Positions 1 through 64,000 of a stretch of DNA of 64,000 nt are shown in pieces. Below the pieces are notes generated by a model. The model did no database searches. It was not told the origin of the DNA and saw only the letters and a list, made by a program, of their open reading frames with translations. This DNA comes from Bursaphelenchus xylophilus. Its lineage: Eukaryota > Nematoda > Chromadorea > Rhabditida > Aphelenchoididae. The DNA is taken from the NCBI GenBank assembly GCA_904066235.2, contig CAJFCV020000001.1, forward strand, positions 10,535,291-10,599,290, in the 5' to 3' direction. Each line of letters starts with the position of its first letter. Position 1 is the stretch's first letter. The position numbers and the translations under genes were made by a program.

Positions 1-1957
1 GCTCTGCAGGCATTGGTCGGAAGGAGGGAGAGAATCGACTTTGCACATGCAATGACAAAGATTGATAGGAGGTTTAAGGTGAGATAGGGGGTCAACGGAG
101 ATTTTAAAGTAGGATGGGGAGTTTTGAGCGTGAGTTTTGAGACTTTTGGATATTACTTTAGACGAAAAATCGATGAAAAGGTGGAAATCTGGAAGAAATT
201 TAGTAAAGGAACGTTTGGTTTATAAGGAAATGTACTCAATATTAAATATAAGAGGATTTGGAGATCCTCGGCACCTTTAATTAACTACGAGTTAACTTAT
301 AATCGGATTTTTTGATATTGTTTTAGAAAAAAGTTGGCTGAAAAGAGCGTAAATTCCAGAAATTTTATTGCTCCTGGTTAAAATGAAAGTTGGCGCCTAT
401 AATAAATAAAATTTCCTTTTTAGAGTTCAAAAGTGGACGTACTATTAACTGCCAAGTACCTGTGGCTAATTGGACGAGCAATCGAGAAGAATGGAGTGAA
501 CAAGGGAAAGGTCATCGATGTTGTGAAGAGGTGGGTCTGAAGTACAGTGGAGGACCTGATCCAGTGGCAAAAAAACGTACCATTTTGCATCCAGGAAATA
601 TCAAAAATGTGGCAAGATACATCCCTCTCCAAGTGAAAAAACTCAGGTTTCAAAAGCGCGCCCGCTCTTTTTGTGTGGGAAAAGCGCCCTTCAAAACGAA
701 GTTTTTTCGCTTGGAGAGGGAAGCATTTTGCCACATCTTTCATACTTCCCGAATGCAAAATGGTACGTTTTTTTGCCACTGGATCAGGTCCGCACTGTAA
801 TAAATTTAGTCGGTTTTATCACTGTTTGTATCTAATACTGAGCCTCCATGGTAAAATATCCCTTTTGATAGTCTATATATTGATTTCAGGAAGATCCCGC
901 TGGAGAATATCACTGAAATTGGTCTCTCCACCCTCCAGGATGACTATATCTTCCTCCAAGTAAAAGACGAATACACAAGTGTGCTGGAGTCCCCATTGAA
1001 AACCGAGATGTTGACGGCGATGAACAAGCGCTATCGAGAGGTGGTGCCGGGTCGCGATCTGCCTCTTCGCTTTGCGAACTCCCATACAGCGATTTTGAAG
1101 AAACTCAAGTATAATATAATCGGATCGCCCGGAGTCCGAGATTTCAAGTTTGTTGAGGACACATCGACCCTCAGAGTTGTGGCGCAACCCGAGAAGAAGG
1201 TTTTGGTCGTCAAAGTTCCGCCAGGTTTACCCGCAACCACTAGTAAGTCTAGGTTTTTTTATTATGATACTTTTTTGAGGGTTTTTGCAGAATTTTAATG
1301 ATAAATCTTATTTTCAGAGCCGACCAATCGTCCAGTCTCGGTTCAGAAGTCGACATGGGCGTCGAGACAGTCTGCCGCCAGAGTCGACCATCATCCGAAC
1401 ATCCTCAGCCAACACAAACCCCCTCAATTGTTCCGAAACACCATCGAAGAGCATCAACACAATCCCGCAGCGATTCTGGCGAATGCTATGAGCTCCAACC
1501 AGAAGGTCCATCCGATGGCGGATCAGGTGCCGGCATCGCGGCCAGTCCCCAAACCCAAACCGATGGTCAAACCGCGAGGTCCCACGGTACGAGCAATGTA
1601 TCCGTATGACGCCCAAGACACCGATGAATTGTCGTTCTGCGAGGGTCAAATCATTGAGCTCATCAAGAAAGGTGAGTACTAACTGTTTGGAGTGGGACGA
1701 TTGGGAAACCGGAAAGTATTATTTAATACTTTTCGGTTTCCCCAATCGTCTTTTTCCTCAATCGTCCAACTCCGAACTGTTTCGGACCTTACTTCAAAAA
1801 TTATCCACCAAATTTTGTTCAGTTTTTGCCTCTAGTGCAATATAATATTGTCTTCAAAATCACTAAACTCTTGATTTCAGATGATTCAGGATGGTGGCAA
1901 GGCAGGATTGGCCCGAAAATGGGGCTGTTTCCCGCCAACTACGTCGAAGAGCATTGA
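1..1957 (+). CDS. hum-1: Long-tailed class I myosin (Myo1e/f type), 3' part
   Basis: Actin-based motor heavy chain, seen from the end of the motor/neck region to the stop; the 5' part is outside the window. Exons: 1-78, 424-530, 890-1242, 1318-1671, 1881-1957. Exon 1 encodes GRRERIDFAHAMTKIDRRFK, which matches the start of the myosin I TH1 (lipid-binding tail) domain. Exons 2-3 continue TH1 (LLTAKYLWLIGR, ENITEIGLSTLQDDYIFLQ). Exon 4 is a Pro/basic TH2-like linker and opens the SH3 domain (VRAMYPYDAQDTDELSFCEG). Exon 5 finishes it with DDSGWWQGRIGPKMGLFPANYVEEH, including the ALYDY-like, WW and FPANYV signatures. TH1-TH2-SH3 order is diagnostic of long-tailed myosin I, which works in endocytosis and cortical actin. 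The C. elegans member of this class is hum-1; the symbol is by similarity. Stop is 374 bp from the convergent kinase. Confidence 0.93.
543..799. repeat. Foldback repeat in a myosin intron
   Basis: The two halves of this 257-bp stretch are near-perfect reverse complements. Both begin with ACAGTG-like ends, then GGACCTGATCCAGTGGCAAA, and the similarity runs almost to the centre at about 660. Because it is self-complementary, both strands translate to almost the same peptide, so the 136- and 119-aa frames here are not genes. It lies wholly inside myosin intron 2 (531-889). Probably a MITE-like element. Confidence 0.85.
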
Positions 1958-2331
1958 TATAACCTCCAAGTGATATCTAAACCGTCTAAAATAACGTCCG
2001 AACCCGTTCATTCCTTGGTCTTACTCGAATTCAAGAACTCAGTCTTGCCATTTAGAGTTTTACTGTTGTTTTGTTTACATTCTAACTGTTACTACTGTGA
2101 TTTACTGCCATTAACTGTGAATTTTTCTGTATAAAGTCCAACAAGAAAAACGAAGTCGGAACATGTTTGGATATCGTAAAATAACAGTTGAATTCTCCAC
2201 AGATTCATCGCGAAATCTGAAGGACCAAAATCATTCAAGATTTGGCATGTTTCGACAAAAAAAATTATATTGCACTTGGTTAGATGGACAAAAGACCAAA
2301 AACTGCCAAAGTTACAAAATTTTACTGATAA
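1958..2331. other. Convergent 3' intergenic region
   Basis: Tail-to-tail space between the myosin (+) and SH2 kinase (-) genes. AT-rich, with a TATAAAG-like poly(A) signal candidate near 2131 for the myosin. It also holds one copy of a dispersed TATATTGCACTTGG motif near 2266. No coding exon was seen. Confidence 0.6.
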
Positions 2332-5153
2332 TCACTGTTGTTCAGCAGTCTTGGTTTGCTTCGATCTCCGCATACTTCCTTTCTTGGACTTCACATGCGA
2401 TTGCTTGGGATCTTCTTCTGGGTTCACGTCGGATGCGAGCTTAATCGAAACCTTCCGAAGCGTTCCTTTGGATTTGCGATGCCTTGGATGTGGTTCGCGT
2501 TCGCGGCTTCCCTTCCTTCTGAAAGATCCTCGTTTTCTGGCCATGTCTCTCTGGAGTTCAGAGACGATCAAATTGGCGCTATGATCATCTGGAGGCTTGG
2601 AGATCGTCTCTGGAGGAGGCTTGGAGGTCGTCTCTGGAGGAGTACCCGCCTTCGCAGCCTTGGTATCTTTGGAGTGGGGAGTGGATTCTTTTGGTTGGTC
2701 ACAGTTCTTCTAAAAATCTCTTATTATCAAAAATCCGAAAGTTGTTACCTAAAATCTACTATAACGTCATAAAAAGTCTGTTCCTAATGTGATTTACGCC
2801 TATACCAAACCCGAAACTAAACTCTAATGACTTTGACACAATCTAACATCATGATCAGGCATTCCCAACCTAAAAATCGCAACATTGCATCAAAAATAAA
2901 CATACGGGCTTCGGTTCCTTATCGTTATTCCGTTTGCTTTTCTTTCGACGTTTCGATCTATCGCCACCGGTGGTCGTTTTTCCAGACCCTTGACCAGTCA
3001 TCGAAGCATTGGATCCATGTGGTTTCGCCGGGACCTTTTCCACCTTTTCCTCTTTTTCGCTTAATGGTTCTTGAGTTGGTCCCACTACGAGGTTGACGTC
3101 ACTGTCTTTAGAGTCGCTATCATCGCAGAAAGAGACCTCCTTCGAATCTGTCTAAAATCGGAATAAAATTTTTTTTATCAAAGTCCAAAAATTCAATTTC
3201 CGCAAACTGCGCCCTGACAAAACTCCACAATTGTCAAAATCCACTTACCACCTGAGTGGCAGGAGTAGGAGCAGGCATTTTTGGAGTTTGACTCCTCCAA
3301 AACTTCATAATCTTCTCAAAGGACCACCTTTTCCGCGTGTCGATCACCCAGACGTGCTCCCGGATCATCGTCTTGATCTCGTCCGGCGTGATTGACGGGA
3401 ATTCGGGCATGTCGCCATTTCGGATGCATGTCGCCACTTTCTGTACCTCCCAATCAGGCCAGGGCTTCACTCCGCCGTTGAAGACCTCGAAGCAGAGGAC
3501 TCCGTACGACCAGACATCACTGGCCTTGGTGAAAGTCCCAACTTTCCTCAACGTTTCCGGCGCCATCCATCTCACGGGAAGGTGTTGTTTTGCCAGATTC
3601 TCGCCCGAAATGGAATTAACCACCTTGCTCAGCCCAAAGTCGCTGATCTTGACCACTCCGGCACTGTTCAGGAGGCAGTTTCTCGCCGCCAAGTCTCGAT
3701 GAATCACATCTCTGGAAATGGAAATTATTGCGAGTGTGCAATTTTCCTGGGCAAAACTAACTCACTCCTCGAAACTACCATCATTTTCAGACCTATGAAA
3801 CTTTTTTCTCCTTATGTTAGGACCTATTTTGGCTATTTTTCACATTATCTTACTGTAGATGACTAAAAATTTCGAAAACCTCAAAAATAAATACCCAATG
3901 TACAAAATACGCCAGTGATGCAAAGCACAGCTAAACAGAACCTACTTGCTGTGCAGAAAACACATTCCGGCCGCGGCTTCCATTATATATCTCTTTCGTT
4001 CGGCCACTTTGATCTTCTCGCCCTCCTTTACCAGATGACTTCCCAGCGCTCCGCCTGAGCAACTTTCCATTACGATCATGATCGGGGGCTCGTCGCAGGA
4101 GATTCCATAGAACTGAAAGGTAAATCCAATTACACTATAATCAAAAAAAAAGTTTTTTTTCAAACTCGAACATTTGATGATATAGAACATGACTTACAGT
4201 AACGACATTCTCATGCCGAATCCCCCTCATAACGGCGGCCTCACTGACCATGGCAACATTGGCTTCGGCGACTTCGGTGGTATCTAAAATTAAAAAATAA
4301 TTTTTAAAATAGGACTATTTCACTTACCTATTCCCGTATGGCAAACCTTGATGGCAACCACTTTCTTCTTGTACGTGCCGGCGTAGACGTCGCAAAAATT
4401 TCCACTGCCTGAAAATATGATTTTTCGAAAAAATCCGTCATCATTATATGTTTTGATATTAAATAGTAAAGTTTTTACTAACCCCCAATAAAATAAAAAA
4501 TTATATTACACTTGACAATAGTCATCAAAATTTTCAAAAAACTCCAATTATTTTATCCAAAATAATTGGATAAAATTGCCAAAAATCTTACCCAGTCTGT
4601 CCTTGCTGAGTTTCACGTCCCCTGGAGGCAACAGCCATGCCGGGCGGACATTGATATTCTTTATGAACAGTTGATCCTCCTCGAAGAACAAGGGATTCGT
4701 GTGATAAAAATCGATGAACTCTGGGAATGTGCTGAACTTCTGACTCGTCTTTCGGACCGGCCAGAAATGGGCTCCATCGTATCCGAGTTGCTGATGATAG
4801 ACCTTCTCGCCCTTCAACATGGCTATAATCTTGATGGGTTGCTTCGTATCCAAACGGATCGCAAAGTCGCCCGGATTTGTCATGCACGTCTAAAATACGA
4901 AATTATTGGTTGTTGAGACCTAAGATTTTAGATGATACAAAAAACTCGTCAAGTTAGATCAAGAAATTGGATTTTTCAACCATTTTTTATATTGCAGTAG
5001 GCAAGTCTGATACTATTCTTCAAAAAATAATCCAAAAAGCTCCCAAATCAGATAGAATTAGATTGAACTGACCTCAGCCCGACTTGCTGGCAAGATCCCA
5101 AGGTAATACGGTTTGGATGCGAAGATCTTGAGCACATCCCCTGGTTTTGCCAT
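2332..5153 (-). CDS. SH2-domain non-receptor tyrosine kinase with long basic tail (Fes/Fer-like nematode family)
   Basis: Cytoplasmic protein tyrosine kinase, 599 aa in eight exons: 5153-5073, 4889-4592, 4408-4328, 4283-4198, 4112-3946, 3711-3249, 3151-2906, 2709-2332. An SH2 domain comes first (YYLGILPASRAE, then GDFAIR with phosphotyrosine-binding Arg39). The kinase domain follows with GSGNF loop at 127-131, AIK Lys147, HRDLAARN (Asp244), DFG 262-264 and PVRWMAPE. All catalytic residues are intact. The SH2-kinase order without SH3, and the short N-terminus, fit the expanded nematode Fer/SPE-8-like family. After about residue 390 comes a Lys/Arg/Ser/Pro-rich, probably disordered tail with a PPETTSKPP / PPETISKPP repeat. 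That tail is unusual and may bind membranes or partners (inference). The start at 5153 is the first Met before the SH2 domain; an upstream in-frame extension is possible. Confidence 0.92.
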
Positions 5154-6150
5154 CCTTTTCCAGAAGAGCGACCGTCCACGATGAAAAAAGTTGATGAAAT
5201 GAGGTTTGCAAGAAGTCGGTCGCAAATTTGATTTTGTTTCGATTTGACATGAACTTTGCCATCTTTTTGATTTTTGGACAAAAACTTTTGAAACTTGGGG
5301 AAGCCGGGTTTTATGAGAATTTTGAGTTCCATGTAGTATCAAGTAAAACAATTCGTTTTTTTTTGTGTATTTTACAAGAATCACTTTTTTGAGCGTTTGA
5401 AACGCCTACTGACGGCGTACGAACGTTACATTTATTTTTATCGGTATTTTTCAATCGATAGGTCATCAAGTATAATATTGTCAAAAATTTGGTATCCAAC
5501 AGAGTTGTATCCGGTTAAAACAGTCATCATGATACTCTTTCAACTTCAAAGTGTTCATTGATCATGAATCTGGCATGCTTTTGAGCTATTTACATCTAGA
5601 AAATTATCAGATATTACACTTGATGTTGCTGGAAATAAAATTTTTGAATTTTAAGGCTTAATAGATATATTTCTGCTCTACAATAGTCATGAAACAAGTG
5701 GAACAAGATTTTATTGATGCACTTCTTCCATAAAATCAGTCAATAGTGTCGTTTTGTCTTTCTTTCGGCGCGAAAAAATGCGTTCAAAAAAGAAAAAATA
5801 TTTTTTTCTTTTTTCTTTTCATCGTTTTCGCCGTTTCGTACCTCCTTTCGAGGCTTTCGAGGAGGGAGGTTCTACTCAGCAGGTGTGTTAAGCTGTAAAA
5901 TTTATTTGGTTTCTTTGGGTTTATATTGTACTTGACATTTAAGATACGAGGCCTTTATTCATGCTGGTTTTTAAGGTATTTGGCAAAATTTATGCGGTTA
6001 AGAGGAGGAAGGAGTGCCGAATTACCTTTCAATTTATATATTTCCCTAATTTTTTGCAAGTTTCCGACAATTTGCCGTGTTTTACATTGCACTTGCCTTT
6101 TTTAAATACTTTTATTCTTTTCAGATAGGATCCCTGGAGTCTGGTTAGAG
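5154..6150. promoter_or_regulatory. Divergent promoter region
   Basis: About 1 kb between two head-to-head starts (SH2 kinase, - ; coiled-coil gene, +). It holds T- and A-runs and a GGAGGGAGG-containing stretch near 5860. Copies of the dispersed TATATTACACTTGA-type motif lie near 5609 and 5924. A free acceptor, CTTTTCAG at about 6117-6124, lies just before the + start and is a candidate spliced-leader or outron acceptor. No other exon is supported. Confidence 0.45.
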
Positions 6151-9100
6151 ATGGACGAGACCAGCTTCTGCAGTGGTATTTCCACGGCCCGGACTTGTAA
6201 GTTTTTTGAGTATTTATATTATACTGGAAAAACTCCACGTTTTTATTCTAATTTTAGATGAATCGATCCCCATTACTGCTCAGAATCGGATTCAACACTT
6301 GGAGAGTGAGAATTACAATCTGAATGCTCAATTGGCTCAAGTTATGGACATGAAAGACGTAGAGAATGTCGACAAAGTTAGTTTTCTTTATTCTTTCGGA
6401 GTTTAGGTCTCATGGGTAATATAAACACGTAAAAATTGTAGATTCGCACTCTTTCTGTCAAGTTGAATCGGCAGAATGAGGAGATTGAGAGTCTGAGGAA
6501 ACAATTGGAGGAAAAGGAAGAGCATTATCGAAAGACCAAGAGGCTGAAGGATAAAGAAATCACTGCTCTCAGAACTGATCTTGTCAGGTTACGGGATGAG
6601 AATGCGGAGTTGAAACAAGAGAAAATGGAGATGGAGGCGGCCAAGAGCGACGATGAGTCGAGGATTTACCGAAATCTGCTGAATCACTCGAATTCGGCCA
6701 GGGGTCCAGGAGTCAATGAACAAGGTAAATTAAAGAAAATATTGGTCCATTTAATGGTTCTGTAGACGGTTAAAAAATCTTAGGGGACTCGGAACTTGCT
6801 ATGTTTATAATCTAGGTTTCATATTTGAAAAAAAAATTTTTTGATTTCTAGTCCATCCTGCGCCACCTCAAGAGAGGTTCCAATCGGGCTCGCAGAAGAT
6901 CCCATTCATCTCTAATTCTCAGCCAAAGTCCGCAGTGTCCGATTATAGGAACGAAAATCCCGATTTCTTCCGCAAGCAGTGCCTCGACATGGACTCGGTT
7001 TGCTCGGAGAGTGTTGCCAGCGAAAGCAGAGTTCACCTATCCATCGATGCCGAACTCTCAGTAAGTTGTTTTTCTTTTGATTGTTACTGGTTTAGATGGT
7101 AAATGGCTCCGGGTTCCGAGAAATTCTGAATTTGACCAATGCTGCCCAGTCGAATGTCAGGAATTACAAAAAGGTCCTCCACACGTGGAAGTCGAACATT
7201 CATATTCTCTTCGATCAAGTTAGAAGCACTGCCAATTTCCTCGGTGAAATGGCAACTCAGATGGGCAGGGATTCAGAACATAAGGAGACTATTGAAAGGA
7301 TCTTGGCCAAGATCAATGGGATGAATTTCACCCTAAACGCGAGCCTGGATCAGACTAGAGAGATCATGGAGGGGGCAAAGGGAATGGAGGAGAGCTTGGC
7401 TGAGCTCAGCAATGTCATCGACGACTCGTTGAGGTATGGATTGGAGGTTTTTTATATTGTAGTAGGTGTGAAGATCAATGTACTGAAAATTCAAGATTTT
7501 TGCTGGAATTTTGGTAGTTATTTGACTTTATTAGGGGTTTATATGACGTTTGGAGTATTTTGGCAGGTCAATAATGAGGAAAACTATATTACACTTGCCA
7601 TCTGATCAAGAAAATTTTTGTGTGAAAAGTCAGATATCTTATTATAATTAAAGGTTTTGGTATTTATAAACCTACTACGAGTTTTAATGTCATATTTATT
7701 TTACATTTTCAGGCGATCTATGTCTATTTTGGAGGGACAGACTATTGCTCAAAATGAACGTGAAATTGACCTCAACAAGGACGTTGTGGACGCTCATAAT
7801 GAGTTGGCGGCACAAAGAGAGAAGACCCAACGTCTTGAGAAGGAACTCCAAGAAGAACGAGCGAAAATTGAAGAGCTTTACAGGGAATTGGAACAGAAAC
7901 AAGATGCATATGCAAATGAAATCCAGGCCAAAGGAACTGATTACAAAAAGAATGTGGAACTTTTGGAGACCAGTTTGGTCAGAAATAGAAATGTAAGAGA
8001 GATTTGAAGAGCTTTGGGGGAGATTTTTATATTGTTTTAGGTGGTTTTGACATCTGGTTTTGGTATAATATAGATGGGTGTTGATTTTTTATAATAAGAA
8101 AATTGTTGTTGATTTTTGATGTTTAGGAAGCCGAGGAAGGAAAGGAGGCTCTAATCGATCTGTCGGAACTCCGTGCCGCCTTGGAAGCCTCTCAGAATGA
8201 AGTTCACAAGCAGAGAATGCAGAATGACAAGTTGAATCGGCAGGTGGAAGAACTACAGGTTGAACTTCAGGAGTGCGTTGAAAAACTTGATAATGCTTTG
8301 GTAAGTGGTTGAAGATTTTTTTGGATTGTTTAGACTGCTTACGACAAAGTTTTCGATGAATGTGGGAGCCGAGGGCAGATGATAAATGAGCTCCAAGTGG
8401 AGCTGGAGAAGGCTAACGAGGCCATGAAGGAAGTTGATGAGTTGAAAATGAAGCTGCAACAACTTGAGTCCCAGAATCGGGCGTTACAACAGGTCAAACA
8501 CGAGTCTCCGGAGGCCCTGCAACAGCTGGCTTTAGTCCAGAAACAACTTGACGTAGCGAATGAAAAGGTCAGAAAGTACAATGAATGGGTAATCAAGATC
8601 GCAGAGAAGGTGCCCGAGGACATGGGAATTCGGTAAGAGGCGGTTTTGAATGTTTTGTGAGGTTTTGCATGAGTTGGTGACCTAAAGTAATATAAAATTG
8701 GTTTAGACCGGCCGCAGATGGAATTGCGGACATTGTGGGAAAGATCAAGGGCTACATTGAGAAGTCAGTCAAGGACAAGAAGGATCTGGATGAACTCCAT
8801 GAGACCATGAAGAAAGGAAATCAAATTTTGAGGAAAAAGATTGAACTCGGGTAAGTTAAAGTATAACTTTTGATGTTTTTGGGCATTTTGAGGTGTGAAA
8901 TTAGTTGGTTTAGGCAAAATGGAGCCTGATTGGTTAGTTGAAAGCAAAATTTTTGATTTATAATGTTTTCGGGATGTGTTTCACATTATTTTACACGTTT
9001 TGATGCCGTTTTTAGAGCCGCCCGACATGGAGTAGAACTGGATCTGGGCCAAATGTCCCCAGTTCGGACGGACCCCCTTAAAATCGACAGTTCCAAGGAA

Positions 9101-9370
9101 TTCTTCAACTATTTTGACGGTTTGGTATTCATGGCCAAAGTTCTTGTCAAAAAGTTGAAGTCCGAACCAGAAGGCCCCGGACAGCAGCAACTCCTCGAAG
9201 ACGCCCGACAACTGAGGCTAGCCCTGATGAGCGGCGAAGAGTTCTTCAAGAAGAACAAGGAGAACCTCAAACTGCGTCTACAGGGCATGGGACCCGACAT
9301 CAGAGACCACCTCGGACATATCCACCAAGTGCTCACCCAGGTCCGGGATAACGTCAGAAAGACCCGCTGA
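6151..9370 (+). CDS. Unrecognised coiled-coil structural protein
   Basis: Predicted 748 aa from ten exons: 6151-6196, 6258-6376, 6442-6724, 6852-7060, 7096-7433, 7713-7992, 8127-8300, 8334-8632, 8707-8850, 9016-9370. Every junction has GT/AG and holds frame. The sequence is dominated by heptad-rich, Glu/Lys/Gln-rich helix: residues about 20-125, a Ser/Asn-rich break near 130-215, then nearly continuous coiled coil to the end (for example IEELYRELEQKQDAYANEIQ). No head, kinase, calponin or lamin-tail domain is visible. Long coiled coils of this kind serve as scaffolds at centrosomes, kinetochores, synapses or junctions; I do not recognise which. Start is the first Met after the CTTTTCAG acceptor. 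An AATAAA lies at 9491. Gene confidence is high, function unknown. Confidence 0.88.
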
Positions 9371-9775
9371 GTCACGATTATGTAAACTAAACCCCGAGCT
9401 CTATTTACTACTTATTTTGATTAAAATTGGATGAATACATGCTGTTTATAATATTGGTACTCTTTTTGTACATGTTTCTAACTGAAATTGAATAAAATTA
9501 ATGAGTAAACAGCAGTGTGATATAACAGAGGGCATTTGAAATCAAGTTTAATATCTGTTAGAGGAATCTAGGTAATCGGTTTACCAGTCTGATATCTGGG
9601 TAGATACAGCAAGTTTAATACAAGATAAATTATTAATTGAAAATTCTTTTGGTAAAATGAATGAGTGGCGCAGAAACCAACCAAGTCCTGGATATGTTAC
9701 AGTGTTTTAGACAGGTATGTAAATCGAATAATTATCTATATCACCAAGTACAACTTTTACTCAAAAAAAGACGAA
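9371..9775. other. Convergent 3' intergenic region
   Basis: Tail-to-tail space between the coiled-coil gene and the second SH2 kinase. Contains the AATAAA at 9491. Short frames near 9661-9909 overlap the antisense of the kinase's last exon and are not supported. Confidence 0.6.
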
Positions 9776-11759
<1,984 letters not shown>

Positions 11760-11989
11760 TGCTTTCAACTATGAAATGACTCCATACAGAAAAAGGACCA
11801 AATTTGGCTCGAGCGTTGGGAAATTTGCATAATTTCTACGTAAAATTCAAAAAAAAACTCAAAATTTTTCTATTTTAATCACTGTAAAAATAGTTCAAAT
11901 CGAGTCTGTAAATAACGTGAAATAAGTTTATGTCTGTAACAAGTATCTTCAAGACCATTTTCCATCAAAAATAACAGTATCTTCGAGAC
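11760..11989 (-). other. Possible intercistronic region of a two-gene operon
   Basis: Read on the - strand, 230 bp separate the SAP30BP-like stop from the kinase start. There is a T-rich stretch and a TTTCATAG acceptor within about 10 nt of the kinase ATG. Nematode operons usually have about 100 bp between genes, so this spacing is suggestive only. Confidence 0.3.
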
Positions 11990-12882
11990 CTACACCTTCT
12001 TCCGCCGACTTTGCTCCTTCTCCGTGATTTTGGCTTGTGTTTCCGCTAAAAATGCAACAATATAAATGTGGAAATGACCTACAGAGAGCATCGTAGTAGT
12101 CTTCGTCCTCGAATTGTATAAATTCATGTTTTCTTTTATCAAAGTTGCTTCCATATTCATCAATATCGAACTGTTCCTTTAATTTTTCGTACATTGATGG
12201 GTTTTTGAAGTCTTTGCGTTCAGTGAGTAGCTTGTTCATGTCGCATTTTCGTTGCTCCTTGTATTTGAAAAAGCGATGGAAGTTCGCCTGAAGAAAAACG
12301 AAGTTTTTTATATTACACATGGCCAAGACTAGTATCAAGCGAAAACTTGATGCAAAAACAATCCAAGCATAGCTCAAAAGTTGTGAAAAGACCTACCTCG
12401 ACATCCGGATCGACTTCACCTTCGGGTTCAGGCGGCAATTGTGTTATCTCCTCATTTATTTCTTCATTTTCTCCCTCCGACTCTCTTGACGGTGTTGGAC
12501 AATTTGATCCGCCTGTGCTGGTAACGGCTAGTAGGGCACCTCCCTCTGCGATCAAACGATTCTCCTCAGCTTCTTCTTCCTCATCTAAAAACGGAATGGA
12601 CAATAATAAAAAGCATAACTTACCGGAAGGTGATTTATTTTGAGGAGTTTCAGAAAAAGATTTTCTTGTTGGCGCTTCTGGCTCTACATATCTTGGTGCA
12701 GGCTCGTCTTGCCGTGACTCTAGGGGCGTACTGCTGTTAGAGGGCGCAGGTGAATCTAGTTTCTGCTTCTAGAAATAAAAATATAAACATTTTTAAACAA
12801 AAAAACAAGTATAACATACCTTCGAAGGTGTAGAGTCCGATTCATCTGAAGAACTTGACGCATAACCGAGCAGATTGTCCAT
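11990..12882 (-). CDS. SAP30-binding-protein / HCNGP-domain nuclear protein, short
   Basis: Predicted 218 aa in five exons: 12882-12820, 12768-12624, 12584-12397, 12287-12083, 12045-11990. The diagnostic HCNGP block is in exon 4: RFFKYKEQRKCDMNKLLTER, then KDFKNPSMYEKLKEQFDIDE and YGSNFDKRKHEF. It matches the human SAP30BP core (basic, MDMNYIIQRKKEFRNPSIYEKL-type). Upstream residues are acidic, Ser- and Pro-rich (SSSSDESDSTPSK; DEEEEAEENR), as in the family. The family takes part in splicing and transcriptional repression in the nucleus. Human SAP30BP is about 308 aa with a Thr/Ser/Ala-rich C-terminus; this protein stops soon after the domain with a basic QSRRRKV-like end, so the C-terminal half is missing or on an exon I did not find. 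Confidence 0.85.
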
Positions 12883-13683
12883 CTTTTAACGGTGAAGAAC
12901 CAAAAGTCTCGATTTTCCGCACAAATATTTCGTAAATTTGGCTTTTTCTTCGCATGTGAGACAGAACGCCAAGAAATTTTGGCATTGCAGGGAAACGTTG
13001 TAGAGTGATTGGAAAGCTCATGGTAAGATCATAATTACTAGTCACATGTCTGATGACGTCATTTTAACCGATTTCCCTCGATTTTTTTATATTTTTCTTG
13101 TTGATATTATATTTGATACCTCTATAAAATAACATCAAAAATCAAATGCTTGCGATGACAACGTGAAATGACCGGGTGCATTACACAGCTTATTTCACGC
13201 TCATTTTTTCCCGAAGGTGTTTCAATCCTTTCCTTAAAAACTTTTTTAAATTCTTACAGTCAACTCAACTCAACTCTAATATGACATGCGGCAGAGCAAA
13301 CATCATAAATTAGAGACCCATCCGCTAATGGGATTTTCCGTCTGTCTCGAGCCAAAAAACACCCCCTCTTACTGTAACGCACGTCAAGGAACCCGTGTTT
13401 TCGGTCGATTAAGTGATTTCTCACCTTTCCGCCGAAACTACAACAAGCCACGGGTTTCACCCGAAAAGGTGGCAAGTGAAAAAAATTCGACTCATTTCGC
13501 ACTTTACAACCCGATCTGCGGCGCCTGGCCGGCTTCCATAATTGACGCGGAGATAGTTTACTACAATATAATGTAAGTCAACATACCTGTTCCCTGATTC
13601 GGGGGTTGGTTTAAACCCGGCCGTCATGAGCCGAGAAGGAGCGATCGCAGTGTGAGCAAAACACCTTCTTCCAGGAGCTCATC
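12883..13683. promoter_or_regulatory. Divergent intergenic region
   Basis: Upstream of both the SAP30BP-like gene (-) and the orphan gene at 13684 (+). Short overlapping frames at 13260-13576 occur on both strands and show no family signal. I see no exon. Confidence 0.4.
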
Positions 13684-15782
13684 ATGTTCGGGTATCTGCT
13701 GCTGGGTTTCGGGCTGTTGATGCTGAGGATGATGCTGATTCAGGGAAGTTCCAAGTTTGAGAGTATGGTGCCGGGGTTCGATGGTGAGTCGGAATTTATT
13801 TTTTGGGCATTTATAATAAATTCATTGAGCTCGTTTTTTATCAGTTTTCCGGGAAAAACGTGAGCGTAATGTCGCTGTGCCAATCGCATCGCTGAAGTGA
13901 AAGGAAATTTGATTTGGCCGCGATACAATTTATTTTCTGAGTAGACATGGCTCTGGCTGCGATTTTCGGCCCAGCCCGGCCCTAGAGCCATGTCTAAGCG
14001 GCGATGAAATTTTCGATGCGACAGAGTGCTCACTACTTTCCCGACAGACTGATATCCGATCTTTTTGTCTCCAACCCAGGTTTGATCCCAGTCTGTTTTA
14101 TAGCCAAGCCATTCATGTCCACAGAAAAAACAATTACTCAAATTTTATTGCCATGATGACCAATGCTCTTAAACATAGCCGTGATTTTACAATTCATTTC
14201 AGACGAGTTCCTGGCCGCAGATAATGGCATCTCGCCAGAGCACAAAGCCCTCTTCCTTCAATTAGTCTCCCTTCGAGGGCATTATGAAAAATCAGACTTA
14301 CGCCAACTCGTGGATAACGAAAAATTATTAGTCAAGTTGATCAAGAAGGTCAGGGAATTACTCGAATCTCATGATGTGCCTGAGGGCGTACTTAACTTTT
14401 TTGAAGAGGTAAGCTTACTTCTGACGGGGTTTGTTTTGAAGAATAGAATTTTGGGAGAAATTTTGATGATGTCGTGGACAAGACAGCACAATGATTTTTA
14501 GCCTGATTTTTTAAGTTAGTGCTGGTCCATAGATCCAATTTTCGAAATAATTTTTGAGATTTTTTGAGGTTAAAAAAGGTCATCACGAAAAGTTTTTTTG
14601 GAATTTTTAGTCTCTAAAAAATTAGAGTGTTTAGTTTTTACACCGATGTATATTACATTCAATTTACACTGTTTTGAACCGACATTTTTTTCATCTTGGG
14701 CTGTCATAATGGCGGACTTTTACGGAATTTTCGCAAAATTGAATTTCTCGTTTTATGAGATGGGAATGATTCCTTTTAACAATTGAAAAATTGTCGGAAA
14801 AATAATTCTATTTTTGAGCATTGATATATTTTTTATTCTTCAGTACCTTGACATTACCCATCGTCTGGAAGTTGCCTCCCAATTCCCTCCAGCTCAGCGA
14901 GTCGCCACCGTTTACAAAGGATTCCGCAAAACCCTCGAGAAATACCGTTTGTTGGACATGGAAGAGAGGGAATATCTGGTCAATTACGACCAGACCATGG
15001 AGAAATTAGAAAGTAATTTTAACTTTTTTATCGTTACTTTTAATCACCGATTATCAAGGCTTGGGAATTGTTTTTGTTCGGGCGATTAAACATCGAAAAA
15101 AACACAATTTCCAGGATAGTTTCCAAGGCGGATTAGCGGTTTAGTCAACGGTTTGTTGACGTGGAACAAAGGGCTTATATTTTTGTTATCTACGGACTTA
15201 AAAATAGTTTTAGTTGTCAGGGAGAGTCCCTGAAATCCAAGGTTTAGGTCTAGTGGGGACTGGGACAAAGTTTAGGCCTGATTTTTTTCGAGAGAAAAAC
15301 AAGATTTTGCATCGCATTTTCCAGAATTTATAGAACTTTTGTTTCAAAATTTTCTAAAGTTTTTATTTGAAATGAAAGCGACTTTTTGTTCGAGGAGAAT
15401 GACAAAATTTCATATTTTTTTTCTGTCAAAAATTCGCAAAGACCTCACAAAAAGTTCTCTGCCGTCTCCTCACTTTCTATTCTCTCTCGCCGGCAAAGAT
15501 TTTTGAAAATATCGGCCCTCCTGGCAAGACGCAAGCTAAAATTTTCAAAAATTAACACGTAGCCTAGACAGAGAATCTTTACAAAAATTCAAACAAATTA
15601 GGAGCAATGGACCTTGAGCATCTCCCATATTGATGATTAACAAAAAATTTTATTTTTTTTTTTGATATACCAAAACAATATTTGTGACATTTTCAGAACT
15701 ATGGAACCCCGTCATCGCGCAAGCAAAGACAATGTGCAAAAACCCGGTGAACAAGGCGGTTTGCAAGGAGGTTGATGTGTAA
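13684..15782 (+). CDS. Orphan helical protein with N-terminal membrane anchor or signal
   Basis: Predicted 186 aa in four exons: 13684-13783, 14203-14408, 14844-15012, 15697-15782. Phases agree at all junctions. Residues 1-20 (MFGYLLLGFGLLMLRMMLIQ) form a hydrophobic segment, read as a signal anchor or uncleaved signal. The rest is amphipathic helix, rich in Leu, Lys and Glu (PEHKALFLQLVSLRGHYEKS; TVYKGFRKTLEKYRLLDMEE), with two Cys near the end. I do not recognise the family. General similarity in size and helicity to small secreted nematode helical proteins is not enough to name it. AATAAA is at 15861-15866. Intron 1 contains a MITE. Confidence 0.72.
13842..14051. mobile_element. MITE, CAGTCTGTCGG family (divergent copy)
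   Basis: The right end reads CTACTTTCCCGACAGACTG and the left end is a degraded inverse (CAGTTTTCCGGGAAAAACGT). Inside, GACATGGCTCT near 13943 pairs with AGAGCCATGTC near 13985 as a hairpin. The same end sequence recurs at 30046, 41502, 51115, 52390 and 54218. Lies in intron 1 of the orphan gene. Confidence 0.6.
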
Positions 15783-18229
15783 ATATTGTGTAATATAAGA
15801 CTTTCCCCGATCTGCTCAACGTGCCGTAGTTTTAAATTCTTGATGTGTAATTATAACCAGAATAAAAGACCAAGATAATTTTTAGTATTCCGCATCAATT
15901 TCTGGAGATATTTTTCATTATTTTATAGTTGCATTGCGGAAAGAGAAAGAATTTTTCATTGCACTGTGCGGAAATTATTGTTTTCAGTAAAATGCCGTCG
16001 TAAAACTCCAAAAATGATAGCACTATGCGATTTAGGGCAGAAAAAAAACTTCTTCCAACTGCACTATGCTATTTCTTTGCGACACTGGAACGTTGCACTG
16101 TGCAAACCAAAAAATTTTTATCGCACAGTGCAAAACTTTACTTTTCCGGTGGCACTGTGCGATTCTTCGGAGGCTCAAAAAATTTTATTGGGTCATAAGA
16201 GATATAATTTTTGGTCCTTAGCCAAGGCTCCACTGTTTTTCTAATTCTCTGATTGACTGCACAGTGCATTCTAATTTTCAAGATTTCCACTGCACTGTGC
16301 AAAATTTCCATTTCCAACTGCACAGTGCGATTTTTCGAAATTTCAAAATTTTGTTTTCGAGAACAAAATTATCAATTTTAATCGTCTCAGCCAAGACTAC
16401 ACTAATTTCCGCGTTGTCTGGCTCACTGTCCATTGCGTTATCTCCGCCTTTACAACACTCAATCCGATCCATCCGCTTCAGGACTGATCCCTTCACAACC
16501 AAAGGTTACATCATCTTTCTCTCCCTTCCTGACTCATCTCCATCCACATAAAAAGCGAGTAATCAAGAAGGGAAAAGTATTTATTTGATTGTTTCTAATA
16601 CTTTTCAAGGACAAAGAGTGCTGATAAGCCGCGCCTATCCCAAACAAACAGAAATCTCCCTAAAAGGGAGGGCTCTGCGAATGGCGGCGTTCATTTCTCC
16701 CCTTTTTCTGCTCCATGATCTCCATTGTTTACGGACATGGACGAGTTGTAAATACCGAGAGGGAGAGGTAGATAAGTTGGGTATTAATTTGGAGTATGAC
16801 TCGGGAATTTAGTATTGGGGGTACTGTAGATTGTGAACGGGAATTTAGGCGACAATGGAGAAGTACTCGAAATGCGGAGAGCGGTCATAGAAAAAGACGC
16901 TTTTTGGCCATATTTTTGCCTGTTTCGCTTGGAAAAATTTTATTTTTTTTGTGGAAACGTTACCCTTTGTGGTAAAAATGGGTGAAAATCTTTTCATGCT
17001 AAAGTGCGGAAAAAATGTCGCATTTTTGCCAACTTTAGACATAAAAAACTCGGTCGTTTCTGGAAAGCCAGTGCATAGAAATCTTGCACGTTTTAATTAG
17101 AAAAATTCAATCAAAATTATACCAATTTTCATTATAATATGTGCATGACACTTCGTGCACTTCCCTTGTAAATTTCGCTTGTGCTTTTCAGAAGCAACCC
17201 ACAATTTTTAGGCCGAAAAAACTGGGGCTTTTGAGTCAAAAAGTTGCGCCTTTGGAGATAAATAACCTATCACTATCATCGTTGCAATCTTCTTGCTTCA
17301 GCCAAAAAATTCATTGCGATATTTCAAACACTATACTATTTGAAATTTTCATTAGGTTTCTCTTTGACGGCATTTCTTTGGCATTTCCTCTTCCAAGCCG
17401 CAAGAAACGCTGATCAAAAGAAATGACCGTCTTTTGTATTGAAATGCCCTTAGGGCAATAATCGGTTTGTACTTGTTTGGCTAGACTTGCTGAACGATAA
17501 AAAACAATTATCAAGCTATGATACTTGCGGATTACATCATGTTTATGATTCTGTTTCTGATATGGGGCTTATATCACTGACTAAACCTACAAAAAAACAA
17601 GTCTCTTTAAATCAACAAGGTGCGTCATGCTATTCAAAAAGATGTTTCAATGTTAGAAAGGTCATTTATAGGGAGCTTATACAAAAAAAACCTGAAAATA
17701 AGTTCAAAAAAAGTATAATTTTTCAAATAAATGATGAAAAATCTCTTTTTTTGGAAATTTAAAAGAGTAAAAATTTTGTTTTAGACCCTCTTTTTTTGCT
17801 GGGGTTCCTCGTAAAACCTTTTTTGAAGGCTTCAAAATTTTCCTGTCAGCTTATATTAGCCTCCAAACATCTAAAATAATATCGAAAATCATCTTGATTT
17901 ACCTTTTTTTCTCATTATCCGTTCCATTTTTCATCCCAATCCTCTTTTTTTGCCAAATATTTGTTTAGCCATCTAAAAAAAGACTACGAAAAAAGCCACT
18001 CCTTGAAACTTGCAGGCCCATAAATCTATAAGCCTACAAATTTCGGATTAAAAACTGGAAAAAAGGGTTGAGTCATCATTAAACAAAGGCGGGGAAATCA
18101 ACAAAACCATTTTTATTTTATCAATTTCACCTATAGAGACGGGTTTTCCAACAATTTTCCGCGAATTTTTATATCATACTTGAGGTGTAATAGTAAAAAC
18201 TTCAAATTTTGATAATTTTAGTGTAAATC
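15783..18229. other. Gene-free region, 2.4 kb
   Basis: After the AATAAA of the orphan gene there is no supported exon up to the galectin. It contains the GCAC-N-GTGC cluster (15955-16335). A member of a dispersed repeat with GGAGAGCGGTCATAGAAAA lies near 16876. AT-rich sequence with stop-ridden short frames follows. Confidence 0.6.
15955..16335. repeat. Cluster of GCAC(T/A)GTGC palindromes
   Basis: At least eight copies of a GCACTGTGC or GCACAGTGC palindrome, or one-mismatch variants (CACTATGC), lie within about 380 bp. They are usually followed by an A- or T-rich run such as AAAATTT. The copies are irregularly spaced, so this is not a simple tandem repeat. Confidence 0.75.
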
Positions 18230-19199
18230 ATGTCTATTGGTCAAGGATTCGGCGGTGGATTTGGCGGTGGGATCGGTCAGGGAGCCGGGATTCAATACTT
18301 TGGCATTGGAGGAGGCAACGAGATCAATCCAACGGTCGAAAGAGGCGTCTACAATGTGGTAGGTCAAAAGAAATGTCAAAAAACACTCTTGCCATTAAAA
18401 AATATATTCTTTTTTGTCAAAAAATGCCTAAATAATCAATTCTGCATAACGCGGATAAAATTTTGATGGATTAATAACTAAATCGCAAACTTTTTTTTGC
18501 AAAATTTTATAACAAAATAAAAATTTTTTTTACTTAAAATTTCAGTCAGTTCTGCATAACGCGGTCTTAAAACTTTATCTTGCAAAATGGTAATTGTTAT
18601 TTCTGCAAAGCTCTATCTAAACGGCAAGCTTTGTAATAAAGTTTTAGAAAGAGAGCGCAAATTTCGAATATTTCTGCAAAACGCGGTCTAAAATTTCTTC
18701 GAATTTCTTTGAAAATGCTGAATTTTATTCTGGCAATGTAAACTTGCTCTGTAAAAATTCAAAATTAAATGTTTTCTCCCATAATTATATACCCCCTCAA
18801 ATTTTGCAGCGTACCCCCACCTCCTTGCCCGTCCGATTCAGCCAGTCCAAGGTCCTGCGTTTGGTCGTGGTCCCGGTGAATGATTGGTGTACCATCAACC
18901 TCCGCGGCGGCGGTGACATTGCCCTTCATTTCAATCTCCGTTTCGCCGAACGATCCACGGTTCGAAACGCGAAGATTAACGGTAACTGGGGAGGGGAGGA
19001 GCGCGACGGCGGCTTCCCCTTCGAGCGGGATCAGATCTACACTTTGGAGTTCATTCCTCAGAGCCACAACGATTCGGTTGCCGTCTTCCTGAACGGCCAA
19101 CATTTCACCGACTTCAGACTGCGGACCCGGCTTTATGAGATCGACACCGTGGAGATCGAGGACGGCTTCAAGGTCCACTCGGTCCAGGCCTTCTCCTAA
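18230..19199 (+). CDS. Galectin, single carbohydrate-recognition domain
   Basis: Beta-galactoside-binding lectin, 172 aa, exons 18230-18358 and 18810-19199. Residues 1-30 are Gly-rich (GFGGGFGGGIGQGAG), a linker-like head. The CRD carries the sugar-binding set in order: HFNLRF (His, Asn, Arg), then VRNAKINGNWGGEER (Asn, Trp, Glu, Arg), then FPFERDQIYTLEF. All key residues for galactose binding are present. There is no signal peptide, as usual for galectins, which leave cells by a non-classical route. One CRD with a glycine-rich head contrasts with the tandem-repeat galectins common in nematodes; both short (proto/chimera-like) and tandem types occur in worms. The ATG lies about 10 nt after an ATTTTAG acceptor, a candidate trans-splice site. 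AATAAA at about 19282. The intron contains several copies of a CTGCATAACGCGG motif. Confidence 0.92.
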
Positions 19200-19545
19200 G
19201 CGATTTTGAGGGGTTTTTGCCTGGGGCAAGGTTTCATCGCCTGAGGCATTATGTTACAAAATCACAGCTTTGCACTGTAATAATAAATTAACTAATAAAT
19301 TTGGGTAATTTTGCCGAACTTTGGGATTTTCACAAATTCTGAAAAATATGTCATCATGACATATTTCAATGGAATAATAATTAGAATTTTGTTATAAAAA
19401 TTTTTTGCGATAGATTTCTAGAAATGTGTTTAAATTTAAAATACGGCATTAAAATGGAAGCCCAAGGTAAATTTAAAAGTTTATCTCAAAATTTACAATT
19501 AATAAATACTGTAATTACAAAGTTTTAAACGTCACAACTACTGGT

Positions 19546-22500
19546 TTATAAAGGCATTCCCGTTTCGTATTCCAGCCCAAACTTCTCCAACATTGAGGTG
19601 TCGATTCGGAACAGGCCTAAAATTTAGTGTAATTATATTACGCTTGACATCAAATGAGATGGTTTATTGAAATACATAACGGTAAAATACGGGCATTCTT
19701 AGTAAGTATTCATTAAAAAATATTCTTTAGACATGCTGAAATACCTGCCAAAGACATTTTTTCCTTACTTTAACTCGTTCAAAAACAAAACTGGGTCCCG
19801 CCGCGAAAACTTGAATTATGAAATTTTTGCTCGGATTGATAGATAATGGACGACTGAGCCCTTAGAAAGCCCAAACAACGAAAAATAACCAGTAATCTTA
19901 CCATTTTCTCCCCACTGAGAGCCAAAACTATTGATGGCAGTCCAATACAACTTGTCATCCTTGTCCCTTCCCCATCCGATCAGTCGAACCACATGCCAAT
20001 AAATGATTCGTTTTTCGAACTTCTCTTCCGGAATTGGATGGAAAATCCCGGAATCATAGTGAAGGAACTCTTCGGTCACGGGGAATGCCATCGTCGTGGG
20101 ACCGAAAAGGTAAAGCTCCTTTTTTATTATGTCATGGATCTGAAAATTGGTGATGAGCAGTGGAAAGAGGTTGTAAAAATATTGTAGAAAAATTTTATAA
20201 TCTCGAAAATACATGTGACTTTCAAAAATTTACGAATATTGAGGAAATTCCAGAAAATCCGTTATCATGGCATCTTTAATTTTGGTAAAAACGAAATTTT
20301 TGTTTTTGATATGGTATTTGCTACGTGTTGTCTTTACAATCAAAAGCTTTTAAAGCTAAAATATACTTTAAAAATCCTGAACTGACTCATGATGACGGAT
20401 TTTTTGGAAATTTAAATAATTTTCTAAGAATTGAATTTTGGTCAAAATTAAATTCCAAGGATAATGTGAAAGTCTTACCTGATCCGGACTCAGCGGTTTT
20501 TCCGCAGTTTTGTTGAAGTGCCCAATAACCGATGACATCATCACCTTCTCCTTCCCACTCTGATCCACTGTCATTTTGCGGGGGTATAAAGTGTAGGCCA
20601 GGGATCCTAAAATACGATTTTTGATAAGTTTTGGCAGAAAAATTAAATTTTAAATTTTAAAGATCAAAATTTTAACTTCAAAAAATCTCAAAAATTCAAT
20701 TCCTCACCGAAATTTTTGTCTTCTGTGTAACTGTTTTTGTAATACGTGGACTGGCATTGCCTGAGGCATTGTCGTTTCTGCTCGCCTCCTGGATATTCAT
20801 CTGGCAAACAGGGAGTTCCACAGTCTTTATTTTGAGTGTAGGGACGACAGCCGTCCTTGGCGCCGGTCACAATTCCCTCCAGAACCCAATAAGCCAACGC
20901 TTTCAGGGGATCGCCGCCATAACAATTTCCACAGACCTGAAATTTGAGTGAAGTTTTGGTGGTGGAAATTAATTTTTTATCACGGCAAAATCTTGTGAAA
21001 AGGGAAATTGATTTTTTTGATGGATTTCTGAAATTTCCGAATCGCGTTATGCAGAAACACCCACAAAAATTTCGGTTCGAATTGGAAAAAATTACGTGCC
21101 AAATAAGTTATTTCAAAGGCATTTCTGAAAATCTGAGATCGCGCTATGCAGAAACATCCGAAATATTGAGGTTTGAATTTAAAAAAATCCCAAATTTTTG
21201 TACCAAAAAATCAATTTTCTAAGTGTGACGATACCTATTTTTAGATGTAAAATACGGGAACTCTAACTACAGGGTGTCCAGAGAAATGTGCCGGAAAGTT
21301 TTTGTCGATTTCTTGGCGCTCAATAAAGATATCCGAAAAATTCTTTTTGCAGGATAAAGAAGAATTTGGGCGGTTTTTTGTCCGAAAGAAACATTTTTTC
21401 CGCCAGCGCGGAAAGAAGTGTATTCGGCGGAGACTTTTGATCGCTTTTTCGGCCATCACACCAATTTTAAACGCTTTATTATGATGCTGAAACTTCCGGA
21501 AAGTCTTCAAATTTTTGACGCAATAAATCACACAGACAGCGACATCGCAATGCGATCCCATATAGCGACTGCACGGTGCAGCCTGTCGCTGCAACACCGA
21601 TAAAGTTCGAGTGCACCGTGCGGAGGTTTGAAACAGCAAGGCAAAAGGAAACTTGAACAAAAAATATTTTGTTGTTTTCTGGTGCACCAAGTGGTTTTCC
21701 GATGGCTTAGCTTCTGCCAAAGCTTGGTGACAAAATTTTCGAAGGCATACGAAGCCAGCAGGGTGTTCTAGCCAGGCCATAAAAATTGTGTTGGACCATG
21801 TCTTGTCCGCAGCTGAGTTATGGCCTCCGCCGATTCGGCGAGCGTCCGCCATACCTTCGCCGAACACTTGGTAAACATGAAAATATGCAAATATCTTTGC
21901 TTCAACCATCAAACTTCATAATAAAGCGTTTAAAGTTGGTGCGATGATCAAAAAAGCGATCAAAAGTCTCCGCCGAATACACTGCCTTCCGCGCTGGCGG
22001 AGAAAATGATTCTTTTGCACAAAAAACCGCCCATATTCTTCTTTATCCTGCAAAAAGAATTTTTCGGATATCTTGATTGAGCGCCAAGAAATCGACAAAA
22101 ACTTTCCGGCACATTTCTCTGGACACCCTGTACACATAAAAATCGAAATACGCAGTAGAAAATAGCTTACTTTACAGCATCCCAGCACATCTTCAACCGA
22201 AAGACTGCTCTTGAAAGTGGCATTACTGTGAATGCAAGCCCTATCCGACGCCACCGTAATTGATGATACTGCCTAAACGAAGTTGTAGGATACTGAATTA
22301 GTACTTACAAAACAAGATCCACATCCTCCTTGATTCATGACGTGGTGTAAAGTCGGGCAGAGAGGCCATTTCTCTCTCGCGTCGAATCGACTGGGCAATT
22401 GAGAGGCTGGGAACGCCTCGATCTCGCTGAAACACAAAATGAACAATTTTTAAGGACATGAAAATAAGCTCGATGTTATCCATGAGACCAAGTTTGAGAC

Positions 22501-23710
22501 AAAAAATTTAGATTTCTTGAATTTAAAAGTGTTATAACGCGATTATTTCTGCATAACGCGGACTAAAAATTTCCAAAAAGTCTCAGGCAAATCTAATTTT
22601 TTTATTTTCGCCGAATTTTAGCAACTTTAATATATTACCCTTGATGGGCCATATTTCCGAAAATCAAAAATTTACATATAAAGTCGCAAAACCTACGCTA
22701 AATGAGCCTTCATTTTGTCGGAGACAAAGAAATCCTCCAAATGTTTCACATATTCCTTTACGGCGGTGATATTCTTCAGAGTTTTGTAGTTGTAATCCTT
22801 ATTTTTCATTCCAAATGGGTTGAATTTGGCCTGAAAACAATTGAAATCAAAATTATGTAGTGTATAGAGTAAGATAAATGTATTTACAGTACCTTCCATC
22901 GACTTTTCGGAGAGTTATTTACAGTATCCACCAGGTTTTTCATATAAGAATGGAGGTCCTTCAGCTCTTGTTTTCGGATCTGCTGTCGGTAATAGGTCAT
23001 TCCACAGATGCCCAGGAGGATTATTACTGGAAAATGAGAGTTGTAAAATACGTTCTTCTCTCGAATTATCAAAAAAAAAATTTTTATATGCTTAGAAATT
23101 CCAAAAAAAATCCGTCATGATGACATGTTTTTTTTGAAAAATTAAAAGTCCCAAAAATTTTAAGAGTTGTTCTGAAGTTCTATGAGCGCTGCATAAATTT
23201 TTTCAGGTGTCGAAATTTTAAGTTCTGGTATTTTCGAATCGAGATGACGGATTTTTTTGGAGATTTCCATAAAAAATAACGTCATCTCCAAAAAACTTTT
23301 TTTCTCAGCGGTGATTTTTGAACTTTATTTTTCATTAAAAACGAAAATCCAAACCTCTTCGTAAGTAAACATGTCATGATGACGGATTTTTTGGAAATTT
23401 TCAAAGATGACGTCATACCACCAAATTTTTTAAAAATGTTTTTTATGATGTCAGAATTTGAGGTTTACTATTATTTAGCAAGTTCGGATGTTTCGATGAC
23501 CGATTTTTTCTTCGAAACTTTCCAAAAAATCAGTGACGATAACAATTTTTTTCCAAATTTCCCCAAAAAAATTAAAAAAAACTCACCAACAGCCACAAAG
23601 ATCCCCACCGCAATGCAACAATACCGTCTACTGGAGCTCTTGGAGCTCAATTCGGGATGGGTATTCAAATTAATCTCCCTCCCGTACGAGGGCCGCTCAT
23701 TTTCCTTCAT
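19546..23710 (-). CDS. Cathepsin B-like cysteine protease with N-terminal transmembrane anchor
   Basis: Papain-family (C1A) peptidase, 425 aa in nine exons: 23710-23587, 23026-22893, 22830-22697, 22426-22309, 22272-22171, 20936-20708, 20606-20479, 20139-19902, 19616-19546. Catalytic Cys169 is in NQGGCGSCF, His372 in [10 protein letters not shown] and Asn393 in [11 protein letters not shown]. Cathepsin B signatures: [38 protein letters not shown]. The occluding-loop region lacks the double His that gives cathepsin B its dipeptidyl-carboxypeptidase activity, so endopeptidase action is likelier (inference). Instead of a signal peptide, about 30 polar residues precede a hydrophobic stretch ([19 protein letters not shown]) made by joining exons 1 and 2, followed by basic residues: a type II membrane-anchor arrangement. 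The ATG follows an ATTTTCAG acceptor. The 1.2-kb intron 5 holds a foldback transposon. Confidence 0.9.
21270..22130. mobile_element. Foldback/MITE-type DNA transposon with TA target duplication
   Basis: 861 bp beginning CAGGGTGTCCAGAGAAATGT and ending with its reverse complement, flanked on both sides by TA. The terminal inverted repeats extend about 220 bp with few mismatches. TA duplication and CAGGGTGTCC ends point to a Tc1/mariner-superfamily non-autonomous element. The 223-aa frame over 21241-21912 is made of repeat sequence and shows no transposase motif. Located in intron 5 of the cathepsin gene. Confidence 0.85.
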
Positions 23711-26700
23711 TCTCCCTGAAAATGTTGCTAAATAAAAGACGGATAAACGTGAGGGATAAATTTAGATTCGAGAAAAAACATTTGGAACAGGCGTGAAGGT
23801 CTGGAGCGAAAATCAAAGAAATCGCCCGAGGCTAATTGGACGAGATAAATGAGAAATAAGAGGAAAACATGTCGAAGATTGGGGAATAAAAAGTGTGTTG
23901 AAATACGTAGTGGATAAAATTCGTTTTTAGATGATTTTTTAAACCTTTTTTTACCTCGAAACGGATTTTTTGGACTTTTAAAGCGCATAATTTAGTCGTA
24001 AGTAAAAATTTGGGTCCGGGAAAATCCGAAGATGGTCAAAAATACTCTGAGATTTTTTAAGGCTCATTTCAGTCATCACCAAGGAAAACTTAGCGTATTT
24101 TACGACCCCATATTTTTTCAAATTTTTATTTAAAAAAATCCCACATTCAAAAAATCCTAATATCCATTTTCCCTCCAAAATCGCTCCCATAAGTATATTC
24201 AACAAGTAAAAAACAAAAAAAAACTTTTCAGAGTAGAAACCAAAGCAAATCTTCCGTTTCTTCAGGGGCGTGCGATCCGAATTAAGCGAGATTTAAACTC
24301 CCGAAACCCGATCAAATTTCGCTCTGCTGAGTTTGAAGCGAAGTTATAGTTAGAGTACGCTTCTATGAATACTAGTTCATTACTAGTTAGCTCCGGTAAT
24401 AATTACCGTAAGAAAAGGAAAAATAGAAAATGTTTTAACACCTAAAAAGGAGTTGCTGACAATGAGGACAATGGTCAAAGGGACAAGAGAACGAGTCTGC
24501 GGGACAAAGGGGACGGCCATTTGTATTGTAGTGGGAAGAGAAAGTTGATCTGTGCTACAAAAAGATGACCATTACAGTAATATTTGGCAAAGAGGGCCTT
24601 TTCTTTATGTAAATTTTAACCCTTGAAGCCCCTGAAAAGAAACTTTGTGACAATTTTTGGCTATTCTGTAAACTTCGAAGTATACATTTTTTAATTTTAA
24701 TCAACAATCTAGCTGAAATTCGAAAAAAATCAAAAAATTCCAAAAGTCCGTCACGATGACAGGTTTTTTAGAAACGATAAAGTTGATTGTTAACTAGCAA
24801 AATTAGCGGATAAATATTACCGATAAATCTTGTATTGCATTCTGGCAGCTTTAGATTTACCGTAACCATCTCAAAAACTACAGTATCCCATACAAGACCC
24901 CGAAATTAAAGAATTCCAAAAAATCGGTCATGATGACATATTTTACGAAAAAAATAAAATATCATCAGACTAGGGCTCGAGACTTCGCAGCCTGCGGCTG
25001 CTCACGTCTCTCGGGCAGTCCTGCGGACAAAGGCAACTTTGCGCCCGGTATCGCTGCTTTTCGCGCGATTTGGACCTGTTCAACGTCGAAAACAACATAA
25101 ACGCTCGCTAAAGCTTTGCCGACGGCCTCCGGCCGCGGCAGAGAAACGCTACGCGTTAGACTGAGCCTAGTAGAAAGTTGTAGCGTTTTTTAGACCCAAA
25201 AGTTAGGATCGCTAAGCTTTCCCTAATCGCTAAGCTCAGGCCAGTCCCAGATTGCTAAGCCGGGTTAAAGAGCCCGCCGGCATGAGGCGACGGCCTACGG
25301 CCGCCGCGAGACTACATTTTGTTACCTAAAATAATCTCCCTTCCACCCAAACTTGATCAGAAGCTCATACAATAAGGAAAAATCAACTAAAAAACTCGAA
25401 AAAATAGACTCAGCACTCAAAATTATCCAAAGCCAATATTTTTCCCGAAATCGCCGTCAAATTTGGCCCTAAAACGGCCAAATCCCGAGAATCCAGGACC
25501 AAAAAAAAATTTTACAAAAATTTCTCGAAAAAATCCAGAAAACCCCGTCATGATGACCGGTTCCTCACCACCCTCCTCATTCTCAGCTCTCTCTCCGTCT
25601 TATCTCTGACCGGAATCGAAAGAGAAAACCTTTGTCTAACCACCCTCCACCCCTTTCCCACTCTCTCTTTTCTCCCGCCAAACGAAGAAGGAAGCGGTTC
25701 TCTGCCCGCTCTCTCTCTTCCCCGCGCTCTTTTTTTGTGTTTTCGTCCGTGGAAGTGGGCGTTTTTTCAAAACTGGCACTTGTTCCACTAAAAGTACCGG
25801 GGAAAAAGATACGACTATGTCCGAAATGACATAGAGGTTCCGAATATGTAACTTTTAGACTAATTTTAGTTGGAAATTTTTGGGATTTGACGACTTTTCC
25901 GATTCGGGATTTTTTGGGACCGCCGCTTCAAACACGATTTCTGATCATATCTCTCGGAATCGTATCCCAGCTTCTGGTTGTAGAATCCTTACTAAATTGT
26001 CTATCATGTAACGGGCGGGATTTTTGAATTTCGAACTTGTTCCCGAGCTATAGTAACTTTCGTGAAAGTAAGTAAAATCGAAAAATTCGGAAATTCGAAT
26101 ACTGCTTTTTCAACCTGTGCGTGTTTTAGGAATCGACATCTGTTTCTGTAGCAGTTCAATGTGCTGAATACGATGGACAAAATTAAAATCCGAAAAAGTT
26201 CGATTCCAAGCCCTCAGGGCCGAATTTTGGCCGAAATTTCGAATTTTTTTTTCGACCGCACGGTGCGCACAGAATATTGCAAGTAGAAAGCTGAAACTTG
26301 GCACGATGGTAGTCCATTTTGTGTCCTATAGCACCCATATGATCAATTTGTTCAACCCCGCTAACTGCCCTGAGGGCGATTTTTTTCGCACGGTGCACCA
26401 AAAATCGACCGAAATTTCCGGCCGCTCTGGCGGCCGTAATTTCAAAGATACGAAGACGATGTAAGCGGGTAATTTGTAGAGCTCTTCGAGCTCTACAATC
26501 TATAGTTGGACATTTTTGACATCGTTGTTGTACATCAGAGCGAGAAATTTGAAAAAGTCAAAATGTTGAAAATTTCGAAAAATTTCGTTTTCCGTCGGGA
26601 GATTCTATTGAGGACATGGCTACGTAGAATGTTCTGAAAAAATTTTGTGACAATCTTCGAGCAAAAAGAAATCGATCAGCGAGCCGTTTTTTCGAATTTC

Positions 26701-29607
26701 GACCTGGGAGCCGAGAACGAATTTTTTGAAATTCGCACTGTGCAAATCGTATTTTTTACAGTAAGCCATAGCTAAAATACGAAGTGCACTACAAAAAAGA
26801 AAGACACGCACTAATAGGAAGTCGGGTACGTAGAATTCAATGGAATCGAAAAAATCCAGAAATTCCGTCATCATGACGGGGTTTTGTGTAAGTGTAAGTT
26901 TGTACATGGCCGTATCTACACATACATGGAGTTATCTCTTAGTTATCAATTTGCTTTCCCGATATGGACCTGTAGAAGCTTGCATTTCAATATTCCCCGG
27001 TCTAATTAAAAGATACGAAAAAAGGTCTTTTTTTGAGATTTTTTTCGTAAATTTTGAAATTTCGAAAAAATTTCGACAGTGATTGTCCCATTATGTACCA
27101 TACGCGACGAAACCAAAAATCAAGCCCATACCTATAAAACGAAGCGAGATATGACAGCTCAAAGTTTCGACTTTTCATGACGTCATAGGTCACTCAAAAT
27201 TGAAAATTTCGAAATTTTTTTTCAAATACTCAAATAGAGGATCTAAAAGAACCACCATGCCAAAAATCAAGTCAATCGGGGCAAAACAAAAGTATAACCA
27301 CAAACCCTACGAATACTTGTATTTTTTTTTAGACTAGGCATTAAAATCGATTATCATCTGTTTGAAAAAGCAGCATTACTATAACAACCTTAAAACTACA
27401 GTAATCTTAACTGAAGCCCCAAAATATACGTTGCTCCTAAAAATAGCGACCGTATTTTTGCTCGCGGAAACGGAGCAGTTCTCTCTTCTGATTCACCCAT
27501 TTCCTGCTGGCCTCGTAGCCTACAAAGACAAAGATGTTCTTCTTTTCCCCCTCATCTCCGTCGCTTCTGGGCTCCAGAAGCGTTTTCTGCGCTCGCTTTT
27601 CCCAAAACAAACAGAATCCGCGTCGCCGCAATTCAGGGAAATACCCAAAATAGAGGGGAAACATCGAGTTTATAGTTTCGAGATTATATTGGCTTATAGT
27701 GGCGACTCTGTATAACGAATTGAGACTCAGTGGCATAGCGTTTCATTTGCTTCTTGCTTTGCCACACGAAAGATATTGGGCTTATAGTTTACAGGGGAAG
27801 AAACGCAAGTCCGACGCTCAGATTTTGATGAAACTTGGGACAAATTTAGAGTATTTTTAAGACAAATGCTTCTAACTCGCGTTTTATAGGAACAACCGAT
27901 ATTATTAGATCAACGGCGTTTTCAAAGGTCCCAAAATGCTGTCTTTCCAGGACATGAACCTTAAAATGACAGCTTTCTGTAACGAATAAACTTTTTTGGT
28001 CGTTTGCAATTAGTTGTACAGAGTTCCACTGTAGTTTATACCACAAATTAATACATAGTTCTAAACTTTTACAAAAGTCTAGCTTGATGGTAAAATACGT
28101 TTAGTTCTTGTCTTTATTGATTAGTATAGCTCGATGGCTTCATAAAATCGAAGGCACAAATAAAATCATTCCTTTTTGAAGACATGGCCATGCAAAGACA
28201 AGGAAAGATTTTTTGCGTAAAAGGCTTTAATTTGAACCGCTGAATTTGTTATCCATCGCGTTAAATTGCAAAAAGAAGCTCATAGTTTGAAGACACTTAG
28301 ACTTTGAACTTTGACTTTCATTATATTCGAAGCTCAATAAGAAAACAAAATAAAAAAAGTATAAAAAACTCGCCTTCTTTTGCCTCCAGAGAAGATCCTT
28401 CGCTGCTTTCATAATTGGCCGAGACATCCCGCCGCTTTCTCATCGCAAACTTTACTGCCGAAATCTTTGATAAGAACAAGTGAAATTTGATAAAAGTCAG
28501 TAAATAAATTAGCGAATTTAAAATAAAGCTGGACTGACCAACGTGGTCACTTCCCCAGCGCAAAAGTTCCTTCTTTCGCGGTCTCTTGTTTCCGCTTGAT
28601 CTCTCGAATAACACTCACTTTCTCTTTATTCAGCCGCGGAACTTATTCAAGAGATCTTTTTCCAGAGCAAAGGGGATTTTACCCGCCAAAAAATGGTTCT
28701 TTTTTCTATGGGGACAAAAAATTGCATAATAAAGTCAAAACTTTGTATAAGGAATTGCATAGAGTCAAAGCTTTTGCTCGTTATAGAAAGGCTTCGTTGT
28801 ACAAATTTTTATTTTGGCTGAAATGTTGCATTCGGAAACTAGCCAACATTTGCTTACAACAAGAGATTATAGATATGGACTTGGCCGTTACATGATGCGA
28901 GGCGTACAAATGGCTTGAATATATAGTTACCGTAGGGCTAATCAGGCATTTCCAAAGGTTCAGAAACCATTTTTCGAAAGGAAACTCCCAGAACTTGGAA
29001 GCGGTGGATGAATTCAAATGAAATTTTTGGATTTGTATACCTCAGTACCAGGGGGTTGTCAATGAAAAATTTCTATCACATTGCCTAGATTACGTCAATC
29101 TAATTCGCAATTCTGATCGGCGAATGCCGGCTGCCCGAAAAGCGGTTGCCCTCAAGCGTTGCGACGCCTGGCAAACACGCAATCTTAGTATTCAATTTCA
29201 ATTTATTTCCGCTGATCATCTACCAAAAGTAGAGAAACGGGCCACGATTCGGGGCCAAGATGGGGATGTCACGTCGGTTCTCCAGTGTGCCAATCCTCAA
29301 GAAGGTCCTGCCACGGGTTGAGCTTCTGCCGTCCTCCGGAGGGGTTGTTGCCAGCAACGGCATCGTCGGCAGGAAACCCAACCGCTCACCGCGGTGTGAA
29401 CGGAAGGAATTTGATCTTAGTATTGCATCTCTAATATTATACTTTGGCTGAACACTTTTAATCAACATCTTACTGTTCCTAAGTGACTATATCGTGAGTA
29501 TTCAATCTTCTTTGTTAAAAAATTTCATTAAGGTTTCTAAGATTAATTGTTACAACTGATAAGAAAAATAAAAAATAAAAGTTCTTTACTCTTTCCTCTC
29601 CATTTTT
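23711..29607. other. Gene-poor region, 5.9 kb
   Basis: No exon could be supported by splice sites plus family signal. It contains: copies of a TCATGATGAC motif (24918, 25546, 26866); a GC-rich palindromic island (24965-25320); CGCACGGTGC palindromes at about 26257 and 26390; and a relatively GC-rich stretch at 29100-29430 that may be an old repeat. Two overlapping frames at 27362-27736 on opposite strands have no recognisable motif. Confidence 0.55.
24965..25320. repeat. GC-rich palindromic island
   Basis: A sharply GC-rich block inside AT-rich DNA, with imperfect hairpins such as GCAGCCTGCGGCTGC, ACGGCCTCCGGCCGC and ACGGCCTACGGCCGC, plus repeats of ATCGCTAAGCT. No reading frame of note. Probably a repeat fragment of unknown class. 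Confidence 0.5.
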
Positions 29608-32600
29608 TTGGAGACACTTTCATTTATATTGAACATGCTCTATAAAATACTAAGTTTTACTCTATTTTCTATTTGTTTGTCCACTAAAATCCAATTTAAT
29701 GTCGTAAAAAATAATAAATTTACTCAACCTTCCCTACTATCGGCCAAAGAAGGCTTCGAAACCTCAAATTTGCCTTATTTGGACTCCACAGACAACTATC
29801 TTTTGGCCAATATTACTATTGGAAATCCGGGTAAATTTTACAAAATCAAAATTTTAAAGTTAGTCTTGCTTTCAGCTCAAGAATTACAGCTGAAAATTGA
29901 TGTAAATACTGACGAGTTTTGGGTGATCTCCAAAGAATGTAAAGCTGTGCAATGCAGAGGATTGAAGGGGCATATGTATCCGTTCAGAAACAAACAACAG
30001 TATGATGCAACGTGAGTTTGAGGAATTTGTTTTTTGAACCTTTATCAGTCTGTCGGTAAAATAATGTGGATTTGTCGCGCCTTGGAATCATCTATCATTG
30101 ATTTGCAATGGCTGGGCGCGGCTGGAGATTTGGTATGCGATTGCAACGAGGCGAGAGAATTTGCTGCAACCAATCCACATTATTTTCCCGACAGACTGTA
30201 GGCCACATTTTTATTAAAGGGGTTTTAATTTACTTAAAAACTCCTAAACTTGTTTTAATTATTCATTAAAAAATATTAAATGAAATTTTAGCTCGCGCTT
30301 TGCAGAAATTTTTAAAAATTCTTTTAATTTTTTCAACAAATTTTCAACCAAACCTTGGAATGCTGGCGTTATTCCAATGCCAAATTAAAAAATAAACTTC
30401 ATTTCAGAACTTCGTCCTCAGCCCGGCCGACAACTCAAAAATTTGGCCTTGGTTTCGGCCAAGGCTTCGTTTCCGGCATGGGGATTAGAGACCAAGTTAC
30501 TGTAAGTACGATTTTTCATTACAATTTCCTTTAATATCAACGAATTACCTAATCTTTCCAGGTCGGTGATATAACTCTTTCCAATCGAGAAGTCGCCGCC
30601 GCTTCGAATATTCAGCTTTTCTTTGGCTATGAGCCCGCTGATGGTGTCTTGGGCCTAGGATTTGAAGCGATCAAGCCCGGAGCCAAGTCAAATTGGGAGC
30701 TTCCAATAGATTCCTTGTTAGCCAACAAGGATAAGATCTATTCTTTACAATTATCTGAAGCCGGACATAGACAATTGGTTGGGGAAATTAACTTTGGCCA
30801 AGTGGACAAAGAAGTTTGTAGCGGAAAGATTGAGTTTATAGAGTCAATTGATGAGAATTCATGGAAATTAAGGCTGGATGGGATTCGAGTTTCAGATGTT
30901 GAGGTTGCATTTAATGGTAAGTTGGGCTACTCGATTAGGGGAGTTGTCTATATGAGCAGTTTTTTTTAAAAAGTTAACATTTGCGATGGAAATTGTAACG
31001 TTAGGTTATACATATTATCTACCCATGGATGGTAGTGGAATTTTTTAAAGAATAAGCTCGCTAATGATTGCCGAATGTCGACGAAGTTTTGGACTAGAAA
31101 TCACGACCGTTTCTGCAAAACGTGGGCTACAAAAAATCTATTTAAATTGCTCCTTGTCTTGTCAAAATCGACCGACATTGAGCACATTCATTACAGCAGA
31201 CTTTTAGGAAGAGTTGCATTGGACCCAGCTAGCGTCTTCATCCAAGCTCCCAACGACCTTGTCAATGCCATTTACAACGTCATCAAGCCGATTCATATGT
31301 CGTATTGGGGCTATGTAATGGAATGTGATAAGATCCCGGAGACGCCGTCCATTTTTATAAATGTGAATGGAATCGAGCTGGAGATTGAGAGCAAAAACTA
31401 CATTCTTGATGTAAGTGACATGTAGAAAGAGATTTTGTGCGAAAAGGGCAGCTGAACGAATAGTGCACGTACGACAAGTGTACCTGCAAATTATGATATA
31501 GCAAGCAGGTGGATTTTTCTGAAAATTACGACGTGGTAAGGGGACCAATGCAATTTTTCCCGATTTTTTTGAAAATTACAAGTTTGTTGAAAAATGATTG
31601 GAAACCTTTGGTAAGCTGTTTTTTGTATTTGTTTTAGGTGAATGAATTGAAGGGCAGCATAATTTTTTACAAAAAAAAGTTGTACAATATTCATAAAAAA
31701 ATGACTAGTATTGAGCGATAGAGCAATTTTTAACGTTTTTTTCTGGTCTCCTTTCATCATTTGTTCTGATTCCCATAGTGATCATATCGTCTCCTCAAAC
31801 GACAAATTCACGCCCCCAGCAATCATTCCTCCTGATTTCGCGAATATCAGGTATGTCGTCTGGGTTGTCGTCGTAGTTGTTGTTCTAATTTTCGTCACCT
31901 GTGGCGTCACGGCTTCTCTTTGCTTTTGCTGCCGAGTGTCAGGCGAGCGGTTACCACAAAAATACGAACAGAATCTGGCAAATCTAAACACAATACGAGT
32001 TAACATTAGCTGTTTTCCTTCTTACCTATTTACGACCATGCGGTAGTGGGCATCATTCGGAATTTCCCTGTCTCGGTAATCTTACATATAAATAACTCTT
32101 GATACCATCAAGAGTTATTTACGGAAATTGACGTGAAAGTGTGTAGTGATACCATAAGGATGGGGAACTCCAGCCATCCCTTGAACTCGACACCCGGCCA
32201 TCCCGCGAAGGATGGTGGCATTACTCTCAGAGTTAATTACATGAATATACTCATAGACTTCGATGATCGTGCCCACTGGCATCGAAATGTGGCCATTCGA
32301 CTCCCTGGTTCCAAATTGAATAAATTCTGGCGTGTTTGCATACTGCTCGTACTTCGTGGCTCCCAAAGAAAATACCCCGTTAGATAAACCACTATGTAGG
32401 CCACCGATCCTCCTTCTACTAATCTTCTTGCTCCTCTTGTTTCTGTCCCGATCAGTTTGTGACATCTCTGGCTGAATCTGGATTATTTCCACTTTGGCCG
32501 GGGTTCCAACTTCAGATGTGAGCTGGATATCCGAGGTCACAAATCCGTTTTGAATGGTGATTGTCTTGGCCGGATTCGGAATCACGAACTGAACTGGCTT

Positions 32601-35600
32601 ACGCTTTAGTTTCCGTTGTCCCTTGGAGGATACAGCTACCGTGTGGCCGGGGACCTCTGACAGAAGACCCAGAACAGTCTTGACTTGGCGGTCTTGCTCG
32701 ATGAGTTCGTACTTCTCAGCCACGTATAAGTAGGATATTGTGGTGGCGGACAGTTTGATTTCTTCACCAAGGGAGGTATGTGGGCGGTTTGGCAGCTTGG
32801 AGATGCTGGACACCCGGATATTCGCCGGCAAGTTGCATTCCATTGGTGGGTTTCTGAATACAACGGGACCCGGCAGGCTCTGTTTGGCGTGGACTGCCCT
32901 GACATCTGCGACAGCCACGGCCATCGTTGAAGTTGACTGGATTACCGCCATGACAAGTGGTGGTTTAAATTCAAGAGTGTCGTTGTTCACTCTCTTGGTC
33001 GCTGGAGGATTGGCGAGGGTGGACGTCTTCGCAGAGACATGGGAAGCTTGAGGCTGTGAGACAGCAGACGATTTTGAGGCTCGGGATCCCGGTAGTTGTT
33101 TCATCATTTGACTGTATTGTGCATTTCGAGGTTGTCCGTAGTTGTTGCGCTGTCATAGAGCACCATTTGGTCTGTTCGAGCTCTGTTGAGGACCCGAGTT
33201 TTTACGTTTCGGCATTCTCTCTTGACATGTCCAAGTGATTGGCAGAAGAAACAACGAACATTCCGATAAGAGCTCACCGGATAATTGTTGGGTTGAGAAA
33301 ATAATTGCCCTCCCGAAGGTCGACTGGCTCCTTGGTTGGTGGGCCAGTTTTGGGCTAAGGCAGCATTCACTCCAGATCCTAGTTGCCTGAGGGTCTTCAT
33401 AGTGCTTTAAGAACTCTTCAGTTCCATCTAAAAAATAAAAAAATAAAAATAAAAAATAAACATAAATATAAAGCGGGAGATAAAAGATTTTCTGAAAAAT
33501 TTTTGAAATTTTTCTGTTTTTACTTTTTTTTTAAAAAAAAGTAAATTTTCAGTTTACTTCAAGGAAAATGCAAAAAAAAGTCAATTTTGTTTCTGGCTTT
33601 CCGACTTCAAGGTCGGGAGTAGGACCGGATCTTACTCCCCTCTCGGAGTCGCCGAAAGTCAGAGCTTGTTTTTACTTTATTCCTCTTTTTGGCCCCGCAC
33701 TGCAGGTTGCAAGGTTGATGCCAAGTCTTTCCCTGATGTGTCAAGTTTTTCTCTTCCGAAAAAATTATTTTTACGTTTGTGCGACGTTGTGAAGCTATGT
33801 TCTCCACGAAGATGGGCTGGAAAGTGATCAAGTAAGTTAGCATTGGCAAGAGGAGATGTACGTTTTTCATTTGACATCAAAAATTTCCATTTTATTTCAG
33901 AGAAAGGTACAAAATTTTTCCAATTCGTAAAGCTTCATGACCATGGATAATGTAAGTGAGATTATCTCCTTTTTTGCTACGACGTCAAGATTCTAAGTCG
34001 GGAAACGTTTAGAGGAGACCCCACTCTCATGTATATTCTCCATGTATGAAACCCCATAAATTTTGAGGAATAACGACGTAAAAGTTTCAAATACTATACT
34101 AACTTTCCAAAAGTATGTTATACTAAAGTAAAACCTATGCAAACTATCTTCAAGTTATTGTAACAACGTTATTTGAGCCTTATTACGTTATTACCTCAGT
34201 TTAGAACGCATTCGTGGCAAAAATCCGGCAGATCTGAGCGGATTTCGATATTGTACATGACACCTAGAAATCGAAATTGGTGGCGTTTGATAGATAGAGT
34301 ATATAACAAAACTAAAGTGAGGTGTCCTCTAGAACTCGCCAGCCTAGAACTGTTAACTCCAATAACGGAACAAAAAACGCGATAAGCGCACTTACATTAT
34401 CCATGGTCATGAAGCTTTACGAATTGGAAAAAATTTGTACCTTTCTCTGAAATAAAAGGAAAATTTTTGGTGTCAACTGAAAAAAGTACATCTCCTCTTG
34501 CTAATGCTAACTTACTTGATCACTTTTCAGCCCATCTTCGTGGAGAAAATAGATTCACAACTTCAAAAAAATCAAAACGTTTCTTCCGGGAGAGAGAAAT
34601 TTGACACATCTGGAATTCCCGGGCGCAGCTCGCAAAAATAGTTTTGAAGAAAATAAATTGGCGTGCAGGTGAGTAAAAACGGCATCCTACTCACCAGCCA
34701 AAATGGGCGAGCCATTTTTGTTTCAACTTTGCGGATCGACCTTTTGGCGAGCCATTTTTGATCCAACTTTCCAAAAATTTGTCGTTCGGAGTAAGAATGT
34801 TTTTTGACTCTCCGAAATCGAAAATTTCCGGAAATTTTTCAAAATTTACTTTTTTTTTAAAAAAAAAGTAAAAACAGAAAAATTTCAAAAATTTTTCAGA
34901 AAATCTTTTATCTCCCGCTTTATATTATAAAAACTAAAAAAACAAAACCTCATTTCGGGGTGCAATCGCTCCATTAATGGCTTTGCCTGAATATTTTGTA
35001 GAGCGTGGGTTTTGATCCTCGCATCCTAGAACAACCCCGAATATCTTACGTTGCCTTGATTGTCTCCAAAAGTAGGCATCCATTCTTACTCCCTTTCCAA
35101 AATCTCTCCGAATGCAGATCGCGAGTTCCTTTTATACCGATGTCCGTTGCGCAACCAACAACGCTAACTTCGCAGAAAAAATTGATAGAAGGCGCGTTAG
35201 ACGCAGAAAAAATCAGCTTTTTTGATTGTGCAATTAAAAGACCTTTTATGGCTTTGTGATGTCTTGGGCATCCCCAATCCCAAAAGTTTATGGCAGGCGC
35301 TATATCCTATCGCTTCATTTGAACAAATAAAAAAAATTTCCGTATCGCACGCGTGCCTTCAAAGCAGATCTGATACCACGTAAACGGGGACATCTCGTCC
35401 TCTGAAGCCACCGAATCCCAAGATTGTTGGTTTTCTATGGCCAGTTCATCGTACAAGGGAATATCATCCATGTTGCATAACCTCTGAGGCTTTTCCTTCT
35501 TTTTTCAGAGTCCTCATTGATGAGAGCTGGAGGTAATTGCGGGTTGTATGACCCCAGGATATCGTTTGACACCAGAAATTCATTGACGGGTCACACGTCA

Positions 35601-36190
35601 AAATAAAAAGGGAATTTCGTCAAAGCCGTGGCGATCCGCGAAATAACGATTTGCGATTGGCGAGAGGAAGAGGGCGCACGCACAAAAATGAAGAGAGCGG
35701 TCAGAGAAAGAATAAAAAAATCGGCCGTTGCTTTTCGCTGCGGCCCCTCACGAAATTTCGTTTTTCTTCTATTTTCATTCTGACGTGGGTCATCTTTTGA
35801 TCCTACCGCAACCGCGCGAACTATCCGAATGTTACTCTTTGACATCAATCCCCAAAACTTTATTGCTGGTTCATTTTATAATTTTCACCAAAATTCGCAT
35901 TGGCCTCCCCTTGCCGCATCATATCTAAAAAGGCGGCCTTGGTCCCCTTTCGCCATATTATATTTTCAGGTGCACTATTCGTAGGTTCAGCTGTCCCAAC
36001 CGAAAAAACTGACTCGTATTTTTAGCTTGACTATGGAGGTGGTTTGTGCGCTCTAACGTTGATTGCCAACTCCGACGCCGGCTTTGATGGAGCGGATCTA
36101 ATTATTGGAGAGCCGTTGCTGAGACAGTACTGTCATGTATTTGATATTGCGAACAAAAGAGTGGGACTTGCACGAAATTTGAAGTTGTAG
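29608..36190 (+). CDS. Pepsin-like aspartic protease homologue with altered active-site motifs
   Basis: 391 aa (382 if the Met at 29635 is used), exons 29608-29830, 29876-30011, 30408-30501, 30562-30916, 31208-31410, 36026-36190. A signal peptide is followed by the A1-family fold: NYLLANITIGNPG, IDVNTDEFWVIS, a flap region (FGLGFGQGFVSG), GVLGLGFEAI, VALDPASVFIQAP and the C-terminal IIGEPLLRQYCHVFDIANKR. The two catalytic Asp positions are kept (D83, D275), but the canonical DTG triads read DVN and DPA. Catalysis may therefore be lost or altered; active pepsins require the Gly/Thr network. The last intron is 4.6 kb and filled with mobile sequence. AATAAA at 36234. The next gene on the strand starts 306 bp after the stop. 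Confidence 0.85.
30046..30198. mobile_element. MITE, CAGTCTGTCGG family (best-preserved copy)
   Basis: 153-bp element with left end CAGTCTGTCGGTAAAATAAT and right end the inverse of CAGTCTGTCGGGAAAATAAT. The inverted identity extends inward to GTGGATT / AATCCAC. Lies in intron 2 of the aspartic protease homologue. Other copies: 13842, 41502, 52390, 54218 and one end at 51115. Confidence 0.85.
31711..32046 (+). other. Possible exon with a transmembrane segment, inside the protease intron
   Basis: A frame that, after an acceptor-like TTCCCATAG at about 31779, encodes a Pro-containing lead (FTPPAIIPPDF). A strongly hydrophobic run (YVVWVVVVVVVLIFVTCGV) follows, then a Cys-rich patch (SLCFCC) and a polar tail. 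It may be a leftover of the surrounding mobile element, an alternative last exon of the protease gene, or chance. Confidence 0.25.
32085..32118. repeat. Short perfect hairpin
   Basis: AAATAACTCTTGAT and its exact reverse complement are separated by 3-4 bases. It lies immediately past the end of the gag-like frame and could mark an element boundary. Confidence 0.5.
32115..33400 (-). mobile_element. Retroelement fragment: gag-like frame with CCHC zinc knuckle plus a 330-aa frame
   Basis: Two - strand frames join at an overlapping stop/start (ATGATGA type) near 33104-33107. The first (33400-33104, 98 aa) carries CFFCQSLGHVKREC, a C-X2-C-X4-H-X4-C nucleocapsid knuckle typical of LTR-retrotransposon Gag. 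The second (33107-32115, 330 aa) is Thr/Ser/Val-rich with a basic RKRSKK-like region. I see no protease, reverse transcriptase or integrase motif in it. No LTR pair is evident, so this is a fragment or a co-opted gag. It lies antisense in the last intron of the aspartic protease homologue. Confidence 0.6.
33467..34925. repeat. Large inverted repeat in the protease intron
   Basis: Left arm 33467-33959 is the diverged reverse complement of right arm 34389-34925. Outer ends share TATAAAGCGGGAGATAAAAG and inner ends share CATGACCATGGATAATGTAA. A loop of about 430 bp lies between. The arms contain an internal TTTATTTCAG acceptor-like site. It abuts the gag-like fragment, so the arms may be inverted copies of that element's leader. 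Confidence 0.75.
34926..36025. other. Remainder of the protease's last intron
   Basis: About 1.1 kb up to the acceptor TATTTTTAG before the last exon. Short frames are present at 35005-35259 and on both strands at 35591-35928, but none shows a domain or splice support. Confidence 0.5.
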
Positions 36191-36437
36191 ATTTTGTTTT
36201 TTTTGCCATCCTGAAGGAATAAGAGTTTGTGAAAATAAATATAATATATATGTCTTTTGTAATATGTCGTTTGGAGTATTTCCAGCTCAATAAATGCAAG
36301 TAGGAATCTCTGAAAAACAATTGAAGAAGCTCTAGAACCTCCAAAAATAAATAAATAACTGTTTTTCTCCTCAACTCTTTGCAACATTCCTACTGTAATT
36401 ATCCATTAATCACCGGCTCCGCACTTGGTTACAGCTC

Positions 36438-36446
36438 CCTAGCGAC
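36438..36446 (+). promoter_or_regulatory. X-box-like promoter motif, lectin-like gene A
   Basis: CCTAGCGAC, 49 bp before the ATG. The same core occurs before the other four paralogues. Confidence 0.4.
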
Positions 36447-36495
36447 AAAAGGTGCAATCTTACCGGTCTTTTCTTTATTTTAATTCAATTTCTCC

Positions 36496-38518
36496 ATGGA
36501 TTTCCTCTCCTTTCTCCTAATTTTTCTAAATTTTTCACCCATATTCCCAAAAGATTATGGTTACATTCAACTGCCAGTAAAATATTTCTTAAAATACGAC
36601 AAATCCATTACTTATAAGGCTTCGACGGCGCAGGAATGCGCTGAATATTGTATGAATTCGGGATTAAAATCGTTCTATTACTGTAAAAACGGGACTTGTA
36701 TCGGGAGTTTGGGCGTGATCAGCTTTCAAAACGAGGCTCCGAGTGTTCAAAGTAGGTTGTACTGTAATGGTGTTACAATTAATTTTGCATAGCTATGATG
36801 GCTGTGTTTCAAGTCTATCGTTTTTTTACAATTTGTTTTTCCAGGAACCGGAGTCCGGGATTACGCAATTTACGTCATCAATAACCGATATGGGTGCACT
36901 TGTAAGGACATGCCTTCCGTCAGAGCGCAGCGATGGATCGTTGCATTAAGTGGGTTACTAGTAATGACAGTTAAATTGAATTTGATCAACTCTCCTCTCA
37001 GTTGGGGCTGGGCTACATATCAATTTCAGAAAAGGTTTTTTATAAGCAAGATTGGGAGAGTGATCAGAGAAAAAGGCTTTTAGGTGATATCTCTGCCAGT
37101 TTTGCGAGAAAAAATATTCTTTTTTGTGAAAACATTCCCCTACACGTTAGAAATAAGTACGAAACTTTAGGTTCGAAAATTCGTAAAAAAGCAGCACATT
37201 ATATTCAACTTTCGGACTAAAAACCTTTGTTGTTTTTGCAAAGCGCAGTCTCAGAATCTCGCATATGTCATGACCAAAACTCAGGCTGAATTTGGGCTGA
37301 GGTTCATTACAATCTAAGCACCCCACTTTGAGCACATCTCCTATTAATTGTAAACACAAATTTCAGCGTACGGAGAGAACACCTGTCCGCCCGGCAACGG
37401 CTTTGAACTCGATCTGTCCAACTCCTATGTTTGCAAAAACACAGTATGCCGTTTTGGCAGTTGTCTTATGTGATACTTTAAGGTTGACCAACTGAACGAA
37501 CCTAATAGTGGGCCATACGGCCATAAATATGACAATTACCGTGTTGGTGTTACTACGGATGCGACCGGGTATCCGACGCAGAGTCAGTAAGTAAAATACG
37601 CTGTTGTTTCCAACTATTTTCTTTGGAAGTGACAGAAATGAGATAATTCTTTTGCGTGTTATGTAGCACAGTAATTTCCAAGAATTTTTTTCAATTTTCT
37701 GTCGAAACCCCATTAATTTTAATTTGAAACAAAAACGAAAATTTTTGCCCGGCAACAAATTGATGGCCTGTAAATTGTGAGGTAGGACAACCAGAAATAA
37801 AATCTCAAATTAAGAAAGCTAAAAAATAGTGAAATAAATCTTGTTTTCAGAGTAAACAACTTCATTATGAATCGAGCCCGTATGTTTTACACCCATTTTT
37901 GGTTGAAACTTCTGTATGAATTTTAGAAGCGACAAGAACAGCGATGTATTACTGTGACAACAGTTTTGCTTATGTCATCTTTTTATTGAATGGATATTAC
38001 TGTTCAATGTCCCTATATTTGTATATTAATTCGTCCACACCGTTGATTCAAAATCAATGCAAATATTATATGACTGGGGGTACTCCGGTCAAACTTTTCA
38101 ATCGCATGATTCGGGGATTTTTGTACGGTAAGTTTCGAAAAAAAAATTTTTAAACCGCGTTATGCAGATTCAAATTTCGATTTTATCTGTCGTAAAAATT
38201 CTTTTTTATTTTGTTTTTTTTTCAGCCAGTGATTCGTTATCTCTAACAAAAAAAATATATTTTTCAGTGAACAACGGTGGCTGGCCGGTAGCTGGGATAA
38301 TTCGAAGCGGCTCCGACTGGGTTTACTGGGACTACACACCGATTACAGAGGGCGAACTAGTGTGGCAAAGTGGATTTCCAGGACCTGGTGATATTGCGAT
38401 GATCGGAGTTCAAGGCCTGACTTTGTTCAATGGCCCCGAAAATGTGGAGAATTATTTCCCTTGCATTGCACCGGCGTTGGCTCTCAGCAAAGAGGAATAC
38501 AGCAAATCCGTTGTGTGA
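36496..38518 (+). CDS. Secreted PAN/CW-like plus C-type-lectin-like protein, array gene A
   Basis: 340 aa in seven exons: 36496-36751, 36845-36949, 37367-37443, 37483-37586, 37851-37879 (29-nt microexon), 37927-38127, 38268-38518. Signal peptide about 1-19. The N-terminal Cys module (CAEYCMNSGLKSFYYCKNGTC) resembles a PAN_3/CW domain. The middle has TYGENTCPPG and YGHKYDNYRVGVTTD. The C-terminal part reads as a C-type-lectin-like fold: GYYCSM, CKYYMTGGTPVKLFNRMI, then GGWPVAGIIRSG, WVYWDYT, WQSGFPGPGDIAM and FPCIA, in the usual order of conserved Cys, WIGL-like and W.W.D positions. Calcium-binding QPD/EPN and WND motifs are not seen, so sugar binding is uncertain. Many nematode CLEC proteins combine such domains. 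Exon 4's acceptor is weak (TTTAAG). Confidence 0.78.
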
Positions 38519-39401
38519 ATCTGGCTGTTTTATTGAAAAAAATTATTTAAAAGATTTTAAAATACGATTTGGTTAGTCTTCTTATTTTTTTATTAAATCC
38601 ATGTCACTTTTTTAGAAAATAAATTTAAATTTCTTACCAAGGGAATAATTAGAGAGTAATATGTTCTGATTTGCTTCACAGTTTGCCTATGGCTTCAGCA
38701 TCAGCAACAAATCGCTCCCTGAAAGGTTAGCTCCCACTTTCGGCAGCCAAAATCTTCAAGAGGTTTCTTTTCGAAGGACGACTCAAAATGAAGAGTGTCG
38801 GTCCGGCAGAAAATTGTTTTGGCGCGTAACTTTTTTATTTTTGTGCGTGGAAAAGTTTGGATTTTTGTAAAAACATTACACCCCCACTTGTAAATTTTCC
38901 TGCAAGTTTGAAACCAAAAATCGAAAAAGGCATCAAATTTAGGACAAAAAATCTCGGCGTTTTTTGGAAAAGCAAGCTGTGAATTTCGCTGTATACGTAG
39001 TATACAGCGTGTAAGGAAGCAATGTTCTAAATTTGATGAAATCTTTATGCTATTCTGAGGACGAAAAAACCCCGTTTTCTGGTCCAACCCTCCGCTTTTT
39101 GCGTGCTCTCTTGTTGAATTCGCCGGCATATCTACAAAAGTCGTTTGTTGTGATTTTTGAACATCTTATGAGGTTGCCTACATTGCAAATGGTGTAACAA
39201 ATCTTTTTTCATCTTTGTGTTACCATATCCTCGGCCCTTTAGGTCATTTTATTTGATATATTTCCCTCTCCTCCATAGCTACTTCCTCTAAAAATCTCCT
39301 TTTATAACTTTCTTCTGACGTTATCGTCTTCATAGTAACCAAGGCATCCAATGTCTGGTTTTTGACAACCTTGGGTTCATTTGGAGCATACATTTGTTAC
39401 A
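38519..39401. other. Intergenic, gene A to gene B
   Basis: Holds an AAATAAA near 38620, a perfect palindrome (GCTGTATAC-GTA-GTATACAGC) at about 38988-39008, and a copy of the dispersed GAGAGC-type repeat in inverted orientation near 39060-39110. A 142-aa - strand frame at 38701-39129 is repeat-derived. The promoter of gene B lies at the right end. Confidence 0.55.
39326..39339 (+). promoter_or_regulatory. X-box-like promoter motif, lectin-like gene B
   Basis: GTCTTCATAGTAAC fits the published RFX/DAF-19 X-box consensus (RYYNYYWWRRNRAC) at all 14 positions and lies 62 bp before the ATG. In C. elegans such sites drive genes in ciliated sensory neurons. Confidence 0.5.
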
Positions 39402-41999
39402 ATGTGGATCTCAATACTTTTATTTTTCCCAATTTTTCTAAATCTGGCCAGAAAGGTGGATTATAGACAAGTCCCGGTCAGATACGTGGCACAATACGTC
39501 AAACCGGACAAGAAGTTAACCGTAGAGACAGTAAATGATTGCGGAACATACGCGGCGAATAATAACTACAAAGTTTTTGTGTTCTACAAGAGTAATGGGA
39601 CCTGCGAACTGGTGAACAGGATTGTTGGATACAGCCTTGCAGTGGATTCTGTTCAGCGTAAGTTGAGGAATTTTAGTGCTGCATGGGCTGAGAATTTGCA
39701 GAAATTTGAAGATTTTGGAAAATTTTCCTTTTTCTAGCCCAAACGTTTGCAGCTGCGCCCTGACTTGTCTGCAAACTGCAAACATGAAACTTTTCGTGCC
39801 GAAATTCGGCAAAACGTGTCAACTTTTCGAGGATTTTCGATCTAAAAATCTCGGTTGTTTCTTCAAAGCGCGAGATAAGATTCGGGATCAAACTATCCTT
39901 TTTCTGGCCCCGCCGAAAAGCAAGAATTTCCGGTTCGCGCCCACAACTTTTGCTGACTGCGAAACACGGTTAGGAATTTGCGAAACACGTAGGAATTTCA
40001 GGCTTAGCTTAGCCTCAGGCTTAGCCTCAGGGGCTTAGGCAGCTTAGGCTTAGCCTCAGGCTTAGGCTGTTTCCTACTTTTATTCGCAGTGTGCAGGGAA
40101 ATCGGGGCGCAAGCTGCGAAGCGCGGGGCCAGAAAAAGGATAGTTTTCCTAAGATTCTCGCATATACTTTTGAAAAAATTATTCGGCAGTCCCTACAAGC
40201 TGCGCCTCAAACTTTGAAGAATTTTTACGTGGCTAGCGGCCGCTAACTAGCGGTGAACGTCCTCGATGAAATTCGGCTCAAATTTACCCAAAAACAAACG
40301 CAATTTTAGGGTCCGGCCGACGAAATTTCGTGATTTACGTGAAAAGCGACCGCGATGGTTGCGGAAATTTGAAGTCGCAGGATGCAGAACAAGTTCTGGT
40401 GGATCTGAGTGAGTTTACTCTCACATTACGGACTGTTTATAGCGTATGGTGAAGCGACATGTCCTCCACATTACAATTTCGTGTTGAATTCCAAAATGAG
40501 GATTTGCCAGAACAAGGTGAGTTGGTAATTTCTAATACGACTTTCCTTTTGTCCCTACCGTCTAAACTTGTTCCAGATCAGTGATTTGAAAGAGTCCACG
40601 CTCTATGGGAGTATATTTTACAAGTATCGTCTGGGCGTGACTACCGACTACTACAACATGGACAAAGTGCCTCCTCAAAACCGGATCGCCAACTACGTCA
40701 TGAATCGGAGTCGTGAGTTGAAATTGCTTAAAAATTTGACTTACTAATTTAATTTTTCAGAGGCCACGCAGACAGTAAAATACACTTGTAACTCCACTCA
40801 AGGATACGTTACTTTCTTTGGGAACACTTATTACTGCTACGTGAGCAAACCCTATTCGGTGACCTCAGTCACCCCATTAGTAAACAATGTGTGTAAAACG
40901 GCACTGAAGAATGGAACTCCAGTCAAACTGTTTCACAAGCTGATCAAGGGATTTCTCTATAGTGAGTTTCTAGGCTTTTTTAATTTTTTGAAATTGAAGT
41001 GGTCGTATCTTTGTGTGCTTCTTTCATTTCTGGACTCAAAATTTCGAAATCCGCAAGGAAGATTATAAAAAAAATTTTCTATATAAATTTATTTAAATAT
41101 ATTCGATAACGAGATCTTTTAAAATTCATACTTGGATTTGCTGGTTTCTGTAGAAAATTGCTTAAGGCGCTCAAAATGTTTTTAAAATACGTCTGAGCTC
41201 GTCGTTTATTTTTTTTTTGTTCAGAAAAACGAAAACCGCGAAATTTTTTTTGCTTGTCCTTTGCAGGCAAAGCTGAGATGGTGAACAATCTTTGCCCACA
41301 ATGTAGTGCTCGAAGTTTATAAAAAGGACGGTCAGGGAAAAAACTCTTTAGCGACATCTTCGCCAGTTTTGTACGGGAAAAATTGATTTTTTGTCATGCC
41401 AAGCTTTGGGCTAAAAATCTTGTTTGTTTCTGGTGGCTTTAAAGACCAGAATTGTGCATGTCTTGCAAAAAGTAAATAAAAATTTGTGCCAAGTTTCATT
41501 ACCTGTCTATCGGGAAAGTAATGAGCGCAACGTTGCATCCAAAATTGTATCGCCGCCGAGAAAATGATTCGTGTCAAAATCAAAATGATTTTAACCTCAT
41601 CCACGCGATTGGCGCAGAGACGTTGTGCCATTATTTTCCCGACAGACTGATAAGATTTCGGCGTCGCGCTATTGCGTACATCCCTCGCAATCGTTCTTTA
41701 TTTGTATGGTTTCAGTCAACAACGCTGGCTGGCCTCTTGTGGGGATGTATCAAAAGAACAACAAATGGGTCTACTGGGATGGGAAGCCCGTTCCCTCGAG
41801 CGTTCTGGACTGGCAGCCAGGTGCGCCATACGCCGCCAATGGGCCGTTGGTTCTGGTGGCCAGCCGAGGTCTTTGGCTCTATAATTCAGACAGTAATGAG
41901 CAATACAAGACGATCCCTTGCATTGGGTCGACGATAAAACGAACTTCTCAAGACCTGATCGATGATATCTCTGTAGACACAAACAGCACTTCCATTTGA
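39402..41999 (+). CDS. Secreted PAN/CW-like plus C-type-lectin-like protein, array gene B
   Basis: 349 aa in six exons: 39402-39657, 40310-40408, 40443-40516, 40577-40712, 40761-40961, 41716-41999. Signal peptide MWISILLFFPIFLNLA. Family blocks: PVRYVAQYVK, NGTCELV, TYGEATCPP, YRLGVTTD, NYVMNR, KYTCNSTQGYVTFF, CKTALKNGTPVKLFHKLIKG, AGWPLVGMYQKN, KWVYWDG and PCIGS. The microexon of genes A, C and D is fused to the preceding exon here (exon 4), as in gene E. The end is longer than in paralogues, with a Ser/Thr/Asp tail. A Met 21 bp upstream (39381) is an alternative start but lengthens the signal without need. AATAAA at 42037. Intron 1 holds an inverted repeat and the last intron a MITE. Confidence 0.8.
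39888..40150. repeat. Inverted repeat and short tandem repeat in gene B intron 1
   Basis: AACTATCCTTTTTCTGGCCC near 39890 is repeated inverted near 40130, about 220 bp apart. Between them, 40010-40070 is a low-copy tandem of a TTAGCCTCAGGC-type unit, five or six imperfect copies. Confidence 0.65.
41502..41649. mobile_element. MITE, CAGTCTGTCGG family
   Basis: Left end CCTGTCTATCGGGAAAGTAA and right end CATTATTTTCCCGACAGACT are inverted copies. Subterminal CGCAACGTTG / GACGTTGTG also pair. In the last intron of gene B. Confidence 0.7.
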
Positions 42000-42533
42000 A
42001 GTTGTTGTTAGAAATTGCAAGTTCTTGAAAGAAAGGAATAAACTAGACTACATCTAAGGCTCTATCATCCCCGAATTCATCGTATATTAAAATGCCATGT
42101 AGCGCCGAAAAATCGCCATGGAATGAGACCTTGAATATTTATAATATGAGTGCGAGCAAAGTGCGTTTCTCGGAAGATACGGAAACAAAAGGAAAAATTG
42201 CGAAAATTTTAATGTCTGAGGACCTCACTTTGGCTGATAGATTTTTATTTGCAAGTTTTGATAAATTTAATGGATATAAAGAGCGAAAAATTTCAAATTG
42301 AATCCCTTGATGCTTCTTTTGCGGTTTTAGGTTTGTAAATTTCATGCCCGATTGATAGTCCGTCTGCCGCTGGAGTGATTTTTAGCATTGGGCAGAAAAG
42401 TCAGGGTGCGAGCGTCACGTAAAAAAAAGCCTGTTGCACGGCGAAAAAATTAACAAATTGCACAGTGCAAGGATGCACTTTTCTTTTGTCACAGTTCATG
42501 TCGCCGAAATCACTCCAGCGACTTTGCGAACGG

Positions 42534-44020
42534 ACTATACTGGTTGACAAAATTTTCTTTCCACCTCGTATCTCGGGAACTGCTGGGCCTAGAACCTCAA
42601 AATTCGGCATAGAAACATCATGGGACAATCTAACACCATACCCAAAAAATCATACCATTTGATGCACTTTCAGTGCACTTTTCATGCAATCGGCAAAAAA
42701 AGAGGTGACAAAATTTTCTTTCCACTTTGGAAGAACGTTTGTAAATTAAAAGCCAAAGGCATGATTGTGGTATCGTTGTGATCGCGAAGAAGTCCTCTTT
42801 CTATCCGTGTCACAATTTTACAGGAGTTTTCGTTTGTTCGCCCTTGGGCGTCTGCTCATCATTGCGTTGTCCGTTTTCGGCCAAATTGGTGGACAGAGAA
42901 GCTCGCAGAAGGCCCAATGAGATGAAACTGCCCTTAAAAAATCTGGCATTTATGTCTGCAACATTGTTTACACCAGCATTAAAATTAGATTTAATTTAAG
43001 TGTGTTGCGTGGGAAAAAGCGCCACCTTTAGAGTGCGCGAAACCGGGAAATTGCTTATGTACAGAATGGAAACGTCGAAATGACATGCCTTTGCAGTACA
43101 TATGGCGTATTTTAGGTATTATACGACCGTATGTGTTGAAGCCTACCGTCTTACCTTACCCCCTGTGGTCTATGTCGTCTTAGGTAATACAGGTTGTTGC
43201 ACTACATGACGGAGAGGCATTACCATAACTTAAAATTGATATATTGGGAAATTTGACTACCAGACTACTTTAATACATTGAGATTGACCCGCCTTTAGCG
43301 TTTTTGCTACGACAAATAATTTGCGCGGGAAGCTTAGGGTTGCAAATCTTGCACATGGGGCATGGGGAACCATTCTTCTGCTCACAACTAAGCGCGACAT
43401 CAGATACTAAAATCTTCGGTATTTTTAAAGTCTGCAGTATCATAGAAAATATATCAGCAGGAAAAGTTATTTGAATTATCTGCAGTATTCCCATAATAAC
43501 GTAATTTTCTGGCAACGAGAGGCTTGGAAGTGCACATTTTCCCATGCAACACACTTAAATTGAATCTAATTTTAATGCCGGTGTAAAAAATGTTGCAGAT
43601 ATAAATACCAGATTTTTTAAGGGCAGTTTCATCTCATTGGGCCTTCTGCGAGCTTCTCTGTCCACCAATTTGGCCGAAAACGGACAACGCAATGATGAGC
43701 AGACGCCCAAGGGCGAACAAACGAAAACCCCTGTAAAATTGTGACACGGATAGAAAGAGGACTTCTTCGCGATCACAACGATACCACAATCATGCCTTTG
43801 GCTTTTAATTTACAAACGTTCTTCCAAAGTGGAAAGAAAATTTTGTCACCTCTTTTTTTGCCGATTGCATAAAAAGTGCACTGAAAGTGCATCAAATGGT
43901 ATGATTTTTTGGGTATGGTGTTAGATTGTCCCATGATGTTTCTATGCCGAATTTTGAGGTTCTAGGCCCAGCAGTTCCCGAGATACGAGGTGGAAAGAAA
44001 ATTTTGTCAACCAGTATAGT
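42534..44020. mobile_element. Long foldback element with about 480-bp near-identical arms
   Basis: Arm 42534-43014 is the reverse complement of arm 43539-44020 with very few differences. Both start ACTATACTGGTTGACAAAAT and carry the same 73-aa frame on opposite strands. The 520-bp loop contains a 94-aa - strand frame with two CXXC pairs (CPMCKIC) but no transposase signature. High arm identity implies recent insertion or gene conversion. Confidence 0.88.
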
Positions 44021-44789
44021 ATCACAAAAATATAAAGTTTTCTTATTAGCAAAAAAGTTATAACCAAAAACCGTTTTTTGTCTGGCTGTTCTCCTCAATT
44101 TGCCTTCTCTCTCGAAAGCTGACTGTTGATATCTCGGCTGCCGCTGACAACTTAAAGCTGAATTTTCAGCGGTTGATCTGTAGCTGGCTTAGGGCACGTA
44201 TGGAAAATCCTGAGAAACGAGAACACTTCTTCTTGCTATTAAAATTTTGTAAGAAATTCTGATAAAGGAGACTTTTAGGTCATGCGGGTTCAAAACTTAT
44301 CGGGTTTCAATGTAAGCTTACGCTCTCCAGCAGATGCTGAATACTCAACAATCGGGTTTTCGGGAGGGCACGCGGTATTAGGAGAGCTGCCCAGACGAGA
44401 AACAGTTTTTGCTCATAACGTTTTGGCATCCGCAGGGAAAATTTTCATTTTGTATGGAAAAATCATACAGTAGTAAACGAATCTGAAATTTGTCGCAGAA
44501 AATCGAAGATCTTGTGATATCTTCTGATCCAAAAATCTTGGAGATTTCTGGAAAGCACGAGCTAGGAATCTCTTGTTAGAAAATTATACAGTATTTTTGA
44601 GTCAACTTACAAATTTAGTTTGCCTGATACTAGTCTGTTCGTAAAATCGCCGGAGTTGGGACATGTATTGCGAGAAAACAAAAGTTCTCTTTACACTGTG
44701 CAATTTGTGGCTTCTTGCATGGACTTTTTTGGGCTGTCGATTGAATGTTGACCTTTACAATGCAAAAGGCAAACGTAACTCCAGCGGCA

Positions 44790-45245
44790 TTGCGATAGGA
44801 CCAGAGCGGGCGCACACTTGCGGGCAACCCCTTTGCGGGCAAATTTTTGCGGGTAGCCACTTTGCGAGCAGCCTGGGACATGTGCGGGCAGGGTCGACAT
44901 TTGTGGGAGCCTGGAACATTTGCGGGCAACCGGCGCTTGAGGATAACAAGGTGGAGATGGAAAAATTACGGCGGTATTTTGGAAGTTTTCCGACATTTGC
45001 GGGCAGGCAATACTTGCGGGAAGCCGACATTTGCGGGCAACAGTTCCAAAAGTTCCAATACAATCTGTGTGATTGTTTTTTCCTGTTGCCCGCAAATGTC
45101 GGCAAATTTCCAAAATATCGCAGTAATATTTCCACCTCTACCCTGTTACCCTCAGGTGCCGGTTGCCCGCAAATGTCCCAGGCTGCCCGCAAATGTGACC
45201 CCCTAAATTTTGCCCGCAAGTGTCGCGACGCCAGGACCAGTACTT
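44790..45245. repeat. Iterated ATTTGCGGGCA block arranged as a foldback
   Basis: About a dozen copies of (A)NTTGCGGGCA lie in the left two thirds and several inverted copies (TGCCCGCAAATGT) in the right third. Outer ends AGGACCAG and CCAGGACCAG, and the flanking GTGCGC / CGACGCC, also pair. Spacing is irregular (about 15-60 bp). Confidence 0.8.
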
Positions 45246-45415
45246 CTTTGTGGGAACTATGTAGCGCATTCGTTTCTTTCTCATTTTCGTGTTGTTTTGT
45301 TTTGTCTGCCCGAAGCCAACGACTCTCGTATTCGCCAAATTCCACGTGTAATCAAAAAATCAACGACTTCCGTTACAGTACACCATCGCGATTTAATGCA
45401 CCCACATGTTTCGCG

Positions 45416-45424
45416 CCTAGCGAC
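45416..45424 (+). promoter_or_regulatory. X-box-like promoter motif, lectin-like gene C
   Basis: CCTAGCGAC, 45 bp before the ATG, identical to the cores of genes A and D. Confidence 0.4.
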
Positions 45425-45469
45425 GGAATCCCAAACTTTTGTGCCCATTCGGCCTCGTCGTCCGCCAAA

Positions 45470-48400
45470 ATGATTCTACTTTTTGTGTTTGTTGTTTCAA
45501 TTGCAACTGCCCAGGGCTACATCTACATTCAGGTGCCAATGAAATACCTCATCAGCTACGATAAATCTACTTCAGTGACTGTCGACGATGTCTACGCATG
45601 TGCGGAGTACTGCGGGAACAAGGGTGTGAAGGTGTTTTATTACTACACAAACGGAACTTGTGTTGCGATCAGCCGTGTGGCGAGCTATACGATAGAAACA
45701 AGTGCGGTCATAGGTAGGAAATTTTCTTAAAAATATTTTTTGCATCTTGATTCCTCGAAAACTGATGATTTCAGATTCCAAAACCCGCAATTTCACCGTG
45801 TATGTGGCGTCGGCGCGGAAGGGATGCACCTGCAGTGACATGGACTCGGAAAATGCGCAGATATCGATTATCAGTCTCAGTAAGTGGCATAGATGATGAG
45901 TTTGTTTGCAAAGAAAGATAAGCAAAACATCACTTTGGGCGCCGGGCAACGCGGACCGCCAGACTAAAGGAAAATAAGGAAGAACCTCGAAATACCGGAA
46001 ATAGAAAGTGAAAGAAATGGAGAGGATTTGTCTCAGCGGCTAGCCCAGAAGTTGGAACGTCTAGCCAAAACTTTAAAAGGGCCTCAAAATTATCAAAATA
46101 CCCATAAGTTTGACTAAACATTCATGGAAGCTCAAAGCCCACCTAACGCATTGGCTAGCCGTTGAAGCTATTCCGGACCGGATTCAATTTTTGGCTAGCC
46201 ATGTGAGATTTTTCAGGTTCTTACTAGTTACTTTTGTAGTGGCGGTCCGAGTAATTAGGTTAGGAAAAAGCCGTATGGGCTGCTTTACTTAGACTGTCGG
46301 TGGACTTGCTTCTAATTGTAAGTAATGAAGCCGCAAGATAGCACAATGATGGCTTGTAGTCGAATAAAACACCCGCGGAGAATATAGTCTGTAACTTTAT
46401 AAGCTCCTAATAACACGCAACAAACAATAGTGTTCTATGAAAGTTACAAGATCTCTAGAGATTAGTATCCGATCCGAGTCAATGAGAACATGCCGGATTG
46501 GTCGACAGGCTGCGGCAAAGGGTCAGATGACCATTATTATTATGGGACCCGAAAAGGGACAGGATAATCATCCTGAATTGACGTGAAGTCTATAGTGGTT
46601 GAGTTTACCGCGTCGACAGACTTCCGATCTCACTATCCGTGACCCGGGTGCCTATTTAATTTCACGTATTCTGCAAATTGTGGCTTCTACTGCGCATCTC
46701 CTTATTTAAAGTAATCCGAAACTTTTTTTCAGCATATGGCGAGAACATTTGTCCGCAGGGCTTTAATTACGCCCTCGACAAGGCGATGTCTTATCTGTGT
46801 GTAAATACGGTAAGTTATTCTGCGGTCTTCTGCTTACGAGTGGAGTTTATCAATTCTTGAAAATTTTACCTCGCGCTTTACCGGCGCAGCCGGGATGTTC
46901 TGAATTCTTGCCTTTGGGAAAATGAGGGGAGTCAGACAGAGGAAAAAGCAATTTTTTGGCCATACGTTTTTATAATTTTTTTTAAAATTTTTTTTTGGCG
47001 TTTCTGCAAAGCGCCAGAAAAGAATTTCGCATTTGTCGCAAAATTTGTGTAAATGTAAATTTGTCGTCTCGGATTTGTTGTAGAGAATGAAATTCTGCAC
47101 ATTATGAAATCATCGCTCGTTGTCATAGATAAGGGCGCTTTTTTCGAACATCCAGAATCGGCGATTGATTATGTATGCAATTTTCTTTAACAATTGTCAA
47201 AAGTGGCCTAGCTCAAAAAATCTGCCTCATGGTTTCACTGTCAAAAAATAAAAAAAAAATGGCTCATTTTTGACATATTTCAGGTGGCTGATTTGGACGA
47301 TGGTTCAGATCCGTATGGCCATAAATTCGACAACTTTCGAGTCGGCGTTACAACGAATGTCACAGGGTATCCGGAGCAAAGTCAGTAAGTGCAATTTTAA
47401 TAACAAACTTACATAATTTCTATAACAATCTAAATTTTAAAATCTTTGATTCCAGAGTCAACAACTACGTGATGAACAGAGCTCGTAAGTGGTATAAAAA
47501 TAAAGCAAACCATAAATTTAGAAGCCACAGAGACCGTGAAATACACATGCAGCAATGATCAAGCGTTTGTTGTGTTCTTATTGGATGGATATTACTGTCA
47601 TCTGCAAGTGGATTTGTATATTAACACGACAGTTCCATTGGTTCAAAATCATTGCAAGCACTATCTAACCGGAGGAACTCCGGTTAAATTGTTCAACGAG
47701 ATGATTCGAGGCTTTTTATACAGTAAGATTTTACTCATTAGGGGAAGTGTTCGAAGTTCAGTGTTATGATTTTTTTACCATCTATTCACACGACAGACCA
47801 TGTCAATTTCTGAAATTTTTCGGTCGCGCTTTGCAAGGCCAGACACGTTATTCAGCCATCTTTGACGGATAGATAGTGCGTGATATGAGGAGAGCGGCCA
47901 GAGAAAAAAGCGTTTTTTATCTCTTTGTCAACTTTGCACGAAAAAAATGATTTTTTTGTAAAAACGTTATGTTATACGGTGGAGGCATGGCTAGAAGACC
48001 GGGACAGGGCCTGAGAAAAGCCCCGGGCCGGCCTGACCACTTCGGCCCCCCAAAAATCGACCCGGCTCGGCGCCATTGCCACCCCTAGCCATTTCTGCGA
48101 CCGTGGGAAAAACCATGAGCCTTTGTAATGCCTAAATTTGCGAAACATGTCATATTTTTCCGACTTCCGTGCAAGAAAACCTCGATTTTTTTCATCAAAG
48201 CGCAAACTAGCAATTTCACAAATGGCTTACAAAAAATAATCTCAATTGGCCCAATTCTCGTTAATATCCGAGCCTCGCACTTTGACCACTTCCTCTGTCA
48301 AACTCTCTTACATTTTACTTTCAATCGTCACCATATTACACATGATACATAATATATTATATTTCGCCATCTTTTCCAGTAAATCACGCAGGCTGGCCGG

Positions 48401-48597
48401 TGGTCGGAATTGTCCCGAATGGCACAGGCTGGATGTATTGGGACAATACGACCGTTGGGAATGATATTGTCTGGCAATCGGGATACCCTGGAGATGGTGA
48501 TATTGCGATGATCGGAGTTCAAGGCCTTAGTATGTTCAATGGGCCCGAAAATGTGCAGAATCAGTTCCCTTGTATGGCTAGTGCTACCAAGAGCTAA
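45470..48597 (+). CDS. Secreted PAN/CW-like plus C-type-lectin-like protein, array gene C
   Basis: 324 aa in seven exons: 45470-45713, 45775-45879, 46733-46809, 47284-47384, 47456-47484 (29-nt microexon), 47522-47722, 48380-48597. Signal peptide MILLFVFVVSIATAQG. PAN/CW-like Cys region CAEYCGNKGVKVFYYYTNGTC; then TYGENICPQG, PYGHKFDNFRVGVTTNVTG, QVNNYVMNRA, KYTCSNDQAFVVFLLDGYYC, CKHYLTGGTPVKLFNEMIRG, HAGWPVVGIVPNG, WMYWDNTT, WQSGYPGDGDIAMIGVQGL and FPCMA. It is closest to gene D. Secreted or cell-surface role is inferred; ligand unknown. AATAAA about 48662. Introns 2, 3 and 6 are expanded by dispersed repeats at the places where the same introns of paralogues carry them. Confidence 0.82.
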
Positions 48598-48771
48598 CCC
48601 ACCAAAATCCTAGCATCCACTTCGTTAAAAATGTAAACCATATCGCTGTGTTTGTAGATAAAATAAAGGATTTCTAATGCTGGAAGTTGAAGATGTGGAC
48701 TTTGAAGGTCTTTCATTCGGGTGTTCAACTTGCTGAAGATTCTTTCATAAGTACGAACTGGGCAGAGATCA
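48594..48771 (-). pseudogene. Possible terminal exon fragment of an unknown gene
   Basis: Antisense to the 3' end of gene C. After an ATTTTCAG acceptor, 178 bp encode an uninterrupted, coding-like peptide (RTYERIFSKLNTRMKDLQSP; ILYFIYKHSDMVYIFNEVDA) ending in TAG that overlaps gene C's stop by 4 nt. I found no convincing upstream exons and do not recognise the family. It may be a relic or a transposon end. Confidence 0.3.
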
Positions 48772-49642
48772 CTGAAAATTAATTTAGAGTAAATACAAAT
48801 TTTAACTACATAGTAACGTATGAGTAACAAATTTTTAATGTCAAAAAACGAGAAAGTGTAAAATACGTCATAAAATCCTCCCTTCCAACTAATCAAGGAA
48901 GGTACCACTCAAGACATGGTGATGGAGTTCAAATAAAAAGAGAAACCGAGGAACTGTGAAAGATTCTACAGTTTTTATGGCGCGAGTAGCACGTTGCCGG
49001 ACTGAAATCGCATTGCGAGAAGACAAAGGTTTTCGCCAAAAATCAGCCCGGCGACTCTTCGGGCAGGGCTAGTAAGGAAAGAGCGTATCTTGAGAAGAAA
49101 TGGTATAGCCCCGGGGTGGGGACAAGGCATATTTCTTAAGCGATATTTTTGTTTGCAATGTGGTAAAAGGGTCTCAAAGAAGTTTTTTTAAAGAACTGTT
49201 TTTTTTTTTAAATAGCGTGCTAAGGGGTACATTTTTTGGCAAATGAAAAAGTTGGATGCCTCTTCGCCAAGGTGCCCTATGGGTATAAGGTTCGCTCTTC
49301 AGAATCTTTCCCTTATAAAACATTTCAGTATTTGGGGCGTCCGCAAAATTTTCAAAACTTGGAATGCTGCCTGGACACAACATATCCATGAAATAATAAA
49401 AAAGTCATCCGTTTTTATTAACGTATGCGAAATAGGGCAGGACCACAGTATTCCAATTTTGAGCAAGGTTCGAATTCAAACACTCACACGTCGAAAGGCA
49501 TTATTTATAAGACTACGACCTCTGCCCCCAAAAAACCACAATTCCGAGAAGAATAAAAACGCCATAAATAAGCTGCAAACGATCGCCGAGCCAGTGCCTA
49601 GCGACAAAACTCAAGAACTTCATTCAGCACCCAGCGGCCACA
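48772..49642. other. Intergenic, gene C to gene D
   Basis: Short frames only (for example 49243-49740, which runs into gene D exon 1 in another frame). A TAAAATACG motif lies at 48859. The promoter motif of gene D is at the right end. Confidence 0.5.
49597..49605 (+). promoter_or_regulatory. X-box-like promoter motif, lectin-like gene D
   Basis: CCTAGCGAC, 37 bp before the ATG. The match to gene A extends to CCTAGCGACAAAA. Confidence 0.4.
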
Positions 49643-52600
49643 ATGATTCTGGCCGTTGTTTTTCTATTCGTCCTAACAGGAATCGCTGCCAAACATTACC
49701 AGTATATTCAGTTGCCGATGAAATACCGCGTCAGCTATGATAAATCGGTGGAGACGACGACTGACGATGTCTACGAATGCTCGGATTACTGTGCAAAGAA
49801 CGAGGTTCTAGTGTTTTATTACTACACGAATGGAAGTTGTATTGCCATTCGCAGTGTGGTCAGCTATACGATCGAAACGAGCGATGTGCTAGGTAATTAG
49901 AAGCAAGAAATTGATCCTCAACGAGTTGACAAGCAAATTCGGACCGCTCTCCTGTCTTGTCCAGTTTCGCAAAGGTCGTAGAACATCTTACAAGCGAAGT
50001 ACCTCAAGTGCGACACTCAGATTTTCTCTAAATTTTTCACACACGTCGCGCTGCGGGTCGGGTCATGTTTTTCTCATGGGGTGGTCAAGTCTTCCCCCTC
50101 CCCCGATATTATTTTTTCCCGAACTTCAGATAGTTATATCGGAGGTGAATCAAGTGAGATCTAGCCAGTTCTTGTCTGTTATTTCAAGAACAAGTCCTAC
50201 TCTATCTTTACAAATCAAACTGGATTCAATTACGTTGTTATTTTCACTCAAATTTTAGCATCCTTTGGGAGTAGTTATTTTATGCCTAAATGATCAATTC
50301 CCAGAGGTTTTTTAGCCGGATTTAAAGTATGGCTTCTATTTCACCTTTGGACGTACCTTCTCTGACTAATAAATGTAAGTATCTGTTAATCTGGTTGTAC
50401 ATTTTTAGTTATTAAAGATTTTGTATATTATACTAGGTTATTTAGAAAATTTTGTGCGGGATTTGGCTGAAAAACACGCTAGATTGGTCTCAAACACATT
50501 TTCTCTTCGCTTGATGATCCGTCAAAGTATTTTACTTCATTTTTACAAATAGTTCGCATAGTTTGGGCGTTGAATTTCATCTCTACCTAAAATCTGCATC
50601 AAGTTTGGACATGAAGAAAAAGTCTACAAGAGAAGGAGAAACCTGCCCAGTTACGTTTTTATAGACACTAGAGGCCAATATTACGCTAAATAATCAAATC
50701 CAGGCAGAAAACTTGGCAAATCTCAACTAAAACCTTCAAAAACACCTAGTATTAAACAAAATCTTTAATAACTAAACGACGTACGACCAGATTCATAGTT
50801 ACCTACGTTTATTTTACAGAAGACGTACGTCCGAAGGTGAAATGGAGGCGATATTCCAAATCCGACTGCAAACTGTCTCAAAATTGATCATTTAGGTATA
50901 GAATAACTACTCTCAAAGAACGCTAAAAATTGAGCGGAAATCACAACGTAATTGGATAAAATTTGATTTGTAAAGATAGAGTAGAACTTGTTTTTGAAAT
51001 AATCAACAAGAACTGGCCAGATTTCCCTTGATTAATCTCCGATATAACTGCCTGAAGTTCGGGGAAAAATATCTAAATATCTAGACAAAGTGCTCACTAT
51101 TTTCCCGACAGATTGATAGGTGCTTTTTCAGACTCTAAGACCAGGAATTACACCGTCTATGTGGCGACTGCTCGAAGTGGCTGCGACTGCAGCGACATGG
51201 GCTCGGTCCAGGCGCAACTTTCCATTATCGATCTAAGTAAGTCGGAACATTTGAAAATAAACCTTTTTTAAACCTCTTTTGCACTTTTATTCATGTTTTT
51301 TCTTATTTCAGCATATGGCGAAAACATTTGCCCGCCGGGCTACAATTACGCAGTCGATACGACAATGTCGTTTCTATGCGGCGATACGGTAGGTTCTTTG
51401 CGAAAGTTTGTCATATTTTAGGTAGCCGATTTAGGAGGCAGCTCCGATCCATATGGCCACAAATTCAACACGTACAGGGTTGGTGTCACAACGAATACGA
51501 CAGGATATCCGGAACAAAGCCAGTGAGAGATTTGCAGTTTTGTTTTACAAGCAAAGTGCTTAGGGTGTGATGTTTAAACTTCAATGAAACTTGGCACAAA
51601 TTTAGACTATTTTTTTAAGATATGTGAAATTTTTGACTTGTATTCAATTATGGTAAAATTCTCATAATAAAATCTCAATTTTCAGAGTGAACAATTACGT
51701 TATGAACAGAGCTCGTAAGTGGACAATAAACCTATTTTATAAGCACTGTGAAAACTTGTTTTAGAAGCCACAACAACGTCAAAATACACTTGCAGCACTG
51801 AACAAGCATTTGTTGTATTTCTCATGGATGGATATTACTGCCATCGTCTAGTGGAGCTCTACATCAACTCGTCGACTCCGTTGATCGAAAATCGATGCAA
51901 AGATTATTTGACTGGTGGCACTCCGGTCAAACTTTTCAACAACCTCATTCGGGGATTTCTTTACAGTAAGTTCGTTTTCTTTAATTTAATAATTGAGAGG
52001 TGCTGAACATACGACGTTGGTGTTTTCTTTTAAATTTGTACAAAATTTAAGTCTAGACCACAAATCAATTCCTAAAAGCTTTAGCTCTCGCTTTGCAAAG
52101 GCAGCCGAGGTATTTTAAAGTTAAAAAAAAACAATCTTTGTCGACGAAAGAGTATATGGGAAATGCAGAGAGCGGAGAGAAAATCTTTTTGAAAGAAATT
52201 ATTTTTTTCTTATTGTTAGAACCGTTGATTCCTTTGGTATTCATAAGTGAATGTTTCGTGGATTAACTCCGAAGAGAAGTGCCAAATTGTCACCAACCCT
52301 CGGAATGAAAGGATGTTTTATTTCTGCGAAGCATGAACTAGGAAGTCTGAGCTCCTTGTAGCCCTACTGCTTCCAATTTTTGCACATTTCAGTCTGTCGG
52401 GAAAATAATGAACGCAATATTACTGCGCCGATCGCAACGCTGAATTGGGAAAAGCAATATGATTTAGCCACATTACAAGTCATTTTCTCAGCGGCGATGC
52501 GATTTTGGATATTTTTTTTCCGACAGACTGGTATTCCAGTTGTTAAATCGGAACTCGGTTAAAGCCAAAAACCTTCAGATACTTTTTATTTTCTATGACT

Positions 52601-53204
52601 TTTTGCCTTTGTCGATATAATTTCATACTTTTACCCCAAGCGACATGCACTTCTTTCGCAGAAAATAAGGTTTTTTACGCAAAACAAAAATCATCCTGGC
52701 TACAATTTAGCACCTTGATTGGATGCAAAGGGGGGTTCTACGACGTGTTTTACAATTAGATTTTATAAATTTTTTTATAACCAAGTTATACTCTATACTT
52801 AGACTTCAGTTTTTCATGTTAGTTTTTTCTCTACGAAAATCTCGAAACCTTTTATTTGACATTCTCAACGATTGCAAAGCGCCAGCTCAAAATCCCCGAA
52901 ATTTCTCTGAAAGTTCATTTCCAAGTTCCGACCAAATTTCCAGCATACCATACACACAATTAGAACTTTTACCGTTTCAGTAAACAACTACGGCTGGCCG
53001 GTAGTTGGTATAGTTCGAAACGGGACCGGTTGGATGTACTGGGACAACACCACCATCCCCACGGATCAACTATTCTGGCAAGATGGATATCCACTAGACG
53101 ACGGTGACATCGTCATGGTCGGAGTGCAGGGCCTGAGTTTATTCAACGGCCCCGAAAACGTGGATAACGTTTTCCCATGCATAGCACACGCCACAAAACT
53201 TTGA
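49643..53204 (+). CDS. Secreted PAN/CW-like plus C-type-lectin-like protein, array gene D
   Basis: 328 aa in seven exons: 49643-49892, 51132-51236, 51312-51388, 51422-51522, 51686-51714 (29-nt microexon), 51765-51965, 52981-53204. Signal peptide MILAVVFLFVLTGIAA. Domain order as in gene C: CSDYCAKNEVLVFYYYTNGSC, CDCSDMGS, TYGENICPPG, KFNTYRVGVTTNTTG, KYTCSTEQAFVVFLMDGYYC, CKDYLTGGTPVKLFNNLIRG, YGWPVVGIVRNG, WMYWDNTT, WQDGYPLDDGDIVMVGVQGL and FPCIA. Introns 1 and 6 are enlarged by a foldback and a MITE. AATAAA lies only about 20 nt after the stop, and the convergent gene E stops 88 bp away, so the two 3' ends must be very close or overlapping. Confidence 0.82.
50105..51075. mobile_element. Foldback element in gene D intron 1
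   Basis: Arms about 50105-50500 and 50690-51075 are inverted copies. Paired blocks include CTATCTTTACAAATCAAA / TTTGATTTGTAAAGATAG, the TTTCACCTT(C/T)GGACGTAC block, and AGTTATTAAAGATTTTGT. Centre near 50590. A lone CAGTCTGTCGG-type MITE end lies just outside its right edge (to 51115). Confidence 0.8.
52390..52530. mobile_element. MITE, CAGTCTGTCGG family
   Basis: Left end CAGTCTGTCGGGAAAATAAT, right end TTTTTTTCCGACAGACTG. An internal CGCCGATCGCAACGCTG pairs loosely with CAGCGGCGATGCGAT. In the last intron of gene D. Confidence 0.78.
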
Positions 53205-53292
53205 ATTCCTACGTAATTCTTTTGAATAAAAGCCATATCAGACAAATTCCTTATCACAGCCATGCCAGAGGATCTAAATTTTATACAACCAT

Positions 53293-56200
53293 TCACCGAG
53301 TAATGGGGGTTCCCATACAGGGAAGAAAGTTGTATCCCGAGTTGTTCTTCACATTGACCAACTCCAGTGCGTCTATGTCCACAAAGATAAGGTCTCCTTG
53401 GCTGCTGTCCGGATAGCCGCTCTTCCAGATCACCTCCGAACTGTTGGCCGTTGTGTTGTCCCAGTTTACGTATGTAGTCCCACTTTTTCGATACATTCCA
53501 ACAAGAGGACCGCCGGAAGTGAATACTGGAAAAAGAAAGAGATTGTTGGACGAAATTGTTGCACGGCACGTCAAGAAATTTCGGGCATTGCAAAGGTTCT
53601 CACAGCGAAAAAAAATTCATAAAATCTGTCATCCAAATTGCACATAACAGCAATTTTTAACCTAATTTTTTTATGGGAACTCTAGGGAGTACTACTAGTC
53701 GTATACAACTGTTTTTTATACCGCTGTTGCATTCTAAATGGGTGTCATCGTGACGAATTTTCTGAACATGGTTCGAGCTAGGCTAAAAATAGCGCAAATT
53801 TCAAGGCCGAATATCAAAAAAACTGTCCCATCAAGCGGGACGAGACCGGTGTAGATACTCGAACAACAGTTTAAGGATTTTTTTTGACGTGGAGCGTATA
53901 TCTCCTTCCAGTGCTCTCTGACTCGGTATCGTCGATACAAACTTTTATTTAGACGTTGTATTCTACGCCTTGGAAGACTGTCAAAACACTATGATTATGG
54001 GTATATTTTGGTTCTATTAGCTTAAGCAACTCTCGAGCTTTATATTTGTATCAATATATCTTGTGATTTACTAATAATCTTTATGTCAAAATATTGCAAA
54101 CCATTTGGACAAAAACGAATTTGCACAGGGCAGAATGCCAAAAAAAATTCTAGGCTTTTTCATTGGGCGCCCGTTTTTCTTTTATTTTTTCTTAACGTGC
54201 GCGGCTGAGTACACATTAATCTGTCTGGAAAATAATGTCGCGACAGATCTGTCTCATCGAAAATAGCATCACCGCAAGAAGAAAACAAATTGTGTAGCGG
54301 CAAAATCAAATTGCTTTTCAATTGTGATTGGAGCAGCGGCTAAGTGCTCACTATTTTCACGACAGATTGACATTAATTGTGCGACAGTAAGACTTTCTTG
54401 AAGTTTAGAAAAAAAGTCATGCAATGCGAAGTAATTCCTGAAAGCTTTGGCCTGCTAGTCTCTGGTACAGCTAATTTACTTCACAAAACTTACCATACAA
54501 GAATCCCCGTGACAACCAATTCACCAGTTTGACTGGCGAACTGTTCGCCATATACCCGTCACAATCATTTGCAATCAGCGGTGTTGTCGTGTTCACATAT
54601 ACCGATTGCTTCGTGTAGGCGGTATACTCGCCATTGAAATAGGAGACAAAGCAATTGGGATGGTCACAAGTGTATTTCGTCGTTCCGGAGGCCTCTGAGA
54701 TTTGTAAAATTGAGTTGGGAAGCAAACTTACGTGCTCTGTTCATCATATACCATCGTTTGTCTGAAGTGACGCCTGTTCGAAAGTTACGGTATCGATGGC
54801 CCCAGGGAAACGGAGTGTTCTGATTGGCTATCTAAATTAATATAAGCAGAAAATTGGAATCGCTAGGGCTCGAAGTGCGACGCTAATTGTAACATTTTAA
54901 CGGAACCTATTAAAATTTTAGATAAATTCTTGTAAGATAGGCGTAATTCACAGCTCGCTCGCTCTTTGCAAAGACACCCAAAATATTCGAAATATTTTTT
55001 CCATAGCCATATTTCTTTTGATGAGAGCAACGTCTCTCCAAAAAAATCAATTTTTTCCACGCGAGGTTTGCAGAGATACCGCCAAAGAATTTTTTTCTCT
55101 GATCACTCTCCGCTTTTGGCGCACTCTCTCGTCGACTAAGATCATTGAATATCTCGGCTGCCTCTGCAAAGCGAGAGCTGAAATTTTCGGGAATTCATAG
55201 GTGGTATAAGTGCAATTGTGCGCAAAATCTGAGCGTCGCACCTCCTTTGGCATTATGGAAAAAAAGTAACTTACTGTTCCCGAACAATATTTGTTGCTTT
55301 CGTTGTACGTAATTTTGTACGTGTCGGGACATATTTTACCTCCATATGCTGAAAAAAACTTGAGTAACAAGCAGCTTTTTAAAGAAAATCCATCAAGATG
55401 ACACGATTAATCAAGAAACTTTTGGTACTCTCGTCATCCAGGTGAGAGTTTGAAATATTTAGTTTTCAATAAGAGCTTACTGTAATCAACAATGACCATT
55501 TCGGCGGCTTGAGAGGGAAGACAATCACATGCCTTCTTGAAGGTTCTGAGGTATATTGCAAAGTTTCGAACACCGTTACCTAAAGAATACGGTCGATTAG
55601 AATTCTTACAATACTTTCAACATTTAGTTGACGCTTTACAGAGCTTAGAGCACTTGTAATGTCAAAATTATTTTTAAGTTTTTACGAAACAGCTCGCTGA
55701 GAGATTCCGCTCCTAATTTTTGATGCCAATCTGGATTAAAAACAGCCTTCGTTGCAAGAGAGCACGCAAAATGAGGAGAGTTGGCAAGAGTAAACACGGC
55801 TTCTTCCTATAACTTTTTGGTTCCGGAAAGGAAAACTTTGAATTTTTCTTTAAAAAGCGTAATTAAATTTCAAAGGCCGAAGGTTGCTGAAAACGTAAAT
55901 TTTTCGATTACTTATAAAATCTAGGTAGTTTCTGAAAAGCGAAAGGAATCTCGGGTATCTCAAGTTGTGCCCTAAACTTGAGCTGCTTTTCGTCCAACTT
56001 TATTTTCCGTATATAATGTTAAAAAAGTATCTTGTATGCAAAGTGTTGTTACTAATAACAAGTTTGGGCAAAATCTAGCGATCTGTTATCGTCAAAACGC
56101 GGTCATCTCTGCCTTCGGCTTACTCTGTACACTTTCCGAAGAAGGTAGCCAACTTTCGATCCACTGAAACCCGAGACAAGTTCCATTCGTATAATAAATG

Positions 56201-56382
56201 ATAGCATTTATTGTGTCATCGTCGCCCAGCGCCACGCAATCATTGGGGTCGCTGACGGACATGGAGCTCACCGCATTCGCGTAGTCCACGTTGTATCGGA
56301 CGGGGATTTGAGCAAAGTCAGCAACTATTTTGGCAATCAGATTAATAGTTGTGAGCAGAAATAGCACACATACCTTCTTCAT
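53293..56382 (-). CDS. Secreted PAN/CW-like plus C-type-lectin-like protein, array gene E (inverted)
   Basis: 321 aa in six exons: 56382-56124, 55579-55481, 55348-55275, 54831-54732, 54694-54494, 53525-53293. Signal peptide MKKVCVLFLLTTINLIAKIV. Family blocks: QIPVRYNVDYA, YYTNGTCLGF, CDCLPSQAAE, TYGGKICPDTY, WGHRYRNFRTGVTSD, MMNRA, KYTCDHPNCFVSYFNG, CDGYMANSSPVKLVNWLSRG, SGGPLVGMYRKS, YVNWDNTT and WKSGYPDSSQGDL. It is the most divergent paralogue, in opposite orientation and convergent with gene D. It shares with gene B the six-exon structure (microexon joined to its neighbour). C-terminal Cys is kept in LPCMG. The last exon's domain is slightly longer around DIDALELVNVKNN. Confidence 0.8.
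54218..54369. mobile_element. MITE, CAGTCTGTCGG family (diverged)
   Basis: Left AATCTGTCTGGAAAATAATG and right CACTATTTTCACGACAGATT are inverted, with several mismatches to the family ends. It lies in the last intron of gene E, the same relative intron as the MITEs in genes B and D. Confidence 0.65.
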
Positions 56383-56474
56383 AGATACCTTTCCAAATGT
56401 TTATTTCTGCGACTTCCAGATCGTTTGAGAAGGATTTCAACAATTCGCATAATTTAGGCAACCGGTTGATCGTC

Positions 56475-56484
56475 TGTTGCTAAG
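56475..56484 (-). promoter_or_regulatory. X-box-like promoter motif, lectin-like gene E
   Basis: Read on the - strand, TCTTAGCAAC lies 92 bp before the ATG and matches the right part of the X-box consensus (12 of 14 over the extended site). Confidence 0.4.
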
Positions 56485-57979
56485 AGCGGCCAATTTTGGA
56501 CTCGTTGACACGTGAAATGCAGCGGTTTTAATATTATGACAGAGAGGTCGGCAGTGTCGTGGAAGGTCATGTTACAGTTGGATTGAGCAATGAACTCGGC
56601 TCATTAAATTTCAATGAGTTTATCTTTGTTGCGGGGAACGGAAAAGACTGTAGATTGGGGAATTGTGGCTTGAAATCGGCTATGTTTTTGGTGATTCAGA
56701 AAGAATTGAGGGGAATGCGTGTTAATAGTTAATTTAACAGGTTTTTTCAATCTGATATTGCGTCACATTGACGCTATATTGAATTCATTGAAAATTTTGA
56801 AGCATAAAGATTTTTTTCAGTATATTGGAAAGTAATCATCAAAAAGTTGCAACGCAAAATTTTATTTTCAAGTTTTTAATTGGTCATTTTGTAAAAGGAA
56901 TCCTATTGCTTTTTACATAATAAATCCAAAATCCACATCGACACATCCCCGGCAAACCGTCCCATTAACAAATTTAGCCCACGTAACAAGTGGATTGCAC
57001 GTCCAGGGCATGGTAATTGACCCGGCACACGTCAATTAATGATGTTATAAGGTCAAAGGTTAGGTAAGATGACATGAAGATTTGTGATGGATATCGGGAT
57101 TACATCAGTAGTGGATGCAATTTTAATGAGAAGTAAATTTGGAGCTAATGGAGTAAAGAATAGTAATCTTATTGCATAGTAACTACTTCTTTTGCAGTTA
57201 TAGTGATTTCAGTGGACTACTGCAGAAAAAACTTTATTTTAGCCTATGAAATGTTAAAAATACGACTGAACTTCCCTTGTTAGCTAATTTTTTTTTAACT
57301 CGCCCTATCCTCCGTCATCATTTCCCTCATTTTTTGATCTATTTACATAAAACTCGGACGTATTAAACTCCTCAAGAGCTCGCCAAGTCCGTTTGGAATA
57401 TAAAACCGATACATCATCCGAGAACAAACATTTCTGGTTAAACACGATCAATTATGAAGTCATTAGACGGGCTCTCGGAAACACCCTTAGGTCATTTCAC
57501 GGATTTTAGGGAAAAATTCAGGATGTTTTGAACTTTTTAACCTCCACAACCGTATTTTACAAAAATTTAAAAGTAAATTTAATTTAAGTTTAAAAAAAAT
57601 ATAATTTCAAAAAGTCTAAGAACCCGTACTTTACCCTGTTTTTACGTAATTTATGTCTCAACCACTGTCTACAGTATCCTAAAACATCCATTACGTAATT
57701 ATAGCCACTATAATTAGCCGTATTTCCATTGCATAACCCGGAGATTTGCCTATTTCCCTCAACATTTATCTCCGATCCCTCTCATTTAATTATGCCCCAA
57801 ACTTTTTGGAAACTCTGGGGAAAGTAAATTGCAACTCCGCTTGTCTATTTTTACATTACTTTGCCCTTTAATTGTCCTGAACTTTGTAATTTCTAAACTT
57901 TTGGCCTACATCTAAAAAAAGTCAATTTCTTTTTGAAAATTTGTTTTTACTCTGATGACAGTGATTGCTGATTTTGAAA
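56485..57979. other. Intergenic, gene E to the VWC gene
   Basis: AT-rich, no supported exon. Contains the left arm (56911-57092) of an inverted repeat that encloses the first two exons of the VWC gene, and presumably both divergent promoters. Confidence 0.5.
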
Positions 57980-58723
57980 ATGACTGTAGATCGTCTCTGT
58001 AGTGTCTACATTATATTTCTGACAATATTGTGTGTTGTATTTGCTGGAGATTCGAGTAATATCGAATATACGATCAATGATTACAATTACTACAACTTGT
58101 CAAATGGAATCGATCACAGTCGAAAATGTAAGTAAAAAAGATTTAAGAGAATGATGTGGAGCCTTCGTACAATTTAACATCCCATATTGAAATGAGGGGG
58201 TGGTACGAAACATCACTTTTCCTAACTTTAATTTTAAGGCTTATTTTTATCAAAATTTTAATATTTTTCGATATAACAGGTGTAGTAATAAGTATAACTT
58301 TTTTCCGCATTAAATATCCTTGTGTTTGCACGAAGCGTATTTTAAACTCCTCTTTTAGCCTTTAAATGTTCTTACGAAGGAGAAAGATTGACCTTGGATC
58401 AGACCTCCAGCGGCCGAACTGACGCCAATTGTTACACGTGTATTTGCAAGGTAAGAAGGTCTTTACAATTGATACCTTTTATTGACTGTTTTCCCAAACT
58501 CAGAGATTCGATTTTAATAAAATTACCTCAAAAATCCATCAATAATTTTCATGTCATCTTATCTAACCTTTGACCTTATAACAACAATAATTGACGTGTG
58601 CCGGGTCAATTACCGTGCCCTGGACATACGAACCACTTGTTGGGTTGGCTAGGTTGCATAATCATTTGCCTGCCGGAGAGAGACCTAACTAATCGATGTG
58701 AATTTTTGATTGTTACGTAAAAA
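56911..58723. repeat. Inverted repeat enclosing the promoter and first two exons of the VWC gene
   Basis: Left arm about 56911-57092 and right arm about 58536-58723 are diverged inverted copies. Paired blocks include GTAATTGACCCGGCACACGT / ACGTGTGCCGGGTCAATTAC, ATAAGGTCAAAGGTTAG and GTCCAGGGCA. The 1.44-kb interior contains exons 57980-58127 and 58359-58450. Confidence 0.8.
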
Positions 58724-61700
58724 TATATAATTGAGTGCTTGTTATATGCATATCAGAGCAAAAATATCATTTATTTTACTATGAATAGCCGTAGTTGTTA
58801 AGAAGAGAACCGTAGGCTTTTGATGACATCATTTGTGACAAAAATTATTACTAGAGTCGCCCTCTTTCAGGACAAAAATCTGCTCTGCTCTCGAAAGGAG
58901 TGCCCGGTCATCAGCTCATTATGCCCGCTGATTGAGCCCAGCGAAACGGATTCGTGTTGTGGGGAATGCAGTAAATGTAGGATGAAGAATGCGAAAAGTA
59001 AACAACATGGAGCGATTTGGGCGAGCAAGGAGGACAAATGCACCAGAGAGATGTGCCAGGTAACGTGTCTAACTTGTTGAACGAGGCGTTGAGCCAACTT
59101 CATGCCAAAATTCGCCAAGAAAGGTTACATTTTTGAAAAAAATCTGGTAGCGCTTGGAGTAGTTGCCTGTCAGTATGTAATATACTTATAAGAATACAAT
59201 TTCAAAAATAACAAAAAATTATATCATCATTTACAGACAGGAATAACAACTCTCAGCCGGATGCATTGCATTTCCGACTGCGACAGCCCAGTCAGAATGC
59301 CCAAGGCGTGCTGTCGTCTCTGCCCCGTTCAGAAATCGAGGAGATTACATTTCGATCCATGTGTGAGATGCGAAGTCATTTGTAAGTTGCTATAAAAGCA
59401 TGAAAAGTTAAGGCTCTTTACTATCATCCCCAAAAAATTCTTCAAGGGCGAAACAATCGTTATTTGGTCAAAAAATAAAGAACCCGGACTTCATGCTGTA
59501 ATTTTAGTTGGTCTTTTCGAGCAGTGCTTCAAGCTGGCCTGTCCTGTTCTAAACTGCCCAATAGATCAGCAGGTTCAACGGAATGGACAATGTTGTCCCG
59601 AATGTTCGAAGCAAAGAAGAGTTTATAAAGTGGAGGTGAGTTGGCAGCCGAAGGGAGAGAATTGGAGACAACTCTTTTTCAAATGTTTGGCGTTCTGTTT
59701 CGGGAGTTTGTGTTTTTCCCAGACATGGAAATCGGCCGAGCTTTTGCAAATCAGGGCATGGATCCCGATGAAAAGAAGGCCCGGCCCTGCTAGCCTGGCT
59801 GCCATGTCAGGCAAAAGAGCAGTTTAAACCACTTTTTTACTCCTTTCCTTTATTAGTTTTAAAGTGCGAGGTTCTCCAAGCCAAGGCGCAAATAAGGGAT
59901 GTCCCCGGTACCCAAAACGGGTGGTCTCTTGCTAGAAAATAAAAAATTCGTTTTTTTTTGTTGTTATAAATGGAACAGAGGTGAAAGATCAGTGGAGATG
60001 GCTGAAAAAGGTATGCTTTTTGTGTTTTTCTATTTTAGAGGAGCTTGGAAAAGCTTTTTACGAGAGTTGGTCCAATATTTTTTGTGTTTTGGATGATTTT
60101 AGGTACTTCTTGACATAACGAAGCGTGGAAATGCATGTGCTTCCCAAAGAACTGGCCAGGAGTGCTGATGGTTGAGTTTTTGTCAAGTTAGAGGCAAAAA
60201 CTACACCGAAGTACCTAGTGTAACATAATATTTTCCAGGGGCCTGTTTCACGAACGCAAAAACCCATATTTCTAAAGAAAATAGAAATATGAGTGAGCGA
60301 GGGAACAAAGGAAATGCATGTGAAACGGGAGAGACGGCAGAAAAATGAGGATTTCGCCACTTCTCAATCGGAGTGACTTTTTACGTCCAAAATCAGGGTT
60401 GGCGGCAGTGTTTCGGGCATAACTTTTCCCTCCATGGGCGTAGAATCACCCTTCAAAATTTCGAATAATGCTAACTGTTTGGACTGTCATGTATGCAAGT
60501 TTCGTTGCATTGTTGCAAAAACTCGCTCGAAAATAGCAGTAGTAATGCGCATATTTCTATTTTCTATAAAATTTTTGCAATTCTAGCTTAATTCCCTCAT
60601 AACATCGCCCAAAATTGTCGGATCGACACCATTTAAAAAAAATCATGTAGACCTGAGTCCGCGGTTTACAGTAAATCCACGATACAGTAATCTAACAAAA
60701 AAAAGTTAACGTAAAAGTTTCTAAGAATTAGGCCCAGAATAGGTGTTATCAATTTCAGGCCGTTTGAAGCAGTTTTATTTTTCACGGATTCCGAGGCTAA
60801 AATAATATAAACCCTGTTCTAGCCTCAAATTCATGTTCCATTGATGTCTAAAAATACTCAGCGTTGCTCATATAACCCTCATAATTCCATTAAATGTCAT
60901 TTCCACATTTTTTACAATATTTGTCTTCAGCGGGGATCGAACCAGGGTCGGTAGATTACTAGTTTTCGTCAAAACCCACTGCGCCATGATTTACCTGCCA
61001 CGGAATCAAGGATGCAAATTACATGTCCCTAGACCAGAATTTTACGCTGATTCCAAATCTGCAATAAAATCTTGTGGGATTTTTGATTTGAAGAAGATAC
61101 GGTCGATTTTTATCGACCGAAGGTCAAAAACTGTATGTTACAGTAATCCTACTACTTTGAAATTGCGATTTTTGAATTCGCCATCCACCAAAACCTATAC
61201 GGTGTCGGTTTCGTCAAGTTGTCTTTATTGCGACGGCAACAGCAGAGCTCAGAAGGACGGATATAACCGTATGCAAATTTCTAGCTTCCGGGCATCACTG
61301 GGCAAAAAAATTTGGGAATGTGTTTTAGTGACCTATACCAACATTTTAGGCCAAAAAACTCAAAAAAAATTTTTTTGAATGTCCGGCCCCTCGTATTGGC
61401 TGACGCAGCGAGCCAAAAATCGTCTTTTAAAACAAGTTTTTTCTAAGCTTGGAGAGCCCTGGCTACACGAAAAATCAAACTGCTTCAATTTTCTTTAAAC
61501 TTGGAAAACTGTAGCTACGTACCATTCTAAGAAACTTTCCCGTTAACTTTTTTTCGAAATCTTACTGCACTTTGGGTTACTGTAACATGACTTGTTTTGT
61601 CATAACTCAAGAACCAGATGTCGTAGCGAGACGGGGTCTTCACCAGTATGTTCAGCGTGCCGAAAGACGGCTTTTTGTTAGCTACACCAAGTTTCGAAGA

Positions 61701-63847
61701 CGCCGGAAAGTGTCCGAAAAATTTGAATATTTATATAAAAATTCAAAAATATGCAAATTTCTCAAAAATTTTACCCAAATTATGCTCATTTTTATTTAAT
61801 CGATCGAAAGTAGAAGTCATAGCGGTTCCAACGGTGTAAAAAACTCGAACGTGCGAACCGAGCTGTCTGAGAACGGGCTGTTTGAAGTTGGTGCACTCAG
61901 TCACAAATGGGCAAAAAATCGGAGTAAACCGTATAAAATCATTGTTAAATGGCAAGAATGGAAAGTAAATTTTGTTATTACATCGTATCGGTCATAATAG
62001 AGGGGTTTCCACATAATTTTCTTAAATTTGCATATTTTGGAATTTCTTGCATTTTCGGTGCATCAGCCGCCAGTTAGGCGTGGACGTGGGAAAAAATCGA
62101 TTTTGAGTTTTTTACATTAAAATGACCGTTGGAAGGTACTAAGCAAAAGCGAACAATATTTTTTCCCAAATCCCTCATCAAGATATATTTTTGCAACGTT
62201 TTCGCAATAAATGCAAGTAATTCCAAAACATGCAAATTTATGAAAATTATGTGGAAAATCCTCTGTTATGACCGATACGATGTAATAGCAAAATTTACTT
62301 TTCATTCTTGCCATTTAACAATGATTTTATACGGTTTACTCCGATTTTTTGCTCATTCATGACTGGATGCCCCAACTTCAAACAGCCCGTTCTCGGACAC
62401 TTTCCGGCGTCTTCGAAACTTGGTGTAGCTAACAAAAAGCCGTCTTTCGGCACGCTGAACATACTGGTGAAGACCCCGTCTCGCTACGACATCTGGTTCT
62501 CGAGTTATGACAAAACGAGTCATTTTACAGTAACCCAAAGTAAAGTAAGATTTCGAAAAAAAGATAACGGGAAAGTTTCTTAGAATGGTACGTAACTACA
62601 GTTTTCCAAGTTTAAAGGAAATTGAAGCAGTTTGATTTTTCGTGTAGCCAGGGTTGTTTACCTGCGCTTGACTTTTAGAAAAATTGTGTTTTAACGCGAA
62701 AAAAGGCCTTTTAGCGTTATAAAGTAGAAGAATTCAACACTACAACGCCTGTGGTAACTTTGTCATTGGCGGTAGAGCAAAAATTTTTATAGATCTACAT
62801 AGCCCGAAGTCTCAGCATTATTTGAATTTTTGGAGGGTGCTTGTAGGCCCAAGTAGAGGAAAGTTATGGCTCAAATACTACCACCAGTCCGTAATTTTGG
62901 ACGTAAAAAGTCACTCCGATTGAGAATTGGCGCAATCCTCATTTTCCTGCCGTCTCTCCCGTTTCGCATGCATTTCCTCTGTTCCCTCGCTCACTCATAT
63001 TTCTATTTTCTTTATTTTGCGTTCGTGAAACAGGCCCCAGGAAGCCCAATCCCGATGCACCCAATCAAAACGTCCAATGTTCGTTCTAGCTCATCGGTCT
63101 CGTGCCTTGTTTGTGGCCTCAGCGAGTCTTCGTGGCCAAGGTTTCGCAGTCTTCTTGCATCTGGATTCGGATTCCTGGAAAATGTTATGTTTCACTAGGT
63201 GTTTTGGTGAAGATTTTGCCTGTAACTCGACAAAAACCATCAGCACTCCTGGCCGTTTCTTTGGGAAGCTACATCCATTTCCACACTTCGTTATGTCAAA
63301 AGGTACCTAAAATCGTTCAACCGCAAAAAATATAGGACCAGCGAAATTTTGTGCCGAGCTGCTCCGAATAAGAAAACACAAAAAGCATACCTTTTTCAGC
63401 CATCTCCACTGACCTTTCACCTCTGTTCCATTTATAGCAACAAAAAAAACGAATTTTTTATTTTCTATCAAGAGACCATCCGTTTTGGGTCCCGGAAACA
63501 TTCCTTATTTGCGCCTTGGCTTGTAGAACCTCGCGTTTTTTGCCGAAGTCTTACAACGTATTTTACAAGTATTTCTTTGCCGCCCTGCATAATATGTGAT
63601 ATTATTCCAGAACTCCTGCGAATTCCGCGGCCAATATTACAAATTTGGCGACGCGTTTCGTCCGGACGTTTGCTCTCGATGTGAATGCTCTTCCTTGGGG
63701 ATCGTTTGCAAGAGGTTCGTTTGCCCACCCAACTGCAGGAACCCCAAGTATCTCCCACAAGTCTGCTGTCCCTTCTGTGACCATCGAAAGGACCGAGAAG
63801 AGAAGTTGTGCTATGTTCAGATCAATGGGAAAATCAACATGTATAAG
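57980..63847 (+). CDS. Secreted protein with four von Willebrand factor C modules (CRIM1/Kielin/CV-2-like), 3' end outside window
   Basis: At least 313 aa in six exons: 57980-58127, 58359-58450, 58871-59059, 59237-59381, 59508-59635, 63611-63847. Signal peptide about 1-23 (VYIIFLTILCVVFAG). Four VWC-type Cys modules follow. (1) CSYEG...CYTCICKDKNLLCSRKECP...CCGECSKC. (2) A module ending MHCISDCDSP...CCRLCP. (3) CVRCEVI...CFKLACPVLNCP...CCPECS. (4) CEFRGQYYKFGDAF...CSRCECSSLGIVCKRFVCPP...CCPFC. The CxCxxxxxxC...CP...CC..C pattern is classical. Such proteins bind BMP/TGF-beta ligands outside the cell and tune signalling. Which subclass it belongs to depends on missing downstream domains. A donor follows 63847 and an acceptor TGTTTTAG at about 63873-63880, so coding probably continues past the edge. 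Confidence 0.85.
59867..63536. repeat. 3.7-kb nested palindrome in the last visible intron of the VWC gene
   Basis: Outer arms about 59867-60475 and 62812-63536 pair (GAGGTTCTCCAAGCCAAGGC versus GCCTTGGCTTGTAGAACCTC; AGTCACTCCGATTGAGAA; TGGAAATGCATGT). Inner arms about 61440-62045 and 62060-62660 pair with few differences (GGAAAGTGTCCG / CGGACACTTTCC; GATGTCGTAGCGAGACGGGG). The left arm has about 0.9 kb of extra sequence between 60480 and 61440 with no counterpart on the right. No transposase signal. Confidence 0.85.
60924..60995 (-). other. tRNA-like relic with Pol III A and B boxes
   Basis: Read on the - strand, TGGCGCAGTGGG (A box) and GGTTCGATCCC (B box) stand at tRNA-like spacing. The acceptor, D and T stems pair poorly (T stem 3 of 5), so this is a pseudo-tRNA or a tRNA-derived SINE head, not a working tRNA. 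It lies in the unpaired extra segment of the palindrome's left arm. Confidence 0.4.
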
Positions 63848-64000
63848 GTGGGATATTTTATTATATTTTTTGTGTTTTAGAATTGCCGTGTGAGTCATCG
63901 ATTGCGACCAAGTTTGGCGGTATTTTGGAGACCTTCAGAACTCCTTATGAATTTTTCAAAACATGACGTTTTAGCCTCAAAAAATCTCACTTTTAGAAAT

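Follow-up and report, generated by a model that had tools for sequence, protein, structure and literature searches.

Array of five paralogous genes

The region 36496-56382 of the window (the whole stretch of 64,000 nucleotides analysed) of B. xylophilus contains five genes, four on the plus strand and one on the minus strand. All of them are assembled with GT-AG introns only, and each is read as a single open frame from ATG to stop codon. The genes, and examples of the two parts of the encoded proteins, are located as follows.

g1: 36496-38518, plus strand, 340 aa; exons 36496-36751, 36845-36949, 37367-37443, 37483-37586, 37851-37879, 37927-38127, 38268-38518; model from splice sites and paralogy
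g2: 39402-41999, plus strand, 349 aa; exons 39402-39657, 40310-40408, 40443-40516, 40577-40712, 40761-40961, 41716-41999; model from splice sites and paralogy
g3: 45470-48597, plus strand, 324 aa; exons 45470-45713, 45775-45879, 46733-46809, 47284-47384, 47456-47484, 47522-47722, 48380-48597; public model P0001 equals residues 24-324
g4: 49643-53204, plus strand, 328 aa; exons 49643-49892, 51132-51236, 51312-51388, 51422-51522, 51686-51714, 51765-51965, 52981-53204; gene exons identical by spliced alignment; public model P0002 equals residues 85-328
g5: 53293-56382, minus strand, 321 aa; exons 56382-56124, 55579-55481, 55348-55275, 54831-54732, 54694-54494, 53525-53293; public model P0003 identical (321/321)
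N-terminal part, example g3 exons 1-2: 45470-45879, plus strand; signal-peptide-like start and PAN-like module, from superposition of the P0001 model and the hydrophobic N-terminus
C-terminal CTLD-like part, example g3 exons 6-7: 47522-48597, plus strand; from the profile-profile register with WIGL/W.W.D/W..G.P

Position 56382, which the sequence-only reading gave as the end of the array, is the start of g5. The five proteins show 33-71% pairwise identity over 322-345 alignment columns by BLASTP, and even the weakest pair (g1-g5) gives an E value of ~6e-60. The proposal that five paralogous genes close in frame at this locus is borne out. g3 and g4 are the closest pair (71% identity), and g1 is 54-56% identical to both; g2 is 35-41% and g5 33-35% identical to the other array genes. 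All five genes share five intron positions, and three of them (g1, g3 and g4) share a sixth, with the phase kept. The gene models, the paralogy and the intron conservation are thus demonstrated. Eight cysteine columns are invariant in all five genes. Each protein contains 9-12 cysteines and 3-7 NxS/T sites, and is probably N-glycosylated. The proposed sequence blocks follow the same order in all five genes, but most of the motifs are not found literally in every gene. TYGxxxCP is present in five genes, MNRA, KYxC and YWD in four, TGGTPVKLFN, GWPxVG and FPC in three, and YRVGVTT in two (with variants elsewhere). GYP is located at the W..G.P site in three genes, and the GYP of g1 sits elsewhere.

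Other elements are also present in the window. Between g2 and g3 lies a long inverted repeat (42534-44020), whose 489-nt arms are 98% complementary and 509 nt apart; it may be a young DNA-transposon-type insertion. Further to the right in the window, at 59861-63539, there are nested inverted repeats with five arm pairs of 98-264 nt. At positions 1-33000, open frames resemble by eye SH2/tyrosine kinase, galectin, cathepsin-B-like, serpin and aspartic-protease exons.

Public protein models and secretion signals

Three public records named Bursaphelenchus xylophilus were compared with the array proteins letter by letter. P0003 is identical to g5 over its entire length, P0001 corresponds to g3 from residue 24 onward, and P0002 corresponds, from its own residue 17, to g4 from exon 2 onward. 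Neither g1 nor g2 has a record among the proteins listed by searches with g3 and two family profiles, and therefore the exon chains of these two genes rest on splice sites and paralogy. Judging from the sequences, the public models look partly wrong. P0001 starts at an internal Met of the g3 model, and the first 15 residues of P0002 come from 50329-50374, within the following element.

Inverted-repeat element in g4 intron 1: 50200-50981, no strand; arms 50200-50400 and 50781-50981, 201 nt, 80% complementary

The arm of this element is high-copy, with at least 40 scored matches in the genome. Exon 49643-49892 of g4 has a hydrophobic start and shows homology to exon 1 of the other array genes, and it appears to be a better first exon than the start of P0002. 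Because of these starts, two of the three public models (P0001 and P0002) lack a signal peptide, and secretome or effector lists built on the public models would miss the two genes as lacking a secretion signal. As judged by hydropathy only, the N-termini of g2-g5 are hydrophobic and of the secretion type, and that of g1 is weak. Secretion-type N-termini are thus supported for four of the five proteins, which are apparently secreted.

Relatives and divergence of the family

The genome (78.25 Mb) was searched in six frames with g3, P0003, g2, P0004 and two paralogue models as queries; the window occupies C1:10535291-10599290 in it. Eight further loci are found on four contigs outside the array, giving 13 in total with those of the window, and 10 of the 13 have a model that begins in exon 1 and reaches the last exon.

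C1:4394-4397k: family locus, from the six-frame search
C5:4032-4034k: family locus, equal to public P0004
C6:5353-5357k: family locus, read across a 52-base stretch of N; model stops before the last Cys
C6:5361-5362k: family locus; model stops before the last Cys
C4:2226.7-2228.8k: family locus, from the six-frame search
C4:2225.1-2225.5k: partial copy; exons 6-7 with an exon-2-like frame upstream, no exon 1 found
C4:1301-1303k: family locus, weak model
C4:1295158-1296332: family member or relic; matches only, with divergent queries only

No larger cluster of this family was found than the array, and the family has so far been seen in B. xylophilus only. A tree of 11 rows separates the five window genes together with C1:4394k from the remaining rows at a branch supported at 100/99, and therefore the array is not a clade of its own. 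Within the array, g1, g3 and g4 form a group with support of 99/98. Local duplicates are seen on C6 (a pair at 99/99) and on C4 (a pair at 100/100), the rest of the tree being unsure because of two long branches (C1:4394k and C5).

Whole-length omega is 0.10-0.21 and dS is 2.0-3.3 in the four of ten array pairs for which they are computable by NG86, which is blind to site-specific positive selection on saturated pairs; dS is undefined in the other six. These values indicate that the array neighbours are, where computable, old duplicates under purifying selection. The sequence-only reading proposed birth-and-death evolution from the divergence between neighbours. The tandem groups, the local pairs and the partial copy on C4 fit this proposal in a weak sense, and it is partly supported.

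When one sequence and two profiles were run against 5.8 billion proteins in a word-based search, no relatives outside B. xylophilus were listed; the search requires shared 5-residue words, so that distant relatives could escape it. It lists two proteins for g3, three for profile A1 and two (P0003 and P0004) for profile A2. These lists are incomplete, because P0001 and P0002, both rows of A2, are missed by A2. A sequence search of the PDB gives 0 matches with g3. One unrelated match with A1 (E 0.033) and 17 matches with A2 (E 0.14 or worse, mostly antibodies) were rejected. NCBIfam gives no match for four proteins, and Rfam none in the window. Two Pfam matches are regarded as chance, zf_CopZ on g5 (E 0.0033), which is under its own cut-off and is found in one of nine members, and Euplotes_phero on a consensus half (E 0.015). 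No enzyme family was found for the array proteins, and no description of the family was found in the literature searched by titles and abstract openings. Within these searches, the suggestion that the family is undescribed or misannotated holds, with no Pfam or NCBIfam domain assigned.

It is conceivable, but in our judgement unlikely, that these proteins are released into the host (pine) or the vector (beetle) instead of serving immunity or sensing, whichever fold they adopt. Such delivery would be consistent with the plant-parasitic life of B. xylophilus, with the secretion-type N-termini of g2-g5, with the failure of the protein searches to find relatives in other species, and with a Meloidogyne C-type lectin that is reportedly secreted into the host apoplast (PMC6637863). 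However, the omega values of the four computable pairs give no arms-race signature over the whole length.

N-terminal part

In an AlphaFold model of P0001 obtained without templates, the first ~70 residues match PAN/apple modules. Residues 1-73 of this model (24-96 of g3) superpose on the plasminogen N-terminal module, the HGF N domain and apple domains over ~54-63 residues, with the same predicted strand-helix-strand-strand order, although the identity in the superposed rows is 7-21%. The Pfam cut-offs are not reached, the best scores being 14.0 bits for PAN_3 (g4; cut-off 21.1) and 11.4 bits for PAN_1 (g3; cut-off 21.4), and further Pfam scans of family members and consensus halves give no PAN match. 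In a worse structure model (P0003, 24 rows, pLDDT 44.5), neither PAN nor CTLD is among the 50 Foldseek rows listed. The PAN/CW assignment made from the sequence is thus upheld by the superposition of the template-free model but not by Pfam or by the worse model, and the N-terminal part probably has a PAN fold.

In searches of the genome, PAN_1 gives 38 exon matches, none within the array. Those at C6:5346565-5347844 are on the opposite strand, ~5 kb from the C6 family members. The PF08277 family search is uninformative, because it gives no match in this genome and none in 14 control genomes either.

C-terminal part

The C-terminal part is arranged in a CTLD-like order: a two-cysteine hairpin (its second Cys is missing in g5), a candidate C1, VVGI, WMYWD, W..G.P and a last Cys. 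In g3, C230 and C317 are the candidates for C1 and C4, and no Cys is located between these candidates in any of the five proteins. A C1-C4 bridge alone is reported for 24.35% of nematode CTLDs (PMC5297725, Table 3). When 11 family rows were compared with 18 CTLD pieces profile to profile, a local alignment of 27 columns with a score of 21.7 was obtained, in which VGI...YWDNTT...W.SGYP is placed on WIGL...WSDG...W..P. The score without insertion columns is 18.3, and is reached by three of 400 column shuffles. For comparison, the N-terminal part gives 15.0, the middle 11.4, the reversed C-terminal part 8.1 and a longer cut of it 12.3. A regular expression that fits all 11 members was written after the members had been seen, and is not evidence. 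Comparison of the middle segment with the C-terminal part as an internal repeat gives an hhalign score of 14.3 (E 0.08, without a null).

Lectin_C has no match up to E 10 in any member scanned with Pfam, HMMER filters being applied; it has 10 exon matches genome-wide, none within the array. A CTLD HMM built from 18 pieces, 13 canonical (mannose receptor family) and five from B. xylophilus, does not separate the members from shuffles. Its best score for 12 rows (ten distinct, two without a domain) is 0.9 bits, and 813 of 1,200 shuffles give a domain, with a top score of 4.0 bits. CTLD chains appear at ranks 8, 10 and 16 of the 50 Foldseek rows listed, at weak E values of 0.33-1.4. The C-terminal model is of low confidence, with pLDDT of 66-80 in blocks 171-190, 241-270 and 291-300 and of 33-59 in the other blocks after 190. 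The VIA superposition rows barely test this part, and the missing CTLD rows there are not counted against the fold. EPN/QPD and WND are present at the calcium site in none of the 11 sequences, WND not being judgeable in the three that end early (the two models on C6 and the partial copy on C4); the single EPN/QPD match, in g1, falls in the middle segment. The lack of calcium-binding motifs, as read from the sequence, is thus supported. Compared with canonical CTLDs (the mannose receptor family and the exons of this genome that match Lectin_C), the array proteins share the order of a WIGL-like block, W.W.D and W..G.P and the candidates for C1 and C4, but lack a Lectin_C match, C2 and C3, and EPN/QPD or WND at the site. 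Because C2-C3, EPN/QPD and WND are absent, C-type lectin is not an appropriate name for the C-terminal part.

After the Pfam and structure checks, the CTLD-like assignment is plausible: the core is in register, but Lectin_C is not matched, three of 400 column shuffles score as high, and the model is of low confidence. Taken together, the evidence is suggestive, and the chance that the C-terminal part has a CTLD fold is rated slightly better than even. An alternative that we consider possible, though doubtful, is that the PAN module is followed by an undescribed nematode domain other than a CTLD, and that the likeness to W.W.D...W..G.P arises from chance or convergence; the protein would still be a secreted binder. 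The unmatched Lectin_C, the failure of the CTLD HMM against shuffles, the three column shuffles that reach the profile score, the missing C2-C3 pair and calcium motifs, and the low model confidence would all agree with this alternative. However, the profile match coincides with the core that is best conserved among CTLDs, the order of the cysteines fits C1 and C4, CTLDs are present in the Foldseek list, and PAN with CTLD is a known nematode arrangement. With similar reserve, the C-terminal ~200 residues (the middle and exons 6-7) might represent an extracellular recognition domain that is new and specific to the nematode lineage, joined to PAN and present at about a dozen loci.

A far less probable explanation is that these proteins are ordinary members of a described C-type lectin family that were missed by annotation. 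In its favour, HMM and BLAST censuses report low numbers for B. xylophilus, 12 CTLs by BLASTP and HMMScan, a small number that is tied to insect vectoring (PMC9085898), and 0 CTLD+CW proteins (PMC5297725). This explanation is already disfavoured, because the proteins remain under the Lectin_C cut-off and have neither the C2-C3 cysteines nor the calcium motifs.

Possible function and relation to known proteins

The reading that we favour, by a little over an even chance, is that the array encodes uncatalogued secreted binding proteins with PAN and a degraded CTLD-like domain. In this reading, a PAN module would form the N-terminal part, followed by the middle segment, which contains two invariant cysteines, and then by a CTLD-like domain that is strongly degraded. 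The last domain would have kept the WIGL...W.W.D...W..G.P core and a putative pair of C1 and C4, whereas the C2-C3 pair and the site for calcium and sugar would have been lost. Because the proteins are apparently secreted, are rich in cysteines, contain two modules of the binding type and belong to no enzyme family found, extracellular recognition without a canonical calcium site seems most likely. We infer that they probably bind, as soluble proteins outside the cell, either a protein or a non-canonical glycan by means of their PAN and CTLD-like surfaces; the ligand may be of microbial, self, pine or beetle origin. Disulfide pairing as proposed and any immune use are likewise conceivable. The copies may have diverged to bind different ligands, and the CTLD+CW(PAN) class of C. 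elegans may do likewise.

The nearest known proteins are the nematode class IV CTLD + CW (PAN_3) proteins, for which the combination of PAN and CTLD is reported, C. elegans having 16 members and B. xylophilus 0 (PMC5297725, Table 2). They resemble the array proteins in being multigene and in containing a PAN-type module with a possible CTLD. In contrast, the array proteins, when compared with the C. elegans proteins by description alone, are under both Pfam cut-offs, lack two of the four canonical cysteines and the calcium site, and contain the extra middle segment with its two invariant cysteines. Judging from the scans made here, neither BLASTP nor HMMScan should detect the array family. If this family is derived from CTLDs, about a dozen further loci have escaped the BLAST and HMM censuses, and part of the apparent loss of lectins in B. 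xylophilus could be rapid divergence.
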